A stretch of 64,000 bases of DNA. It comes from Candidatus Pseudothioglobus singularis PS1 (GTDB taxonomy: Bacteria; Pseudomonadota; Gammaproteobacteria; PS1; Pseudothioglobaceae). The stretch lies in assembly GCF_001281385.1 (NCBI RefSeq), contig NZ_CP006911.1, positions 1,240,001-1,304,000 on the forward strand, in the 5' to 3' direction. Shown one piece after another: positions 1-64,000 of this stretch. Within the stretch, counting starts at the first letter, position 1. The number at the start of each line of letters is the position of its first letter. A program made the translations under genes and the position numbers. Under the pieces are notes generated by a model. The model saw only the letters and a program-made list of their open reading frames with translations. It did not search any database and was not told where the DNA came from.

Positions 1-534
1 TTTGAGTTAAAGTTGGATAACTTAACTAGCATTCGTTTTCATGATCCACGCCGATTTGGCTCGATTCTATGGCAAGATAACGACAGTCAATTAAAACTTT
101 TGAGTGAACTTGGTCCAGAGCCATTAAGTTATGATTTTAACAATGAAGTGCTTTATAAGGCCTCTCTTGGAAAATCAAAAAATATTAAAACATTTATTAT
201 GGATAGCAAAGTTCTAGTTGGAGTTGGTAATATTTATGCCTCTGAAAGCTTGTTTCTAGCTGGTATTTCACCCAAAAGGGTATCTGGAAAAACATCAAAA
301 GGTCGTTATCTAACTTTAACTTACTCTATAAAAAAAATCTTAACTGACGCGATTAATAATGGTGGGACTACGCTCAATGATTTTTCAAATGTTGACGGGA
401 GTCCTGGTTATTTTTCACAAGTCTTGTCTGTATATGATCGTGAAGATATGCCATGCATTAGATGTAATGGTAAAATTAAGCGAATTGTTCAAAACCAGCG
501 TGCCACCTATTACTGTCCCAAATGTCAGAACTAG
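1..534 (+). CDS. mutM: Formamidopyrimidine-DNA glycosylase, 3' part (start outside window)
   Basis: Base-excision repair glycosylase/AP lyase that removes 8-oxoguanine and formamidopyrimidines. The reading frame is open from base 1, so the gene begins upstream; the TTG at 13 is only an internal codon. Visible are the DNA-contacting segment HDPRRFG, the helix-two-turn-helix region VGVGNIYASESLFLAGISPK, and the C-terminal zinc finger with two CxxC pairs (CIRC and CPKC), ending CQN. The catalytic N-terminal Pro-Glu is not in the window. The stop overlaps the start of the next gene by 13 bp, so the two are probably co-translated. Family assignment is firm. Confidence 0.95.
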   Translation, partial: FELKLDNLTSIRFHDPRRFGSILWQDNDSQLKLLSELGPEPLSYDFNNEVLYKASLGKSKNIKTFIMDSKVLVGVGNIYASESLFLAGISPKRVSGKTSKGRYLTLTYSIKKILTDAINNGGTTLNDFSNVDGSPGYFSQVLSVYDREDMPCIRCNGKIKRIVQNQRATYYCPKCQN

Positions 535-929
535 TAGACTCTAAAACACTCTATCAAGCCACATGTGCTTCAAATTCTGAGCCATACGCACTTCAAAATA
601 TTGGTGATATGATGTCACCCGAGTTTAGTGAGAGTTGTATTATCATTATTGATCCTTCCATGTCAATTCATCATGAGGCTTATGTAATAGTTGACTTTGA
701 AGATGAACTTTATTTTCGTCAATATATTGAGGAGGGTCATAAAAGAATACTGAGGTGCCTTAACTCAGGATATGAAGATATTGAGCTGGGTGATATATTT
801 GAAGTTCGTGGCTGCATTGTCCAACAAAAGCAAAGAAAACAAAAATCACTTCATTATTACCTTCCAAATAAAATTACTGGTGAATTAGAATTTAATATGA
901 ACGGCAAAGTGAATTTAATTGATAGCTAA
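522..929 (+). CDS. Stand-alone LexA/S24-like domain protein, probably without peptidase activity
   Basis: A 135-residue protein resembling the C-terminal domain of LexA/phage repressors (peptidase S24 fold). The stretch GDMMSPEF followed by a run of Ile and DPS aligns with the family's GDSMxPTF...D pattern, and later strands (YVIVDFEDELYFRQY) match the second half of the fold. There is no N-terminal helix-turn-helix. The position usually holding the nucleophilic Ser is Met, and the usual catalytic Lys region has Arg/Gln, so self-cleavage seems lost; this alignment is by eye. The start is the ATG inside the end of mutM, and the overlap suggests co-expression. Function unknown. Confidence 0.6.
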   Translation: MSELVDSKTLYQATCASNSEPYALQNIGDMMSPEFSESCIIIIDPSMSIHHEAYVIVDFEDELYFRQYIEEGHKRILRCLNSGYEDIELGDIFEVRGCIVQQKQRKQKSLHYYLPNKITGELEFNMNGKVNLIDS

Positions 930-931
930 CT

Positions 932-1648
932 TTATTTTATCCAAATGAGATGCGCCATCCTGCCAGAGTTTATCCCGTCCCTTCTGTAAGAAAAAAATAC
1001 ATCCAACTCTTTAAAGGTGCATCTATCACCTCCAGTGATGAACTTTATATTGAAAGATTCAAGTATAACTTTTGCGGCATCATATAAATCAAGATAATAT
1101 TTATCCCTGTAAAAACTAAATGAACGAGCAAAATTACTATTTTTTGATAAATACAAGTCCTTAATCTCGACTCCCACCTCAAAATAGTTCTTAGAAATTG
1201 CTGGACCTAGATGAACAATTAAATCATCTCCATTACAGTGAAAAGATTCAATTAGGTTTTCAATTACGCCAGAAATTAACCCTTTCCATCCTGCATGAGC
1301 AATGCCTACCATTGAGCCATCTTTTTTACTAACAAACACTGGTAGACAGTCAGCAGTCAGAATTGCACAAACAACTCCAGGATTAATAGTAAAACTCGCA
1401 TCAGCTTCAACTATTTTTTTACTTGAATTAGCATCTATACAAATGGAGGAATGTGTTTGATTTATCCATACTGGATCTGATGGCAATCCATAACAATCTC
1501 TAAGAATCGAGCGGTTTTCTAGTACGCTCTTTTTTCTATCATTGACGTGAAGAGCTAGATTAAAGTTTTCAAAATTTTCTAAGCTTTCACCACCATCTTG
1601 ATATCTCTTAGTTGATAGGAAATTAACATTGTTAGGAAATAAGTTCAT
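932..1648 (-). CDS. pgeF: Peptidoglycan editing factor / YfiH-family multicopper-like hydrolase
   Basis: A 238-residue protein of the YfiH/laccase-domain family. Members act as purine nucleoside phosphorylase/adenosine deaminase-like enzymes, and in E. coli PgeF removes wrong amino acids from peptidoglycan precursors. The metal-ligand motifs are present in order: NQTHSS (His), LTADCLPVF (Cys) and GIAHAGWKG (His), then LGPAIS and the C-terminal SGRMAHLIW. It lies 17 bp downstream of rluD on the same strand, as in E. coli (rluD-yfiH), supporting an operon. It is the last gene of a long leftward run that may start in the TPR block. Length is normal for the family. Confidence 0.9.
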   Translation of the reverse strand: MNLFPNNVNFLSTKRYQDGGESLENFENFNLALHVNDRKKSVLENRSILRDCYGLPSDPVWINQTHSSICIDANSSKKIVEADASFTINPGVVCAILTADCLPVFVSKKDGSMVGIAHAGWKGLISGVIENLIESFHCNGDDLIVHLGPAISKNYFEVGVEIKDLYLSKNSNFARSFSFYRDKYYLDLYDAAKVILESFNIKFITGGDRCTFKELDVFFSYRRDGINSGRMAHLIWIK

Positions 1649-1665
1649 ATCTTATTATTTGACAA

Positions 1666-2607
1666 TTAAGAGTCGTATTTTTTAAGGATATTTAAAAGCT
1701 CTTGCATGTCATCTGGAAGATCTGCCTTCCACGTCATAGTTTCACCAGTCACTGGATGCTTAAGAGTTAATTTTTTTGAATGAAGTGCTTGTCTTTGAAA
1801 ATTAATTAATTCATCTTTAAGCTCCTGACTAGCTTTTTTTGGAAAACGAACTCGCCCACCATACATTGGATCTCCAATCAATGGGTATCCAACATGAGAT
1901 AGGTGAACACGGATTTGATGAGTTCTTCCAGTTTCTAGAATGGCTTTGACATGCGTATGACTTTTAAATCTATCAATAACCCTGTAGTGAGTTTTTGCTT
2001 GTTTTCCATTAGTCAAAATAGCCTGTTTAACTCTATCTTTAGGATCTCTTCCAATTGGCTCATCAATAGAACCTCCTGAAATCATATGTCCATAAACTAT
2101 TGCTGAATATTCTCTCTGAATAGAGTGATTTTGAAGTTGCTCTACTAAAAATTTTTGTGACTTTAAATTTTTTGAAACAACCATCAGTCCAGATGTATTT
2201 TTATCAAGGCGATGGACAATTCCAGCTCGATCAAGGCTTGATAAATGAGAATCATAATGTAAAAGTGCATTTGCCAATGTCCCACTCCAATTCCCAGAAC
2301 CAGGATGAGTAACCAAACCAAAAGGTTTGTTAATTACGATAATATCATTATCTTCAAAGACAATATTTAGATTAATTTTCTCAGGCAGCCATTGGATATT
2401 ATTTTTTTGTTTAACTTTCAAACATACCATTTCATTGCCATTAACTTTATCTTTTGGTTTAAAAGTTTTGTTGTTAATTAATGCATCTCCTGATTTTATC
2501 CAAGTAATAATCTTAGATCTAGAGTAATCTGGAATCATTTCAGTCAATGCCGCATCTATTCTTTGATCTTTCATTCTTTTTGGAATAATAATTTGAAGTA
2601 TTTCCAT
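1666..2607 (-). CDS. rluD: 23S rRNA pseudouridine synthase RluD
   Basis: Converts uridines in helix 69 of 23S rRNA (1911/1915/1917 in E. coli) to pseudouridine. An N-terminal S4-like RNA-binding region (about residues 10-70, with SRSKIITWIKSGDALIN) precedes the synthase domain. The signature HRLDKNTSGLMVV contains the catalytic Asp near residue 135, and GRTHQIRVHL follows. At 313 residues it is close to the usual length. The RluD subgroup is inferred from the S4 domain and the downstream pgeF. It starts 27 bp after rfbD ends, so it may be read from the rhamnose operon as well as its own promoter. Interestingly, rlmH, which methylates one of these pseudouridines, is also in this window. Confidence 0.9.
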   Translation of the reverse strand: MEILQIIIPKRMKDQRIDAALTEMIPDYSRSKIITWIKSGDALINNKTFKPKDKVNGNEMVCLKVKQKNNIQWLPEKINLNIVFEDNDIIVINKPFGLVTHPGSGNWSGTLANALLHYDSHLSSLDRAGIVHRLDKNTSGLMVVSKNLKSQKFLVEQLQNHSIQREYSAIVYGHMISGGSIDEPIGRDPKDRVKQAILTNGKQAKTHYRVIDRFKSHTHVKAILETGRTHQIRVHLSHVGYPLIGDPMYGGRVRFPKKASQELKDELINFQRQALHSKKLTLKHPVTGETMTWKADLPDDMQELLNILKKYDS

Positions 2608-2634
2608 ATTAATTAACCATTAAAAGTAAAGTGG

Positions 2635-3516
2635 TTATAGATTCTGCAAACAGGCTTTAAGAGCATCTTTCCAATGATCAATATTTAAAGAATATTCTTG
2701 CGAAATTTTTTTCTTACTCAAGATAGAATACTTTGGTCTCTTTGCAGGTAAAGGGTAATCTTTCGTTTTAATGGGATTTAAATTGCAATTAATCCCAGAA
2801 ATACTAATGATTTCTTTAGCAAATTCATACCAGCTAGATTCACCTTCATTAGAATAGTGCAATATTGCTGTCGGCTTTTCATTTTCAAGAAAGTTTTCAT
2901 CACTAACAATATTTAAAATTGAATGCGCGAGATCATAAGCATAGGTTGGTGTTCCAATCTGATCAGATACAATATCTAATGCATTATTTTTTGATGCAAG
3001 ATTCAAAATTGTTTTTACAAAATTATTACCAAATTCAGAATAAACCCAGCCAGTTCTGATAATTATCGAATTGAACGGCATAGTTGAAATAATAGCCAAC
3101 TCACCAGCCAATTTAGTTTCACCATAAATATTAAGTGGCGAAGGCTCATCATCCTCAGTATAGGGCTCTTCCTTATGTCCATTAAAAACGAAATCAGTTG
3201 AAATATGAATAAGTTTTATTTTGTATTTTTTAGAAATTTTTGCGAGCTCTCTAACTGCATTGTGATTAATCAAATTAGCTTGATTTTGATCCTCTTCAGC
3301 CTGGTCTACCTTAGTATATGCTGCACAATTTATAATAACATCAATATCATTACTAACGAAATACGACTGAATATTTTCTAAATTTTCAAGATTTAACTCT
3401 TCTCTGCTAGTAAAAATGAAACTGAAGGAACTGAGATTATCAATACATTTTTCATCTAGTAATCTTTTAATCGATTTTCCTAATTGACCATTCTTGCCTG
3501 TAATCAAAATTTTCAT
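2635..3516 (-). CDS. rfbD: dTDP-4-dehydrorhamnose reductase
   Basis: Last step of dTDP-L-rhamnose synthesis: NAD(P)H-dependent reduction of dTDP-4-keto-L-rhamnose. It is a short-chain dehydrogenase-like protein with an N-terminal nucleotide-binding motif (ITGKNGQLGKSI), the INCAAYTKVDQAEED segment typical of RmlD, HISTDFVFNG, and a YGETK catalytic Tyr/Lys pair. Length 293 is normal. It follows rfbC by 5 bp and is the last of the four rfb genes on the minus strand. All four steps from glucose-1-phosphate to dTDP-rhamnose are encoded together here. Confidence 0.95.
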   Translation of the reverse strand: MKILITGKNGQLGKSIKRLLDEKCIDNLSSFSFIFTSREELNLENLENIQSYFVSNDIDVIINCAAYTKVDQAEEDQNQANLINHNAVRELAKISKKYKIKLIHISTDFVFNGHKEEPYTEDDEPSPLNIYGETKLAGELAIISTMPFNSIIIRTGWVYSEFGNNFVKTILNLASKNNALDIVSDQIGTPTYAYDLAHSILNIVSDENFLENEKPTAILHYSNEGESSWYEFAKEIISISGINCNLNPIKTKDYPLPAKRPKYSILSKKKISQEYSLNIDHWKDALKACLQNL

Positions 3517-3522
3517 AATTAG

Positions 3523-4077
3523 CTAGTCAAATAAGTCTTTTGCGTTTGATAGACTTGGGCTATTTTTATCTTTCTCTGATAGCTTTAAAACTTCAGGATT
3601 TAATTTCCAGTTTATTTTTAAATCTTTATCATCAAATACAATACTCCTTTCATACTCTGGCGCATAAAAACTATCTACTTTGTATGTGAAAGTCGCTGTA
3701 TCACTTAAAACAACAAAACCATGGGCAAAACCTTTAGGAACAAAAAGTTGTTTTTTATTATGAGATGAAAGCTCTATAGCAACATGATGGCCAAAAGTTG
3801 GACTTGACCTTCGAATATCAACTGCAACATCTAGCACACTTCCTTCAATAACCTTTACAAGCTTTGATTGAGAATATGGAGAAACCTGATAATGAAGACC
3901 TCTAAGGACTCCTTTTGACGACTTGGATTCGTTGTCTTGAACAAAATTAATCTTACTACCAACAACCTTATTGAATAAATCTTGTCTAAAGGTTTCTACA
4001 AAATAACCTCTATCATCCCCATGAAGAGTTGGTTCAACTAAGATAATATCGGGAATTGCTTGCGGTGTAAACTTCAA
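3523..4077 (-). CDS. rfbC: dTDP-4-dehydrorhamnose 3,5-epimerase
   Basis: Epimerises C3 and C5 of dTDP-4-keto-6-deoxyglucose in rhamnose synthesis. A 184-residue cupin-fold enzyme with family landmarks: [11 protein letters not shown] near the N-terminus, [12 protein letters not shown] with the catalytic His, [19 protein letters not shown], and [12 protein letters not shown]. Its start overlaps the end of rfbA by 4 bp and it is followed after 5 bp by rfbD, a tight translationally coupled layout. Assignment is firm. Confidence 0.95.
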
Positions 4078-4955
4078 TTGAAACCCTTAGCTATTCTGAG
4101 AAGATATTGACCATACTGATTTTTTGAGAGTGGAGTAGCCAGAGCAATTAGTTCTTGTCTGTCAATATAGCCTTTTTCAAAAGCAATCTCTTCAATACAA
4201 GCGACCTTCAGTCCTTGCCTTCTTTCAATAATTTCAATAAAAGTAGATGCTTCAAGAAGATTTTCATGGGTTCCAGTATCAAGCCACGCATAACCTCTTC
4301 CCATTATTTCAACATTAAGCCTATCTTCCTCCAAAAACATTTGATTTACCGAAGAAATTTCAAGCTCGCCTCTATCGGAAGGCAAAACTTCAGCTGCTTT
4401 TTCAACTACGTCATTTGGATAAAAATATAATCCAGTAACTGCATAATTACTTTTTGGATTCTTAGGCTTTTCTTCAATACTAAGTGCCTTTCCTTGCTTA
4501 TCAAAATCAACTACGCCATATCTCTCTGGATCCTGAACATGAGAGCCAAAAACAGTGGCCATATTATTATCTTCTACACTAGCCAAAGCTTGCGATAATA
4601 TTTGATTCATACCATGGCCATAGTAAATATTATCTCCAAGAATTAAACTAACATTATCATCACCAATAAACTCTTTACCTAAAATAAATGCCTGTGCAAG
4701 ACCATCAGGTGATGGTTGAGCTAGATACTCAAACTTCATACCAATTTCAGATCCATCTCCTAATAACTGCCTAAACCTTGGTAAATCTTCTGGAGTTGAG
4801 ATAATTAAAACCTCTTGAATACCTGCAAGCATAAGCACTGATAGTGGATAGTAAATCATGGGCTTATCATAAATAGGCATTAATTGCTTTGATATCCCTT
4901 TTGTTAAAGGAAAAAGCCGAGTTCCTGAACCACCAGCAAGAATAATACCTTTCAT
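4074..4955 (-). CDS. rfbA: Glucose-1-phosphate thymidylyltransferase
   Basis: First step of dTDP-rhamnose synthesis: glucose-1-phosphate plus dTTP gives dTDP-glucose. The N-terminal signature [18 protein letters not shown] is complete, followed by [37 protein letters not shown] and the [19 protein letters not shown] segment. Length 293 matches the RmlA family. Its start codon shares one base with the rfbB stop (TAATG type), and it overlaps rfbC by 4 bp, so rfbB-A-C-D is one transcription unit. Confidence 0.96.
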
Positions 4956-6031
4956 TATATTTTTACTCCTAGACGTTCGAGCTTATAACTTCCATTTTTA
5001 ATATTTTCAGACCATAATAAATTATCTAAATACCACTCTACAGTTTTTTGCATACCTGATTTAAAATTCTCTTTTGGCTCCCAGTCCAATTCATTTTTAA
5101 TTTTTGTATTGTCAATCGCATACCTTACATCATGTCCTGGTCTATCTTGAACATATGTAATTAAGTCTCTATAAGAATCTAGCCCATTCAATCTATCTGG
5201 AATTAGTATGTCTAAAATTTCACAAATTTTTTCTACAACATCAATATTTTGAACCTCATTATTTCCACCAATATTGTAAGTTTCCCCAACCTGACCTTTT
5301 AAAGCGACAGTCAAAAGCGCTCTTACATGATCATTCACATACAACCAATCCCTAATTTGTTTTCCATCTCCATAAATTGGTAAATCTTTTCCCTCAATAG
5401 CATTAAGAATTACATGTGGAATAAGTTTTTCTGGGAATTGATAAGGACCATAGTTATTTGAACAATTTGTAATTAATACTGGAAGTTGGTAAGTGCGAAA
5501 CCAAGCTCTTACTAAATGGTCAGAGCTAGCTTTCGATGCGGAATATGGAGAACTAGGATCATAAGCAGTTTCTTCTGTGAAAAAATCCTCCTTTCCATTT
5601 AAATCACCATAGACCTCATCAGTTGAAACATGGAGAAATCTAAAGTCTTCTTTTTTTATTCCTTCAAGTTTTTGCCAATAATTTCTTACTTGTTCAAGCA
5701 ACACAAAAGTTCCCACAATATTTGTGTGAATAAAATCTTTAGGTCCATCAATAGATCTGTCCACATGAGATTCGGCAGCAAGGTGCATTACAATATCAGG
5801 TTTATGTACCTCAAAAGCCCTCTTTAGTTCTTTTTCATCACAAATATCTATATGCTCAAAAATATAATTTTCATTGGTCTCAATTGAAACTAAAGACTGT
5901 AAATTACCAGAATAGGTGAGTTTGTCTATGTTTACTACCTTATATTCAGTATTTTCAATCAGGTGTCTAATCAACTCTGAACCAATAAATCCAGCGCCAC
6001 CAGTTACAAGGAAAGTTTTATTAATGTTCAT
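4955..6031 (-). CDS. rfbB: dTDP-glucose 4,6-dehydratase
   Basis: Second step of dTDP-rhamnose synthesis, an NAD-dependent extended short-chain dehydrogenase. The Rossmann motif [16 protein letters not shown] is at the N-terminus, followed by [10 protein letters not shown]-like [12 protein letters not shown] region, [22 protein letters not shown] and the catalytic [15 protein letters not shown]. Length 358 is normal. It is the first gene of the rfb set and follows the third TPR-glycosyltransferase by 59 bp on the same strand. The product may supply rhamnose for surface polysaccharide or for the neighbouring glycosylation genes; the link to those genes is inference. Confidence 0.96.
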
Positions 6032-6090
6032 TTTTTAACAGAGAAAATTGGTTAATTTTACAATATCTCCTTGAGTTGATTGCTTTGGAA

Positions 6091-8814
6091 TTAAATATAA
6101 ATATGATCAGGCTCTAATCCCTTATGATATCTTTCATACATTTGTGTATAAGCTGACTCTAGATTTTTTGTAAATAATGGTGTGTCAAAAAGAGGAGCTG
6201 TAGATAGATTATTTTGGAGCTTTTCTTTTATTTTATTTAATTTTTCTGGATTTTTAGCAAGTTCAATAGCTAAGGATTCATACTCTTTAGATGAGGTAGT
6301 GATAAGTTCAGGAAGATTAAGAGCGTTAACTATACTAGCACCCATTCTTGCCTGATAAGCCTCTCCTTTTATTGTAAGCATAGGAAGACCCATCTTAAGT
6401 GCATCACTGGCTGTAGTTCCAGCATTATAAGGCTGAGTATCTAAGAATAGATCAGCTACTTTAAAACGCGCTAAATATTCAGGTCTTGATACACTATCTC
6501 CAAAGATAAGCCTTTCTGCAGCAACTCCTCTTTTCTTTATCTCTTTTGTCAAATTAGCCTTTGAGAGTTCATTATTAGCAAAAATTATTAACACACTGTC
6601 TTCAACAGCTTTAAGGATTCTTGCCCAACTATCAAAGGTTGTAGGCGTCATTTTATAAGTATTATTAAAACAACAGAACACAAAGCCTTTATCAGGAAGG
6701 CCTACATCTTTACGAGTCATAACAATATTGGGTGGCAAGTCTTTTGAATCATTCACCTGGAAGCTAGGCAGATAGACTATCTTCTCCATATAATATTTTT
6801 GACTCTCTTTAGGAATCATAACGGGGTCTGCAATCAAATAATCATAATACTCGGCGCCCATCGATCCTAGGTAGCCAATATAGCTTAGCTGGATTGGCGC
6901 AACGGACATCGCGAAGATATCCGTTCTAGACTCAGCCGTGAGACCTCCAAGGTCAACAGCAATATCGATCTGAATTGAACGAGAAAGCAAAACAATGTCT
7001 TTATGAGACATCAAGTCCACATCATGAAATTGGTCAACACCGGCTTTGATTCGAAGATTCATCTCATCATTAGTTGCTTTGCCAAAAGAGAAGGCGTGAA
7101 TCTCAAAATGATCTCGGTTGTGCATTTCATAAAGTTCAGCCGTTAGATAGGAAACCGGATGCACTCTAAAATCAGCAGAAAAATAACCGATTTTTATTTT
7201 TTGGTGTTTTTTATTACTACTAATTTTTGGTAATAAATTATTAATAGGATGATCGGCATTCATTCTAAGTTTTTGAGCAGTAATTTGTAGTTGAGGATCA
7301 TCAATTAAAGACATCAGTCCAAATGGCTCTATTACTTTTTCATTATTGATAATTTTGCTCTTGATTTCATTAATAAGACTGGCTAGATCATTCCAATTAC
7401 AGCAATTCATCTTAGCACTTACAAGGTTTCCAACAATGTAATCCAAACTTGGTTTTATAGTAAGCACTTTTTCATAAGCCTCCGCTGCATCTTTGTAATG
7501 ATGAAGCTTACAAAGAGTATGGCCAAGATTATTATGCGCTTCAGCCAAGTCAGGTTGTATCAATAAAGCCTGACGATAGGATTGGATTGCATCATTTAAA
7601 TGCTCATGTTCATCAAATGCTATTCCTAAATTATTAAAAGTATCAGCATCATTTGGGTTAATTTCTAATGCCTTTTTATATGATGCAATTGCATCATTAA
7701 CCTGGCCCAGCTTTTTCTGAACAACACCAAGATTATTATAAGCGTCAGAATATTCTGGATCGATATTGAGAGCCATATTATAGGATTTAACAGCCTTATC
7801 TGACTGACCAAGTTTGTTATAGCTTACTCCAAGATTGTTATAGGCTTCAGCATAATCTAATTTGAGATCTATCGCTCTTTTATAACTTTTTATTGCCTCA
7901 TTAAATTGACCAAGATCATTTAGAGTAACACCTAAATTATTGAGTAAATCAGTGTATTCTGGATTGTAAGTTAGTCCTTTTGAATATGAATTTAAGGCGT
8001 CTTGATTGCGTCCAAGTTTTTTATAAGAATTGCCTAAATTGTTATACAATGCTGGATTCTGTGGGTCAATCTCTAAAGCTCTTTGAAATGATTTAACTGC
8101 TTCGCCTAGCTGGTTATTTCCTAAATAAATATTGCCAAGGTTGTTATGAGCCTCTAGATAATCTGGGTTAATCTTAAGCGCTCTTTTATATGAAGAAATT
8201 GCATCATCTACTTTTCCTTTTTCATTAAGTGTATTACCTAAATTATTATGTGCCTCAGGAAAATTTGGATTAAGGGTTAATGCTTTTTTGTAGGATCTTT
8301 CTGCTGCTTCAAGTTGTCCCAAGTCAAACAAAACGATACCAAGACTGTAATGTGCTTCAACATATTCTGGTCTAAGAGAGATGGCCTTATTAAAACTAAC
8401 ATTTGCCTCGTCCAGTCTTCCGATTTCTTTTAGAACATTGCCAAGATTATTATGGGCTTCAGCATAGTTTGGATCAATTTCTATTGATTTTTTATAAATT
8501 ACAATTGGCTCATCTATTGTTTCAAATCCCTGGAGATTTAATTCATGCAGAACATTTCCAAGATTAAAGTATGCTTTAGCGTAACTTGGATCAAGGCTTA
8601 TTGCACTCTCATAACTCTTAACTGCAGAAGCTAATTGTCCTAAACCAGCATAGCAAGCACCATTTATATTATGAAGCAGTGAAACCTCTGGATACAATTT
8701 AATTAAAACCTTTAGAGAATTCAATGCTTCTTCAAATTGTTCATTTGAAAAAAGATTTATAACAGAATCAATTTGCTTTTGATCTGGCATTGATTGATCA
8801 TTTGAATTACTCAT
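6091..8814 (-). CDS. TPR protein with O-GlcNAc transferase-like (GT41/SPINDLY-type) C-terminus, copy A
   Basis: About 13 tetratricopeptide repeats of 34 residues (consensus NLGNxLxxLGxxDEAIxSYKKALxINPxYAEAHN) cover residues 14 to about 470. A GT41 catalytic region (GYFSADFRVHPVSYL, APIQLSYIGYLGSMG, CCFNNTYKM with the conserved Lys, DTQPYNAGTTASDAL, PLFDTPLFTKNLESAY) follows to the end. Family members transfer GlcNAc, fucose or glucose to Ser/Thr of proteins; donor and target here are unknown. No signal peptide, so cytoplasmic. I chose the ATG at 8814; a GTG at 8820 is possible and would overlap the upstream gene by 4 bp. Where copy C has DLAGHT, this copy has DLGGLT. Its catalytic DNA is nearly identical to copies B and C. 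Confidence 0.88.
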   Translation of the reverse strand: MSNSNDQSMPDQKQIDSVINLFSNEQFEEALNSLKVLIKLYPEVSLLHNINGACYAGLGQLASAVKSYESAISLDPSYAKAYFNLGNVLHELNLQGFETIDEPIVIYKKSIEIDPNYAEAHNNLGNVLKEIGRLDEANVSFNKAISLRPEYVEAHYSLGIVLFDLGQLEAAERSYKKALTLNPNFPEAHNNLGNTLNEKGKVDDAISSYKRALKINPDYLEAHNNLGNIYLGNNQLGEAVKSFQRALEIDPQNPALYNNLGNSYKKLGRNQDALNSYSKGLTYNPEYTDLLNNLGVTLNDLGQFNEAIKSYKRAIDLKLDYAEAYNNLGVSYNKLGQSDKAVKSYNMALNIDPEYSDAYNNLGVVQKKLGQVNDAIASYKKALEINPNDADTFNNLGIAFDEHEHLNDAIQSYRQALLIQPDLAEAHNNLGHTLCKLHHYKDAAEAYEKVLTIKPSLDYIVGNLVSAKMNCCNWNDLASLINEIKSKIINNEKVIEPFGLMSLIDDPQLQITAQKLRMNADHPINNLLPKISSNKKHQKIKIGYFSADFRVHPVSYLTAELYEMHNRDHFEIHAFSFGKATNDEMNLRIKAGVDQFHDVDLMSHKDIVLLSRSIQIDIAVDLGGLTAESRTDIFAMSVAPIQLSYIGYLGSMGAEYYDYLIADPVMIPKESQKYYMEKIVYLPSFQVNDSKDLPPNIVMTRKDVGLPDKGFVFCCFNNTYKMTPTTFDSWARILKAVEDSVLIIFANNELSKANLTKEIKKRGVAAERLIFGDSVSRPEYLARFKVADLFLDTQPYNAGTTASDALKMGLPMLTIKGEAYQARMGASIVNALNLPELITTSSKEYESLAIELAKNPEKLNKIKEKLQNNLSTAPLFDTPLFTKNLESAYTQMYERYHKGLEPDHIYI
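6101..7134 (-). repeat. Near-identical GT41 catalytic block, copy A
   Basis: Roughly 1 kb coding the C-terminal half of the catalytic domain. By eye, 6101-6934 matches the copy-C block without any difference I could find, and 6101-6461 matches copy B. The tract at about 6935-7010 differs in all three copies, and identity resumes to 7134. This pattern suggests recent gene conversion or duplication. Confidence 0.85.
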
Positions 8815-8816
8815 TA

Positions 8817-11324
8817 TCACTTAACATAAATATGATCAGGCTCTAATCCCTTATGATATCTTTCATACATTTGTGTATAAGCTGACTCTAGATTTTTTGT
8901 AAATAATGGTGTGTCAAAAAGAGGAGCTGTAGATAGATTATTTTGGAGCTTTTCTTTTATTTTATTTAATTTTTCTGGATTTTTAGCAAGTTCAATAGCT
9001 AAGGATTCATACTCTTTAGATGAGGTAGTGATAAGTTCAGGAAGATTAAGAGCGTTAACTATACTAGCACCCATTCTTGCCTGATAAGCCTCTCCTTTTA
9101 TTGTAAGCATAGGAAGACCCATCTTAAGTGCATCACTGGCTGTAGTTCCAGCATTATAAGGCTGAGTATCTAAGAATAGATCAGCTACTTGATATCTTGC
9201 TAAATACTCATCTCTCTCTAAGTTTAAACCAAAGATAAGCCTTTCTGCAGCAACTCCTCTTTTCTTTATCTCTTTTGTCAAATTAGCCTTTGAGAGTTCA
9301 TTATTAGCAAAAATTATTAACACACTGTCTTCAACAGCTTTAAGGATTCTTGCCCAACTATCAAAGGTTGTAGGTGTTATCTTGTAAGTATTATTAAAAC
9401 AACAGAACACAAAGCCTTTATCAGGAAGGCCTACATCTTTACGAGTCATAACAATATTGGGTGGCAAGTCTTTTGAATCATTCACCTGGAAGCTAGGCAG
9501 ATAGACTATCTTCTCCATATAATATTTTTGACTCTCTTTAGGAATCATAACGGGGTCTGCAATCAAATAATCATAATACTCGGCGCCCATCGATCCTAGG
9601 TAGCCAATATAGCTTAGCTGGATTGGCGCAACGGACATCGCGAAGATATCCGTTCTAGCTTTTGCAGTATAGCCAGAAAGATCAACGGCAATATCTATCT
9701 CAAGTGATCGCACAAAATGGACTATATCTTTATGAGACATCAAGTCCACATCATGAAATTGGTCAACACCGGCTTTGATTCGAAGATTCATCTCATCATT
9801 AGTTGCTTTGCCAAAAGAGAAGGCGTGAATCTCAAAATGATCTCGGTTGTGCATTTCATAAAGCTGTGCAGTGAGCGTAGAAACTGGGTGGATCTTAAAA
9901 TCTCCAGAGAAATAGCCAATACGAATCTTTGAATGCTTAGGATAAAGATCTGCAATGGGTAAATCATAATTTTTTGGAAAGTCGCTATTGGCCTTTATTT
10001 CTGCAGCCTTCCTTTGAAGTTCAGGACTATCAACCAATGAAAGAAGGGCAAATGGAGCGATTACTTTTTCATTATTAATGATTTTTTTTTCCAATTTAAT
10101 TAGTGAGCCAGGTAAATCAGGCCAGGCACAAAGATTTCTTTGATTATTTAAAATCTCACCAAATAAAAAATCCATATCAGGTTTTATTTTATATGCTGTT
10201 TCATAATATGTTTGAGACTTATCTCTTTGTTTTCGAGTTTTAAAAAAATTACCAAGGCTTGTATGTGCTTCAGCAAATTCTGGATTAATTTTAATTGCAT
10301 TCTCTAATGACTTGACTCCAACTTGAGATTGGCCAATCGAAACTAACGCATTACCAAGATCATGATGCGCATAAGCATATTCAGAATTAATAATTAATGC
10401 CTTTTCATAAAATTTAATAGCTTCATCAACTCGACCAAGAAAGCTCAAGCAACTTCCGATGTTATTCAAAGCTTCAAAAAAATCAGGTTTAACTGAAACT
10501 GCACTATGAAAATTATTGATTGCATCATCAAAATGTTTTAATTCTTTAAGCACTAAACCAAAATTGTAATAGGCTTCAGCAAATCTTGGATTAATGTCAA
10601 TTGCTTTTTTAAATGAATCAACTCCGGCTTTAAATTGACCAAGGGCAATCAAAACTTGGCCTAGATTATTATGCGCCTCATAGAATTTTGGGTTAATTTC
10701 AATTGCTTTATTGTAACTTTTAACTGCATCATCAAACCTTTCATGGTCTACTAAAGCAGTACCTAGATTATTATGAGCTTGCGCAAATTGAGGACTTATA
10801 TCTATTGCTCTAATATAACTTTTTATGGCTTTATCCGTTTGACCTAGATCTTTAAAAAGGTTACCAAGGTTGTTATGAGCGTCTGCAAAGTTTCTATTAA
10901 TAGCTATTGCCTTTTGGTAACTGTTGATTGCGTCATCATATTGGCCAAGCTCATTTAAAGTGATCGCAAGATTATAATGCGCATCAACATAGCCAGAATC
11001 AAGCGCTAACGCCTTCCTTAAGCTTTTAACTGCACCCTCTAATTGACCAGTGCCTCTCAAAGTAATACCTAAATTTTTATATGCTTCTGCATAATCTGGC
11101 TTAATATCAACTGCAGTCCCAAACATTTTAACTGCACCTTCTAACTTACCTAATTCTTTATAGCAAGCGCCAATTAAATTAAACAAAAATGGAACGTTAG
11201 GATAAGCCTCATTAAGAATTTTTATTTGATCTATTGCATCTTGATACTGACCACTTGAATACAAATTGATAACATAATCTATTTGCTCCTTTGAAAGTAC
11301 TTTTTGTTGATTTTGACCTGTCAT
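8817..11324 (-). CDS. TPR protein with O-GlcNAc transferase-like (GT41) C-terminus, copy B
   Basis: 835 residues: about 11 TPR units (residues 14 to about 385), then the GT41 catalytic region beginning near KIRIGYFSGDFKIHPVSTL. Conserved points are APIQLSYIGYLGSMG, CCFNNTYKI, DTQPYNAGTTASDAL and the C-terminal KGLEPDH ending. The active-site patch reads DLSGYT, and a second patch reads LNLERDEYLARYQVADLFL where copies A and C have DSVSRPEYLARFKVADLFL. The first TPR units (FNLIGACYKELGKLEGAV) resemble those of the upstream sulfotransferase rather than copies A or C. It lies 7 bp after copy C and nearly touches copy A. Presumably a cytoplasmic protein O-glycosyltransferase; substrate unknown. 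Confidence 0.88.
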   Translation of the reverse strand: MTGQNQQKVLSKEQIDYVINLYSSGQYQDAIDQIKILNEAYPNVPFLFNLIGACYKELGKLEGAVKMFGTAVDIKPDYAEAYKNLGITLRGTGQLEGAVKSLRKALALDSGYVDAHYNLAITLNELGQYDDAINSYQKAIAINRNFADAHNNLGNLFKDLGQTDKAIKSYIRAIDISPQFAQAHNNLGTALVDHERFDDAVKSYNKAIEINPKFYEAHNNLGQVLIALGQFKAGVDSFKKAIDINPRFAEAYYNFGLVLKELKHFDDAINNFHSAVSVKPDFFEALNNIGSCLSFLGRVDEAIKFYEKALIINSEYAYAHHDLGNALVSIGQSQVGVKSLENAIKINPEFAEAHTSLGNFFKTRKQRDKSQTYYETAYKIKPDMDFLFGEILNNQRNLCAWPDLPGSLIKLEKKIINNEKVIAPFALLSLVDSPELQRKAAEIKANSDFPKNYDLPIADLYPKHSKIRIGYFSGDFKIHPVSTLTAQLYEMHNRDHFEIHAFSFGKATNDEMNLRIKAGVDQFHDVDLMSHKDIVHFVRSLEIDIAVDLSGYTAKARTDIFAMSVAPIQLSYIGYLGSMGAEYYDYLIADPVMIPKESQKYYMEKIVYLPSFQVNDSKDLPPNIVMTRKDVGLPDKGFVFCCFNNTYKITPTTFDSWARILKAVEDSVLIIFANNELSKANLTKEIKKRGVAAERLIFGLNLERDEYLARYQVADLFLDTQPYNAGTTASDALKMGLPMLTIKGEAYQARMGASIVNALNLPELITTSSKEYESLAIELAKNPEKLNKIKEKLQNNLSTAPLFDTPLFTKNLESAYTQMYERYHKGLEPDHIYVK
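8830..9863 (-). repeat. Near-identical GT41 catalytic block, copy B
   Basis: Counterpart of the block at 6101-7134, in register without indels (offset 2729 bp). It matches copy A over the first 361 bp, then differs at about 9191-9228, has a few substitutions near 9370-9385, differs again at about 9659-9725, and is otherwise the same by eye. Confidence 0.8.
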
Positions 11325-11331
11325 TAACTAA

Positions 11332-14127
11332 TTACTCCACGAAGATATGATCAGGCTCTAATCCCTTATGATATCTTTCATACATTTGTGTATAAGCTGA
11401 CTCTAGATTTTTTGTAAATAATGGTGTGTCAAAAAGAGGAGCTGTAGATAGATTATTTTGGAGCTTTTCTTTTATTTTATTTAATTTTTCTGGATTTTTA
11501 GCAAGTTCAATAGCTAAGGATTCATACTCTTTAGATGAGGTAGTGATAAGTTCAGGAAGATTAAGAGCGTTAACTATACTAGCACCCATTCTTGCCTGAT
11601 AAGCCTCTCCTTTTATTGTAAGCATAGGAAGACCCATCTTAAGTGCATCACTGGCTGTAGTTCCAGCATTATAAGGCTGAGTATCTAAGAATAGATCAGC
11701 TACTTTAAAACGCGCTAAATATTCAGGTCTTGATACACTATCTCCAAAGATAAGCCTTTCTGCAGCAACTCCTCTTTTCTTTATCTCTTTTGTCAAATTA
11801 GCCTTTGAGAGTTCATTATTAGCAAAAATTATTAACACACTGTCTTCAACAGCTTTAAGGATTCTTGCCCAACTATCAAAGGTTGTAGGCGTCATTTTAT
11901 AAGTATTATTAAAACAACAGAACACAAAGCCTTTATCAGGAAGGCCTACATCTTTACGAGTCATAACAATATTGGGTGGCAAGTCTTTTGAATCATTCAC
12001 CTGGAAGCTAGGCAGATAGACTATCTTCTCCATATAATATTTTTGACTCTCTTTAGGAATCATAACGGGGTCTGCAATCAAATAATCATAATACTCGGCG
12101 CCCATCGATCCTAGGTAGCCAATATAGCTTAGCTGGATTGGCGCAACGGACATCGCGAAGATATCCGTTCTAGACTCAAGAGTATGTCCAGCTAAATCAA
12201 CGGCAATATCGATCTTAAAAGATCTCGCAAGCTCTGTAATATCTTGATGTGTCATTGCTTGAACTTCATGAAATTGGTCAACACCGGCTTTGATTCGAAG
12301 ATTCATCTCATCATTAGTTGCTTTGCCAAAAGAGAAGGCGTGAATCTCAAAATGATCTCGGTTGTGCATTTCATAAAGTTCAGCCGTTAGATGCTCACTA
12401 AAACCAGCAGAAAAATAACCAATTTTTATTTTTTGGCTTTTTGGATGATTCTCGATAACTGGCAATAAATTTCTTTTGGGGTGATAAACATTTGTCATTA
12501 GCTCGGCAACTTTTAATTGCAAAGCAGAATTGTCAATTAAAGCTAAAAGTACGAATGGATTGATAACTTTTTCATTATTAATGATTTTTTGCTTAAGGTC
12601 TGTAATGAGGCTCTTTAAATTATCCCAATTACAAAATTCCATTTTAGTTCTTAAGATATTTCCTAAAATATTATCTAAGTTTGGCTGAAGATTATTTGCC
12701 CTCTCATAAAAATTAAGCGCTTCATCAAGACGATCTAGTTCTCTCATTACATTACCCAGATTACTGAATGCCTCTGCAAAATTAGGATTAATTTCAATTG
12801 CCTTTTCAAAGTATAAGGCAGCTTCATCAAGCTTGTTAAAGTCAGTTGCTAAAATATTGCCTAAATTGTTATATGCCACAACAAGGCTTGGATTGATTTC
12901 AATCGCTTTTTTATAGCTCTCAACTGCTTTTTCAGGCTTTTGAAGATTTCTAAAGGCTTGAGCAATATTATTATAAGCTGCAGCAAAATTTGGATTAATT
13001 TGAATGGCCTTCTCAAAGCTTTTAACAGCCTTGTCCAAAAAATCATCCTTACCTAAAAGAATAAGGCCAAGATTATTATAAGTATGTTCAGAGTTTGGAT
13101 TGATCTCTATTGCCTTATTGTAAAAGTGAACAGCCTCATCAAAATGATTAAGTTCATTTAAAACATTTCCCAAATTAACATATGCCTCTTCAAAATCTGG
13201 AGCTTTAGAAATTGCTCTTTTGTAATATTGAACAGATTGCTCCAATTCACCCATCTTAGAAAAAATTATTCCTAGATTGTTAAGAGAGTCAGGATAATCT
13301 GGATTGTAGCTTAGTGCATTATGATATGATTTTAAAGCGTCATCAAAGCGCCCGAGTTCTTTGAAAGCATTACCTAAATTATTGTGTAATGCAGGATAAT
13401 CAGGATTAATTTTTAATGCTTTTTGGTAAGACTCCACAGCTTCACCAAAATATCCCAACTCTATAAAAGCATTTCCTAAATTATTATGCACTTCTGAAAA
13501 TTCTGCATTTACTTCTAATGCTTTTTGATAAGAATCAACTGCTTCACCAAGACGCCCAAGCTCTCTAAGTGTATTTCCTAAATTATTATGAGCTTCTGAA
13601 AAATCTGGCTTTAATTTAATCACTGCGTGTAGATGCTCTATCATATGCTCTAGTTTGCCCATTTCATTAAGTACGATGCAAATTCCACTATGCGCAATAA
13701 TTGAGTTTGGATCTATTTTTAAAGCCTTCTCATAGGCTTCAATTGCATTATCAAGCTGATCATTCTCTCGAAGCACATTCCCAAGATTACTTAATGCATT
13801 GACATAATATGGATCAATTTCAAGGGACTTTTCATAGCATTTTATAGATTCTTCATAATTCTTTAGCTGAAGATATGTGTCACCAAGATTATAAAAAGCT
13901 TTGGCATAATTTGGATCAAGATTAATTGCTATTTCATAACTCTTAACTGCTGAAGATAACTGTCCTAAACCAGCATAACAAGCTCCCATAATATTATGAA
14001 GTAATGAATCTCTTGGAGAGTTTTTAGACAAAGCTTGAGTTACCTCTAATGCTTTCTGAAATTTTCCACTTGAAAAAAGCTTGATAGCAGCATTCATTTC
14101 TAAATTTGATTGTTCTTCTGGATTCAT
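11332..14127 (-). CDS. TPR protein with O-GlcNAc transferase-like (GT41) C-terminus, copy C
   Basis: 931 residues, the longest of the three: about 14 TPR units (to about residue 500), then the GT41 region. The N-terminal cap (LLHNIMGACYAGLGQLSSAV) resembles copy A. The catalytic part has the family-like DLAGHT motif, CCFNNTYKM and DTQPYNAGTTASDAL. However, its first catalytic segment reads GYFSAGFSEHLTAEL where copies A and B have GYFSADFRVHPVSYLTAEL, a 4-residue deletion removing the HPV motif that is normally conserved in GT41. Activity is therefore uncertain. It starts 4 bp after the upstream TPR-sulfotransferase stop, which supports co-transcription. Confidence 0.88.
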   Translation of the reverse strand: MNPEEQSNLEMNAAIKLFSSGKFQKALEVTQALSKNSPRDSLLHNIMGACYAGLGQLSSAVKSYEIAINLDPNYAKAFYNLGDTYLQLKNYEESIKCYEKSLEIDPYYVNALSNLGNVLRENDQLDNAIEAYEKALKIDPNSIIAHSGICIVLNEMGKLEHMIEHLHAVIKLKPDFSEAHNNLGNTLRELGRLGEAVDSYQKALEVNAEFSEVHNNLGNAFIELGYFGEAVESYQKALKINPDYPALHNNLGNAFKELGRFDDALKSYHNALSYNPDYPDSLNNLGIIFSKMGELEQSVQYYKRAISKAPDFEEAYVNLGNVLNELNHFDEAVHFYNKAIEINPNSEHTYNNLGLILLGKDDFLDKAVKSFEKAIQINPNFAAAYNNIAQAFRNLQKPEKAVESYKKAIEINPSLVVAYNNLGNILATDFNKLDEAALYFEKAIEINPNFAEAFSNLGNVMRELDRLDEALNFYERANNLQPNLDNILGNILRTKMEFCNWDNLKSLITDLKQKIINNEKVINPFVLLALIDNSALQLKVAELMTNVYHPKRNLLPVIENHPKSQKIKIGYFSAGFSEHLTAELYEMHNRDHFEIHAFSFGKATNDEMNLRIKAGVDQFHEVQAMTHQDITELARSFKIDIAVDLAGHTLESRTDIFAMSVAPIQLSYIGYLGSMGAEYYDYLIADPVMIPKESQKYYMEKIVYLPSFQVNDSKDLPPNIVMTRKDVGLPDKGFVFCCFNNTYKMTPTTFDSWARILKAVEDSVLIIFANNELSKANLTKEIKKRGVAAERLIFGDSVSRPEYLARFKVADLFLDTQPYNAGTTASDALKMGLPMLTIKGEAYQARMGASIVNALNLPELITTSSKEYESLAIELAKNPEKLNKIKEKLQNNLSTAPLFDTPLFTKNLESAYTQMYERYHKGLEPDHIFVE
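11345..12378 (-). repeat. Near-identical GT41 catalytic block, copy C
   Basis: Counterpart of the block at 6101-7134, offset 5244 bp and collinear without indels. The first 834 bp (11345-12178) show no difference from copy A by eye. The tract at about 12179-12271 differs from both other copies, after which identity resumes. Confidence 0.85.
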
Positions 14128-14131
14128 AATG

Positions 14132-15796
14132 TTAATAATACAAATTTAAACCTTTAATTAAAGGCTTTAAATAGGCTTTATATTTTTTCCAAGCCTCTGA
14201 ACTTCCTTGGTACATTTTTTTTCTCACTTGCATTGAGCTTGTAGTTTTAACTGAGGTTTTATTGTTATGAAAGTTTATACATTTATCATCCCATTCGAGT
14301 TCACAGTGTGCCAACAATTTTTGAGTTTCTTCTTCTTGATTAGAGGTTAAATCTTCATAACAAAGGTCGTAAACTTTTCCTGGAAAAAGACCCTTCCAAA
14401 ACTCCATAAGATCTGAGTAAAGACCAAAATAAGAAGCTATATCCTCCTGATTAAATGAATATGCATTACCCCTAAATTCATATTTATATATTGACCAACA
14501 TGTGGCCATTGGATCTCTATTCATATGGATAACTTTGGCTTCTGGAAAGCAAGATAAAATAAATCCAATATAACGAAAGTTTAAAGGCATTTTGTCAACA
14601 ATAATATTTTCATCTATACCTAAAATTGGATGCGAATTAAGATACCCATCTCTTAACAATAATAATTCTTTTTTAGAAAAGCATTCTTCAATATCATTAT
14701 TAAAAGATTTGAGGAGTGGCACAACAAGCTTATTTAGATTATTTAATTCACCCAATCCTTTGACCTCTGAGTGGCTATCAAGGATTTGATGCACAAGAGA
14801 AGTACCAGAACGAGGCATTCCAACAATAAAAATAGGCTTAATAGGCTTCGTCTGAAATTCTGATAAATTAAATATTGAAGGAGGAGTTGTAAATGTCTCT
14901 TTAATTCGTGAAAAAAGTTTTTGATCCCTTTTTATAGAATAATTAAGTTCTTTTTTTCTTAAACTATTCGCTTGATTCAGATACTTAAATTGTTCTTTAG
15001 GATTTTCAAGATCTTCATAAACTTTTGATAAAGCAAAATTAAGCCCAATAAGATCTATCGAGTTAAGATTTTCACTTTCTAGGGCTTGTTTAATTTGTTT
15101 AATCTGTGGATCTTTCTTTTTGTAATTCTTAACTCGACTTAAGTGGTAGTGAGCATGCCCCCAACATGGATTAAGAGCCAAAGCTTTTTCTATATTTTCA
15201 ACAAATTCCTCCCTATTTCCAAGGTCTTTGAACACAAGAGCAAGATTAAAGAGAGCTTTTTCATAACTTGGGTTGCATGATATTGCTTTTTTAAAGCTTT
15301 TAATTGCTTTTTCTGGCTTCCCAGAATCATTATAAGCATTACCTAAATTATTGTATGCTTCAGCAAAATCATGCTTATATGCAACAGCCCACTCTAAACT
15401 TTCAATGGCAGAATCAATTTGTCCTAGATTTAATAATGTATTACCTAGATTATTGAGAGCATCAGGATAATTAGGTGTTATATCGATTGCTTTTTGATAA
15501 TTTTCAACTGCAACATCTTTTTGGTCAAGAGCCTGAAGAGTGGCTCCCAGATTAAAGAAAGCTTCCGCATATTTTGGATTTATTGAAACTGCTCTTTGAA
15601 ACATCTGCACAGCACCATCTAGTTGGCCTATCTCCTTATAACAGGCACCAATAAGATTAAACAATAAAGGTTGATTTGGAAATTTTTCATTTAATAGCTT
15701 TATATACTTTATAGCCTCATGAAATTGGCTTATTGAATACATCAAATAAATTTTTTCAAGCTCCTTTCTAGGAATTGAAGCTTGTTTATTTTTCAT
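14132..15796 (-). CDS. TPR-sulfotransferase fusion protein
   Basis: 554 residues. Six TPR units occupy residues 10 to about 217, followed by a helical linker and a sulfotransferase domain from about residue 321. The 5' phosphosulfate-binding loop reads PIFIVGMPRSGTSLVHQIL, and the 3'-phosphate-binding region reads VIHMNRDPMATCWSIY. Such enzymes move sulfate from PAPS to hydroxyls or amines of carbohydrates or proteins; substrate here is unknown. No signal peptide. It is first in the leftward run that continues with the three GT41 genes and rfbBACD. It is clearly paralogous to the divergent gene at 15896, sharing VRKKxYQGSSEAWK near the C-terminus. Confidence 0.88.
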   Translation of the reverse strand: MKNKQASIPRKELEKIYLMYSISQFHEAIKYIKLLNEKFPNQPLLFNLIGACYKEIGQLDGAVQMFQRAVSINPKYAEAFFNLGATLQALDQKDVAVENYQKAIDITPNYPDALNNLGNTLLNLGQIDSAIESLEWAVAYKHDFAEAYNNLGNAYNDSGKPEKAIKSFKKAISCNPSYEKALFNLALVFKDLGNREEFVENIEKALALNPCWGHAHYHLSRVKNYKKKDPQIKQIKQALESENLNSIDLIGLNFALSKVYEDLENPKEQFKYLNQANSLRKKELNYSIKRDQKLFSRIKETFTTPPSIFNLSEFQTKPIKPIFIVGMPRSGTSLVHQILDSHSEVKGLGELNNLNKLVVPLLKSFNNDIEECFSKKELLLLRDGYLNSHPILGIDENIIVDKMPLNFRYIGFILSCFPEAKVIHMNRDPMATCWSIYKYEFRGNAYSFNQEDIASYFGLYSDLMEFWKGLFPGKVYDLCYEDLTSNQEEETQKLLAHCELEWDDKCINFHNNKTSVKTTSSMQVRKKMYQGSSEAWKKYKAYLKPLIKGLNLYY

Positions 15797-15839
15797 TTAA
15801 AGTTTCCAAAGTAAAGATACAAAAATTTGCTAATGTAAT

Positions 15840-15870
15840 AAGCAATATTTTAGTATACTTTAATTAATAT
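15840..15870. promoter_or_regulatory. Possible shared divergent promoter between the two TPR-sulfotransferase genes
   Basis: The 99-bp gap between the two divergent genes holds AGTATACT (15852-15859), which is palindromic and reads as a TATACT -10-like box on both strands. No convincing -35 element was found. Leaders of about 30-50 nt would result in either direction. Weak, sequence-only prediction. Confidence 0.25.
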
Positions 15871-15895
15871 ATATACAAATAAATACCCTCTAATA

Positions 15896-17704
15896 ATGTC
15901 ATTAAAGACCGAGCGACTTTTATCTCGAGCAAAGAAACTTGCTAAAAATGGACAAGTTAAAGAAGCAAAGGAAATTTATTCTAATATTATTAAAACTTTT
16001 CCAAATAATCTTCTAGCAAGGAAGGAAATTAAACTATTAGAAAATAAAAAGGTGGCAAATCCGACTCAGGCTCAGTTAGATGAAGTTATGAGATTTTATT
16101 CATCTGGTGAAATTGAACAGGCCCTTAAGTATGTAGAATCCTTAATTAAAGATTATCCTAATGAATTTTTGTTATTTAATATATGTGGTGCATGTCATAG
16201 TGAGATTGGATCAATTGAACCAGCTATTGAAAATTTTAAAAAAGCTATAGCACTTAAAATAAATTATTCAGAAGCACAATTCAACCTTGGTGTTGCATTT
16301 CAGAAACTTAACCAGCTAGACAATGCATCTGAATATTATTTGCAGGCAATAAACTCTCAACATGCTTATCCCTCAGCTCATAATAATCTTGGGATTATTT
16401 TCTTAAATAAAGGCAAAATCGAAGCAGCCGTGAAAAGCTTCGAATGGGCAATAGCTTATAGTCCTAATTATGCAGAGGCATATAATAACTTAGGCTCAGC
16501 GCTCCAAGAACTCAAACAGTTTAAAAATGCTAAAAAGCAATTTGAAAAAGCTTGCTCTATTAATCCTAACTATGCAAAAGCATTTCATAACTTAGGCATA
16601 TTAAGTGAAATCATCAACCAACCAAAAGATGCAGTAAGTCGATATGAGAGAGCAGTTGAAATCGAACCAGAATTTGCAGAAGCATACAGAAATTTAAGCA
16701 AAGTTAAGAAATTTAAGGTGAAAGACCCACAAATAAATCAAATATACTTACTTTATTCTGGGAATAAATTAAATGTTGCTGATAAAGCAAGATTGGGCTT
16801 TGCGTTAGCAGACATTAATAAAAGTTTAGGAAATCACGAAGACTATATTAAATACTTAAATGAGGGTAATCGTCTAAGAAAAAAAGAAATAAAGTACTCT
16901 TTTGAAGAGAGTCAAAGTTTCCATTCAATTATTACCAAATTGTTTAGCTCTACTCAACCAATAGTTCAGAGCTCATCAAAAAATACTTCCGATATTAAAC
17001 CTATTTTTATTGTAGGAATGCCTCGCTCTGGCACAAGTCTAGTTGAGCAGATTATTTCTAGTCATAATTCTGTTCATGGAGCAGGTGAACTTCTTAATTT
17101 TAGAAACATTATAACTCCTATTTTAGACAATCATTTAAGCAAAAAAAATAATGCTATTTCAGAAGAAGATATGTTGATAATTCGAAAAGAATATCTTGAT
17201 TCTTTAGCAAGTCTTCAGGCCAAAGAAACCATAATTACTGATAAGATGCCAATGAATTTTAGATTATTAGGATTTATTTTATCGGCAATTCCTGATGCTA
17301 AAATTATTCATTTAACAAGAGATCCTATGGCTACATGTTGGTCAAACTTCAATCATTACTTTACTGCTGGAAATGGATTTTCTTTTGATCAGGTGGATTT
17401 AGCTAAGTTCTATCTTTTGTATCAAGAGATGATGACCTTTTGGCATAAATTATTCCCAAATAAAATATATGATCTTAACTATGAAAATTTAACAATCAAT
17501 CAAGAAGAGGAAACCCAAAAATTATTAGAATACTGTGATTTAGAGTGGGATGAAAATTGCCTTGATTTTCATAACAATCAGCGCGCAGTTTTAACAGCAA
17601 GCTCAGCACAAGTTAGAAAAAAAATATATCAAGGGAGCTCTGAGGCTTGGAAACAATATGAAAAAAATTTACAACCTTTAATTAAAGGATTAGGTGCCAA
17701 TTAG
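15896..17704 (+). CDS. TPR-sulfotransferase fusion protein (divergent paralog)
   Basis: 602 residues, transcribed away from the paralog at 14132. It carries an additional N-terminal helical segment (about 60 residues), then about six TPR units, a linker, and the sulfotransferase domain from about residue 368. The PAPS-binding loop is PIFIVGMPRSGTSLVEQII and the second motif IIHLTRDPMATCWSN. Near the C-terminus it reads VRKKIYQGSSEAWKQYE, very like its paralog. The substrate is unknown; PAPS-dependent sulfation of a glycan or protein is inferred from the fold. Within about 10 bp of its stop begins the remnant of a sodium:solute symporter gene, so its 3' end marks the edge of the accessory block. 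Confidence 0.87.
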   Translation: MSLKTERLLSRAKKLAKNGQVKEAKEIYSNIIKTFPNNLLARKEIKLLENKKVANPTQAQLDEVMRFYSSGEIEQALKYVESLIKDYPNEFLLFNICGACHSEIGSIEPAIENFKKAIALKINYSEAQFNLGVAFQKLNQLDNASEYYLQAINSQHAYPSAHNNLGIIFLNKGKIEAAVKSFEWAIAYSPNYAEAYNNLGSALQELKQFKNAKKQFEKACSINPNYAKAFHNLGILSEIINQPKDAVSRYERAVEIEPEFAEAYRNLSKVKKFKVKDPQINQIYLLYSGNKLNVADKARLGFALADINKSLGNHEDYIKYLNEGNRLRKKEIKYSFEESQSFHSIITKLFSSTQPIVQSSSKNTSDIKPIFIVGMPRSGTSLVEQIISSHNSVHGAGELLNFRNIITPILDNHLSKKNNAISEEDMLIIRKEYLDSLASLQAKETIITDKMPMNFRLLGFILSAIPDAKIIHLTRDPMATCWSNFNHYFTAGNGFSFDQVDLAKFYLLYQEMMTFWHKLFPNKIYDLNYENLTINQEEETQKLLEYCDLEWDENCLDFHNNQRAVLTASSAQVRKKIYQGSSEAWKQYEKNLQPLIKGLGAN

Positions 17705-17712
17705 CGTAATGA

Positions 17713-18690
17713 TTTTCTACACTACAAGGAGTCAGTGCAAATTTACTTGGGGCAAGTAGTGCCGTAAATAAAGCTGGATTTGCAGTAGCTAATTACTTAC
17801 CCGAGCTATCTAAAGAGCAATATACAGAATTAGTCATACATTATATAAAGCTTATAGGCAATTCTTCGCCATGGATGTTTGGCTTTCTTACAATTTGTGC
17901 AGTTGCTGCTTTACAAGTTACTGCTGCTGCGTTTATGTTTACGACAGGAAATATTCTATGTCGAAATATTTATGTTCAATACTTTAACAAAGATGCAGAT
18001 TATAGACTTCAAATTAAGTCTGCAAAAATTTTTACTGCTTTAGTTTTTTTATGTGGAATGTTGCTTGCTTCTTTTTCTATGGAAGCCACACTTCTACTTG
18101 GTGGTTTAGCGATTGCTTTTTCATTTCAACTCTGGCCATCATTATTAAGTATTACTTGGTTTCCATGGATAACGAAAAATGCAGCAATTGCTGGATTAAT
18201 TATCGGGCTAATTGTTGTTGTTTTTACTGATACATTAGGACAAAAATTAACTGGTGGAAGACTTCTATGGGGGGTATGGCCCTGGACAATTCATTCAGCT
18301 GTATGGGGAATGTTCTTTAATATTTCCATTTGTTTAATTATGTCATTTTTAACTAATAATGATCCAGATAGGGAGCACAGAGAGAAATTCCATTCTTTTA
18401 TTCGAGAGCATAGTATTAGGAAAAATAATGACCGCTGGTCTAAACCTGTTGGAGGTCTTCTATTAATGGTTTGGATGTTCTTTGCTATAGGGCCTGGATC
18501 TATATTTGGTAACTTTGTTTTTGGAAAGCCAAACAATGGTTATGAGGATTGGATTCTTGGAATGCCATCCATCTGGGCATGGCAAATTATTTGGTGGGCA
18601 TTAGGTGTTGGAGTAGTTTGGTTTTTAGCTAACAAATTAAGAATGTCTACTGAGCCTGAAATAGAGATTAAATCTATTTCTTCAGAATGA
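17713..18690 (+). pseudogene. 5'-truncated sodium:solute symporter (SSS family) remnant
   Basis: Translation from 17713, directly after in-frame stops at 17707 and 17710, gives a protein with SSS-family features. These include LQGVSANLLGASSAV upstream of the first ATG, then MFGFLTICAVAALQVTAAAF, FTTGNILCRNIY and several hydrophobic membrane segments. The first ATG (17875) lies inside the conserved part, and at least the N-terminal several transmembrane helices of the usual 12-14 are absent. No plausible start or ribosome-binding site precedes the homology. The break coincides with the end of the TPR-sulfotransferase gene, suggesting that insertion or deletion at the island edge removed the 5' half. 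A 271-residue product from 17875 cannot be excluded. Confidence 0.8.
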
Positions 18691-18698
18691 CTATTATC

Positions 18699-19586
18699 TC
18701 AGTTAGCTTTTAATAGTTTTGCCATTGTAATACCCATATCTGAAGGTGTTGGTGCTACCAGAATTCCTACATCTTTAAGCATAATTACTTTTTCTGCAGC
18801 ACTCTCTCCACTGGAATTTACAATCGCTCCTGCATGCCCCATAAGGCGTCCAGGTGGAGCAGTTAAACCAGCAACATATGCTGCCATCGGCTTACTCATA
18901 TTATTTTTAAAGTAGTCTGCAGCTTCAGCTTCCTGAGGGCCGCCAATTTCTCCAATAATCAAAACAGCTTCAGTCTCATCATCTTTTTCAAAATGCTTAA
19001 GTATTTCTACAAAAGAACTTCCATTGATTGGGTCTCCACCAATACCTACAGCTGTACTTATACCAATACCTAACTCTTTCATTTGAGACGCTGCCTCATA
19101 TCCTAAAGTACCAGATCTTCCAATTAAGCCAACTTTGCCTTTCATATAGATGTGCCCTGGCATGATTCCCATCATAGCTTTACCTGGGCTAATAGTTCCA
19201 GCACAGTTTGGACCGGTCAATATCATTCTCTCATCTGGCTGAGCACTATTAATATATCGCTTTACTCGGATCATATCATGCGTTGGTATGCCATCAGTAA
19301 TACTAACGCAATATTTAATCCCAGATTCAGCAGCCTCCATAATTCCATCACCTGCATAAGCTGGTGGTACAAAAACAATACTAGCTTCTGCACCTGTTGC
19401 CTTAACAGCCTCCTCAACAGTATTAAATACGGGGATACCTAGATGGGTCATACCTCCTTTTCCAGGTGTTACTCCAGCAACCACATTGGTTCCATAATCA
19501 ATCATTTCCTGGGCATGAAAAGAGCCAATTCTCCCAGTAATCCCTTGAACTAATACTGGTGTTTTTTCATCAATAAATATACTCAT
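18699..19586 (-). CDS. mtkB: Malate-CoA ligase (malate thiokinase) subunit beta, SucD-like
   Basis: CoA-binding/phospho-His subunit of an ADP-forming CoA ligase. The N-terminal GITGRIGSFHAQEMIDYGTN is the CoA-binding Rossmann region, and GHAGAIVNSSGESAAEKV carries the phosphorylated His. At 295 residues it matches both SucD and MtkB. I call it mtkB rather than sucD because mtkA and malyl-CoA lyase are immediately upstream, the arrangement known from serine-cycle methylotrophs. The reaction is malate + CoA + ATP to malyl-CoA. It begins 10 bp after mtkA. The alternative is plain succinyl-CoA synthetase. Confidence 0.82.
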   Translation of the reverse strand: MSIFIDEKTPVLVQGITGRIGSFHAQEMIDYGTNVVAGVTPGKGGMTHLGIPVFNTVEEAVKATGAEASIVFVPPAYAGDGIMEAAESGIKYCVSITDGIPTHDMIRVKRYINSAQPDERMILTGPNCAGTISPGKAMMGIMPGHIYMKGKVGLIGRSGTLGYEAASQMKELGIGISTAVGIGGDPINGSSFVEILKHFEKDDETEAVLIIGEIGGPQEAEAADYFKNNMSKPMAAYVAGLTAPPGRLMGHAGAIVNSSGESAAEKVIMLKDVGILVAPTPSDMGITMAKLLKAN

Positions 19587-19596
19587 ATCTCAACCT

Positions 19597-20766
19597 TTAA
19601 TGATTATCCTTCCAGGCATCAACAACCTTATGAGCTGCATCAGCCAGAGTATTTGCTGTAATAACTTTCTTACCGCTATCTTTTAAAATTTTTTGTCCTT
19701 TTTCAACATTTGTTCCAGACAAACGAACAACTAAAGGAATGTTAATATCACGTTTATTTAATAAATCGACGATTCCCTGAGCTACCCAATCGCAGCGATT
19801 TATTCCTGCGAAGATATTAATTAGTATGGCTTCAACATTTTGATCTGAAAGAACTAACTCAATCGATGTTGCTACTCTTTCAGGTGATGCGCCGCCGCCA
19901 ATATCAAGGAAATTAGCAGGCTCTCCTCCAGCATGCTGAATCATATCCATGGTGGCCATTGCCAATCCTGCACCATTAATAATACAGCCTATGTTTCCTT
20001 CCAACCCAATATAGCTTAGGTCATGCTCTGCAGCATTGGTTTCTCTAGGATCCTCTTGAGTCTTATCGCGGAATTCAAAAATCTCTGGTCTGCGGTATAG
20101 AGCATTAGCATCAAATGTCATCTTTGCATCAATAGCTAATATTTGATTACCTGATGTTAAAACCAATGGATTAATTTCCAATAAATTAGCGTCAGTATCT
20201 CGAAAGGCACGATAACATTTCATTACTGCTCTGCTTGCAACTCCAACCGCCTGATTTGGCAGATCAAGCGTAAAGGCCAATTGCCTCGATTGAAAGGGTT
20301 GCATGCCAACTGCAGGATCAATAACAATTTTTGCAATTTTTTCAGGTGTCTCCTCAGCCACTTTCTCAATATCCATGCCACCCTCAGTTGAGGCAATGAG
20401 AGTAACTTTCTGAGTAGCACGGTCAAGAACAATACTAAAGTAAAGCTCTTTACTGATGTCACTAGCCTCTTCAACATAGATACTGGAAACCATCTTTCCT
20501 TGAGGGCCTGTCTGATTGGTGACTAGGTTATTTCCAAGTAGCTTGTCACAAAATTCAGAAATTTCGCTATGACTTTTACATAATTTAACTCCACCCGCTT
20601 TTCCTCTTGCACCAGAGTGCAGTTGTGCTTTAACTATCCATGAATTTCCACCCAATTCATTAGCCTGATAAATTGCCTCTGTTGCTGAGTGTGCAATACC
20701 TCCCTTAGGAATTGGAACCCCATACTTAGCTAGGAGTTTTTTGGCTTGATATTCATGAATATTCAT
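19597..20766 (-). CDS. mtkA: Malate-CoA ligase (malate thiokinase) subunit alpha, SucC-like
   Basis: ATP-grasp subunit of the CoA ligase, paired with the gene at 18699. The N-terminus [20 protein letters not shown] is typical of SucC/MtkA, and [35 protein letters not shown] and the C-terminal domain with [10 protein letters not shown] follow. Length 389 fits. Eight bp separate it from mclA and ten from mtkB, so mclA-mtkA-mtkB form one operon on the minus strand. Substrate (malate rather than succinate) is inferred from this context. In the serine cycle it activates malate for cleavage to glyoxylate and acetyl-CoA; the set could also run in the direction of glyoxylate assimilation. Confidence 0.83.
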
Positions 20767-20774
20767 AACTACAC

Positions 20775-21722
20775 CTAGACCTTTCCATGAATTGCGTTAT
20801 CTGTATTCACAATATTTTCAGCCATCTTAGCGGATGCTGCATCGATCATACGTCCATTAAGTTGGGCCGCCCCTCTTCCATCTTTTGCCGCCTCATCAAG
20901 AGCAATCAGAATTTGCTTTGCATGAGAAACTTCCTCATTAGGTGGCGTATAAACCTCATTAGCAAGCTCAATCTGAGATGGGTGGATGGCCCATTTTCCC
21001 TCAAACCCAAGAGCTGCGCCCCTTCGTGCTGCATCTTTATAAGACTCCGGATCATTAAAATCTCCAAATGGCCCATCAATTGCACGCAGTCCATAAGCAC
21101 GGCACGCAACTAACATCTGGGACAATCCAGCATGCCATTGATCACCAGGATAATCTGGATTCAAACCACCGATAACAGTTGTTCTGGCTCTGCAGCTTGC
21201 AGCATAATCAGCTACGCCAAAATGCATAGCCTCAAGTCTTTCATCTCGCCCTTGCTTTGCAATCTCCATCACATTAGCCATACCTAGTGTAGTTTCAATC
21301 AGAATCTCTATTCCAATTCTATTTTTTAGGCCTTTTGCTGTCTCTATTTGATTAAGCATCGCTGACAACATATACACATCAGATGCTGTTCCGGCTTTTG
21401 GAAGTAAAATGGTATCAAGCTTACTCCCAGCCTGCTCCACAACCTCAACTACATCCCGATACATATAGTGAGTATCAATACTATTAATTCGAACTGAAAT
21501 CGTTTTTCCACTCCCTTTCCAGTCAAGATCATTAATGGCATCAATTACATTTTGTCGAGCGGGTATTTTATCGTCTGGAGCTACTGCATCCTCTAGGTCT
21601 AAAAAGACATAATCAGCAGAACTTTGTAAAGCCTTTTCAAACATCTTTGGACTAGATCCAGGAACAGCCAATTCACTTCGCTGAAGCCTTTGTTTAACTG
21701 GCTCATAGATAATATGACTCAT
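20775..21722 (-). CDS. mclA: L-malyl-CoA lyase
   Basis: HpcH/HpaI/CitE-superfamily lyase that reversibly splits malyl-CoA into acetyl-CoA and glyoxylate. Residues follow closely the methylotroph MclA pattern: [35 protein letters not shown] with Mg2+-binding acids, [58 protein letters not shown] and [18 protein letters not shown]. Length 315 is normal. First gene of the mclA-mtkA-mtkB unit. The upstream gap has a tandem 9-bp repeat that might be a regulator site. With glcDEF and the serine-glyoxylate aminotransferase 10 kb away it marks glyoxylate metabolism as a theme. Confidence 0.92.
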
Positions 21723-21771
21723 AAAACCCCTTTAATGAATATTTCAATAATTAAACTATAACAACAATTGC

Positions 21772-21789
21772 ATTGAGTAAATTGAGTAA
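21772..21789. repeat. Tandem 9-bp direct repeat upstream of mclA
   Basis: ATTGAGTAA occurs twice head to tail, about 50 bp upstream of the mclA start. Two adjacent helical-phase sites could bind a regulator of the malyl-CoA operon, but AT-rich coincidence is possible. No regulator gene is adjacent. Confidence 0.35.
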
Positions 21790-21865
21790 TAATCAAAGGT
21801 GATTTAGGTCAAATCAATCCTGAAACTTAAATGAATAAAAGAATATCAAAAGATTTGTCTTTAAG

Positions 21866-21942
21866 TGGCGTCCCGTAGGAGATTTGAACTACCTGTTTCC
21901 AGGATGAAATCCTGGCGTCCTAGGCCACTAGACGAACGGGAC
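21866..21942 (-). tRNA. tRNA-Glu (TTC)
   Basis: On the minus strand a 7-bp acceptor stem (GTCCCGT/ACGGGAC), discriminator G and encoded CCA are seen. The anticodon stem CCAGG/CCTGG closes loop ATTTCAT, giving anticodon TTC (Glu). The T arm contains GGTAGTTCAAATCTCC. It is the third tRNA of a minus-strand cluster. Confidence 0.93.
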
Positions 21943-21972
21943 ATGAAAATTTTAGAGGATTTTAAATTGAAA

Positions 21973-21996
21973 AAGTAAGTTAAATTTAACTTACTT
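21973..21996. repeat. Perfect 24-bp palindrome between the two tRNA-Glu genes
   Basis: AAGTAAGTTAAA followed by its exact reverse complement. On the minus strand it lies just after the upstream tRNA-Glu and is followed by TTTTTC, so it can form a hairpin acting as a processing signal or weak terminator between the two tRNAs. Being purely A/T-rich the stem is not strong. Confidence 0.5.
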
Positions 21997-22009
21997 AATC
22001 AAAAAAAAA

Positions 22010-22084
22010 TGGCATCCGGTAGGGGAATCGAACCCCTCTTGCCAGGATGAAAACCTGGAGTCCTAACCGATAGACGAACCGGAC
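22010..22084 (-). tRNA. tRNA-Glu (TTC), second copy
   Basis: Minus-strand cloverleaf with acceptor stem GTCCGGT/ACCGGAT (one G-U pair), encoded CCA, anticodon stem CCAGG/CCTGG and loop TTTTCAT, giving anticodon TTC. T arm GGGGTTCGATTCCCC is canonical. It differs from the other tRNA-Glu in acceptor, D-arm and T-arm positions, so the pair is not a fresh duplication. Confidence 0.96.
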
Positions 22085-22100
22085 AAAATCATTTTTGCTA

Positions 22101-22176
22101 TGGTGGAGCTAGGCGGGATCGAACCGCCGACCTCAACACTGCCAGTGTTGCGCTCTCCCAGCTGAGCTATAGCCCC
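22101..22176 (-). tRNA. tRNA-Ala (GGC)
   Basis: Minus-strand tRNA starting GGGGCTATAGCTCAGC and ending with encoded CCA. Acceptor stem GGGGCTA/TAGCTCC pairs with one G-U; anticodon stem CAACA/TGTTG with loop CTGGCAG gives anticodon GGC. T loop GGTTCGATCCC is canonical. It is first in the Ala-Glu-Glu cluster and is preceded by a strong promoter-like sequence. Confidence 0.97.
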
Positions 22177-22205
22177 AAAAAACCGGGTTGTTAGCAAAAC
22201 CGTAG

Positions 22206-22233
22206 ATTATAATCTGTATCTCATTTCAGTCAA
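22206..22233 (-). promoter_or_regulatory. Promoter for the tRNA-Ala/Glu/Glu cluster
   Basis: Minus strand reads TTGACT (22233-22228), 16-bp spacer, TATAAT (22211-22206), close to the sigma-70 consensus. The predicted start lies about 20 nt before tRNA-Ala. It is the best promoter match I found in the window, fitting a stable-RNA gene cluster. Confidence 0.7.
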
Positions 22234-22259
22234 GTCAAAATTGGTAAAATAGTACTATT

Positions 22260-22982
22260 ATGGAAAAAAAATATAACAGCAATAATTACTCAATCGAGGT
22301 GCTTTATCATATCGGCGCCTATGAAAATTCAATTCATTTTATCTTTGATAAAGCTACCAAAACATGCGCAATTGTAGACCCAGCATGGGAGCCTGATTTA
22401 TTTTTGAAGAAAATTAAGGATAAAGGTTATACACTTACGGACATCTGGATAACGCACTGGCATGGCGACCATACGAATGCAGTAGACGACCTTGCTAATA
22501 AAACTGGCGCAAAAATTACTGCTGGTGTTAATGAGGTTCCCTACCTCAATATTGAAAATCCAGTTCATACTGTTGATGATGGGGATATGATTAAGCTTGG
22601 CGATATTGAAATAAAAATTATTGAAACTCCTGGCCATACAGCTGGTGGTGTCTGCTATCTTCTTGATGAACATCTTATTGCTGGCGATACATTATTTGTA
22701 TATGGTGTCGGAATCTGTAGTCTTGCTGGATCAAATCCAGTCACCTTATTCCACTCTTTAAAAAAATTAATGGCTCAGGTGCCTGATGATATTCATTTAC
22801 TATGTGGACATAACTATGGCTCAGAAATTACAACGACGATTGCTGAACAAAAAAAGGCTAATCCTTTCTTGTTAATTGAGGATGAAGACACATTTGTCCG
22901 TTATAGAATGCATGTTCATGACTCAACAAGAACATACCCAATGTCACCAATGACACTAGATGAGGTAAATGCCCTACTATGA
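22260..22982 (+). CDS. Metallo-beta-lactamase-fold hydrolase (glyoxalase II-like)
   Basis: 240 residues with the MBL metal motif THWHGDHTNAV, then IIETPGHTAGGVCYLL (third His), HLIAGDTLFVYG (bridging Asp) and LLCGHNYGSEIT (last His). All metal ligands of the HxHxDH class are present, so it should be an active hydrolase. It most resembles hydroxyacylglutathione hydrolases (GloB/GloC-like), but the C-terminal glutathione-binding helices of true GloB are not clear, so the thioester substrate is unknown. Its stop overlaps the nadD start (ATGA), placing it first in an operon with nadD, rsfS and rlmH. Confidence 0.8.
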   Translation: MEKKYNSNNYSIEVLYHIGAYENSIHFIFDKATKTCAIVDPAWEPDLFLKKIKDKGYTLTDIWITHWHGDHTNAVDDLANKTGAKITAGVNEVPYLNIENPVHTVDDGDMIKLGDIEIKIIETPGHTAGGVCYLLDEHLIAGDTLFVYGVGICSLAGSNPVTLFHSLKKLMAQVPDDIHLLCGHNYGSEITTTIAEQKKANPFLLIEDEDTFVRYRMHVHDSTRTYPMSPMTLDEVNALL

Positions 22983-23581
22983 TAGGGATTTATGGCGGCT
23001 CCTTTGACCCCGTTCATTTAGGACATCTTAAAACAGCAACCTCAATTAAGAATGAACTAGCTATTAAACGCTTGTTTCTTCTGCCTTGCTATGAACCTGT
23101 ACATAAAGGCTCTCTTAAATATTCATCTGATCAAAGACTTAAGATGTTAAGCCTTGCAATTGAAGATTTTTCTGAACTTGAGATTGATAAAAGGGAAATT
23201 CTTCGTGGTGGAAGCTCTTATATGATTGACACTCTTAAAGAGCTAGTAGAGATTCACAAAGAAGAGACAATTTGTCTTATTATTGGCATGGATAGCTTTG
23301 TAAACTTCAAAACATGGAAACAATGGGATGAGTTTTCGAAGCTTGTTCATATGATTATCCTTCCGAGAAATGGAGATCAGCCCAGTCATAAGAATCTTGA
23401 TACTTTTAAGATAACAGATAATATTGATCAGTTAAGGGCTAAGTCAAATGGTCTTTTATATTTCTCTAATGCACAGCTTATAGATATTTCATCTAGCGAT
23501 ATTAGAGGTAAAATTGCCGGCAATCAAAATCTTGATAATTTAATGCCCTCTTCTGTTATAAATTTTTTACAAAAAATATGA
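22979..23581 (+). CDS. nadD: Nicotinate-nucleotide adenylyltransferase
   Basis: Adenylates nicotinate mononucleotide to deamido-NAD in NAD synthesis. The N-terminal GIYGGSFDPVHLGHLKTA holds the nucleotidyltransferase HxGH motif, and the C-terminal SSSDIRGKI is the ISSTxIR-like motif. IIGMDSFVNFKTWKQW is also typical. Length 200 is normal. ATGA overlaps at both ends couple it to the MBL hydrolase and rsfS. The nadD-rsfS-rlmH order is common in Gammaproteobacteria and other bacteria. Confidence 0.95.
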   Translation: MIGIYGGSFDPVHLGHLKTATSIKNELAIKRLFLLPCYEPVHKGSLKYSSDQRLKMLSLAIEDFSELEIDKREILRGGSSYMIDTLKELVEIHKEETICLIIGMDSFVNFKTWKQWDEFSKLVHMIILPRNGDQPSHKNLDTFKITDNIDQLRAKSNGLLYFSNAQLIDISSSDIRGKIAGNQNLDNLMPSSVINFLQKI

Positions 23582-23913
23582 AACTTGCTGAACAAATAAA
23601 AGTTGTTGAAAATGTTATTGATGATTTAAAAGGAGAGAATATTGTAACTCTCAATATTATGAAACAGAGTGATGATATGGAGGCTATTATTATCACAACT
23701 GGACGATCTATTCAGCATGTCCGAGGCATAGCTAACAATGTCAGTAGCGAAGCCAAAAGGCTTAATATGCCAGTCCTAGGAACTGAAGGTACTGAGTCTA
23801 GCGAATGGGCTCTTGTTGATCTTGGAGAAGTGGTAGTTCATGTTATGACAGAAAAAACTAGAGAATTTTATAAACTAGAAAAATTATGGTCTATCGATAA
23901 AGATGAGGATTAA
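23578..23913 (+). CDS. rsfS: Ribosomal silencing factor RsfS
   Basis: A 111-residue RsfS/Iojap-family protein that binds uL14 on the large subunit and blocks subunit joining when nutrients are low. Recognisable are GENIVTLNIMKQS, IIITTGRSIQHVRGIANNV, GTEGTESSEWALVDLGEVVVHVM and the C-terminal REFYKLEKLWS. It sits between nadD and rlmH with overlaps on both sides (4 and 11 bp), the usual gene order, which confirms the call. Confidence 0.95.
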   Translation: MKLAEQIKVVENVIDDLKGENIVTLNIMKQSDDMEAIIITTGRSIQHVRGIANNVSSEAKRLNMPVLGTEGTESSEWALVDLGEVVVHVMTEKTREFYKLEKLWSIDKDED

Positions 23914-24370
23914 CCTTATTGCTATAGGAAAAAAAATGCCCGACTGGATCACCCATGGCATTGAACACTATAAGAAGCAACTCCCTAAAAACTATAATTT
24001 CACAATCACAGTTCTAGAGTCTCAAAACCGAAAATCAATTAGTGCTGAAAATACTAAAAACCTAGAAGAGAAATTAATTCTAGATGCAGCCTCTGGCTCA
24101 ACTCTTTTGATAGCATTTGATGAGCTAGGTAAACAGCAATCAAGCAAAGAGCTATCTAAATCAATTGAGAAGTGGCAGCTTGAGGGTGAGAGTGTGGCAA
24201 TGATTATCGGTGGTGCAGATGGGCTTTCGTCAGAGCTGAAACAAAAATGTAATTTGATTTGGAGCTTATCTAACCTAACTTTGACTCACTCCATGGCGAG
24301 ATTACTGTTAGTAGAGCAACTCTATCGAGGCCACAGTTTAATGACTAACCACCCATACCATAGGAGTTAA
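23903..24370 (+). CDS. rlmH: 23S rRNA (pseudouridine1915-N3)-methyltransferase
   Basis: SPOUT-class methyltransferase acting on the pseudouridine that RluD makes in helix 69. The 155-residue protein starts MRINLIAIGKKMPDW and shows the SPOUT knot region VAMIIGGADGLS followed by LTLTHSMARLLLVEQLYR and the ending HPYHR, all standard for RlmH. It overlaps rsfS by 11 bp and ends the operon, facing arsC tail to tail. Confidence 0.96.
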   Translation: MRINLIAIGKKMPDWITHGIEHYKKQLPKNYNFTITVLESQNRKSISAENTKNLEEKLILDAASGSTLLIAFDELGKQQSSKELSKSIEKWQLEGESVAMIIGGADGLSSELKQKCNLIWSLSNLTLTHSMARLLLVEQLYRGHSLMTNHPYHRS

Positions 24371-24379
24371 AGAATTAAC

Positions 24380-24727
24380 TCACAGGATTGAATTAATATT
24401 CTCTGGTGGTCTTCCAATGGCAACCCCTTTGTCTGTTCTAACAATAGGACGCTCAATTAAAATGGGTGACCCTAACATTGCTTTTATTAAATGATCTTCA
24501 CTGAGCGACTTATCAGAAAGGCCAAGCTCTTTGTATTTTGACTCTCCCCTTCTCATGAGATCTCGAGCACTAATTCCTAAATCCTTCAAGATAGCTTTAA
24601 GTTCTTGCTCATTTGGAGGAGTATCAAGGTAATTAACAACCTCAAACTCAACATCGTTTTGTTCTAAAATGGCAAGTGTTGCTCTTGATTTAGAGCAGCG
24701 CGTATTGTGATAAATCTTGGCACTCAT
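24380..24727 (-). CDS. arsC: Arsenate reductase-like (ArsC/Spx family) protein
   Basis: 115-residue thioredoxin-fold protein with the ArsC signature YHNTRCSKSRATLAIL including the catalytic Cys, and the PILIERPIV and AIGRPPENI segments with the family's arginines. Such proteins reduce arsenate with glutathione/glutaredoxin, though YfgD-type relatives have less certain roles. No arsB or arsR nearby, so this looks like a stand-alone housekeeping copy. It is divergent from the TlpA-like gene, with only 11 bp between starts. Confidence 0.87.
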   Translation of the reverse strand: MSAKIYHNTRCSKSRATLAILEQNDVEFEVVNYLDTPPNEQELKAILKDLGISARDLMRRGESKYKELGLSDKSLSEDHLIKAMLGSPILIERPIVRTDKGVAIGRPPENINSIL

Positions 24728-24738
24728 AAATTTAACTC

Positions 24739-25266
24739 ATGAAAAAACTACTTATTATACTCTTGCTAATATCTCCCATTCATACTAGCCAGGCACTCAG
24801 TCTTAACTCATTAGTTGACTGGGTAAAGCCTCTGATGCCATGGTACGAGCAAGAACCTGAACTAACATTTAAATTGACCGATATCAAGGGAAATGTGTAT
24901 ACAGAAAAAAATACAAAGGGGAAGTACCTGGTAGTTAATTTTTGGGCTACTTGGTGCACTCCATGCTTAAAAGAGATTCCTGCATTTGTAAAATTCTATA
25001 ATAAAAATTCTGATCATGTTGAGATATTAGGGTTAGATTTTGAGCCAGTTAACATCGAAGTTATTAATGAGTTTATTGAACGCTTTAATATCAATTATCC
25101 AATCGTCCTTTATGATTATCAGAATGACTCTGAATACTCAAATTTTGGTGAGATTGTTGGAATGCCTACAACTCAAATATATAGTCCTGAGGGAGAGTTA
25201 CTACAAACATTTATGGGAGAAGTAACTATTGAAGATTTAGATAAATTTATATCACCAATCTCTTAG
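24739..25266 (+). CDS. TlpA/ResA-like thiol-disulfide oxidoreductase, exported
   Basis: 175 residues with an N-terminal signal peptide (KKLLIILLLISPIHTSQA) and a thioredoxin-like domain containing NFWATWCTPCLKEIPAF with a CxxC redox centre (WCTPC), then VGMPTTQIYSPEG with the cis-Pro. Expected in the periplasm, reducing disulfides, for example of apocytochrome c or copper-site proteins. No cytochrome maturation genes are adjacent, so the partner is unknown. Its 3' end overlaps the convergent epmB by 20 bp. Confidence 0.87.
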   Translation: MKKLLIILLLISPIHTSQALSLNSLVDWVKPLMPWYEQEPELTFKLTDIKGNVYTEKNTKGKYLVVNFWATWCTPCLKEIPAFVKFYNKNSDHVEILGLDFEPVNIEVINEFIERFNINYPIVLYDYQNDSEYSNFGEIVGMPTTQIYSPEGELLQTFMGEVTIEDLDKFISPIS

Positions 25267-26188
25267 ACTCACCTCCCTCATCTCTAACTAATTTAGGTAA
25301 CAAATAGCCTGGCACCATATTCTGTAGAGCTTTATAAATCTTATGAGCCTGATTATCTGAAATTAAGAAACTTTCTGCTCCAGAAACCTTATCAAGTAGA
25401 TGGATATAATAGGGCAATATAGATGCCTCAAAAAGCTTATAAGACAGTTCAGCTAGAGTCTTAGAGTCATCATTCACATCTCTCAAAAAAACTGATTGAT
25501 TAAGCAATATATGATTTCGCAAAGCCTTTATGTTATTAACAAATTCATCAGATATTTCCTGAGCATGATTAATATGAAAAACAATCACAACTTTGAGCTT
25601 TGTTTGATTGAGTGATGCTATAAGCTCCTCAGTAATTCTAGAAGGTATGACAACGGCTGTTCTTGTATGAATTCTCAGTGTTTTAATATGTTGAATGCTT
25701 TCAATCTTCCTTAATATTTTGTTAATTTTTTTATCACTCAATGTGAGTGGATCACCGCCACTCAATACAACCTCATTGACCTCAATTCTTTTTGATAAAT
25801 AATTCTGAATATCAGCCCAATTTTTTAAAACATCATTATCGTCATAATCAAAATTTTGTCTGAAGCAATATTGACAATGGATAGCACAAACACTGCTCGA
25901 TATTAATAGAACTCGAGAGGGATACTTATGAATCAAGCCCTTCACAGGTGAAAACTCTTCATCGTATACTGGCGAATCAATAAAACCTTTTTTACTTTGA
26001 CGTTCTTTAGGAAGAATTTGCAATAAAAGAGGATCTAAAGGGTTAGTTTTATCTATTCTCTTAGCAAATTCAAGTGGGATCTTGATTGGAAAATTACCAT
26101 CTTGAAATCGATCATTATCAAAATACTCATTACAATCATTGGCATTTTTTAAAGAACTTCTAACACTCTCATTCCAAGTTTTATTCAT
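25247..26188 (-). CDS. epmB: EF-P beta-lysylation protein EpmB (lysine 2,3-aminomutase family)
   Basis: Radical-SAM, PLP-dependent aminomutase family protein. The cluster motif CAIHCQYCFRQNF (CxxxCxxC) binds 4Fe-4S, and VVLSGGDPLTL and LRIHTRTAVVIPSRI are typical of KamA/EpmB. At 313 residues it matches EpmB rather than longer catabolic lysine aminomutases. It makes (R)-beta-lysine that EpmA attaches to elongation factor P. Neither epmA nor efp is in the window. Divergent from uvrD across a 148-bp gap. Confidence 0.88.
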   Translation of the reverse strand: MNKTWNESVRSSLKNANDCNEYFDNDRFQDGNFPIKIPLEFAKRIDKTNPLDPLLLQILPKERQSKKGFIDSPVYDEEFSPVKGLIHKYPSRVLLISSSVCAIHCQYCFRQNFDYDDNDVLKNWADIQNYLSKRIEVNEVVLSGGDPLTLSDKKINKILRKIESIQHIKTLRIHTRTAVVIPSRITEELIASLNQTKLKVVIVFHINHAQEISDEFVNNIKALRNHILLNQSVFLRDVNDDSKTLAELSYKLFEASILPYYIHLLDKVSGAESFLISDNQAHKIYKALQNMVPGYLLPKLVRDEGGESKRLVI

Positions 26189-26336
26189 CTGAATGTTCTA
26201 ATATAGTATTAAATAATCAGTCAACATTATAATGACTCAATTACTGATTATAATTTATCTATACTGACTCATTTGAGTGCGATTTTTCTTAAAGTTAGAG
26301 CTTAAATAAAGCCTTTTTTATATTCAATTAACTATT

Positions 26337-28508
26337 ATGATTTCACCACCTATTGCTGACGGATTAAATGAAAAACAGCAACAGTCAGTAGTCCTGAGTG
26401 AAGACGTTAATGCCCTAATACTTGCTGGTGCTGGAAGCGGTAAAACAAGAGTCTTAACCCATAGAATCCATTATCTAGTCTCTGAAAAAAATCATCATGT
26501 TGATGATATCCTTGCAGTGACCTTTACGAACAAGGCTGCAAATGAGATGAAAGAAAGGCTGACCAACCTTCTGAGACAACCCATTGGCAGGATGTGGGTT
26601 GGTACTTTTCACTCCCTTGCTCATAGACTTCTCAGAACACATCCACTCGAGGTAAAGTTATCACCCACCTTTCAAATTCTAGACTCTCAAGACCAGTTTC
26701 GAATTGTTAAACGTTTAATGAAAGAAAACGGTATTGATGAAACAAAGTTTCCAATTCGTAAAGTGCAATGGTTTATTAACCAACAAAAAGATGAGGGTAT
26801 ACTCCCTCAAAATATTGATGCAGGCTATAACTTTTTTGTAAAACAGAGTGCTAAGGTTTTTGATCTCTATGAGAAGCATTGTCAAGCCAATGATCTGGTT
26901 GATTTTGCAGGCTTGCTGGTTAAAAGCTATGAACTCTTAAAGAATAATCAGAATTTATTAGATTATTATCAAAAAAAGTTTTGTCATATTTTGGTAGATG
27001 AGTTCCAAGACACCAATCGAATCCAGTATCAATTTATAAAAATACTGCACAATCAAAACAATCATGTCTTCTGTGTTGGTGATGATGACCAGTCTATTTA
27101 TGGATGGAGAGGAGCAAGAGTTGAAAACATACAAAAGATAGAAAACGACTTCAAGCCGATAATAGTTATCAAGCTTGAGCAAAATTATCGCTCAACTGGA
27201 AACATTCTCAGCGCTTCCAATGCTCTCATTGCAAAAAATCAAAATAGACTTGAAAAGTCATTATGGACTGAGTCTGGAGATGGAGATCTCATCAATATTT
27301 TTAATGCGCGAACAGAAACTCAGGAAGCACAATATGTAGTAAGTGAAATCGAGAACCATTTTAATCAAGGAAAAAATCTTAGCGAATGCGCCATACTATA
27401 TCGTTCAAATGCTCAATCTCGCGTCTTTGAAGAATCCCTAATTAAAAGAAATATTAATTACAGAATTTATGGTGGTCTCAGATTTTTTGAGCGTGCTGAA
27501 ATAAAAGATGCAATGGGCTATATCCGTCTTGCAGAAAATATCTCTGACAACATTGCTTTTGAGAGGGTTGTCAACTTTCCAACGCGAGGCATCGGAATAT
27601 CCACCATTGAAAAGATTAGATCCCATGCAGTTGAAAATCATACTGACCTCTTTCAATCATCTATTGCTATTATTGAAAGCCTTCCAGCCAGAGCAGGGAA
27701 TGCCTTACAAGGATTTATTCATCTGATTGAAGCGCTTATTGATAGCACTAAAAATCTAACACTTAGTGAAAAAGTTGACTCAACTCTTCTTCAGTCAGGA
27801 TTGATGACTCACTATGCCAATGATAAAACTGATAAGGCTGGAAGTAAACGAGAAAATCTAGATGAGTTAGTTACAGCTGCCAAACAATATGTTCACGAGA
27901 ATGAAAGCGAGATGAATGAAACTCAGGGTTTTATTGCTCTAGCAACGCTTGACTCTAGCGGTGAATCGAATCAATCTAGTCAAGAAAGTGTTCAGTTAAT
28001 GACCGTTCATTCTGCAAAAGGATTAGAATTCCCTGTTGTCTTTTTAGTTGGTTTGGAGGAGGACTTATTCCCTTCAAGGCAGAGTAAAGATGAACCTCAC
28101 TTACTTGATGAGGAAAGGCGTCTTTGTTACGTCGGCATGACCAGAGCAATGCAATCACTGACACTAAGCTATGCAAGTAGAAGATTCCTTCATGGTCAGT
28201 CTTTTTATTCACTTAATTCAAGGTTTTTAGATGAAATCCCTAAAAGCTTTTTAAATTACATTAAGAATCCAAATAGTGACTATACGACAACTGCTTATGA
28301 GGACGTTAAAAGTTCACCGCAAAAAATGGTATCCACTTTAAGTAGTTCCATCTATTCTATTGGCCAAGTCGTCAATCATGCCAAATTTGGGCATGGAACA
28401 ATCCTAAATTACGAGGGAAGTGGTGATTCGATGAGACTACAAATCAAATTTCAAAAAGCAGGAACAAAGTGGCTTATTAGTTCTTACGCAAAGCTCGAGA
28501 TTGTTTAG
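26337..28508 (+). CDS. uvrD: DNA helicase II
   Basis: Superfamily-1 3'-5' helicase in mismatch and nucleotide-excision repair. The 723-residue protein shows motif I LAGAGSGKTRVLTHRI, Ia VTFTNKAANEMKERL, II LVDEFQDTNRIQY, III GDDDQSIYGWRGA, IV LEQNYRSTGNIL, V LMTVHSAKGLEFPVVFL and VI LCYVGMTRAMQSL. The C-terminal segment QVVNHAKFGHGTILNYEG is the UvrD tudor-like domain, which favours UvrD over Rep. Length equals E. coli UvrD. Its stop overlaps the convergent rhodanese gene by 4 bp. Confidence 0.95.
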   Translation: MISPPIADGLNEKQQQSVVLSEDVNALILAGAGSGKTRVLTHRIHYLVSEKNHHVDDILAVTFTNKAANEMKERLTNLLRQPIGRMWVGTFHSLAHRLLRTHPLEVKLSPTFQILDSQDQFRIVKRLMKENGIDETKFPIRKVQWFINQQKDEGILPQNIDAGYNFFVKQSAKVFDLYEKHCQANDLVDFAGLLVKSYELLKNNQNLLDYYQKKFCHILVDEFQDTNRIQYQFIKILHNQNNHVFCVGDDDQSIYGWRGARVENIQKIENDFKPIIVIKLEQNYRSTGNILSASNALIAKNQNRLEKSLWTESGDGDLINIFNARTETQEAQYVVSEIENHFNQGKNLSECAILYRSNAQSRVFEESLIKRNINYRIYGGLRFFERAEIKDAMGYIRLAENISDNIAFERVVNFPTRGIGISTIEKIRSHAVENHTDLFQSSIAIIESLPARAGNALQGFIHLIEALIDSTKNLTLSEKVDSTLLQSGLMTHYANDKTDKAGSKRENLDELVTAAKQYVHENESEMNETQGFIALATLDSSGESNQSSQESVQLMTVHSAKGLEFPVVFLVGLEEDLFPSRQSKDEPHLLDEERRLCYVGMTRAMQSLTLSYASRRFLHGQSFYSLNSRFLDEIPKSFLNYIKNPNSDYTTTAYEDVKSSPQKMVSTLSSSIYSIGQVVNHAKFGHGTILNYEGSGDSMRLQIKFQKAGTKWLISSYAKLEIV

Positions 28509-28918
28509 CCCTGAGACCAAGGCATCCCATCATTCCGCCAGCCATTAAGATTGCCTCGGTGATCATTCTCGTCTAAGTCGCCCTCAAAACCACTCGCGAC
28601 ATGAGAAACACAAGTAAACCCATTACTTTGTAGACACTTTAAAGCCTCATTCGATCTGAATCCGCTTCTGCAGATGAGAATCAATTCTGTGCCTAAAATG
28701 TCACTACGATCACTAAGATGATTATTTACTGCCTCGCAAAAAGCTGAAGGATCAGAGTTTAAGTCTGGCTCATCAAACCAGGGAATTAAAATAGAATTTT
28801 TAGGAAAGCCAACATACTTATGTTCAGCGCTTGTTCTGACATCAATCAATACAGCATCTGGATTTTCATTTAACCTATCAATAGCCATTTTTGGAAGTAA
28901 GTTTCTTTTGTATTCCAT
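28505..28918 (-). CDS. Rhodanese-like domain protein
   Basis: 137-residue single rhodanese domain: VLIDVRTSAEHKYVGFP at the N-terminal side and the active loop LILICRSGFRSNEAL with the persulfide-forming Cys; it ends DGMPWSQG. Such proteins carry sulfane sulfur or bind small anions; in a sulfur-oxidising lineage it might serve sulfur trafficking, but no sulfur genes are nearby. It follows rlmD by 45 bp on the same strand and could be co-transcribed. Confidence 0.87.
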   Translation of the reverse strand: MEYKRNLLPKMAIDRLNENPDAVLIDVRTSAEHKYVGFPKNSILIPWFDEPDLNSDPSAFCEAVNNHLSDRSDILGTELILICRSGFRSNEALKCLQSNGFTCVSHVASGFEGDLDENDHRGNLNGWRNDGMPWSQG

Positions 28919-28963
28919 TCTATTTCCTTATAAGGTATTTCTTGAGTAATGATACTCTATGCT

Positions 28964-30289
28964 TTATTTTTTTCGAGTAAAAAGTGCAATTGACTCAACA
29001 TGTGCTGTTTGGGGAAACATGTCCATAACCCCTGCATTCTCCAGATAAAAGCCTAGGTCAATCAACCTTGCAGTGTCTCTTGCAAGGGTTGCTGGGTTGC
29101 ATGAGACATAAACCAAACGCTCAACATTTAGCTTAGGAAGAAGATCTACAATCTCGATTGCCCCTGTCCTAGCAGGATCTATTAGTGCTTTATTATAATT
29201 TTGACCTCTAAACCATTCGAAACCAGATACATCCTCAAATAAATCAGACTTATAAAAGAATGCATTGGAGATATTATTTACCTCAGCATTTTCCTTTGCC
29301 CTCTCTACCAAGCCTCGATCTCCTTCAATGCCAACCACTTTATTGACATATTTTGAAATAGGGAGTGTGAAGTTACCAAGTCCACAAAAAAGATCAATGA
29401 CATTATCTTGTTCATCTAACTCCAAGAGATCTATTGCCAAATTAATCATTTTTTTATTGAGCTCAAAGTTGACTTGGGTAAAGTCATTGGGCAAAAAAGA
29501 CATTTCAATACTATGATCTGGAATTGAGTAAGTAAGCTGAACAGATTTTGTTAGAGGCTTTATAGTATCTAGCCCACCACTTTGCAGATACCAAGTAATT
29601 TGAAGCTTTTGGGCGAAGTCACTCAAGACCTCTTCATCTTTATTAGTCAGTGGCTGAAGGTGCCTCAATATCAAAATGGTGTCTTTTTCTGCAATGGCGA
29701 CCTCGATTTGAGGAATATGCTCTTTAATGCTAAGCCTCTCTATGCACTCTGAGAGTAATTCAAGGTTGTCACCTAGGGAGGGATGCAAAACCTCACATCG
29801 ACTCATGACAGTGACAAATGAGGATTTTCTCTCTCTGAAACCAACCAGAACCCTCTCTTTCTTTGCGACATAACGAACCCCGAGCCGAGCTTTACGTCGA
29901 TAGCCCCAGCTCCCAATCTGCATTGGCTTTAGCCACTCTTTTGGCTCTACCTTGGCTTGCCCCTTAAAGGCGCTTTGAAGCCAGTCCTGTTTTGCATTAA
30001 TTTGATTTTCGCTCGATAGGTGCTGAAATGAGCAGCCGCCACATATTCCATAAACCGAGCACTTTGGCTCGATTCTGTCAGAAGAAGGCTCAAGTATTTC
30101 GGTAACGTCCGCCTCCTCATACTTAGCTCGAGACAGGGTCCTAGAGGCAATAACCTTCTCTCCAGGTAAAGCGCCTCGGGTAAATATAACCTTATTATCC
30201 ATGTGAGAGATACCTCTGCCCTCATGAGATAAAGACTCAATCTCAATTTCATAACTCTTACTTTTTAGCTTTCTTCTTCTAGACATCAA
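28964..30289 (-). CDS. rlmD: 23S rRNA (uracil1939-C5)-methyltransferase
   Basis: 441-residue RumA/RlmD. An N-terminal TRAM domain (IESLSHEGRGISHMDNKVIF) is followed by the 4Fe-4S motif CSVYGICGGCSFQHL and a class I methyltransferase domain with NVIDLFCGLGNFTLPIS (SAM) and the catalytic VSCNPATLARD. The Fe-S motif and length separate it from TrmA. It overlaps glcF by 11 bp, so it is probably expressed with the glycolate oxidase genes, an unusual linkage of rRNA modification and carbon metabolism. Confidence 0.94.
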   Translation of the reverse strand: MMSRRRKLKSKSYEIEIESLSHEGRGISHMDNKVIFTRGALPGEKVIASRTLSRAKYEEADVTEILEPSSDRIEPKCSVYGICGGCSFQHLSSENQINAKQDWLQSAFKGQAKVEPKEWLKPMQIGSWGYRRKARLGVRYVAKKERVLVGFRERKSSFVTVMSRCEVLHPSLGDNLELLSECIERLSIKEHIPQIEVAIAEKDTILILRHLQPLTNKDEEVLSDFAQKLQITWYLQSGGLDTIKPLTKSVQLTYSIPDHSIEMSFLPNDFTQVNFELNKKMINLAIDLLELDEQDNVIDLFCGLGNFTLPISKYVNKVVGIEGDRGLVERAKENAEVNNISNAFFYKSDLFEDVSGFEWFRGQNYNKALIDPARTGAIEIVDLLPKLNVERLVYVSCNPATLARDTARLIDLGFYLENAGVMDMFPQTAHVESIALFTRKK

Positions 30290-31433
30290 GAAGCTCCACC
30301 CAATGCTTTACTGGGATCGAGCTTCCCTTTTGAAGGTGCATTAGGCATCCAATATTACTAGTGACAATCATTTTAGGTTTTGAGGCATTTAGATTTTCAA
30401 TTTTCTCTGATCTGAGTTGGTTGGCTATTTTAGTCTCAAAAATCGAGTAAGTACCAGCAGAACCACAACAAATATGTGAATCTTTAATCGTCTTTTTAAT
30501 GTAACCAAGATCCGAAAGAATTGACTCAACTAGGCCGCCTAATTTTTGACCATGCTGCATAGTGCACGGCTCATGATAGCTAATATTTAACTCTTTTAGG
30601 TTGAGCATACTCAAATCTTTATTGGCAAGAAATTCAGCAATATCCTTAGTTTTTGAGGAAACAAGGAGTGATTTCTCATAATACGGATCAGACTCTTCAA
30701 AGAGATTAGGATAATCCTTAATCATTATGCCGCAGCCACTCGCACTGGATATGATTGCCTCAACGCCGGAGTCAAGCTGTGAAATCCAGGTATCAATGTT
30801 TCGTTTAACTTTTTTTAGCGCATCGTTAGAGGCGGCTAGATGCTGATCAAGGGCGCCGCAGCATTCACTTTGAGAGGACTCCCTTACTTCAATATTTAAT
30901 TTAGCCAATATATTTTTTATACTGTGATTGATGTTTGGTGCGAGTGATGGCTGAACACAACCTCCCATCAAAAGAACAGAGGAGTCTATTGTATTGGGTT
31001 TGATTGGTTTTGAGCTTACCTTGGAGTGACGAAGAAAATACCCAATAGGCTTGAAGAGTAATGGGGTTAAAAGGGTCTTTCTAACGATGTATCGATACAG
31101 TGCCTGCAGCTTTCCTCTCTTGGATTCCATCATTTCACGCCCTATTTCAAGCAACTGACCATACTCAACGCCAGAAGGGCAAGTTGTCTCACAGGATCGA
31201 CATGTAAGGCATCGATCCATATGACTCAAAGATTTTTGACTAAATTGGTTCTTCTCTAATGCAGATTTAATAAGATAAATCCTACCCCTTGGAGAATCTA
31301 ACTCATCTCCTAACAACTGGTATGTTGGACAAGTAGCTAAACAGAAGCCGCAATGAACGCATGATTCAATTATTTGACTGGCTCTATCTTGAGTTGATTC
31401 TGAGATTGCGTTGTTGGCTAGGTCTATATGCAT
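30279..31433 (-). CDS. glcF: Glycolate oxidase iron-sulfur subunit
   Basis: 384-residue Fe-S subunit of the glycolate dehydrogenase complex at the cytoplasmic membrane face. Two 4Fe-4S motifs occur near the N-terminus (CVHCGFCLATCPTY and CLTCRSCETTCPSGVEYG), and two CCG-type motifs later (ECCGALDQHL, ICCGSAGTYSI). It passes electrons from GlcD flavin toward the quinone pool. Its start codon shares a base with the glcE stop (TAATG), and its end overlaps rlmD. Length is slightly below E. coli GlcF (407), not unusual. Confidence 0.93.
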   Translation of the reverse strand: MHIDLANNAISESTQDRASQIIESCVHCGFCLATCPTYQLLGDELDSPRGRIYLIKSALEKNQFSQKSLSHMDRCLTCRSCETTCPSGVEYGQLLEIGREMMESKRGKLQALYRYIVRKTLLTPLLFKPIGYFLRHSKVSSKPIKPNTIDSSVLLMGGCVQPSLAPNINHSIKNILAKLNIEVRESSQSECCGALDQHLAASNDALKKVKRNIDTWISQLDSGVEAIISSASGCGIMIKDYPNLFEESDPYYEKSLLVSSKTKDIAEFLANKDLSMLNLKELNISYHEPCTMQHGQKLGGLVESILSDLGYIKKTIKDSHICCGSAGTYSIFETKIANQLRSEKIENLNASKPKMIVTSNIGCLMHLQKGSSIPVKHWVELLDV

Positions 31434-31996
31434 TAGATAAAAACTCCATAAGGATCAAACACACTCTTGAGTTTTTTTTCAATTTCACTCTTTATAGGAG
31501 ATTCAGTTTTACTCTTAACCTCTTTAAGATCTAATCTATTTACAACTTGTTCTGGGAGAACCTTGAAGCTGATTTGGGTAATGACAGCAAGCTTACCTAA
31601 TGAGCCAACTAGAAGCCTTGAGACATCATAACCGGCTACATTTTTCATCACCTGTCCGCCAAAATTTAGAAGATCTCCCTTGCCATTAATAATTTGAACC
31701 CCCAAAACACTGTCGGACAGATCTGAACCCGATGTTGCATATATTGATCCAATAGTCTTTTTAGAATCACTCACATAGAATGAGAAAGCCTGGCTATTTT
31801 TTTCCAGGACTTCTCTAGCTTCTTTAATGGATGTTCCTGCTTTAAGCGTAATGACGAGCTCCTCTGGAAAATATTCAACCACGCCAGAGTATGACGACAT
31901 ATTTAATAGCTCGTCGTCAGATTCATCACCTGAACTCGTAATTCTTAGTTGGCTAGCATTTCTTATTTTTTTTTGGAGCTCTGATATGGAGTTCAT
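31433..31996 (-). CDS. glcE: Glycolate oxidase FAD-binding subunit, very short form
   Basis: 187 residues, against about 350 in E. coli GlcE. The PCMH FAD-binding half is kept (VVEYFPEELVITLKAGTSI, GGQVMKNVAGYDVSRLLVGS, LAVITQISFKVLPE), but the sequence then jumps after a short charged linker to the family's C-terminal LKSVFDPYGVF, ending before the usual NPGRMY. The central cap region of about 130 residues is missing. I found no remnants in other frames. Tight coupling to glcD (2-bp gap) and glcF (TAATG) suggests it is still translated. Either a minimal functional GlcE or a decaying subunit. Confidence 0.85.
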   Translation of the reverse strand: MNSISELQKKIRNASQLRITSSGDESDDELLNMSSYSGVVEYFPEELVITLKAGTSIKEAREVLEKNSQAFSFYVSDSKKTIGSIYATSGSDLSDSVLGVQIINGKGDLLNFGGQVMKNVAGYDVSRLLVGSLGKLAVITQISFKVLPEQVVNRLDLKEVKSKTESPIKSEIEKKLKSVFDPYGVFI

Positions 31997-31998
31997 AA

Positions 31999-33429
31999 TC
32001 AGAAGCGCTCCAGTTCAGGATGAGGCAAATTACCATGATGGACATGCATATTGCCGAGTTCAGCGCAGCGATGAAGGGTTGGAACGGCTTTGCCAGGATT
32101 GAGGAGTGCGTGTGGATCAAAAGCAGCTTTAATTTGATGAAAAACATCTAACTCTGCCTCACTGTATTGATAACACATTGCATCCAACTTTTCTACACCA
32201 ACACCGTGCTCTCCCGTGATGCTTCCTCCAGCTTCAATACAAATCTTAAGAATTTTATTTCCAAACTCTTCTGTTTTTTCTAGTTCGCCTGGAATCCCTG
32301 CATCATATAATATTAATGGATGGAGGTTACCATCACCCGCATGAAAAACATTTGCAACCCTCAGGTTATAGTGTCTTGATAGTTTATTAATTTTTTCAAG
32401 AACATCACCTAAGTGTCTCTTAGGGATGGTTCCATCCATACAATAGTAATCTGGAGATATCCTTCCTACTGCTGGGAATGCGGATTTCCTTCCTTTCCAT
32501 AACAGAAGTCTCTCTTCTTCGGTTTCTGAAACTCTGATTGAAGTTGCCTTTGAAAGTAGTTTTTTAACTTCATTCACATCATTATTGACAAGATCAATAG
32601 AGCCATCTAATTCACATAGAAGAAGTGCTTTTGCCTCAATGGGGTATCCTGGTTTTGCGAAGTCTTCAGCGGCCTCTATTGCAAATGCATCCATCATTTC
32701 AAGGCCCGCCGGTATAACGCCATTTTTAATAATATCAGCAACCGCCTTTGCACAGTCTCTGACGCTGTCAAAACCGGCCATCACTAGTTTAGCTAGTTCA
32801 GGCTTAGGAGTGAGCTTAACTGTTATTTCAATAATAACACCTAAAAGCCCCTCTGATCCAGTCATGAGTGCCAACAATCCTAAGCCGTCATCTTGACGAG
32901 AGAATACTAACTCATCTCCATCGATCGTTAAGATTTTGAGAGACTCAATATTTTGTACTGTGAGTCCATACTTAAGGCAGTGAACTCCGCCTGCATTTTC
33001 AGCGACATTTCCCCCAATAGTGCATGCAATTTGAGACGAGGGGTCAGGAGCATAATATAATCCGAACTCCTCAGCCGCCTCACTAATTGCCAAATTTCTA
33101 ACGCCAGGCTGAACTACTGCAGTGCGAGCATTTTGATCGATAGAAATAATGTTAGTTAATTTTGAGAGTCCAAGAACGACACTATCCTTTAGAGGCATAG
33201 CGCCTCCTGAAAGCCCAGTTCCAGCACCTCTTGTTACGACTGGTGTGTTATTCTGACGGCAGATTTCTAGTACCTTTTTAATTTGACCGACCGCACTCGG
33301 CAAAACAACGGCCAAAGGCTCTTGTTTATAAACGCTCAGCCCATCACATTCAAATGGCCGAGTATTTTCAGAACCAGTAATAACTGTGTGTGTTGGTAAC
33401 GACTTCGTTAACTGAGAAATTATTGACAC
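31999..33429 (-). CDS. glcD: Glycolate oxidase catalytic subunit
   Basis: 476-residue FAD-linked oxidase. The FAD-binding PCMH domain shows VTRGAGTGLSGGAMPL and CTIGGNVAENAGGVHCLKYG, and the C-terminal domain has NVFHAGDGNLHPLIL and GSITGEHGVGVEKLD with conserved His residues, ending in the FDPHALLNPGK motif and an about 26-residue extra tail. It oxidises glycolate (perhaps D-lactate) to glyoxylate. First gene of glcD-glcE-glcF-rlmD, divergent from the glyoxylate aminotransferase, which uses its product. Confidence 0.94.
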   Translation of the reverse strand: MSIISQLTKSLPTHTVITGSENTRPFECDGLSVYKQEPLAVVLPSAVGQIKKVLEICRQNNTPVVTRGAGTGLSGGAMPLKDSVVLGLSKLTNIISIDQNARTAVVQPGVRNLAISEAAEEFGLYYAPDPSSQIACTIGGNVAENAGGVHCLKYGLTVQNIESLKILTIDGDELVFSRQDDGLGLLALMTGSEGLLGVIIEITVKLTPKPELAKLVMAGFDSVRDCAKAVADIIKNGVIPAGLEMMDAFAIEAAEDFAKPGYPIEAKALLLCELDGSIDLVNNDVNEVKKLLSKATSIRVSETEEERLLLWKGRKSAFPAVGRISPDYYCMDGTIPKRHLGDVLEKINKLSRHYNLRVANVFHAGDGNLHPLILYDAGIPGELEKTEEFGNKILKICIEAGGSITGEHGVGVEKLDAMCYQYSEAELDVFHQIKAAFDPHALLNPGKAVPTLHRCAELGNMHVHHGNLPHPELERF

Positions 33430-33637
33430 ATCTTGCCTTCAATTGTTATGGATATTCCTATCATAGTGAGATGAAACACATTTATTTAAAATTAAATTCA
33501 AGCGGTTATGAATTTAATTATTAATTATTATTTCAGTATCTAAGATAATTATAAAAAAATTATATATTGTTTCTATTAGCTTTGAAGTGACATATGTCAG
33601 ATAGATTCAAGAATGAACTAACAACCGAGATTAAAAA

Positions 33638-34747
33638 ATGAAATCATTTTCTCCGCCAAATAGATTACTTATGGGTCCAGGCCCTTCAGATGTTCACCCA
33701 AGAATTTTAAGTGCCATGGCAAGGCAGACAATTGGACATCTAGATCCTGCGTTTATAGAAATGATGGATGAAACGAAGCAGATGCTTCAGTATGCATTCA
33801 TGACTGAAAACGAGCTAACTATGCCTATCTCAGCTCCAGGTTCTGCTGGCATGGAGGCGTGCTTTGTTAATTTGGTTGAACCTGGTGACAAGGTCATTGT
33901 GTGCATTAATGGTGTTTTTGGCTCTCGAATGAAAGAGAATGTCACTCGGATTGGTGGTCATGCCATCATCGTAAACGACGAATGGGGTAAACCAGTAGAC
34001 CCTCAAAAAGTTGAACAGAGTTTAATTGACAATCCTGATGCCAAAATTGTTGCCTTCGTTCATGCCGAAACTTCAACTGGCGCCCTATCAGACGCAAAGC
34101 TAATTTGTGAATTAGCAAACAATCACGGGTGCATTACAATTGTTGACGCAGTAACCTCTTTAGTGGGATCAGAATTGAGAGTGGATGATTGGGGCATAGA
34201 TGCGATTTATTCGGGCTCACAAAAGTGTCTTTCTGCAATGCCAGGCCTATCGCCTGTTAGTTTTAGTGAGAAAGCCATTCATAAAATTACACATCGAAGC
34301 ACTCCAGTTACCAGTTGGTTTTTAGACCTTAACCTGGTCATGGGTTACTGGGGAAAGGGAGCAAAGCGAGCCTATCACCATACAGCACCGGTCAACACCT
34401 TGTATGGACTCCATGAGTCTTTAGTTATGCTGACTGAAGAGGGACTTGAAAACTCCTGGGCGCGACATCAATCAAATCATCTTTTACTAAGAGAAGGGTT
34501 AAGTAAGCTTGGTATTCATTACCTTGTTGATGAGCCAAGTAGACTTCCACAGCTCAATAGTGTATTTATTCCAGAAGGCACAAATGAAGCAGAAGTTCGC
34601 TCAACTCTTCTTAATGATTACAACATAGAAATCGGAGCTGGTCTAGGGGACTTAGCTGGAAAGATATGGAGAATTGGTCTAATGGGGCACACCTCAAGGA
34701 AGGAAAATATAGACCTTTGCTTATCAGCCCTTCAAAAAACTTTATAA
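33638..34747 (+). CDS. sgaA: Serine-glyoxylate aminotransferase (class V)
   Basis: 369-residue class V PLP enzyme of the alanine/serine-glyoxylate aminotransferase group. The N-terminus NRLLMGPGPSDVHPRIL is typical, VDAVTSLVG provides the PLP-binding Asp, and SGSQKCLSAMPGLSP contains the PLP Lys. It transfers an amino group to glyoxylate, giving glycine; serine as donor is inferred from the nearby mcl/mtk serine-cycle genes, alanine is the alternative. It is divergent from glcD across a 208-bp gap with no other gene, so both may be regulated from that region. Confidence 0.85.
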   Translation: MKSFSPPNRLLMGPGPSDVHPRILSAMARQTIGHLDPAFIEMMDETKQMLQYAFMTENELTMPISAPGSAGMEACFVNLVEPGDKVIVCINGVFGSRMKENVTRIGGHAIIVNDEWGKPVDPQKVEQSLIDNPDAKIVAFVHAETSTGALSDAKLICELANNHGCITIVDAVTSLVGSELRVDDWGIDAIYSGSQKCLSAMPGLSPVSFSEKAIHKITHRSTPVTSWFLDLNLVMGYWGKGAKRAYHHTAPVNTLYGLHESLVMLTEEGLENSWARHQSNHLLLREGLSKLGIHYLVDEPSRLPQLNSVFIPEGTNEAEVRSTLLNDYNIEIGAGLGDLAGKIWRIGLMGHTSRKENIDLCLSALQKTL

Positions 34748-34758
34748 GCAGTCAGAAA

Positions 34759-35010
<252 letters not shown>

Positions 35011-35138
35011 TTAAGTATATAAATTATCACAACGCCTGGGTTATGATAAAACAATTTTTAATAAACATATTTTAACGTATCAGCGCAAAAATATTGAGGA
35101 TTTTGGGTATCATTAATTATTTTCTTTCTAAGGTTATT

Positions 35139-36131
35139 ATGAGAAGACTTTTAGTTATCTTTGCACTCCTATTTTCCACTTTTTCTATTGCAAATCTTGA
35201 TGATGGAATATACGCTCACCTGACAACGAGTAAAGGAGAAATCACTGTTGAACTGGCCTATAAAAAAGCCCCGCTCACTGTGACCAACTTTATTGCTCTA
35301 TCTGAAGGAACCAAGGTAAGTAATAAAGAACTTGGAACACCTTTTTATGATGGATTAGTTTTTCATAGGGTTATTGATGAATTTATGATTCAGGGCGGAG
35401 ACCCGAAAGGGAACGGCACTGGCGGGCCAGGGTATATGTTTGCCGATGAATTTTCAGATCTCATTCATGACAGGCCTGGTGTTCTATCCATGGCAAACTC
35501 AGGACCAAATACTAACGGTTCTCAATTTTTTATCACCCATGTCCCAACGCCTTGGCTTGATGGAAAGCATAGCGTATTTGGCTCTGTTGTTGAGGGATTG
35601 GATGCCGTTAATTCAATTAAACAAGGCGACATATTAGAAGCTGTTAGGATCGAACGTGTGGGAGAGGAAGCCAATCAATTTGCTGCCAATGAGGATTCAT
35701 TTAATGCATTAATCTCAAAAGCTAATGAAAATATATTGACAAGCCTAAAGCGTCGTCAAAAGGACTTTGAATCGTATGTGTCTTCAACTTATCCTAATGC
35801 AAAAGAAACCGATTTGGGTTACTTCACTAGCGTCAACAAACAAGGTGGTGGCGTTTCACCCAATAAGGGTCAAATCGTTTCTGTTGATATCGCACTTAAA
35901 GCGAATACTGGTGAAGTGATGCGTGCTGCTGGGAGCCCTATTCCGTTTATTCTTGGCAATGGGGAAATCATCAGCATTATTGAAGAGAATGCTCAAGAGA
36001 TGACGATTGGAGAAGAGAGAACAGTCATTGCAACCTATGAGTCTGTATTTGGTGATGCCCCAAGCGGTAATATTCCTCAAGATGCTTTCATCATTTTTGA
36101 TCTTATACTTATAGCTGCTGAGGACAATTAA
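35139..36131 (+). CDS. Exported cyclophilin-FKBP fusion peptidyl-prolyl isomerase
   Basis: 330 residues with a signal peptide ([18 protein letters not shown]). A complete cyclophilin domain follows ([42 protein letters not shown]), then a charged helical linker. A C-terminal FKBP-like domain ([34 protein letters not shown]) comes last. The FKBP pocket Trp of the usual VIxGW is replaced by Ile and the YG motif is FG, so this half may be inactive and structural. I chose the ATG at 35139, preceded by AAGG and beginning a good signal peptide, over a TTG at 35094. Expected role: periplasmic protein folding. Two bp separate it from mraY. Confidence 0.85.
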
Positions 36132-36133
36132 AT

Positions 36134-37219
36134 ATGTTTCTAGAGCTTTTAAGCTTTCTTGCATCCCTAGACACTGGTTTCAATGTTCTAAGCTACTTAA
36201 CGGTGAGGGCAGTTTTCGCAATGATGACTGCTCTACTCATAACCCTTTTTCTAGGAAAATGGATCATATCTAAACTTCTGCAGTATCAAATAGGGCAAGT
36301 CATTCGTGATGATGGACCTGAAACCCATTTGGAGAAAAAAGGCACCCCAACGATGGGCGGCGTACTGATCCTTTTTGCTTTTTTTACCAGTGTTCTTATA
36401 TGGGGAGATTGGCGAAACCCTTTTCTATGGATTGTAATTTCTACTGCCCTCCTTTTTGGCTTAGTGGGCTTTGTTGATGACTACTTAAAAATTAAAAAAC
36501 AAAACTCTGATGGTCTAAGCAGAAAACAAAAACTCTTGACTCAAACCGTTGGCACTCTATTAATCTGTATGTGGTTGTTGAGTTTGAACTCTAAGACTAT
36601 TGGCTCAGAGCTACTCATTCCATTCTTTAAAGATCTTATCATTCCTTTAAATGCTATAGGGTTTTTACTTATAGGCTGGTTTGCTATTGTCGGCGGCTCC
36701 AATTCTGTGAACCTCACTGATGGGCTTGATGGGCTGGCAATTATGCCTGTGATACTGATTAGTGGTGCACTGGCAGTCTTCGCCTACATTGGTGGTAACT
36801 ATAATTTTTCAGCCTATCTTAATATGCCATTTATGCCTGGGACTGGAGAAGTATTTGTTCTGTGTGCAGCACTGATTGGTGCTGGCTTTGGCTTTCTCTG
36901 GTTTAACACTTATCCAGCAGAAATCTTCATGGGAGATACTGGATCTCTGTCACTAGGCGCTATCCTTGCTGTCATTGCAATCATTGTCCATCAGGAAATT
37001 CTATTGATACTGATGGGTGGTATATTTGTAGCTGAAACGCTCTCAGTTATCATACAAATTGGCTACTTTAAGAGAACGCAAGAAAGATTTTTTTTGATGG
37101 CCCCCATTCATCATCACTTTGAAAAAAAGGGCCTTAAAGAGCCCAAGATTATTGTGCGCTTTTGGATTGTTACATTGATCCTTGTTTTAATCAGCTTAGC
37201 AAGTATCAAGATTAGATAA
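36134..37219 (+). CDS. mraY: Phospho-N-acetylmuramoyl-pentapeptide-transferase
   Basis: Transfers phospho-MurNAc-pentapeptide to undecaprenyl phosphate, making lipid I. The 361-residue multi-membrane protein shows [11 protein letters not shown], the Asp-rich [34 protein letters not shown] and [11 protein letters not shown], all MraY landmarks. It lies outside any mur/fts cluster, between an immunophilin gene and dcd, so the usual dcw order is broken here. Length and motifs are fully normal. Confidence 0.96.
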
Positions 37220-37252
37220 CTCATTAACTATTGAACTGTAAAATAAAGTCCT

Positions 37253-37819
37253 ATGAGCATTAAATCAGACAACTGGATCCGACGAATGTCCCTTGAAGAG
37301 GATATGATTAAGCCATTTGAGCCCAAGCAAATCCGTCGAGCGAATGATCAAAAGATTATCTCTTATGGCACCTCCAGCTATGGATATGATGTCAGATGCT
37401 CAACAGAATTTAAAATATTTACCAACATCAATCACAACATTGTTGATCCAAAAAATTTCAATGAGCAAAGCTTCGTTGAGGTCAACTCTGATGAATGCAT
37501 TATCCCTCCCAACTCATTTGCACTTGCAAGTACTATTGAGTATTTCAGGATCCCTCGTTCAACCCTGGTCATTTGCCTTGGAAAATCAACCTATGCAAGA
37601 TGCGGAATCATTGTCAATGTCACTCCACTTGAACCAGAATGGGAAGGCCATGTAACACTTGAATTTTCAAATACAACTCCCCTCCCAGCAAAAATATATG
37701 CCAATGAGGGTGTTGCCCAGATGCTCTTTTTTGAATCAGATGAAATGTGTGAGACCTCCTACAAGGATAGAAATGGCAAATACCAGGGTCAAACCGGTGT
37801 TACCCTTCCTAAAGCTTAA
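37253..37819 (+). CDS. dcd: dCTP deaminase
   Basis: Deaminates dCTP to dUTP in dTMP supply. The 188-residue trimeric dUTPase-fold protein has [51 protein letters not shown] with the catalytic Glu, and a C-terminal [12 protein letters not shown] that closes over the nucleotide. Length is close to E. coli Dcd (193). It follows mraY after 33 bp and precedes prfC by 5 bp. Confidence 0.95.
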
Positions 37820-37824
37820 AGATA

Positions 37825-39393
37825 ATGTCTGAAATCTCTAAACGTCGCACCTTTGCGATTATTTCTCATCCAGATGCTGGCAAGACGACTGTCACTGAAA
37901 AACTCTTGCTGTATGGTGGTGCAATTAAAACGGCTGGAAGCGTTAAAGCAAGAAAAGCAAATACGCATGCTACGAGTGACTGGATGGAAATGGAAAAAGA
38001 AAGAGGAATATCTGTTACCTCCTCTGTCATGCAGTTTCCATATGATAATCACATCATTAATCTTCTAGACACCCCTGGACACGAAGATTTTTCTGAGGAT
38101 ACCTACAGAACACTAACAGCAGTCGACTCTGCATTAATGGTAATTGATGTTGCAAAGGGTGTTGAGCAAAGAACTATTAAATTAATGGAGGTTTGCAGAC
38201 TCAGGGATACACCAATATTAACCTTTATCAACAAGCTAGATCGCGAAGGAAAGGAGCCCATTGATTTACTAGATGAGGTGGAGTCAGTCTTAAATATTGA
38301 GTGCTCACCAATCACTTGGCCAATTGGAATGGGCAAAGGCTTTAAGGGTGTTTATCACTTGCTAGAAGACAAAGTTTATCTTTTTGAAAGTGGTAAGAAT
38401 GCAAGTATCGGTGACAATACCTTAATTGATGGAATTGATAATGCCAAGCTCGATGAGTTTTTAGGTAAAGAGCTGGCACAAGAGGCCCGTGAAGAAATCG
38501 AACTCATTACAGGAACTACCAACCCCTTCGATATTAATGACTTTCTAGAAGGAAAACAAACGCCCGTTTTTTTTGGATCAGCAATCAATAATTTTGGTAT
38601 TGAAAACCTTTTAGATGGCTTCATACAGTACGCGCCAATCCCCCAAGAAAGAGAGAGTGATATTCGAAACGTTCTCCCTGAAGAAAAAAAACTTACGGGT
38701 TTTGTATTTAAAATTCAAGCAAACATGGACCCTAAGCATCATGACCGCCTTGCCTTTATGAGGATTGTGAGTGGAGAGTATCAAAAAGGTATGAAGCTTC
38801 TCCAAGTTTCAAGTGGCAAACAAATTAAAATTGCCAATGCTGTAACATTTATGTCCCGTGAGAGAAGCTCGACAGATTTTGCCTATGCTGGTGATGTTAT
38901 TGGCATCCACAACCATGGAGGAATTGGAATTGGAGATACCTTTACTCAAGGCGAGAAAATTAATTTCCAAGGAATACCTAACTTTGCACCTGAGCTCTTT
39001 AGAAGAGCCCAACTAAAAGACCCTCTCAAAGCAAAAGCCCTTCAAAAAGGCCTTGATCAGCTCTCGGAAGAAGGAGCCACTCAGGTCTTTAGACCTGTTT
39101 CAAATAGCTCTCAAATTTTAGGTGCTGTAGGAATACTTCAGTTTGATGTTGTTGCTCATAGGCTTAAATATGAGTATGGGGTTGACTGTCAATTTGAGAC
39201 GATTAATGTCGCAACAGCAAGATGGGTCTCAGGCTCTGAAAAGGACATAGAACAACTCAAAATAAAAGCTGGAAATAATATAGCCATTGATAGCGCAGGC
39301 ATGCTGACATACCTAGCACCAAGTATGGTAAATCTTCAACTCACTATTGAACGTCACCCAGAATTAACTTTCAGCTCAACAAGAGAACACTAA
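37825..39393 (+). CDS. prfC: Peptide chain release factor 3
   Basis: GTPase that recycles RF1/RF2 after termination. 522 residues with G1 [16 protein letters not shown]2 region [12 protein letters not shown]3 [12 protein letters not shown] and G4 FINKLDRE. The RF3-specific C-terminal region includes [16 protein letters not shown]. The SVMQF version of G2 and the length separate it from EF-G. It follows dcd closely and converges on proV with a 4-bp overlap. Confidence 0.96.
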
Positions 39394-40433
39394 TCAATAA
39401 CTGCCTCCAGGGGCTGAACAACTTCGGCAATATCCTTCTTGTTTAAATAACCAACATCAGCTCCACTAGAATCTTGAACTACACAACAATCTGCATTTTG
39501 TCTAAGCATTTCACATAAAACAGAATCAACCGAATCCATTTCATTCACTTTAATGTTAGAAGAGCCCTTTGCTGGTTTTTCATTTGTCATTACTGACTTT
39601 GCATGAAGCACATGAGAGCGGTTAACTTTTTTGACAAAATCCCTTACATAGTCATCCGCTGGTGTCATTAAAATATCTTGTGAAGTGCCATGCTGAACTA
39701 GCTCTCCACCATTAAGGATGGCAATTCGATCTCCAATTTTGAGCGCCTCATCAAGATCATGAGTAATAAAAATAATGGTCTTATGGAGCTCTTGTTGGAG
39801 TTCTAAAAGTAAATCTTGCATATCACTTCTAATGAGTGGATCAAGTGCACTGAATGCTTCATCCATCATTAATATTTCAGTATCACAAGTTAAAGCTCTA
39901 GCCAAACCAACACGCTGCTGCATTCCACCTGACAATTGGGATGGGTAACGGTCTTCATAACCAGATAACCCTACTCGATCAATCCATTTTTTTGCTCTTG
40001 TAATAGCGTCATCCCCTTTTACACCCTGCAAGTGAACGCCCAGACATACATTATCCATAATGGTTTTATGCGGAAGGAGTGCAAAACTTTGGAATACCAT
40101 CGCAGTTTTTTGTTGCCTGAATTGCCTTAATTTCTCCATCGGCATCTGAATAACATCTTCACCACCAATCATAATGGATCCAGCTGTAGGCTCAATAAGT
40201 CTATTAATATGCCTAATTAATGTTGACTTGCCAGAACCAGAGAGCCCCATAATAACTTCAATATTCTTGTTAGCTAAATCAAGATTAATATTACTTAACC
40301 CCAAAACATGCTTATGCTCTCTCAGAAGATCATCTTTTCCCATCCCATTATCAACATGTTTCAGAACAGAATCCGCCTTAGGTCCAAAAATTTTAGTTAA
40401 GTTAGAAATTTTTACTTTAATATCATGCGTCAT
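39390..40433 (-). CDS. proV: Glycine betaine/proline ABC importer, ATP-binding subunit
   Basis: 347-residue ATPase of the ProU/OpuA type. Walker [18 protein letters not shown], signature [15 protein letters not shown] and Walker [18 protein letters not shown] are present. The family-specific N-terminal extension precedes, and one CBS-like segment ([21 protein letters not shown]) follows, which in OpuA senses ionic strength; it is shorter than in E. coli ProV (400). It overlaps proW by 4 bp. The assignment as a compatible-solute (betaine, proline betaine, or DMSP-like) importer is by family; actual substrate unknown. Confidence 0.92.
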
Positions 40434-42598
40434 AGTACTTCTCCTGAGCGGTGTTTCTGTATTCTAGTTCCAAATGCCTGAGAAACCCTATCAAATATTA
40501 CAGCCAAGGCAACAATTGCCAAACCGTTAAGTAACCCCATTGATAAGAATTGGTTTTGAACAGCCTGAAGTACAGGCAATCCAAGGCCGGCAACACCAAT
40601 CATGGAGGCGATAACAACCATTGCAAGGGCCATCATAATTGTCTGGTTAATCCCAGCAAATATATTAGGAAGTGCAAGTGGCATTTGCACCATAAATAAT
40701 CGTTGCCTGTATGTAGCTCCGAATGCATCAGCAGCCTCCATTGCCTCTTTATCAACTAATCGGATCCCTAAATTTGTCAACCTAACTATTGGTGGCATTG
40801 CGTATATACAGACCGCAATAAGTCCTGGAACCTTTCCAATTCCAAGCATCATTACAACTGGAATGAGATATACGAAAGATGGTATAGTCTGCATTACATC
40901 TAAAACTGGGGTTATCCATGATTGCGCCCTGTCTGATCGAGACATCCAAATGCCAAGAGGAATGCCAAGCGCTAAACATAATATGGTTGCAGCAGAAATC
41001 ATTGTAACCGTAGAGACCATTGGCTCCCACATATCAAGAAAACCAATAGCAAAAAAGGCAGTCATTACCCCTATTGAAACTTTTATACTTCTTGATCCTA
41101 GCCATGCAAGCACACCGGCAACTAATAGGAAAATTGGCCAAGGGGTTGAAAGAAGTAATTTTTCAATGACAATCAAAAATGTTAAGAGTGGGTCAAAGAA
41201 TGACTCAATATTATTTCCAAACTCTCTTGTGAAATCTTTAAATGCTGCATCAACACAGTTTCTAGAACTCATCATCACGTCACCAGGTATTGATATGACA
41301 TTATTCATAAATATGCTGAAATCGGAGGTATTTACAGAATCAAAAACTCGTGTATTGAGTGATGCAAAATATTGAACTTGAGAGGCAGGATCAACAGATC
41401 TCACTGCACTCATATTACTTTCAATATTGTTTGATAAACCTGAGATATTAGCCGCTAAAGCCTCTGGATCGGTAGACCTTATTGAGATGTATTGTCTGTC
41501 AAGTCGCTCTACTGTTTTATCAAAACTAGATACTGCCCTAACCTTAATATCTCCATAATTGCCTGCATCATATCGTCCAGCAAGCTCAATCACCTTTGCA
41601 CTGAGCTCATTAGCTTTATTGGTAAGAGGAATAAGTACGTTTTCAATGGTTGCTACATCGGTTCTTATTGCTGCTTCTTTGACGGCTCTTACTAAGGCCT
41701 CAGGGTCATTAACCAAGGGCATCAAATCAGAGACAATTTCATGGCTATCAGCCATTTCTTCAACTCTAGCATGTGTAGCAATGCTCAAAGTATCAAGGTT
41801 GTAGACCATATCACGAGCACCTGGATAGTTCTTATAGATAGACGCAGATGCGTTGACTTGCTCTCTGATCTCAGAGAGTCGCTCCAAGTGTGACTGAACT
41901 GAAGAATTTGAGCTGAGATAGTCAATATTTGCTCTCAAAGAATTGATACCGTCATTAAGCAGAGAAATCTGAGAGCCCATCTCGCTCATAAAGGCATCGC
42001 TATACTGCTCTGCTTTATCTGAATAATTACTTGTAAGTTTCTGAATATTTTCAGTTAAAGTTAAGGATTCAGAACTATTACTTACATATCTAGCATTTTC
42101 TTCAATCTCCTGAAAGAGAGATTCTATTTGAGGAAATAGAGCAACTATGCCATCTGGGGATGAAGTCAAATCAATCTGATTGTTTAATTCTGATATTGAG
42201 CTCTCATAACTATCAAGAAGTGAACTTTCATTGGAGTTATATAAGCCAGAAAGCTCCTGTGTTTTTGACTCAAGAGTCTTTGACAGGATTTGAACCTTCT
42301 CTAGTAGCTCAGCTGAACTATTAACTTCAGTCAATGGATTTGACTCATTAGAGAGCTCTTTTAATGTTTTGGCTTTAACTTCAGCTCTCTCAGCAAGCTT
42401 AGAAAAGCTATCCGTTACCTTTACTAACTCAGAATAATCAGTTGCACTTTGAGCTTGAGCACTAAGGTCATCTGCCCTCTTAGTCATCGCCTGTATAAAA
42501 TTCAAATCTTTATTGAGTATCCTAAGGTCTGCAATTTCAGATGCAGGGGGTATACACTCAATGATGCTTTGTTGAGGAAGTGGCCTAACTGCTGCCAT
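40430..42598 (-). CDS. proW: Glycine betaine/proline ABC importer permease with very long N-terminal extension
   Basis: 722 residues, twice the length of E. coli ProW (354). The C-terminal 260 residues are a normal permease with membrane segments from about residue 470 and the EAA loop EAADAFGATYRQRLFMVQMPL. The first roughly 460 residues are hydrophilic, mostly helical and Ser/Glu/Leu-rich, with loosely repeated DPEALxxxI units, and no membrane segment. The start ATG follows a good ribosome-binding site (AAGGAG), so the extension is translated. By analogy with the periplasmic N-terminus of E. coli ProW the extension may reach into the periplasm, but topology is unproven. It lies between proX and proV. 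Confidence 0.9.
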   Translation of the reverse strand: MAAVRPLPQQSIIECIPPASEIADLRILNKDLNFIQAMTKRADDLSAQAQSATDYSELVKVTDSFSKLAERAEVKAKTLKELSNESNPLTEVNSSAELLEKVQILSKTLESKTQELSGLYNSNESSLLDSYESSISELNNQIDLTSSPDGIVALFPQIESLFQEIEENARYVSNSSESLTLTENIQKLTSNYSDKAEQYSDAFMSEMGSQISLLNDGINSLRANIDYLSSNSSVQSHLERLSEIREQVNASASIYKNYPGARDMVYNLDTLSIATHARVEEMADSHEIVSDLMPLVNDPEALVRAVKEAAIRTDVATIENVLIPLTNKANELSAKVIELAGRYDAGNYGDIKVRAVSSFDKTVERLDRQYISIRSTDPEALAANISGLSNNIESNMSAVRSVDPASQVQYFASLNTRVFDSVNTSDFSIFMNNVISIPGDVMMSSRNCVDAAFKDFTREFGNNIESFFDPLLTFLIVIEKLLLSTPWPIFLLVAGVLAWLGSRSIKVSIGVMTAFFAIGFLDMWEPMVSTVTMISAATILCLALGIPLGIWMSRSDRAQSWITPVLDVMQTIPSFVYLIPVVMMLGIGKVPGLIAVCIYAMPPIVRLTNLGIRLVDKEAMEAADAFGATYRQRLFMVQMPLALPNIFAGINQTIMMALAMVVIASMIGVAGLGLPVLQAVQNQFLSMGLLNGLAIVALAVIFDRVSQAFGTRIQKHRSGEVL

Positions 42599-42693
42599 AA
42601 TGAGCTCCTTTAATTTTTAATATTTATTCTAACACTTTCAATTTAAAAATTATCAACAGTTAATCTAATAACTTTTAAATTAATTTAGATAAT

Positions 42694-42736
42694 AAAAAAA
42701 TTGCCCGTATTTATCTAAACTACGGGCAATTTTTTA
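42694..42736 (-). terminator. Intra-operon hairpin terminator between proX and proW
   Basis: Arms ATTGCCCGTA and TACGGGCAAT enclose an 11-nt loop and are flanked by A-tract and T-tract, so the hairpin works as an intrinsic terminator on both strands. On the minus strand it follows proX by about 35 bp and precedes proW by about 95 bp. Partial termination would give more binding protein than permease. Confidence 0.75.
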
Positions 42737-42771
42737 TTTTAAATAGTAAGTATTAACTTACTAATTTTTAT

Positions 42772-43785
42772 TTACAGTGAAGCTTCTACAGCAGCAGCAA
42801 CATCTGCGCTAACCCATGGCTTCCAAACATCTCCATGAGAAGACAAGAATTCAACAGAAGCGTCCGCTCCAGTTCCACCTGTATCTTCCATCCAAACTAA
42901 CATTTCGTTCATGACAGTACCAGGCCATGTGCGAGCAGAAAAGTAATCCATAGCTCCTTTAGGTCCGTTATAGTACATGTTGTCACTAAGAAGAGTGTTA
43001 ACACGTGAGTTAATCCAAGCTGATGGCTCAGGGTCTGAACAGTTATCGCCACCTAGTGCAATACATCCAACCCAGTTGTCATCACCAGCATAAGGCACAC
43101 CAAAGTCAACAGCTCTTAAGTCATACTTTCCAACTAAAGAAGTTGGGTTCCAGTAGTAACCAAACCAGTTCTCACCTTGCTCTGATGCTTTAGCAATAGA
43201 TCCATCAAGACCAGCAGCTGATCCAGGATCAATTAGGTTCCAGCCCAAAGCTTCCATATCAAATGCTTTGTAGAGACTTTGATTTGACAATTGACAACCC
43301 CAACCAGCAGGGCAGCCGTGGAAGGCGCCTCTTGAAGGGTCTTCTTTGTCTGGGAATAAGTCAGGACGTGCAAGAATTGCTTGTGCAGTTGTCAATTCTG
43401 GGTGTGCATCAAGCGTGTGAGGAAGAACCCACCAGCCCTCTCCAAGTCCACTCATTGGTGCAATATTACCAATATGTAAGCGTCCAGCACCAACAGCACT
43501 ATCAACTAGATCTGCCATCGCATTTGCCCAAATCTCTGGTGCAACGTCAGGTTGTCCAGTTTCATTCATTGAAGTGAATGTAGGCATAGTTGAACCGGCA
43601 ACTAACTCAACTTCACAGCCCATTGCTTCCAACATTGCTTTATCAACGTTAGCCATCAATGAAGCTGAGGCCCAGTTCATATCTGCAATAGTAACTTTTC
43701 CACATTTAGCAGCATTTGCCGAAGTGCTGAGCAATAAAGCTGCAGCTACCGCACCAAATACTTTAGTAGTGAATTTAATATTCAT
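42772..43785 (-). CDS. proX: Glycine betaine/proline ABC importer, substrate-binding protein
   Basis: 337-residue periplasmic binding protein (OpuAC type) with a signal peptide (AVAAALLLSTSANA), then KCGKVTIADMNWASASLMAN, typical of betaine-binding domains. Trp residues suited to a quaternary-ammonium aromatic cage are plentiful (GEGWWVLPHT, ENWFGYYWNP), but I cannot assign the cage exactly. A CxxxxGWGC pair and two Cys at IALGGDNCSD may form disulfides. Start ATG follows AGGAG. It is first in the operon proX-(terminator)-proW-proV, with a clear -10 box upstream. Confidence 0.92.
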   Translation of the reverse strand: MNIKFTTKVFGAVAAALLLSTSANAAKCGKVTIADMNWASASLMANVDKAMLEAMGCEVELVAGSTMPTFTSMNETGQPDVAPEIWANAMADLVDSAVGAGRLHIGNIAPMSGLGEGWWVLPHTLDAHPELTTAQAILARPDLFPDKEDPSRGAFHGCPAGWGCQLSNQSLYKAFDMEALGWNLIDPGSAAGLDGSIAKASEQGENWFGYYWNPTSLVGKYDLRAVDFGVPYAGDDNWVGCIALGGDNCSDPEPSAWINSRVNTLLSDNMYYNGPKGAMDYFSARTWPGTVMNEMLVWMEDTGGTGADASVEFLSSHGDVWKPWVSADVAAAVEASL

Positions 43786-43815
43786 ATATCTTTCTCCTAA
43801 AGGATTATTTTAATA

Positions 43816-43851
43816 TTAGAGTGAACAATTTCATACTCTAAAATGATTATA
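43816..43851 (-). promoter_or_regulatory. Putative proX promoter with adjacent inverted repeat
   Basis: On the minus strand a perfect TATAAT occupies 43851-43846, about 60 bp before the proX start; no good -35 is visible, only an A/T-tract upstream. Directly downstream, TTAGAGT and ACTCTAA (43816-43822 and 43835-43841) form a 7-bp inverted repeat with a 12-nt spacer that could be an operator or a 5' leader hairpin. Confidence 0.4.
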
Positions 43852-44008
43852 GCAACTGAAAAAAAATATTTTAGTTTTTTTTTAAAAAAAATAAAAAATA
43901 TTTTTGAATAATTTATCAATAACTTACAAAGACTTAAAAGAATACAACATCTATTTCAAACGAACAATAGTTTAAATTGAACTCATAAATTAATAACTAA
44001 ATATTAAA

Positions 44009-46600
44009 CTACTCTTCTGAAGTAACTTCAATCTCGTCAGCACCCTCTTCGTCATCGTCAGTTTCTGCTATTTTAGCGACTGAAACGAGCGCCTCATCAT
44101 CAGCAATATTAATAAGAGTCACACCTTGAGTATTTCGTCCAATAATAGAGACATCAGCTGCACGAGCCCTAACCAAAGTACCTTTATCTGAGATTAACAT
44201 CATTTCGTCTTCATCAGTTACCTGAATAGCACCAACAACCTGTCCATTCCTATCTGATGTCTTAATTGAAATAACGCCTGAACCACCTCTTGCCTGAGTA
44301 CGATATTCATCAAGTTGCGTTCTCTTGCCATAGCCCTTTTCAGTTGCAGTTAGAATTGGATCATCAGACTCAGCTACAATCAGTGAAACTACTTTATCTT
44401 TGTCAGACAGCCTTATACCTCTTACACCAATAGCAGTCCTTCCTACAGAGCGGACATCAGACTCCTTAAAGCGAATTGATTTACCTGCAGAAGAGAATAG
44501 TAGAATATCATGCTCTCCCGCGGTAATTTCAACGCCAACAAGTTTATCATCATCTCTCAACTCAATAGCAATGATGCCGCCTTTCCTAGGTCTTGAAAAG
44601 TTTTGAAGAGAAGTTTTTTTACAGGTGCCTGAACTCGTCACCATAAACACGAACTGGTCATTGGTAAATTCTTTTACTGGCAATATTGCATTGATTGACT
44701 CATCCTTGTCTAATGGCAAGAGATTGATGATTGGTTTTCCTCTTGAAATTCTTGAAGCCATTGGTAGTTCATAGACTTTGAGCCAATGTACCTTGCCCGT
44801 TGAAGAGAAACATAGGACAGTATCATGGGAATTAGCAACAAATAATTGATCCACAAAATCCTCATCCTTCATCTTGGTAGCTGCCTTACCCTTTCCGCCT
44901 CTTCTTTGTGCATGGTAGTCACTGAGTGACTGCGCTTTTACATAGCCGCCGTGAGACAGAGTTACTACCCTATCCTCTTGAGCAATAAGATCCTCAAGTG
45001 TTAGGTCAATCTTGTTCTCTATGATCTCGGTCATTCTAGCGTTACCATAATTATCACGAATTTCAATAATTTCATCACGGATGACCTGCATCAGGAGGTC
45101 TGGCGTTTGAAGAATATCTAATAAGTTTTTGATTTGTTCTAATAGCTCATTGAATTCATTAAAAATTTTGTCTTTTTCAAGGCCCGTTAATCTGTGAAGT
45201 TTTAAATCAAGAATGGCTTGCGCTTGCTTCTCTGATAGCTGGTAGTCACCATTTTTTTGGAGGCCTAGTGCAGAATCAAGGTCTTGAGGCTTAAACTGTG
45301 CCATGTCTCTATCACCAATAAGCTCTTGAATGACAGACCCTTGCCAAGTTCTTGCAACCAAACCATCTTTTGCCTCACTTGGGTTTGGCGCAGCTTTTAT
45401 TAGTTCAATAATTTCATCAATATTAAAAAGTGCAACCGACAAACCTTCTAATAGATGTGCTCTATCTTTTGCTTTATTGAGTTCAAAAATTGAGCGCCTT
45501 GTAACCACCTCTCTTCTATGGGCTATAAAAGCATTAAGAATCGATTTGAGGTTCATTAGTTTTGGCATGCCATGATCGATTGCGACCATGTTGATTCCAA
45601 AAACAGTTTGCATTTCTGTGAGCTTATAAAGGTTATTGAGCATTATCTCTGGAACTTCACCCCGACGAAGCTCTATGACCATTCTCATTCCATCCTTATC
45701 AGATTCATCCCTAAGTCCAGTAATTCCATCTATCTTCTTATCTTTAACGAGTTCTGCGATTTTGCCAATAAGCCTTGCTTTATTGACCTGATAAGGAAGT
45801 TCAGTAACGACAATACTTAATTTGTCCTCACCCTCAACATGTGACCTTGAACGTAAGTAAATCTTTCCTTTACCAGTCTCATAGGCTTCACGTATGCCAC
45901 TCGCACCATTAATGATGCCAGCAGTCGGAAAATCAGGACCCGGAAGAACCTCTAGCAGTTCATCTACAGTAATCTCTTCATTGTCAATAACTCTGAGGCA
46001 TGCTTCTGTAATCTCTGTTAAGTTATGAGTAGGGATATTGGTGGCCATACCAACCGCAATACCTGAGGAGCCATTAATTAATAGATTTGGAACGCGAGTT
46101 GGTAGAACTCCAGGCTCACTTTCAGAGCCATCATAGTTATCAATAAAATCTACAGTCTCTTTATCTAAGTCACGAAGAAGCTCGTGTGAGAGCTTAGTCA
46201 TTCTTATTTCTGTATATCTCATTGCAGCAGCACGATCACCATCTACCGATCCAAAGTTACCCTGGCCATCAACTAGTATATTTCTCATTGCGAATGGCTG
46301 AGCCATCCTTACAATCGTATCATATACCGCAGTGTCTCCATGGGGGTGGTATTTACCAATGACATCGCCAACGATTCGAGCGGATTTTTTATAAGATTTA
46401 TTGTAATCATTACCAAGAACATCCATAGCGTACAAAACACGCCTATGAACTGGTTTCAAACCATCTCTAACATCGGGGAGAGCTCTTCCAACAATAACAC
46501 TCATTGCGTACTCTAGATATGAGTCACGCATTTCATCTTCTATAGATATAATCGGGTATTTTTGCTCAAGAATTTCTTTAGAATCGATATCGTCAGACAT
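44009..46600 (-). CDS. gyrA: DNA gyrase subunit A
   Basis: 863-residue type II topoisomerase subunit. The breakage-reunion domain has [20 protein letters not shown], with Thr at the quinolone-resistance position where E. coli has Ser and Asp four residues on, and the catalytic Tyr in [14 protein letters not shown]. The C-terminal wrapping domain has the GyrA box QRRGGKG, which marks gyrase rather than topoisomerase IV. It ends in an acidic tail ([16 protein letters not shown]). Located 105 bp after aroG. Thr at that position is wild type in some species, so resistance should not be inferred. Confidence 0.96.
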
Positions 46601-46704
46601 AGAATAAACCTATATAAATAAGTAGGTTTTATTGTACCCTAGATGACGCAAAAACACACCAATAAATTGGCTATTTTTAATAGATAAAAATGATTAAAAA
46701 AAGC

Positions 46705-47763
46705 CTAAGAGTTGCGCTTATTTACGGATTTTGCAAGATCTCTTAAAAGTTTTTCAGTATCAGCCCAGCCAATGCAGCTATCAGTAATACTAACGCCATA
46801 TTCTAGAGATGAAAGGGGTCCAACTTTTTGATTTCCCTCATTAATGTGAGATTCAATCATAACTCCAAAGACAGATTCAGAGCCATTCTCAATTTGAGAA
46901 GCGATATTTGCACCCACCTTTAACTGGTTTTTAAACTGCTTTTCAGAGTTCGCATGAGAGAAGTCAACCATCACCTTAGAAACTAGTCCTTTACTTTTAA
47001 GTTTTTCGCAGGTGCTTTCAACGTTTTCTTCTGAATAATTTGGCCCATCTTTTCCACCTCTTAAGATAATATGGGCAGTATCATTACCAAGCGATGTAAA
47101 GTGGCTTATGCCGCCATCCTTATTGACTGATAAAAGGTGGTGAGGACTATTGGCCGACTGAATGGCATCAATCGCAATATTAAGAGAGCCTCCAGTGCCA
47201 TTTTTAAAGCCTACGGGGCATGATAATGCTGAGGCAAGCTCTCTATGTGACTGACTCTCAGTAGTTCTTGCGCCTATTGCGCCCCAAGAAATCAAATCTG
47301 AAAGGTACTGAGGCGTTAATACATCCAAATACTCTACGCCAACCGGCATATTAATTTCACCTAGGTCTACAAGTAGTTTTCTGGCAGTTTCAAGGCCCTT
47401 ATCAATATCAAAACTTTCATCAAGATAAGGGTCATTAATCAAACCTTTCCAGCCAACTGTTGTTCTGGGTTTTTCAAAGTAAACACGCATTACTATAAAT
47501 AAATCCTCAGACAACTCATCTTTTAACTTTGAAAGATTTTGAGCATATTCCATTGCAGCCTTGGTATCGTGAATCGAACAAGGCCCGACAAGAACCATAA
47601 GGCGATTATCATTTCCATAAAGGATGTTTTTAATGGTATTTCTTGCGCTTACAACTACTGATGCAGCCTTCTCAGACAGAGGAAGCTTCTCAATAAGAGC
47701 ATTGGGGGACACCATAGGTGCACTTGAAATAATCCTAACATTATCTGTATTATGAAGCATCAC
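46705..47763 (-). CDS. aroG: 3-deoxy-7-phosphoheptulonate synthase (class I DAHP synthase)
   Basis: First enzyme of the shikimate pathway: PEP plus erythrose-4-phosphate to DAHP. The 352-residue protein carries LVGPCSIHDTKAAMEYA, the PRTTVGWKGLINDP motif, GARTTESQSHRELAS, VGFKNGTGGSLNIAIDA and the metal-site MVDFSHANS. AroG, AroF and AroH types cannot be separated by eye, so feedback specificity is unknown. It starts directly after folE2 (adjacent bases), in a run with queD and folE2. Confidence 0.94.
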   Translation of the reverse strand: MMLHNTDNVRIISSAPMVSPNALIEKLPLSEKAASVVVSARNTIKNILYGNDNRLMVLVGPCSIHDTKAAMEYAQNLSKLKDELSEDLFIVMRVYFEKPRTTVGWKGLINDPYLDESFDIDKGLETARKLLVDLGEINMPVGVEYLDVLTPQYLSDLISWGAIGARTTESQSHRELASALSCPVGFKNGTGGSLNIAIDAIQSANSPHHLLSVNKDGGISHFTSLGNDTAHIILRGGKDGPNYSEENVESTCEKLKSKGLVSKVMVDFSHANSEKQFKNQLKVGANIASQIENGSESVFGVMIESHINEGNQKVGPLSSLEYGVSITDSCIGWADTEKLLRDLAKSVNKRNS

Positions 47764-48555
47764 TTATTTTTGGTTTTTTATTAATGCGTAAGCTGAATGA
47801 TTATGGATGGATTCAAAATTTTCAGACTCTAGACAATAATAGCTAACTTTCTTATTAGCATTTAATTCTACAGCAATATCTCTTACTATGTCTTCAACAA
47901 ACGCTGGATTTTCATAGGCTCTTTCAGTAACAACTTTCTCATCATCGCGTTTTAAAATCGCGTAAAGTTCACTCGAAGCTTTCTGCTCCGCTAAATCAAT
48001 CAAATCCTCTAAATAGATAATCTCTCCCTCTGAAGCTTTTGCTTCAATTGTGATATGAGACCTTTGATTGTGAGCTCCATATTTGGAAATACTCTTTGAA
48101 CAAGGACACAAGCTGGTCACTGGAACAACAACTTTAATTGAAAGGTCTGGCTCACTGTCAATAATACTCCCAATTAATGTTGCCTGATAATCTAGTAAGC
48201 TTTGGACTCCAGAAGAGGGTGCTTTTTTGTTTCGAAAAAAAGGAAAATCAACAATAACTTGTGCATCGTTAGATTCAAGTTTATCTGCAACCTTTTGAAC
48301 AAGATTCATAAAGCTCTCAATACCGAAATTGCACTCTCGATCATTTAAAATTTCAATAAAACGTGACATATGCGTTCCCTTAACATTAGCAGGAAGCTCG
48401 ACAGTCATTGTAAAATTTGCAACAGAAGGATGAGATGCATTATCTCGATTTACAAAATTGATTGGATGCAAAATATCCTTAATTCCAACTTGATTGATGA
48501 CAATATTACGAATATCTTTTTTATTTTGTGTATCAGGTAGTAGTGTATTTTTCAT
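47764..48555 (-). CDS. folE2: GTP cyclohydrolase FolE2
   Basis: Makes 7,8-dihydroneopterin triphosphate from GTP, feeding folate and queuosine pathways. FolE2 (COG1469) is the alternative to FolE and can use metals other than zinc. Markers in the 263 residues are NRDNASHPSVANFTMTVELP, KGTHMSRFIEIL and TSLCPCSKSISKYGAHNQRSHI with the active-site Cys. It sits 6 bp after queD, whose substrate it produces. FolE2 usage may help under zinc limitation; no zinc-responsive site was identified. Confidence 0.94.
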   Translation of the reverse strand: MKNTLLPDTQNKKDIRNIVINQVGIKDILHPINFVNRDNASHPSVANFTMTVELPANVKGTHMSRFIEILNDRECNFGIESFMNLVQKVADKLESNDAQVIVDFPFFRNKKAPSSGVQSLLDYQATLIGSIIDSEPDLSIKVVVPVTSLCPCSKSISKYGAHNQRSHITIEAKASEGEIIYLEDLIDLAEQKASSELYAILKRDDEKVVTERAYENPAFVEDIVRDIAVELNANKKVSYYCLESENFESIHNHSAYALIKNQK

Positions 48556-48561
48556 AATTTA

Positions 48562-48930
48562 TTATTCCGAGTAAGTAATTGCTGATCTAGGAGTTTCCCA
48601 AATCATCACATCATTAACTTTAACATTCTCATCATTAACCAAAAGTTCATCTTCATCATAAAAATACTTTACATTCTTTTCTGCTGTTGGATTGAGAACA
48701 TCAAATGGCTCTATTTCATTCAAATATTGGTGATCTACCCTTTTTATCACCAATTTCGTTTGCTTCTTAATTTCACGAAAATCAATTGCGATACCATTAT
48801 CATCTAAGACTTGAGAGCATACAGACACTTCAACTTGCCAATTATGCCCATGAAGCCTGGAACAATCACCAGGATAATTTCTCAGTGAATGAGCAGATGC
48901 AAAGTCAGTAACAATTTTTAGTACGAACAT
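48562..48930 (-). CDS. queD: 6-carboxy-5,6,7,8-tetrahydropterin synthase
   Basis: 122-residue PTPS/QueD-family protein, second step toward queuosine. Zinc ligands appear in DFASAHSLRNYPGDCSRLHGHNWQVEV, where His residues and the catalytic Cys (GDC) are seen, with VDHQYLNE and WETPRSA later. Adjacent folE2 supplies its substrate. First gene of the queD-folE2-aroG run, with promoter-like boxes upstream. Confidence 0.93.
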   Translation of the reverse strand: MFVLKIVTDFASAHSLRNYPGDCSRLHGHNWQVEVSVCSQVLDDNGIAIDFREIKKQTKLVIKRVDHQYLNEIEPFDVLNPTAEKNVKYFYDEDELLVNDENVKVNDVMIWETPRSAITYSE

Positions 48931-48959
48931 TTTCGGAAAAATTGATAAAAAAAAGCGGA

Positions 48960-49003
48960 ATTATACCTACTTAAATCTTACTATACCACCCACAATTATT
49001 GTG
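48960..49003 (-). promoter_or_regulatory. Putative promoter region of queD-folE2-aroG
   Basis: On the minus strand two -10-like boxes occur, TATAGT (48985-48980) and TATAAT (48965-48960), the latter about 30 bp before the queD start. Just upstream is a perfect 13-bp odd palindrome, CACAATTATTGTG (48991-49003), where a -35 region or operator would lie. No regulator is known for it. Confidence 0.35.
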
Positions 49004-49049
49004 AGAATTGATCAAATAAAAGAAGAAAATGAAGATGTTTTGGAAGAAC

Positions 49050-51293
49050 TTAGTCTATTACGTCAATTCCAAGTGCTTTACCATGGACTCCAGGAATCGT
49101 GAGACCCTTCCTTGCTCGGTGACTAGTAAAATTAACCAAGTCCTCAAAAGAGTATTGTTTATGTTTCTTTCCGTTTCCATACTCTACTCGCAGCTTTTGA
49201 TTGTCTTTAATTGTACAAATTCCTATTAGAAACTCTTCTCGAGCAACAAAGTCATCTGTTTTAATCTGAATAAGCTTATTACCCTTTCCCTTAGAGAGTT
49301 GAGGAAGCTCTATAACTGGAAAAATTAATAATCTTGCTCTATTAGTGATCACTGCTACGTAATCAGACTCAAGGTTTTGGACTTTTGTAACTCTCATTGT
49401 TTTTGCTTGTTTAGAGAGAGTTATTGCATGTTTTCCAGATTTAGTCTTAGATTGTAGATCTCCAAGAGTCGATATAAAGCCATATCCAGCATCTGATGAA
49501 AGAATGACTAACTGCTCATCATCCCCCATGACAACATCAATAAATTCAGCTCCTATTGGAGGTGTCAACCTTCCCGTTAAAGGCTCCCCTTGACCTCTTG
49601 CGCTCGGAAGAGAGTTGGCCAATATAGTATATGACCTGCCTGAAGAGTCAATAAAGAAGGCCATTTTATTACTTCTGCCTTTGGCATCTTTTAAGAATGC
49701 GTCGCCAGACTTATAGTTTAATGCCGACGAATCAATTTCATGGCCTTTAGCAGCCTTGACCCAACCCTTTTCACTCAGAACAACAGTCACATTTTCAGCT
49801 GGCATCATATCTTGGTCACTAAATGCCTGGGCAGATATTACATCGGATACAATTTGACAACGCCTCTTGTCACCAAACTCTTCAAGAATGACGCGTAACT
49901 CTTTTTTGATGTATGTTTTTAATCTTGTTTCACTTGAGAGGAGAAGTTCAATTGATTTACGCTCTCTCTCTAACTCATCTGCCTCACTCTTTATTTTTAC
50001 CTCTTCAAGTTTAGCTAAATGACGTAACTTTAACTCTAGGATTGCCTCAGCCTGAATTTCACTAATTTTGAATTGTTTAATTAAAACAGGCTTTGGTTTT
50101 TCTTCACTCCTAATAATAGCTATTACCTCATCAATATTAAGATACGCAACTAACAATCCTTCTAGAATATGGAGCCGATCTAAAATTTTGTTTAACCTAG
50201 AATTAAGCCTATTAACAACGACCTGCATCCTGAATTGAAGCCATTCCTTAAGCAATGGAATCAGAGGTTTAACTTGGGGTTTTCCGTCTAATCCAATGAC
50301 GTTCATGTTAACCCGGTAATTTTTTTCTAGGTCTGTAGTGGCAAAAAGATGAAGCATCAATTGGTCACAATCAACCCTATTCGACCTGGGAACAACAACT
50401 ATTCGTGTTGGATTTTCATGATCTGACTCATCCCTTAGATCATCCACTAAAGGGAGCTTTTTATTTCTCATCTGAGTAGCTATTTGTGCAATCACTTTTG
50501 CGCCTGAGGTTTGATATGGCAATGCTTCAATTACTATCTCACCATCCTCTTTGATATAGCTCGCTCTCATTTTGATCGAACCATGACCCGTTTCATACAT
50601 TTGATGAAGCTCTTCTTTCGAGCTTACTATAAATGCATTTGTTGGATAGTCTGGTGCTGGAAGAATTTTTAATAATTCATCTAAATCAGTTGAAGGCTTT
50701 TCAAGAAGCTGAATGCAAGCACTTATAACCTCTATTAAGTTATGTGGAGGCATATCAGTAGCCATACCAACAGCAATTCCAGAAGTGCCATTCAGCAATA
50801 AATTTGGAACTTGTGCAGGCAGTTGTTGAGGCTCTTTGATAGTCCCGTCAAAATTATCCGTCCAACTCACAGTTCCTTGATTTATTTCACTGAGAAGTAA
50901 ATCTGCATAGGGGGATAATTTTGATTCAGTGTAGCGCATTGCCGCAAAAGATTTAGGATCGTCTGGAGCTCCCCAGTTACCTTGCCCATCAATAAATGGA
51001 TAACGATAAGAAAATGGTTGCGCCATGAGGACCATTGCCTCGTAACAAGCACTGTCACCATGAGGGTGGAATTTACCTAAAACATCACCAACTGTTCTAG
51101 CAGATTTTTTAAACTTAGCAGTTGACTTAAGACCGAGCTCGCTCATCGCATAGATGATTCTTCTTTGAACTGGTTTTAGTCCATCACCAACAAATGGAAG
51201 TGCACGATCAAGAATGACATACATTGAGTAATCAAGGTAAGCGCGCTCACTGTATTCCCCAACGCTTTGTTGCTCAATGCCGTTTTGGCTCAT
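49050..51293 (-). CDS. parC: DNA topoisomerase IV subunit A
   Basis: 747-residue subunit of the decatenating topoisomerase. [21 protein letters not shown] has the ParC-type Ser and Glu at the quinolone positions, as in susceptible E. coli. The catalytic Tyr is in [13 protein letters not shown], with [12 protein letters not shown] preceding. The C-terminal domain lacks the QRRGGKG gyrase box. Length matches E. coli ParC (752). It is 119 bp upstream of queD on the same strand and only about 2.4 kb from gyrA, an unusual closeness of the two paralogs. Confidence 0.95.
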
Positions 51294-51401
51294 TGTTTTC
51301 CTAAAAAAATAAAATCTGAATTCAAAAAAATACTTGAATGAAGGATATTTTAATTCAACTCAACATACAGAAATCATTAATTAATGACTTCTATGATCAA
51401 A

Positions 51402-51740
51402 TTACCCAGGAGGCCAAGTCATTTGTCGGCCAGCCAAACAATGCAGATGGATATGCGAGACCGTCTGACCTCCATCACTATTACAATTCATCACTAATCT
51501 GTAGCCATTTTCTGAGAATTTATGCTCTTTAGCAATATTGGCTGCCGTGATACTGAGCCTTCCCATTAAAGCCTCATCAGTTGCATCATTAGCATTAGAG
51601 ATGTGCTCTTTGGGTATCACTAAAAAATGCTCAGGCGCTTGCGCATTGACGTCTTTAAAGGCTAGTACCCTCTCATCCTCATAGAGAATTTCAGCAGGGA
51701 TATTCCCTTTAATAATTAAACAAAAAATACAATCTTCCAT
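51402..51740 (-). CDS. hinT: HIT-family purine nucleoside phosphoramidase
   Basis: 112-residue histidine-triad protein. CIFCLIIKGNIPAEILYEDE at the N-terminus and the triad QTVSHIHLHCLAGRQMTWPPG (split here into VSHIHLH and the following Cys-Leu) match HinT/PKCI-like proteins that hydrolyse AMP-lysine-type phosphoramidates. The last residues WPPG are characteristic. A small monocistronic gene between parC and the nitroreductase. Confidence 0.92.
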   Translation of the reverse strand: MEDCIFCLIIKGNIPAEILYEDERVLAFKDVNAQAPEHFLVIPKEHISNANDATDEALMGRLSITAANIAKEHKFSENGYRLVMNCNSDGGQTVSHIHLHCLAGRQMTWPPG

Positions 51741-51828
51741 AATCTGATTTTATATCTTTCAAATATTGATATAAACAAATTCTAGCAGAACTTATAATTA
51801 TTAAAAAAATTAACTAAGGAATAACAAT

Positions 51829-52410
51829 ATGCTTTCAACCGATAGTACAGATATCCTCTTTTCAAAAGCACGAAGCCATAAGGCATGGCTTGATCAAGAT
51901 ATTAATGATAATCAAATTAAGCAGATATATAATTTATTAAAGTTTGCACCCACGTCTGGAAACTGCTGCCCTGCTCGCTTTACATTCGTGAAAAGTAAAG
52001 AATTAAAACAAAAAATGTTGCCCTCATTAGACCAAGGAAATATTGATAAGGTTATGAGCGCCCCTTGCGTTGTAATTATTAGTTACGATACAAAATTTTA
52101 TGAATCACTCTCAATCCTATCTCCACATAGTGATGCGAAATCTTCCTTTGAAGGTAATGAGAAGAAAATCAAAAATACTGCTGAGTTTAACTCTTCACTT
52201 CAGGGAGCATATTTTATTATGGCAACCAGATCTGCTGGATTAGATTGCTGCCCAATGCTTGGATTTAGCAAAGAGAGGTTAAACCAAGACTTCTTTCCTG
52301 ATGGAAAAAATAAGGCTGTCTTTATCTGTGGAATTGGCTATGGCGATCACTCAAAACTCTACAATAGAGCCCCAAGGCTTGAATTTAACCAAGCTTGCAG
52401 CGTTATATAA
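51829..52410 (+). CDS. Nitroreductase-family protein (RutE/HadB-like)
   Basis: 193-residue flavin reductase fold. FAPTSGNCCPARFTFVKS and APCVVIISYDTKFYE near the N-terminal half, and GAYFIMATRSAGLDCCPMLGF in the second half, resemble malonic semialdehyde reductase RutE and related NAD(P)H nitroreductases that bind FMN. No rut operon genes are adjacent, so the physiological substrate is uncertain. Many Cys residues in the presumed flavin region are a little unusual. It converges on the HPP gene, 6 bp apart. Confidence 0.78.
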   Translation: MLSTDSTDILFSKARSHKAWLDQDINDNQIKQIYNLLKFAPTSGNCCPARFTFVKSKELKQKMLPSLDQGNIDKVMSAPCVVIISYDTKFYESLSILSPHSDAKSSFEGNEKKIKNTAEFNSSLQGAYFIMATRSAGLDCCPMLGFSKERLNQDFFPDGKNKAVFICGIGYGDHSKLYNRAPRLEFNQACSVI

Positions 52411-52416
52411 TAAGGA

Positions 52417-52923
52417 TTACCAATACTTTGGATAACTTCGAACTTCAGAAATATTATTATAAAAGAGTGCTACTAATACAATCAGCACAGAACCAATCAG
52501 CGTTGGCATCCACAAGTAATCCCAGTTTGCGCCAAGCAAAAATACAATAAACGGGTTAGAGCCAGCAGGTGGATGAGAGATTCTTAAGATCTGCATAAGA
52601 GCTATAGCAACAGCCAGGGCAATCGCCATACTCCACCAGTCTGAACTGACCAGTTGAAAGAAAATAAGACCTACAAGTGTTGTTACAAAATGACCAAGTA
52701 CAACATTTCTTGGCTGAGCAAACGGAGACTCAGGAAGAACAAATAGTACAAAGATAGACGCACCAAATGAACCCATAATTATGGGATAGCTGGTTGAGTA
52801 TGCTAAAAAACCAATAACACATGCAGCTAAAAAAGCGCCGAAAGAAATAAAGCTAATTTCTTTAAGGGGTGGTCGAGGTGGAATTGGCGCAGGAGAGCCT
52901 TTAAGTTTAGTAAGGTAAGACAC
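52417..52923 (-). CDS. HPP-family membrane protein
   Basis: 168 residues with about four hydrophobic segments. The family motifs are FGASIFVLFVLPESPFAQPRN and the name-giving ISHPPAGSNPFIVF. HPP proteins are small integral membrane proteins; a cyanobacterial member transports nitrite, but most are of unknown role. No nitrogen genes are adjacent. It lacks the C-terminal CBS domains that some HPP proteins have. Confidence 0.83.
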   Translation of the reverse strand: MSYLTKLKGSPAPIPPRPPLKEISFISFGAFLAACVIGFLAYSTSYPIIMGSFGASIFVLFVLPESPFAQPRNVVLGHFVTTLVGLIFFQLVSSDWWSMAIALAVAIALMQILRISHPPAGSNPFIVFLLGANWDYLWMPTLIGSVLIVLVALFYNNISEVRSYPKYW

Positions 52924-52983
52924 AGTTATTCATTCAAAGTAATAATGCTCTAAGTATAAACTAAATTATTTTTTTGACGTGTC

Positions 52984-53892
52984 TCAAGAAGACTCAATCA
53001 ACTTATTTGTAAAGTATTTTTGCAAAATCAGTCCAGCACAAATAAGAATCAGCCCAAAGAAAGTAGATGCCAATATTTTCTCACCAAGAACTATGTAAAG
53101 AACGACAAGAGACAAGAATGGAGTAATAAAGACTAGACTAGCAACTCTCGAAACAGTCGTCGAAATTTTTAAAGCTGACTGCCATAAAACAACACTAATA
53201 CCCATTTCAAATAAGCCTATATATACAGATCCCATGATCCCCTGAATTGATGGAATGCCAAAAGAATTTGTAAAATACACAACCAACAAAATAAAAGGCG
53301 TGCTAAATAAAAATATTAGAAAAATACTTACCAAAGGATCATTCTTATTTTTAGTATTAAAAAGCCAAAATAGTGACCATATCACAGTACTTAACAGCAT
53401 GTAAAAAACCCCTTCAGGGTTGTTAAAACTGAGTGAAAAAAACTCCCCGCCTGTTGCAATAGCAATGACGCCAATATAACAAAGTATGATTGATAAAAAT
53501 GACTTAATATCGATGGTCTGCTTGAGTATAGGTATTGAAAGAATAACCATCATGACTGGCCAGCTAAAATTAATTACCATAGCCTCTTGTGCGGGTAAAG
53601 CATCATAACCCTTAAACAAAATGATGTAATAAAGGCACGGGTTCAATAGTCCAAGGAAAGCGCACCTTATTAAGTCAATACTTGAAAAGGCTTTTATTAA
53701 TTTAATCTTCCCTTGATAAATCACAATAATAAACAAAACTAATATTGAGAATAATGTCGAATACATGACTAATTGAATTGGCCCCAGGTGCTCTAAAGTA
53801 AGCTTAAATGCACTAGCAACTGTTGACCAGAAAAAAATAGCAATTCCAGCAAAAAGATACGCTTTATTTTGATTATCGAAACTTGAAAACAT
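52984..53892 (-). CDS. EamA/DMT-superfamily transporter
   Basis: 302 residues with about ten hydrophobic segments in two EamA halves (LFAGIAIFFWSTVASAFKLT and the second starting near FYMLLSTVIWSLFWLF). Members export or import small metabolites such as amino acids or nucleotides; substrate unknown. It lies 9 bp after the methyltransferase gene on the same strand, and another EamA-type gene is just beyond, so three genes may share a transcript. Confidence 0.85.
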   Translation of the reverse strand: MFSSFDNQNKAYLFAGIAIFFWSTVASAFKLTLEHLGPIQLVMYSTLFSILVLFIIVIYQGKIKLIKAFSSIDLIRCAFLGLLNPCLYYIILFKGYDALPAQEAMVINFSWPVMMVILSIPILKQTIDIKSFLSIILCYIGVIAIATGGEFFSLSFNNPEGVFYMLLSTVIWSLFWLFNTKNKNDPLVSIFLIFLFSTPFILLVVYFTNSFGIPSIQGIMGSVYIGLFEMGISVVLWQSALKISTTVSRVASLVFITPFLSLVVLYIVLGEKILASTFFGLILICAGLILQKYFTNKLIESS

Positions 53893-53901
53893 TCTTATTA
53901 T

Positions 53902-54534
53902 TTAAATCACTTGATAAAGGCAGAGTTGACATGTTATACCTTCTTTAACATTATATTCTGAAGTCTTATGAACAATTTGATGCCACAAGTTAGAATTCTC
54001 AAGATTATCAATTATTTCTTTATAAGGTGACGCTTCCCACTCTTGTTTTCTGACTGTAAAACAAATATACCCACCTTGTTTTGTTATTCTAACCATTTCT
54101 AGAAGGGCTTTAGGGCCCACATGACCACAAGTAAACGTTCCAGCGCATACAATCGCATCAAATAAACTATCCTCGTAGTCAAGATTTTTGGTTAAATCTA
54201 CTAATCTTAAAGATTGATATACTTGTTTTTGTATTGCCTCATCCAGCATCTCCTGAGAAAAATCAACCCCCTCTACATTTTTATAGTTGTTCTCACTTAA
54301 TATTTCTCCAACAAGTCCTGTGCCGCAGCCAGCATCAAGAATCTTCGCTTTTTTATTTTTGATTGTTGAGAGTAAGAGACTAGACGTAATTAAATGACCG
54401 ACATAACCTGCTAACTCTAGAACATCATGGTCATAATCTGACGCCCATTTTTTATAAATCCCTTCTAATTCTTGCGAATCAGCAGCATGCAATGTTTGAT
54501 AAATTGTTGAGATCATGCTCTTTGTATTTTTCAT
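53902..54534 (-). CDS. Class I SAM-dependent methyltransferase
   Basis: 210 residues with the SAM-binding motif AKILDAGCGTGLVGEIL, motif II-like VEGVDFSQEMLDEA, and FDAIVCAGTFTCGHVGP. The leading IYKKWASDYDHDVLE is frequent in METTL27/UbiE-like small-molecule methyltransferases, and HVGPKALLEMVRITKQGG fits METTL27-like proteins. Substrate is unknown. It sits between two EamA transporters on the same strand, which hints at methylation and transport of a small metabolite, but that is only context. Confidence 0.8.
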   Translation of the reverse strand: MKNTKSMISTIYQTLHAADSQELEGIYKKWASDYDHDVLELAGYVGHLITSSLLLSTIKNKKAKILDAGCGTGLVGEILSENNYKNVEGVDFSQEMLDEAIQKQVYQSLRLVDLTKNLDYEDSLFDAIVCAGTFTCGHVGPKALLEMVRITKQGGYICFTVRKQEWEASPYKEIIDNLENSNLWHQIVHKTSEYNVKEGITCQLCLYQVI

Positions 54535-54560
54535 TACTCATTAAAATGATTAATAATGGA

Positions 54561-55424
54561 TTATTTATTCTTAACTAAGGCATAGCTATATATTATAAGT
54601 CCTGCCCAAACTCCAACAAAACCTATTAACTGGTTTGAATTGACAGGCTCGTTTTGTAAATAATAGCCTACAAGAAATTGAATTGTTGGTGTAATCAAAA
54701 ACAAAATTCCAACCGTCGTCAAAGGAAGTAACTTCGTTCCTGCAGTAAATAAAGCCAATGGCACAACTGTTACAGCGCCAGCTAAAAATAAAAGAATATC
54801 TGTAGAGATATCTATATTAAAAAAAGCAATATCGTAATTTGTATAAAACCACAATGAGAATATTAATAGAAAAGGAAGAAGTATCAATGTTTCAATATAA
54901 AGCCCTGGTACTGCTGATGAAGCCATCGCTTTTCTTGCAATTCCATAAGCAGAGAAAGTAAACCCTACTAAAAAGCCTAACCACGGAAATGAATCTCCAC
55001 TAAAAACATAATATAAGGCACCAACTGTAGCAAAGAATACAGCTAATTGTTTTAATTTAGAAATCCTTTCTTGGAAGAAAATATAACCACCTATCATGTT
55101 AATAACGGGTGATAAAAAATAACCCATAGAAGCCTCAACAACTCGACCTAAGTTAACTGCATAAATATAACCACCCCAATTAATTGTTATCAGAATTGCA
55201 GTTATAAACAAAAAGACTAATTCCTTTTTAGAGGATATAGAATCCTTAAAATTATTTTTCCATGAAGATTTAAAGTGAACCAAAAAAAATAAAACTGGAA
55301 CTGCCCATAACATTCTATGAATGAGAACCTCAGAAGGATTAACATGGTTTAGTAATGCCCAGTATAGCGGAAAACAACCCCACATTAGGTAACCAGAGAG
55401 AACAAGCAGAATGCCTTTATTCAT
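54561..55424 (-). CDS. rarD: RarD-type EamA transporter
   Basis: 287 residues, about ten membrane segments, with the RarD opening GILLVLSGYLMWGCFPLYWA and HRMLWAVPVLF, and LLPLTTVGILFLITPTIQFL in the second half. RarD proteins were named for chloramphenicol sensitivity in Pseudomonas; the true substrate is not settled. It starts the leftward group with the methyltransferase (26-bp gap) and the second EamA gene. Confidence 0.87.
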   Translation of the reverse strand: MNKGILLVLSGYLMWGCFPLYWALLNHVNPSEVLIHRMLWAVPVLFFLVHFKSSWKNNFKDSISSKKELVFLFITAILITINWGGYIYAVNLGRVVEASMGYFLSPVINMIGGYIFFQERISKLKQLAVFFATVGALYYVFSGDSFPWLGFLVGFTFSAYGIARKAMASSAVPGLYIETLILLPFLLIFSLWFYTNYDIAFFNIDISTDILLFLAGAVTVVPLALFTAGTKLLPLTTVGILFLITPTIQFLVGYYLQNEPVNSNQLIGFVGVWAGLIIYSYALVKNK

Positions 55425-55482
55425 AAAGCTTAAAGCAAAAAGAAAAAGGACTTATTGTAGACTAAATAGTTTTGATGTGCTT

Positions 55483-55842
55483 CTAATGCTTATAGTAATC
55501 TTTTTCAAAACTTGTGTTACTTAAGGTATCGCTTTCACTCGTTTTATCATTGATTTCATTCAAGTTTTCATTGATACGAAATAGAATGACAACCATTTCA
55601 CAAGCCACTCTTGATGCAAGAGATCCACCAACAACCCAGACTAAACCTCTCCAAAAATCGCCTTCAAGAAAAATGTCTCCTAGACCTTTTGTGATAAAAG
55701 CAAATAAAAGTATCCAATAAAATAGTGTAATAAGCTTAGGAGTTACCATTTCATCCAGATAAAACATGTAATGATTATCAAGCTTATCAATGGTTAGCTT
55801 AAAAGCTTTTTTAATACTATCTAAAATTTCATTGTTATTCAT
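55483..55842 (-). CDS. DUF4282-like small membrane protein
   Basis: 119 residues. The core TPKLITLFYWILLFAF, a gap, FWRGLVWVVGGSLASRVACE and MVVILFRINENLNEI resemble the DUF4282 pattern (membrane segment, then conserved RxxxE and FRINENL). One or two membrane helices; soluble charged ends. Function unknown. It stands alone between rarD and the liv operon terminator. Confidence 0.7.
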   Translation of the reverse strand: MNNNEILDSIKKAFKLTIDKLDNHYMFYLDEMVTPKLITLFYWILLFAFITKGLGDIFLEGDFWRGLVWVVGGSLASRVACEMVVILFRINENLNEINDKTSESDTLSNTSFEKDYYKH

Positions 55843-55940
55843 TTAGACCACCTTTATTTTCTTGTAACTTACTTTATTATAATGTTAATGAATTCAAAAG
55901 TCTCATATTCCTGATTTATGAAATGAAACTATTAGTTTGC

Positions 55941-55971
55941 AAAAAAAAAGCCCATCCGAAGATAGGCTTTT
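55941..55971 (-). terminator. Intrinsic terminator of the liv operon (UUCG tetraloop)
   Basis: On the minus strand GCCTATC-TTCG-GATGGGC forms a 7-bp stem (one G-U) closed by the very stable UUCG tetraloop, extended by A/T pairs and followed by nine T. It lies about 20 bp after the livK stop. A textbook terminator. Confidence 0.9.
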
Positions 55972-55989
55972 CATTGAAATCAGATCTTT

Positions 55990-57174
55990 TTATTTATGGA
56001 TCTCCACATCAGTGAATGCTCCACCAATAACTTCACGCTCTGCATATGAACCATTTGCAGTTCCGCCAGCATCCATCTCAACGCCAGTAGCGCCGACATA
56101 GTCAACTGGAAGACCACCTGAAATCATTTTCAAGCACTCAGCAAGCTTACCTGCATGACACTCGTTTCCTGGTGCGTTAGCAACATTCAACACTTGTGCC
56201 TGTATAGCAGCTCTGTCAGTAGATCCAGCAGCTTGTGATGCTAAGATAATTAACGCCATAGCATCGTATGACTCAGCAGAATAAACACCAGAACCGTCAA
56301 CACCGCCTGCAGCAGCAACAGCTTTCCAGTTTGTCCCTAAAGCGGCATCTGGAGAAGGTAAAGTACCCCATGAACCATCACCAACAGCAGCTGAAGTCAC
56401 ATCACTGATCATTCCATCACCAAATACATAGTCACTGAAAGCGCCAGTATCTTCTGATGCAGCAATAATTCCTCTACCACCAGTATCAGCATAACCTAAG
56501 ATAGCTAATGTAGCTGAGCCACCTGCAGATAGTGCAGCAACGTCAGCCGAATAGTCAGCTTTATCGTCATCATGTCCAGCCATTACAGTTACCGTTCCAC
56601 CCATCGCTTCATAAGCAGTAACAAATGCATCAGCTAAACCTTTACCATAGTCACTGTTTGAGTGAGTTACAGCCATATCAGTTTGGCCTCGAGACATTGC
56701 AATACTTGCAAGTACTGGCCCTTGTCTCGCATCTGATGGTGCAGTTCTAAAGAACCATCCACCATCTTCAAGAGTAGTTAATGCAGGTGACGTAGCTGAT
56801 GGTGAAATTGATACGATACCATTAGGTACTAATACATTAGTAATAACTGCACCAGTGTTACCTGAACAGTTAGGACCCATAATAGCCATAACATTATCAT
56901 CATTTACCATTTTTTCAGCTTGTGCAATTGCAACCGCTGCGTCGATACATACTGAGTCACCCTGTACTACATTGATTGTGCCTTGCAAGTACTTGCCAGA
57001 TGCGTTCACTTCTGTTACAGCAAGATTTGCACCACCTGACATAGCACCGATCATAGATTCAAGTGGACCAGTAAATCCTTGAAGCTCTCCTACGTTGACA
57101 GTAGCACCATATGATGCAGTTGCCATCGTTGCTGACAATACTACACCAGCTGTTGTCTTTAAATAACTTTTCAT
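55990..57174 (-). CDS. livK: Branched-chain amino-acid-type ABC importer, substrate-binding protein
   Basis: 394-residue periplasmic binding protein (type I, LivJ/K family). The start at 57174 is preceded by AGGAG and gives a proper signal peptide (KTTAGVVLSATMATASYGA); an upstream ATG at 57213 would add 13 residues and spoil it. Mature start VNVGELQGFTGPLESMIGAM, then VMAIMGPNCSGNT and SISPSATSPALTTL are typical ligand-cleft segments, and a Cys pair (ECHAGKLAEC) may be disulfide-linked. Substrate could be amino acids, or amides/urea as in some relatives. It is last in the operon, behind a leader hairpin. Confidence 0.9.
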   Translation of the reverse strand: MKSYLKTTAGVVLSATMATASYGATVNVGELQGFTGPLESMIGAMSGGANLAVTEVNASGKYLQGTINVVQGDSVCIDAAVAIAQAEKMVNDDNVMAIMGPNCSGNTGAVITNVLVPNGIVSISPSATSPALTTLEDGGWFFRTAPSDARQGPVLASIAMSRGQTDMAVTHSNSDYGKGLADAFVTAYEAMGGTVTVMAGHDDDKADYSADVAALSAGGSATLAILGYADTGGRGIIAASEDTGAFSDYVFGDGMISDVTSAAVGDGSWGTLPSPDAALGTNWKAVAAAGGVDGSGVYSAESYDAMALIILASQAAGSTDRAAIQAQVLNVANAPGNECHAGKLAECLKMISGGLPVDYVGATGVEMDAGGTANGSYAEREVIGGAFTDVEIHK

Positions 57175-57189
57175 TTTGTCTCCTAATAT

Positions 57190-57245
57190 AAAAAAAAGAT
57201 TCCCTAGGCTCAATATTAAATTAAGACGTATTTCCTGAGGGATTC
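57190..57245 (-). promoter_or_regulatory. Leader stem-loop in front of livK
   Basis: Minus strand: GAATCCCTCAGG pairs with CCTAGGGAATC (one mismatch, one bulge, 25-nt loop) and is followed by TTTTTTT, then 16 nt later by the livK start. It looks like an intrinsic terminator/attenuator or an mRNA-stabilising 5' hairpin between livM and livK; there is no room for a promoter after it. Confidence 0.6.
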
Positions 57246-57339
57246 ACCCATAATGATAAACAGTTTCCTGTAGTTTGTGTTAAAAATATGTGAAAAAAAA
57301 CTTAATGAAAGACTAATCCAGAAGCCATTCAGAGCAGAA

Positions 57340-58713
57340 TTATAGCTCTTTATTTTTCTCAGGTAAAAGACCGCTGGGAGAAAATCTCATTATAAGAAGA
57401 AGTATCGTTCCCATAAAGACAAGCCTGAGATAGTGCACTCGATCTTCAATAAATTCTAATGATGTACTTCCTTCTGACATATTATTACTCAGCATTTCAA
57501 CAAACCAAAGCCCCATAGGACCTGATTGAATCCATATGAACCAGATGATAAATGCACCTAAAACAGATCCCATATTATTGCCTGAACCACCAAGAATGAC
57601 CATCACCCAGATTAAAAATGTAAACCGAAGAGGTAGATATGCAGTTGGTATAAATATTCCATCGTAGGTAACCAATAAAGCTCCGGCTATTCCTACAATT
57701 GCAGAGCCAAGAACAAAAATTTGAAGATGCTGACGCTTAATGTCTTTTCCCATTGCTGAGGCTGCCACCTCATTGTCTCGGATCGCCCTTACTTTTCTGC
57801 CCCAGGGAGAATTTAAAGCAAGATTAGAAAGAACTATGAGTGCAACTAAAATTGCAATAAATAAACCTGAATAACAAAGTTTGACAAAAACAACAGCTGC
57901 TTCTCTGACATAATCACTTAGCTTATCAATTTGTTCTGTTTGAGAAAGCAATTGAAGCTCTGATTTATGAATCCAAGTAACTACATTTTGAAACCATTCA
58001 GATTGTTGCATTTCAACTTCATAGGGGACTGGTCTTGGAAGTCCATAAACATTTTTAAGGCCTCTCACAAACCAATCTTCATTTTTAATAACATACAAAA
58101 TAATTTCAGAAATACCCAGAGTTGCAATGGCAAGATAATCAGTCCTTAAACCTAAAGTTATCTTTCCAACCCACCAGGCTGCTCCAGCCGCAATGACTCC
58201 CCCTACTATCCATGAAAAAGCAATTGGAAGCCCAAATCCGCCCAAGTAGCCTGTAATTGCAGGGTCTACTTTTTCAATAATATCTGCAGCCTCAGAGAAA
58301 TAATATCTTGTGAAAAGATAGCCAGTAACCACAATCGCAGCTATTAGCCATTTATTCACGCCTCTTCGATTGAGCAGTATTCCTGCAGTAATAGTTGCTG
58401 CTCCCATAATCAAAGCAATAAGCATTTTAATACCACCAGCGTCAACCGCTTCAGTAACAGGCTGCTGTGCAATTAAAACAACACTGACGCCTCCTAGTGC
58501 AGCGAAGCCCATAATTCCTACATTCATTAAACCTGCATAACCCCATTGAATATTTACACCTAGAGCCATTATGGCTGATATTAATGACATATTTATTATG
58601 CCTAGAGCTAGTGCCCAAGACTGGTTTAAGCCCACAAATAAAAGCACCAATGCCATTATTGTGAAGTAGGCAATGGCTTTATTAGCCTGAAACAAAGTAT
58701 TCATATTATTCAC
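57340..58713 (-). CDS. livM: Branched-chain amino-acid-type ABC importer permease LivM
   Basis: 457-residue permease. LivM features: NIQWGYAGLMNVGIMGFAALG, TLGLRTDYLAIATLGISEI and GPWGR-like NSPWGRKVRAIRDNEVAASAMG with the EAA-type loop, ending in the usual GLLPE segment. It is somewhat longer than E. coli LivM (425) because of an extra hydrophilic stretch around residues 220-270 between membrane segments. It overlaps livH by 8 bp. Confidence 0.92.
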   Translation of the reverse strand: MNNMNTLFQANKAIAYFTIMALVLLFVGLNQSWALALGIINMSLISAIMALGVNIQWGYAGLMNVGIMGFAALGGVSVVLIAQQPVTEAVDAGGIKMLIALIMGAATITAGILLNRRGVNKWLIAAIVVTGYLFTRYYFSEAADIIEKVDPAITGYLGGFGLPIAFSWIVGGVIAAGAAWWVGKITLGLRTDYLAIATLGISEIILYVIKNEDWFVRGLKNVYGLPRPVPYEVEMQQSEWFQNVVTWIHKSELQLLSQTEQIDKLSDYVREAAVVFVKLCYSGLFIAILVALIVLSNLALNSPWGRKVRAIRDNEVAASAMGKDIKRQHLQIFVLGSAIVGIAGALLVTYDGIFIPTAYLPLRFTFLIWVMVILGGSGNNMGSVLGAFIIWFIWIQSGPMGLWFVEMLSNNMSEGSTSLEFIEDRVHYLRLVFMGTILLLIMRFSPSGLLPEKNKEL

Positions 58714-59740
58714 CGTCTATCACCTTACCTTTAAATATTCCTGTAGGCCTTATTAAAAGAACAATCACCAAAATAACAAAGGATATTGCGTATTTGTATT
58801 CTGTTCCAATGAGCTGAACAAGTGAGCTCGGATGCATAGAGAGCGGGAGTAAATATATTAAAAATTTCTTATAAGCATAAGTAAGTAGTATCTCAGAAAA
58901 TGCAACCAAAAATGCTCCCGCAATTGCCCCAATGGGTGAACCAATACCTCCTACAATCACTGAGGCAAAAATTGGTAAAAGCAACAAATGATATTGTTGA
59001 GGGGCAAAGCCTTTATCTAGGCCATAAAGTGTTCCAGCAATCGTTGTAAAAAGGGCAACAAGTAGCCAGGTTATTTGAACGACTTTATCTGGGTCAATAC
59101 CAGAAAGAAGAGCTAACTCTGTATTATCAGAATAAGCTCGCATGGCTTTTCCAGTTTTTGTTTTTTGTAAAAAATAGAATAGAAAAGCAACCAACAATAT
59201 GGCAAGAGTTATAGTTAAAAATTGAGATGTTTTAAATGCAATCCCCTGTTCAAGTCCAGTAAAGGCTTTGAATTCTCTAACAGAAAAAATAAATCGCTCA
59301 CCATCCCCAAATCTTTGTGCAGAGGCGCCTAATATAAATCTAACGATGCCACCAGTGACAAACATCACACCAATTGATGCAGTAATACCAACAATATTTT
59401 GCTTGGCCTTAATTTTTCTATAATGTCTATAGACCAGCCTGTCCATAGTAAGTAGGTAAATTGACATACCAATTAAAGCCAATGGAATTGCCAAAATAGC
59501 GGTAGGAAAGCCTGTTATGGTCCAACCTTTGCTAATCATAAAACCACTAATTAGAATAACAAGCATCGTTCCAAAAGCCATGCTATCACCCTGAGCAAAG
59601 TTGGAAAACCTCAAAATTGAATATACTAAGGTCACTGCAAGAGCGCCAAGCGCCAACTGAGAGCCATATGATAAAGCAGGAAGAATGACAAAATTTGTCA
59701 TTAGGGCGAAAGCATTAATTATATCGATTGAATCTGACAT
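58706..59740 (-). CDS. livH: Branched-chain amino-acid-type ABC importer permease LivH
   Basis: 344-residue permease, partner of LivM. Typical are YSILRFSNFAQGDSMAFG near the N-terminus, SIGVMFVTGGIVRFILG, KTGKAMRAYSDNTELALLSGID as the EAA loop, and GGIGSPIGAIAGAFLVAF. It starts immediately after the livF stop and overlaps livM by 8 bp. The periplasmic N-terminus and about eight membrane segments fit the family; the length is slightly above E. coli LivH (308). Confidence 0.92.
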   Translation of the reverse strand: MSDSIDIINAFALMTNFVILPALSYGSQLALGALAVTLVYSILRFSNFAQGDSMAFGTMLVILISGFMISKGWTITGFPTAILAIPLALIGMSIYLLTMDRLVYRHYRKIKAKQNIVGITASIGVMFVTGGIVRFILGASAQRFGDGERFIFSVREFKAFTGLEQGIAFKTSQFLTITLAILLVAFLFYFLQKTKTGKAMRAYSDNTELALLSGIDPDKVVQITWLLVALFTTIAGTLYGLDKGFAPQQYHLLLLPIFASVIVGGIGSPIGAIAGAFLVAFSEILLTYAYKKFLIYLLPLSMHPSSLVQLIGTEYKYAISFVILVIVLLIRPTGIFKGKVIDGE

Positions 59741-60445
59741 CTATCCCCCCAAAAATTTCTTTCGAACTTCGCGATCATTGATAAGTTCCTTTCCAGTTCC
59801 AGTATGTTCATTGCGTCCAGAGACAAGAACAAAGCCCTTATCCGCAATATTCAATGCTTGCTGGGCATTCTGCTCAACCATTAAAACGGCCATTCCAGCA
59901 TTTCTCACATCCAATATGTTCGAAAAAATTTCATCCATGACAATAGGCGAAACGCCTGCAGTTGGTTCATCTAGGAGCATTACTGATGGTTTGGTCATCA
60001 TAGCCCTACCAAAAGCAACCTGTTGTCTTTGGCCGCCTGACAACTGAACAGCTAATTGTTTACGTTTGTCATAAAGTATTGGAAACAATTCATAGACCTC
60101 TTGAATCGTTTTACTGATGTCATCTTTCCTAATAAAACCCCCCATTTCAAGGTTTTCCTCAACTGTCATTGACGGAAAAACATTTTTAGTTTGAGGGACG
60201 AATGCTAAGCCCATACCGATTCTATCCTGAGTAGAAAGCATAGAAATATCTTTATCATCTAGTGTCACTGAGCCTGAAGTTGCATCTAACATTCCTAAAA
60301 GAACCCTCATAACAGTCGATTTACCCGCTCCATTTGGGCCAACAATGACTGCCAATTCACCCTTTTCAACCTCAACAGAACACTCGTGAAGAATTGGAAC
60401 TACGCCATAAGAAGCAACCAGATTTTTACCTTCAAGATAAGCCAT
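59741..60445 (-). CDS. livF: Branched-chain amino-acid-type ABC importer ATPase LivF
   Basis: 234-residue ATPase. Walker A VGPNGAGKSTVMRVLLG, LivF-like FVPQTKNVFPSMTVEENLEMG, signature QLSGGQRQQVAFGRAM and Walker B PSVMLLDEPTAGVSP are all present. It shares a TAATG overlap with livG and abuts livH. Short length without the C-terminal arm fits LivF rather than LivG. Confidence 0.94.
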   Translation of the reverse strand: MAYLEGKNLVASYGVVPILHECSVEVEKGELAVIVGPNGAGKSTVMRVLLGMLDATSGSVTLDDKDISMLSTQDRIGMGLAFVPQTKNVFPSMTVEENLEMGGFIRKDDISKTIQEVYELFPILYDKRKQLAVQLSGGQRQQVAFGRAMMTKPSVMLLDEPTAGVSPIVMDEIFSNILDVRNAGMAVLMVEQNAQQALNIADKGFVLVSGRNEHTGTGKELINDREVRKKFLGG

Positions 60446-61221
60446 TAATGAGTTGCCTCAGTTTTAATGCCTTTGCCTAAATAGGCCTCAATTACAGCAT
60501 CACTACTCTTAATTTCATCAGGAGTTCCACTTGTTAAAATTTGACCTTCTGCAAGAACTACAACTGGATCACAAAGTCTAGAAATAAAATCCATATCGTG
60601 CTCAATCATACAAAATGTATAGCCTCTTTCTTCATTGAGTCTGATGATTGCATCGCCGATTTGTTTAAGGAGTGTCCTATTAACTCCTGCACCCACTTCA
60701 TCAAGAAGAACGACTTTGGCATCAACCATCATTGTCCTTGCTAACTCCAATAATTTTTTCTGGCCACCCGAAAGATTTCCTGCACTTTCATTCTTAAGAT
60801 GACTAATACTCAAAAAATCAACAACTTCTTCTGCTTTGGCTTGAAGAGCTTTCTCTTCCTCATGTATTTGCTTTCGCTTTAACCAAGTATTCATCAAATT
60901 TTCACCCAGCTGATTGGCTGGTACCATCATTAAGTTCTCAAGAACACTAAGAGTAGGGAATTCATGAGCAATTTGAAATGTTCTCAATAAGCCCTTATGA
61001 AAAAGCTGGTGAGATGTAAGTTCAGTGACGTCTTCACCATCAAGAATAATTTCACCTTCAGTGGGCTGATAAAGTCCAGCTATAAGATTAAACATTGTTG
61101 TTTTTCCAGCACCATTTGGTCCAACTAAACCAGTAATTGAGCCTTTATCAATATGCAAGTCAACTCCATCTACAGCCTTGATTCCGCCAAAATGTTTTGA
61201 TAAGTTTTTAACTGTAATCAT
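60445..61221 (-). CDS. livG: Branched-chain amino-acid-type ABC importer ATPase LivG
   Basis: 258-residue ATPase. Walker A VGPNGAGKTTMFNLIAGL, signature NLSGGQKKLLELART and Walker B AKVVLLDEVGAGVNRTL are present; the usual DEPxAG appears as DEVGAG with the catalytic Glu intact. RTFQIAHEFPTLSVLENLMM and the C-terminal VIEAYLG are LivG-like. First gene of livG-F-H-M-K, an order with the binding protein last that differs from E. coli livKHMGF. Confidence 0.93.
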   Translation of the reverse strand: MITVKNLSKHFGGIKAVDGVDLHIDKGSITGLVGPNGAGKTTMFNLIAGLYQPTEGEIILDGEDVTELTSHQLFHKGLLRTFQIAHEFPTLSVLENLMMVPANQLGENLMNTWLKRKQIHEEEKALQAKAEEVVDFLSISHLKNESAGNLSGGQKKLLELARTMMVDAKVVLLDEVGAGVNRTLLKQIGDAIIRLNEERGYTFCMIEHDMDFISRLCDPVVVLAEGQILTSGTPDEIKSSDAVIEAYLGKGIKTEATH

Positions 61222-61317
61222 TATCAGTCAGGTAATTGATACCCAAATCTCCCTGTGAACTAACTGGTTTTTCAAAAGTGCCAAATTATCCTTTAAATTT
61301 AGAAAAATTGTAGGCCT

Positions 61318-61617
61318 TTAAGGCAAAACCTTATTAAATGGTTTTACAACTACACTTGAATAAACGCCTGCAGTAACATAGGGGTCAGCATCTGCCCATT
61401 GACGTGCCTGCTGGAGATCATCAAACTCTGCAACAATCAAAGACCCTGAAAAACCAGCTTCGCCCGGCTCTGAGACATCAATCGATGGATGAGGGCCCGC
61501 CAAAATGAGTCGACCTTCATCTTTTAACTCGTTAAGTCTTTCAACGTGGGAAGGTCTCGCTCCCATTCGCTTTGATAAGCTATTTTCAATATCTTGAGAA
61601 ATAATTGCGTACAACAT
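61318..61617 (-). CDS. yciI: YciI-family protein
   Basis: 99-residue ferredoxin-like-fold protein. GPHPSIDVSEPGEAGFSGSL, IVAEFDDLQQARQWADADPY and VYSSVVVKPFNKVLP match YciI, including the conserved His and Asp proposed as a catalytic pair. Biological role is not established; members resemble chloromuconolactone dehalogenase. It follows dapB by 9 bp in the kdsA-dapB-yciI unit. Confidence 0.88.
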   Translation of the reverse strand: MLYAIISQDIENSLSKRMGARPSHVERLNELKDEGRLILAGPHPSIDVSEPGEAGFSGSLIVAEFDDLQQARQWADADPYVTAGVYSSVVVKPFNKVLP

Positions 61618-61626
61618 AATTCATTC

Positions 61627-62358
61627 CTAAAGGTCTAAAACGTCATGCATTGAATATAGGCCACTTGGTTTATCAAAAAGCCAGTTAGCTGCCCTTACAG
61701 CACCATTTGCATAAATCATTCGAGAGGACGCCTTGTGTGTTATTTCGACCCTCTCACCATCCATAAAAAATGCAACAGTATGCTCACCGATAACATCACC
61801 GCCTCTGATAGATGAAAAGCCAATCGTATTTAAATCTCTAGGCTCTTCAATGCCTTCACGGCACGGCATTGCGCAATCAGCTAAATTTCTGCCAAGTGCA
61901 TTTGCTACTACCTCTCCCATTTTAAGGGCAGTGCCTGAGGGTGAATCAACCTTAAACCGGTGATGAGCCTCAATAATCTCTACACTTGAATCTGGGCCAA
62001 TGACTTTTGCAGAAGTCTCTAATATTTTCAAAGTTAGATTGACGCCTACACTCATGTTGGGGGCAAACACAATAGGAATTTCTTTTGACGCTTGTTGAAT
62101 GAACTCTAACTCATTATCACTGAAACCTGTTGTCCCTATGACCATTGCTTTTCCAGAGCCTTTACAGATAGAAATAGCATCTAAGGATGCCTCTGGCCTT
62201 GAAAAATCAATCAGTACATCGAAATTATCTAATTGATCTGCTAACTTATCTCCTTTATCAAGTCCAGCGCCAAACTCTGCTTTAGAGTTTGAATGAACAG
62301 CTTCTATTAGGGTTTGACCCATTTTTCCTTTTGATCCATTTATGGCAATTCTAGTCAT
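61627..62358 (-). CDS. dapB: 4-hydroxy-tetrahydrodipicolinate reductase
   Basis: Lysine/diaminopimelate pathway enzyme. 243 residues with NAD(P) motif [40 protein letters not shown] and the signature [20 protein letters not shown] holding the catalytic His and Lys, ending GLYSMHDVL. It overlaps kdsA by 8 bp. Slightly shorter than E. coli DapB (273) but with all motifs. Confidence 0.95.
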
Positions 62359-63190
62359 TGATAGAATCCTCTAGTAAGTTATTTTTTTTGGTCACTGAAT
62401 CAATCTCCTTAAGAGTTTCAAGAAGAGTAAACATTAAGTTCATTGGCATTGAATTTTGACCATCACTCTTGGCTAAGTTTGGATTTGGATGCGTTTCCAT
62501 AAATACTCCTGAAACGCCAACAGCTACAGCAGCCCTTGCTAGAACAGGGACCATCTCTCTTTGGCCACCCGAGGATTTACCTTGCCCCCCTGGATGCTGA
62601 ACTGAGTGAGTTGCATCAAACACAATCGGACAATCAGTCGATCTCATACTAGATAGACCCCTCATATCTGAAACCAAAGTGTTGTAGCCAAAAGAGGTGC
62701 CGCGATCACACACCATGATCTGCTGGTTTCCTGTTGACTTAGCTTTATCTACGACATTTTCCATATCCCAAGGCGCTTGAAATTGTCCTTTTTTGATATT
62801 TACAGGCAACCCCTGACTACAAACATTTTGTATGAAGTTTGTCTGCCTAACCAGAAAAGCTGGCGTCTGAAGAACATCCACTACAGAGCTTACCTCATCT
62901 AAAGGAGAGTCTTCATGGACATCAGTCAAGACCGGAACACCTACCTCCAATTTAACCTTTTCAAGTATCCTGAGCCCCTCTTCAATCCCAAGACCGCGAA
63001 AACTATCGGCGCTCGTGCGATTAGCCTTATCAAATGAGGATTTATAAATAAAGTTGATATTGAGCTCGTTACACACCTTTTTGAGATAGCTTGCCGTCTC
63101 AATTGCAAGCTGCTCTGACTCAATCACACAGGGCCCGGCAATCAAAAAAAAGGGGTGCTCAATTCCAGCATGAAAATCTAGTAAATTCAT
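62351..63190 (-). CDS. kdsA: 3-deoxy-8-phosphooctulonate (KDO-8-P) synthase
   Basis: Condenses PEP and arabinose-5-phosphate to KDO-8-phosphate for lipopolysaccharide. 279 residues with [67 protein letters not shown] and [18 protein letters not shown]. Presence supports a Gram-negative LPS maker. First gene of kdsA-dapB-yciI, divergent from trpC. A TATAAT box is at 63228-63223 on the minus strand, about 35 bp before its start. Confidence 0.96.
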
Positions 63191-63222
63191 GTACTTCGCT
63201 CAATACTTAAATATATACGTAA

Positions 63223-63228
63223 ATTATA
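63223..63228 (-). promoter_or_regulatory. Possible -10 box for kdsA-dapB-yciI
   Basis: Perfect TATAAT on the minus strand in the 77-bp gap between divergent kdsA and trpC. No convincing -35 element 16-18 bp upstream. Weak on its own. Confidence 0.35.
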
Positions 63229-63267
63229 TTCGTTTAAAATAGGCATAGTTATAAATTCCTTTCAGCG

Positions 63268-64000
63268 ATGGCACAAAAAACACCTGACATTTTAAAAAAA
63301 ATAGTTTCTCGAAAGCATGAAGAAATTGATGAGGGTATTAAACGTGTCCCTCTCGATAGAATGATTGAATTAGCCAGTAATGCTGACGAAACCCGCGGCT
63401 TTTATAATGCACTTTATAGCAAAGTCAGTCAAAAACAGAGTGGTATTATTGCTGAAATCAAAAAAGCATCCCCTAGTAAAGGCGTCCTAAGGGAGAACTT
63501 TGATCCTGTTGAAATTGCAAAAAGTTATGAGTCAGGGGGTGCGAGTTGCCTTTCAATATTAACGGACCGCGATTTCTTTCAAGGTGACCCTTTATTCCTA
63601 ATAAAAGCTCGTGCTGCTGTCTCAATACCAGTCATTCGAAAAGATTTTATTGTTGATCCATATCAGGTCTATGAATCAAGAGCTATGGGAGCTGACTGTG
63701 TTTTATTAATAGCCTCATGCCTCAAAGATAGTGAGTTAAAAAACCTAAGTCAGCTAGCTTCATCCCTTGGAATGGATACTTTAGTTGAAGTTCATGACAG
63801 AGATGAGCTTCATCGTGCATTAAAACTAGAACTTCCAATGCTTGGCATAAACAATAGGAATCTTAGAAATTTTGAAGTTAGCCTTCAAACGACTATTGAC
63901 TTACTCTCTGACATTGGCGATGATAAGTTAGTGATTACTGAATCAGGTATCACTTCAAAAATGGATGTAGATTTAATGCATCAGCATCATGTGTTTGGTT
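63268..64000 (+). CDS. trpC: Indole-3-glycerol phosphate synthase, 5' part (runs off the window)
   Basis: Tryptophan synthesis, ring closure of CdRP to indole-glycerol phosphate. The first 244 residues are visible from ATG 63268; the frame is open to the last base. The opening [13 protein letters not shown], then [20 protein letters not shown] (catalytic Lys, PSKG), [43 protein letters not shown] and VITESGI are all standard. About 20 C-terminal residues are missing compared with the usual 260-270. No trpD or trpB is seen upstream, as the neighbour is divergent kdsA. Confidence 0.94.

Follow-up and report, generated by a model that had tools for sequence, protein, structure and literature searches.

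Several described systems resemble parts of the locus reported here. O-GlcNAc transferase (OGT) and SPINDLY combine a TPR superhelix with a GT41 catalytic domain; a tyrosine in SPINDLY at the position equivalent to C917 of human OGT would clash with GlcNAc, and tyrosine or phenylalanine occurs there in other bacterial GT41 enzymes (Zhu et al., PMC9715652). HMW1C also has the GT41 fold and glycosylates protein, although it attaches N-linked glucose or galactose from UDP donors to an adhesin (PMC9715652). In Caulobacter, the cytoplasmic O-glycosyltransferase FlmG is described as binding its target, flagellin, through an N-terminal domain and as having a donor pathway of its own, for pseudaminic acid, and no sulfotransferase is mentioned in the parts of that account drawn on here (PMC7591256). 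TPST1/2 and bacterial RaxST perform PAPS-dependent protein sulfation. Variable islands with cell-surface genes are described in marine bacterioplankton as HVR2 and HVR4 of SAR11; HVR4 lists a sulfotransferase beside pilin genes, and the sections of the report used here make no mention of a GT41/rml combination (PMC2217521).

The locus in 'Candidatus Thioglobus singularis' PS1, a SUP05/arctic96BD-19 gammaproteobacterium (PMC4616169), differs from each of these. Unlike OGT and SPINDLY, it has three tandem GT41 paralogs with apparently converted catalytic domains and adjacent donor-sugar genes. It shares with FlmG, in the parts of the FlmG account used here, the predicted plan in which an N-terminal domain binds the target and the sugar comes from a pathway reserved for it, but rmlBACD lies beside the PS1 GT41 genes and no pseudaminic acid pathway is present there. 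The PS1 sulfotransferases (STs) differ from TPST1/2 and RaxST by a fused TPR arm, and the functions compared with those of these enzymes and of HMW1C are predicted ones. The parts belong to known families, and what is new is their combination, the exchangeable donor genes and the separate evolution of arm and catalytic domain. A literature search of incomplete coverage found no description of GT41, TPR-ST and rml genes together.

The PS1 genome is a single contig of 1,714,148 bases, and the window, the whole stretch of 64,000 nucleotides that was analysed, spans positions 1,240,001-1,304,000. The features of the island and its borders, in window coordinates, are as follows.

932..2607, minus strand: yfiH and rluD, the conserved left island boundary, on the same strand as the rml genes
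2635..3516, minus strand: rmlD, dTDP-4-dehydrorhamnose reductase (TIGR01214, above cut-off)
3523..4077, minus strand: rmlC, dTDP-4-dehydrorhamnose 3,5-epimerase (TIGR01221, above cut-off)
4074..4955, minus strand: rmlA, glucose-1-phosphate thymidylyltransferase (TIGR01207, above cut-off)
4955..6031, minus strand: rmlB, dTDP-glucose 4,6-dehydratase (TIGR01181, above cut-off)
6091..8820, minus strand: GT_C, TPR-GT41 of 909 aa (PF13844, E 1e-71; catalytic domain 6091-7197)
8817..11324, minus strand: GT_B, TPR-GT41 of 835 aa (PF13844, E 6e-74; catalytic domain 8817-9926)
11332..14127, minus strand: GT_A, TPR-GT41 of 931 aa (PF13844, E 1e-67; catalytic domain 11332-12429)
14132..15796, minus strand: ST1, TPR-sulfotransferase of 554 aa (PF13469, E 1e-42, plus TPRs), at the head of a possible operon
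15896..17704, plus strand: ST2, TPR-sulfotransferase of 602 aa (PF13469, E 1e-44)
18699..21722, minus strand: SucD-like (MtkB), SucC-like (MtkA) and HpcH/HpaI lyase (Mcl) genes, the right boundary, conserved in many relatives

The preliminary description had recognized five adjacent TPR proteins, three of them GT41 enzymes and two sulfotransferases, and the Pfam matches to PF13844 and PF13469 bear this out; no further gene of either family occurs elsewhere in the PS1 genome. It had also named a complete dTDP-rhamnose set, and all four Rml enzymes of the dTDP-L-rhamnose pathway are indeed encoded, each passing its curated TIGRFAM cut-off, with rmlC the sole PF00908 gene of the genome. The run ST1-GT_A-GT_B-GT_C-rmlB-rmlA-rmlC-rmlD (15796-2635) is co-directional and nearly gapless, as reported earlier (gaps of 4, 7, -4, 59, -1, -4 and 6 nt in that order), and it continues into rluD after a gap of 27 nt and then into yfiH after 17 nt, so that a single ten-gene transcript from ST1 through yfiH is possible. 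ST2 is divergent from ST1, with 99 bp between them, and on account of this orientation lies outside the ST1-led transcript. A terminator and promoter scan gave no excess over shuffled sequences. The GT_C ORF starts with GTG and has an ATG two codons inside. The mol% G+C is 33.2 in 2635-17704 and 38.3 in 17705-64000; since positions 1-2607 also have 33.7 mol% G+C, composition lends a foreign origin weak backing. Type IV pilin-like N_methyl genes exist in PS1.

All three PS1 GT41 proteins match PF13844 with 229-250 bits (cut-off 25) and contain multiple TPRs, and when the catalytic part was searched with phmmer it matched human OGT (E 4e-66), XcOGT (1e-58) and SPINDLY (9e-42). In the alignments the tyrosine of the PYNAGTT motif falls at the position of human OGT C917, so that the PS1 sequences carry, as SPINDLY does, a tyrosine and not the small residue fit for UDP-GlcNAc. 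This disfavours a plain O-GlcNAc enzyme and weakens the earlier expectation of HexNAc on the target proteins, although the tyrosine leaves the donor unnamed. Four residues of the HPVS segment, close to human OGT H498, are missing from GT_A in the alignment, and its activity may differ given this gap. For the GT_C catalytic domain, the structure predicted by AlphaFold (mean pLDDT 66.8, pTM 0.66) is too weak for a reading of the donor pocket. A glycine at the human H920 position (NAGTTASD) was considered as a marker of dTDP-deoxysugar use; it fits within the genus, but the motif is common outside it without nearby rml genes, and it was rejected as a general rule.

Among 83 genomes of the family, GT41 genes are restricted to the genus of PS1, where they occur in 10 of 29 genomes, and strong matches of TPR-ST size are found in 15 of the 29. 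All 10 genomes with GT41 have a TPR-ST, against 5 of the 19 without (Fisher p=0.0002; p=0.003 at a genome completeness of at least 75 %), the samples behind these genus statistics being small and phylogenetically non-independent. Gene maps show that the site between RluD-YfiH and either Mtk/Mcl or MBL-NadD is filled differently from genome to genome, with TPR-ST and TPR-GT41 genes in varying number, with lone TPR proteins or with a luciferase-like/GST/SnoaL/lipase cassette, and that it is free of any TPR gene in G014, G028 and G029 (G006 and G030 were left out of the count because contig borders cut the site). The locus is therefore a strain-variable island. An extra ST lies away from the island, beside dnaK-dnaJ-eno-corC or sbmA, in G015, G016, G020 or G022.

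The ST domain of the TPR-ST proteins exceeds the PF13469 cut-off, contains the P-loop motif PRSGT and aligns with TPST1; its nearest solved relatives are protein-tyrosine sulfotransferases, with TPST1 the best (E 1.5e-6). APS kinase (E below 1e-30) is present in 15 of the 29 genus genomes, and in seven genomes (G007, G016, G022, G023, G025, G027 and G031, the copy in G023 being on a contig with many broken frames) the distance between an APS-kinase gene and a TPR-ST gene is no more than about 1.2 kb. In G016 a gene for a CysQ-like Inositol_P phosphatase separates the two, and G022 has a gene of equal size at that position. Over the 29 genomes, 12 have both ST and APS kinase, three have ST alone, three have APS kinase alone and 11 have neither (p=0.003). 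The APS kinase of PS1 itself is encoded at 114.6 kb and is joined to a GTP-eEF1A_C-like domain. The proximity of APS kinase genes supports PAPS use by the TPR-STs and, with the kinship to TPSTs, upholds the PAPS dependence proposed in the preliminary description.

The two kinds of enzyme also resemble each other at their N-termini. Against a profile built on the first ~85 residues of the genus GT41 proteins, 16 TPR-STs scored a median of 84 bits at their N-termini, compared with 29 bits for internal TPRs of STs, 36 bits for those of GTs and 28 bits for the N-terminal ends of 47 GT41 proteins from other genera; the GT41s and STs of the genus thus carry one type of N-terminal cap that goes beyond generic TPR likeness. 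We read this as common descent or an exchange of arms, and the cap may bind a common docking partner. Together with the linkage of ST and GT41 genes, the single genus-specific cap type makes a shared docking principle plausible.

A feature of the GT41 genes missed by the preliminary description is that their last ~1.1 kb are 94-95 % identical at the DNA level in the three PS1 copies, with exact runs of up to 834 nt that include fourfold-degenerate sites and are interrupted by two short variable patches, whereas the TPR halves are mostly near 50-65 % nucleotide identity. As proteins, the catalytic domains of PS1 share 91-95 % identity among themselves and 74-78 % with those of G021, the closest relative with several GT41 copies, while the TPR arms are 41-48 % identical among the PS1 paralogs and 53-66 % identical between presumed PS1-G021 orthologs (66 % for GT_C and G021_C, 54 % for GT_A and the G021 copy x, 53 % for GT_B and the G021 copy B). 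Maximum-likelihood analysis unites the catalytic domains of the three PS1 enzymes in one clade (100/100), with the two G021 domains as its sister group. The pattern recurs in relatives, in sequences that differ from those of PS1, with exact runs between GT41 copies reaching 1354 nt in G018, 482 nt with further shorter ones in G007 and 314 nt in G021; the same comparison did not find the pattern in G011. This pattern is one of concerted evolution, which we attribute to gene conversion, with the catalytic domain homogenized and the divergent arms kept. The caveat is the PS1 assembly, which is based on SOLiD mate pairs and in which PCR was used to close 177 gaps (PMC4616169); this history, together with the alternation of exact identity and short variable patches in the PS1 copies, would fit a near-identity that is an artefact of short-read assembly. 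We consider this quite improbable, since separately assembled genomes have the same pattern, with patchy differences in G007 (a single contig) and G021, and since the PS1 copies form a clade of their own apart from G021.

The rmlBA genes lie beside GT41 in five of the seven GT41 islands (PS1, G021, G011, G020 and G015, with G007 and G018 lacking them) and in none of the six complete islands without GT41 (G014, G019, G025, G027, G028 and G029; p=0.02). Their partners are rmlCD in PS1 and G021; in G011 they are genes for an RfbH-like PLP enzyme, an NAD epimerase and an RmlC-like epimerase, and G020 has genes of matching size in this order. In G015 a DegT aminotransferase gene sits between GT41 and rmlB, and a small nucleotidyltransferase gene adjoins the GT41 pair of G007. 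The accompanying dTDP-sugar genes are thus exchanged between genomes. The island RmlB proteins form a clade (98/97) apart from the RmlB proteins of polysaccharide loci, but the RmlA tree does not separate island from polysaccharide copies and does not show co-inheritance; the association of rml genes with GT41 is significant at the island level only, that of RmlC with GT41 genome-wide in the genus being non-significant (p=0.19). The genus GT41s fall into three lineages, and the rmlBA-linked ones (PS1, G021, G015, G020 and G011_a) group with G022 and one Rhodospirillaceae sequence, which has no rml gene within its 10-kb flanks. We regard the pairing of GT41 with rmlBA as suggestive.

Outside the genus, none of the loci among the best 80 GT41 loci in 84,980 species (Chlorobiaceae, betaproteobacteria, Methylococcaceae, Polynucleobacter, Rhodospirillaceae and others) has an adjacent ST, and only one of them, the Chlorobiaceae locus L102, has strong rml matches in the fetched flanks. 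A PF13469 match of any kind occurs in 11 of 29 GT41 genomes outside the genus and is absent from the other 18. With no full set seen outside the genus among these best 80 relatives, the combination appears, as far as tested, to be a lineage feature. The linkage of GT41, TPR-ST and rml genes in relatives that the preliminary description envisaged stands for GT41 and ST within the genus and for rmlBA at the island level; it is not significant for RmlC genome-wide, and among the relatives outside the genus STs are not adjacent and adjacent rml genes nearly absent. Its interpretation as a whole, a coupled glycosylation and sulfation of a surface or envelope protein, is partly supported.

Sugar-adding and sulfate-adding enzymes with the same kind of arm, beside genes for activated sugars, make protein decoration probable, and to judge from these sequences PS1 probably puts sugar and sulfate on chosen proteins. 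We propose a strain-variable, cytoplasmic protein-modification island that would join arm-guided GT41 glycosylation to sulfation from PAPS and keep its chemistry by conversion, a proposal that seems to us evenly poised between right and wrong. The soluble enzymes would each consist of the common N-terminal cap, a divergent TPR arm that picks the target protein and a catalytic domain, for which OGT and SPINDLY, being TPR-guided, and FlmG, being modular with a dedicated sugar pathway, are the precedents. The GT41 domains would all transfer one and the same sugar, most likely a 6-deoxyhexose from the dTDP-sugar pathway encoded next to them (in PS1 the donor would be dTDP-L-rhamnose), and the TPST-fold domains would pass sulfate from PAPS to the target. 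Recurrent gene conversion would hold the three GT41 catalytic domains to the same chemistry, while divergence of the arms would direct them to different targets. Glycosyltransferases and STs may act on the same proteins, and the products may be surface or exported proteins. The fuller form of the proposal, in which two chemistries, a common docking cap, divergent arms and an exchangeable dTDP-deoxysugar cassette work together, dTDP-6-deoxysugars are the GT41 donors and proteins are modified with deoxysugar as well as sulfate, we put forward tentatively, with the balance somewhat against it.

That dTDP-rhamnose is the donor of the PS1 GT41s is uncertain. A polysaccharide locus of PS1 at 1.355-1.395 Mb encodes GT2s, a GT9 and a GT4 that matches the beta-1,4-rhamnosyltransferase Cps2T (E 6e-62, short of the curated cut-off), so that dTDP-rhamnose may serve there too, or there alone; no PF00908 gene belongs to this locus. 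(G025 was considered as an example of rml genes next to one resembling Cps2T and was dropped, as no RmlA or RmlB was found in the 15.6 kb there.) The rml genes might then feed the synthesis of a surface polysaccharide elsewhere, the GT41s might take UDP-GlcNAc, UDP-glucose or a similar compound as donor, and the site might be a hotspot of surface-related genes without a joint pathway. The presence of rml genes outside the island in G022, G009 and G016, and of NAGTTASD-type GT41s elsewhere without rml nearby, fits this possibility, which we take seriously but find somewhat doubtful: island rmlBA occurs only with GT41, island RmlB forms its own clade, and in PS1 rmlB follows GT_C co-directionally at a distance of 59 nt. 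A different objection concerns the coupling itself, since GT41s and STs could modify unrelated targets and owe their association to a common origin of their TPRs and to joint transfer on an island that varies. That five genomes have an ST without GT41, that a second ST can lie away from the island (G015, G016, G020 or G022) and that the arms differ strongly between enzymes would all agree with it; yet a GT41 without an ST is never seen in the genus, and the GT41s and STs have the genus-specific N-terminal cap in common, and we think independent targets rather unlikely.

If the proposed arm-guided modification is correct, dTDP-deoxysugars would join the donors of the GT41 family, and the island would be a bacterial example in which glycosylation and sulfation of proteins are coupled. 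The three GT41 enzymes would also represent a natural experiment on target choice by TPRs, with near-identical catalytic domains and different arms encoded in one operon. Finally, the island would explain one source of strain variation in the abundant ocean lineage SUP05/arctic96BD-19, variation that may matter for phage recognition or attachment.

The three TPR-GT41 genes of PS1 (GT_A, GT_B and GT_C) have near-identical catalytic domains, which we read as gene conversion, and two short patches are spared by it, at positions 6865-7044 and 6415-6504 of the window (about residues 593-652 and 773-802 respectively in GT_C numbering). The first of these patches holds the residue that apparently aligns with H495 of SPINDLY, and this is histidine in GT_A, tyrosine in GT_B and leucine in GT_C. 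GT_A (11332-14127) also lacks four residues of the HPVS segment, in the part of the alignment near H498 of human OGT; the enzyme could be altered in activity, or the gap could be a sequencing error.

The following features lie at the right edge of the island and past its right flank:

17875-18690, + strand, symporter-like ORF of 271 aa (NF046076, E-value 3e-9)
21866-22176, cluster of tRNA-Glu, tRNA-Glu and tRNA-Ala, outside the island's right flank

The similarity of the 271-aa ORF to sodium/solute symporters is confined to their C-terminal part, a Pfam search with it gave no matches, and it is probably a remnant.

In several relatives (loci L042, L044, L045, L046, L061, L155 and L156) the same hotspot carries a cassette of luciferase-like monooxygenase, GST, SnoaL-like and lipase-like genes. 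A second site for TPR-sulfotransferase genes is found in relatives at loci L047, L049, L053 and L058, adjoining the dnaK-dnaJ-eno-corC genes in L047, L049 and L058 and an SbmA-like gene in L047, L049 and L053. Genome G023 (L054 and L055) has numerous broken frames, both across the island and in adjoining housekeeping genes, and these are more likely to be sequencing errors than signs of decay.

Outside the genus, the Methylophilaceae genome AH-578-I23 encodes a GT41 protein (L087) and a sulfotransferase (G096:C14:541-1083), each near a contig end, and the two genes might be neighbours.

The PS1 APS kinase (L146:9108-10118), predicted to supply PAPS, is fused to a GTP-eEF1A_C-like domain with the full GTPase part absent, and open frames of the same size (337-352 aa) occur in several relatives. 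As to what such sulfotransferases modify, a hint comes from hypervariable region HVR4 of Pelagibacter (SAR11), where Table 9 of PMC2217521 places a sulfotransferase gene next to pilin genes; pilins could be targets of such enzymes.
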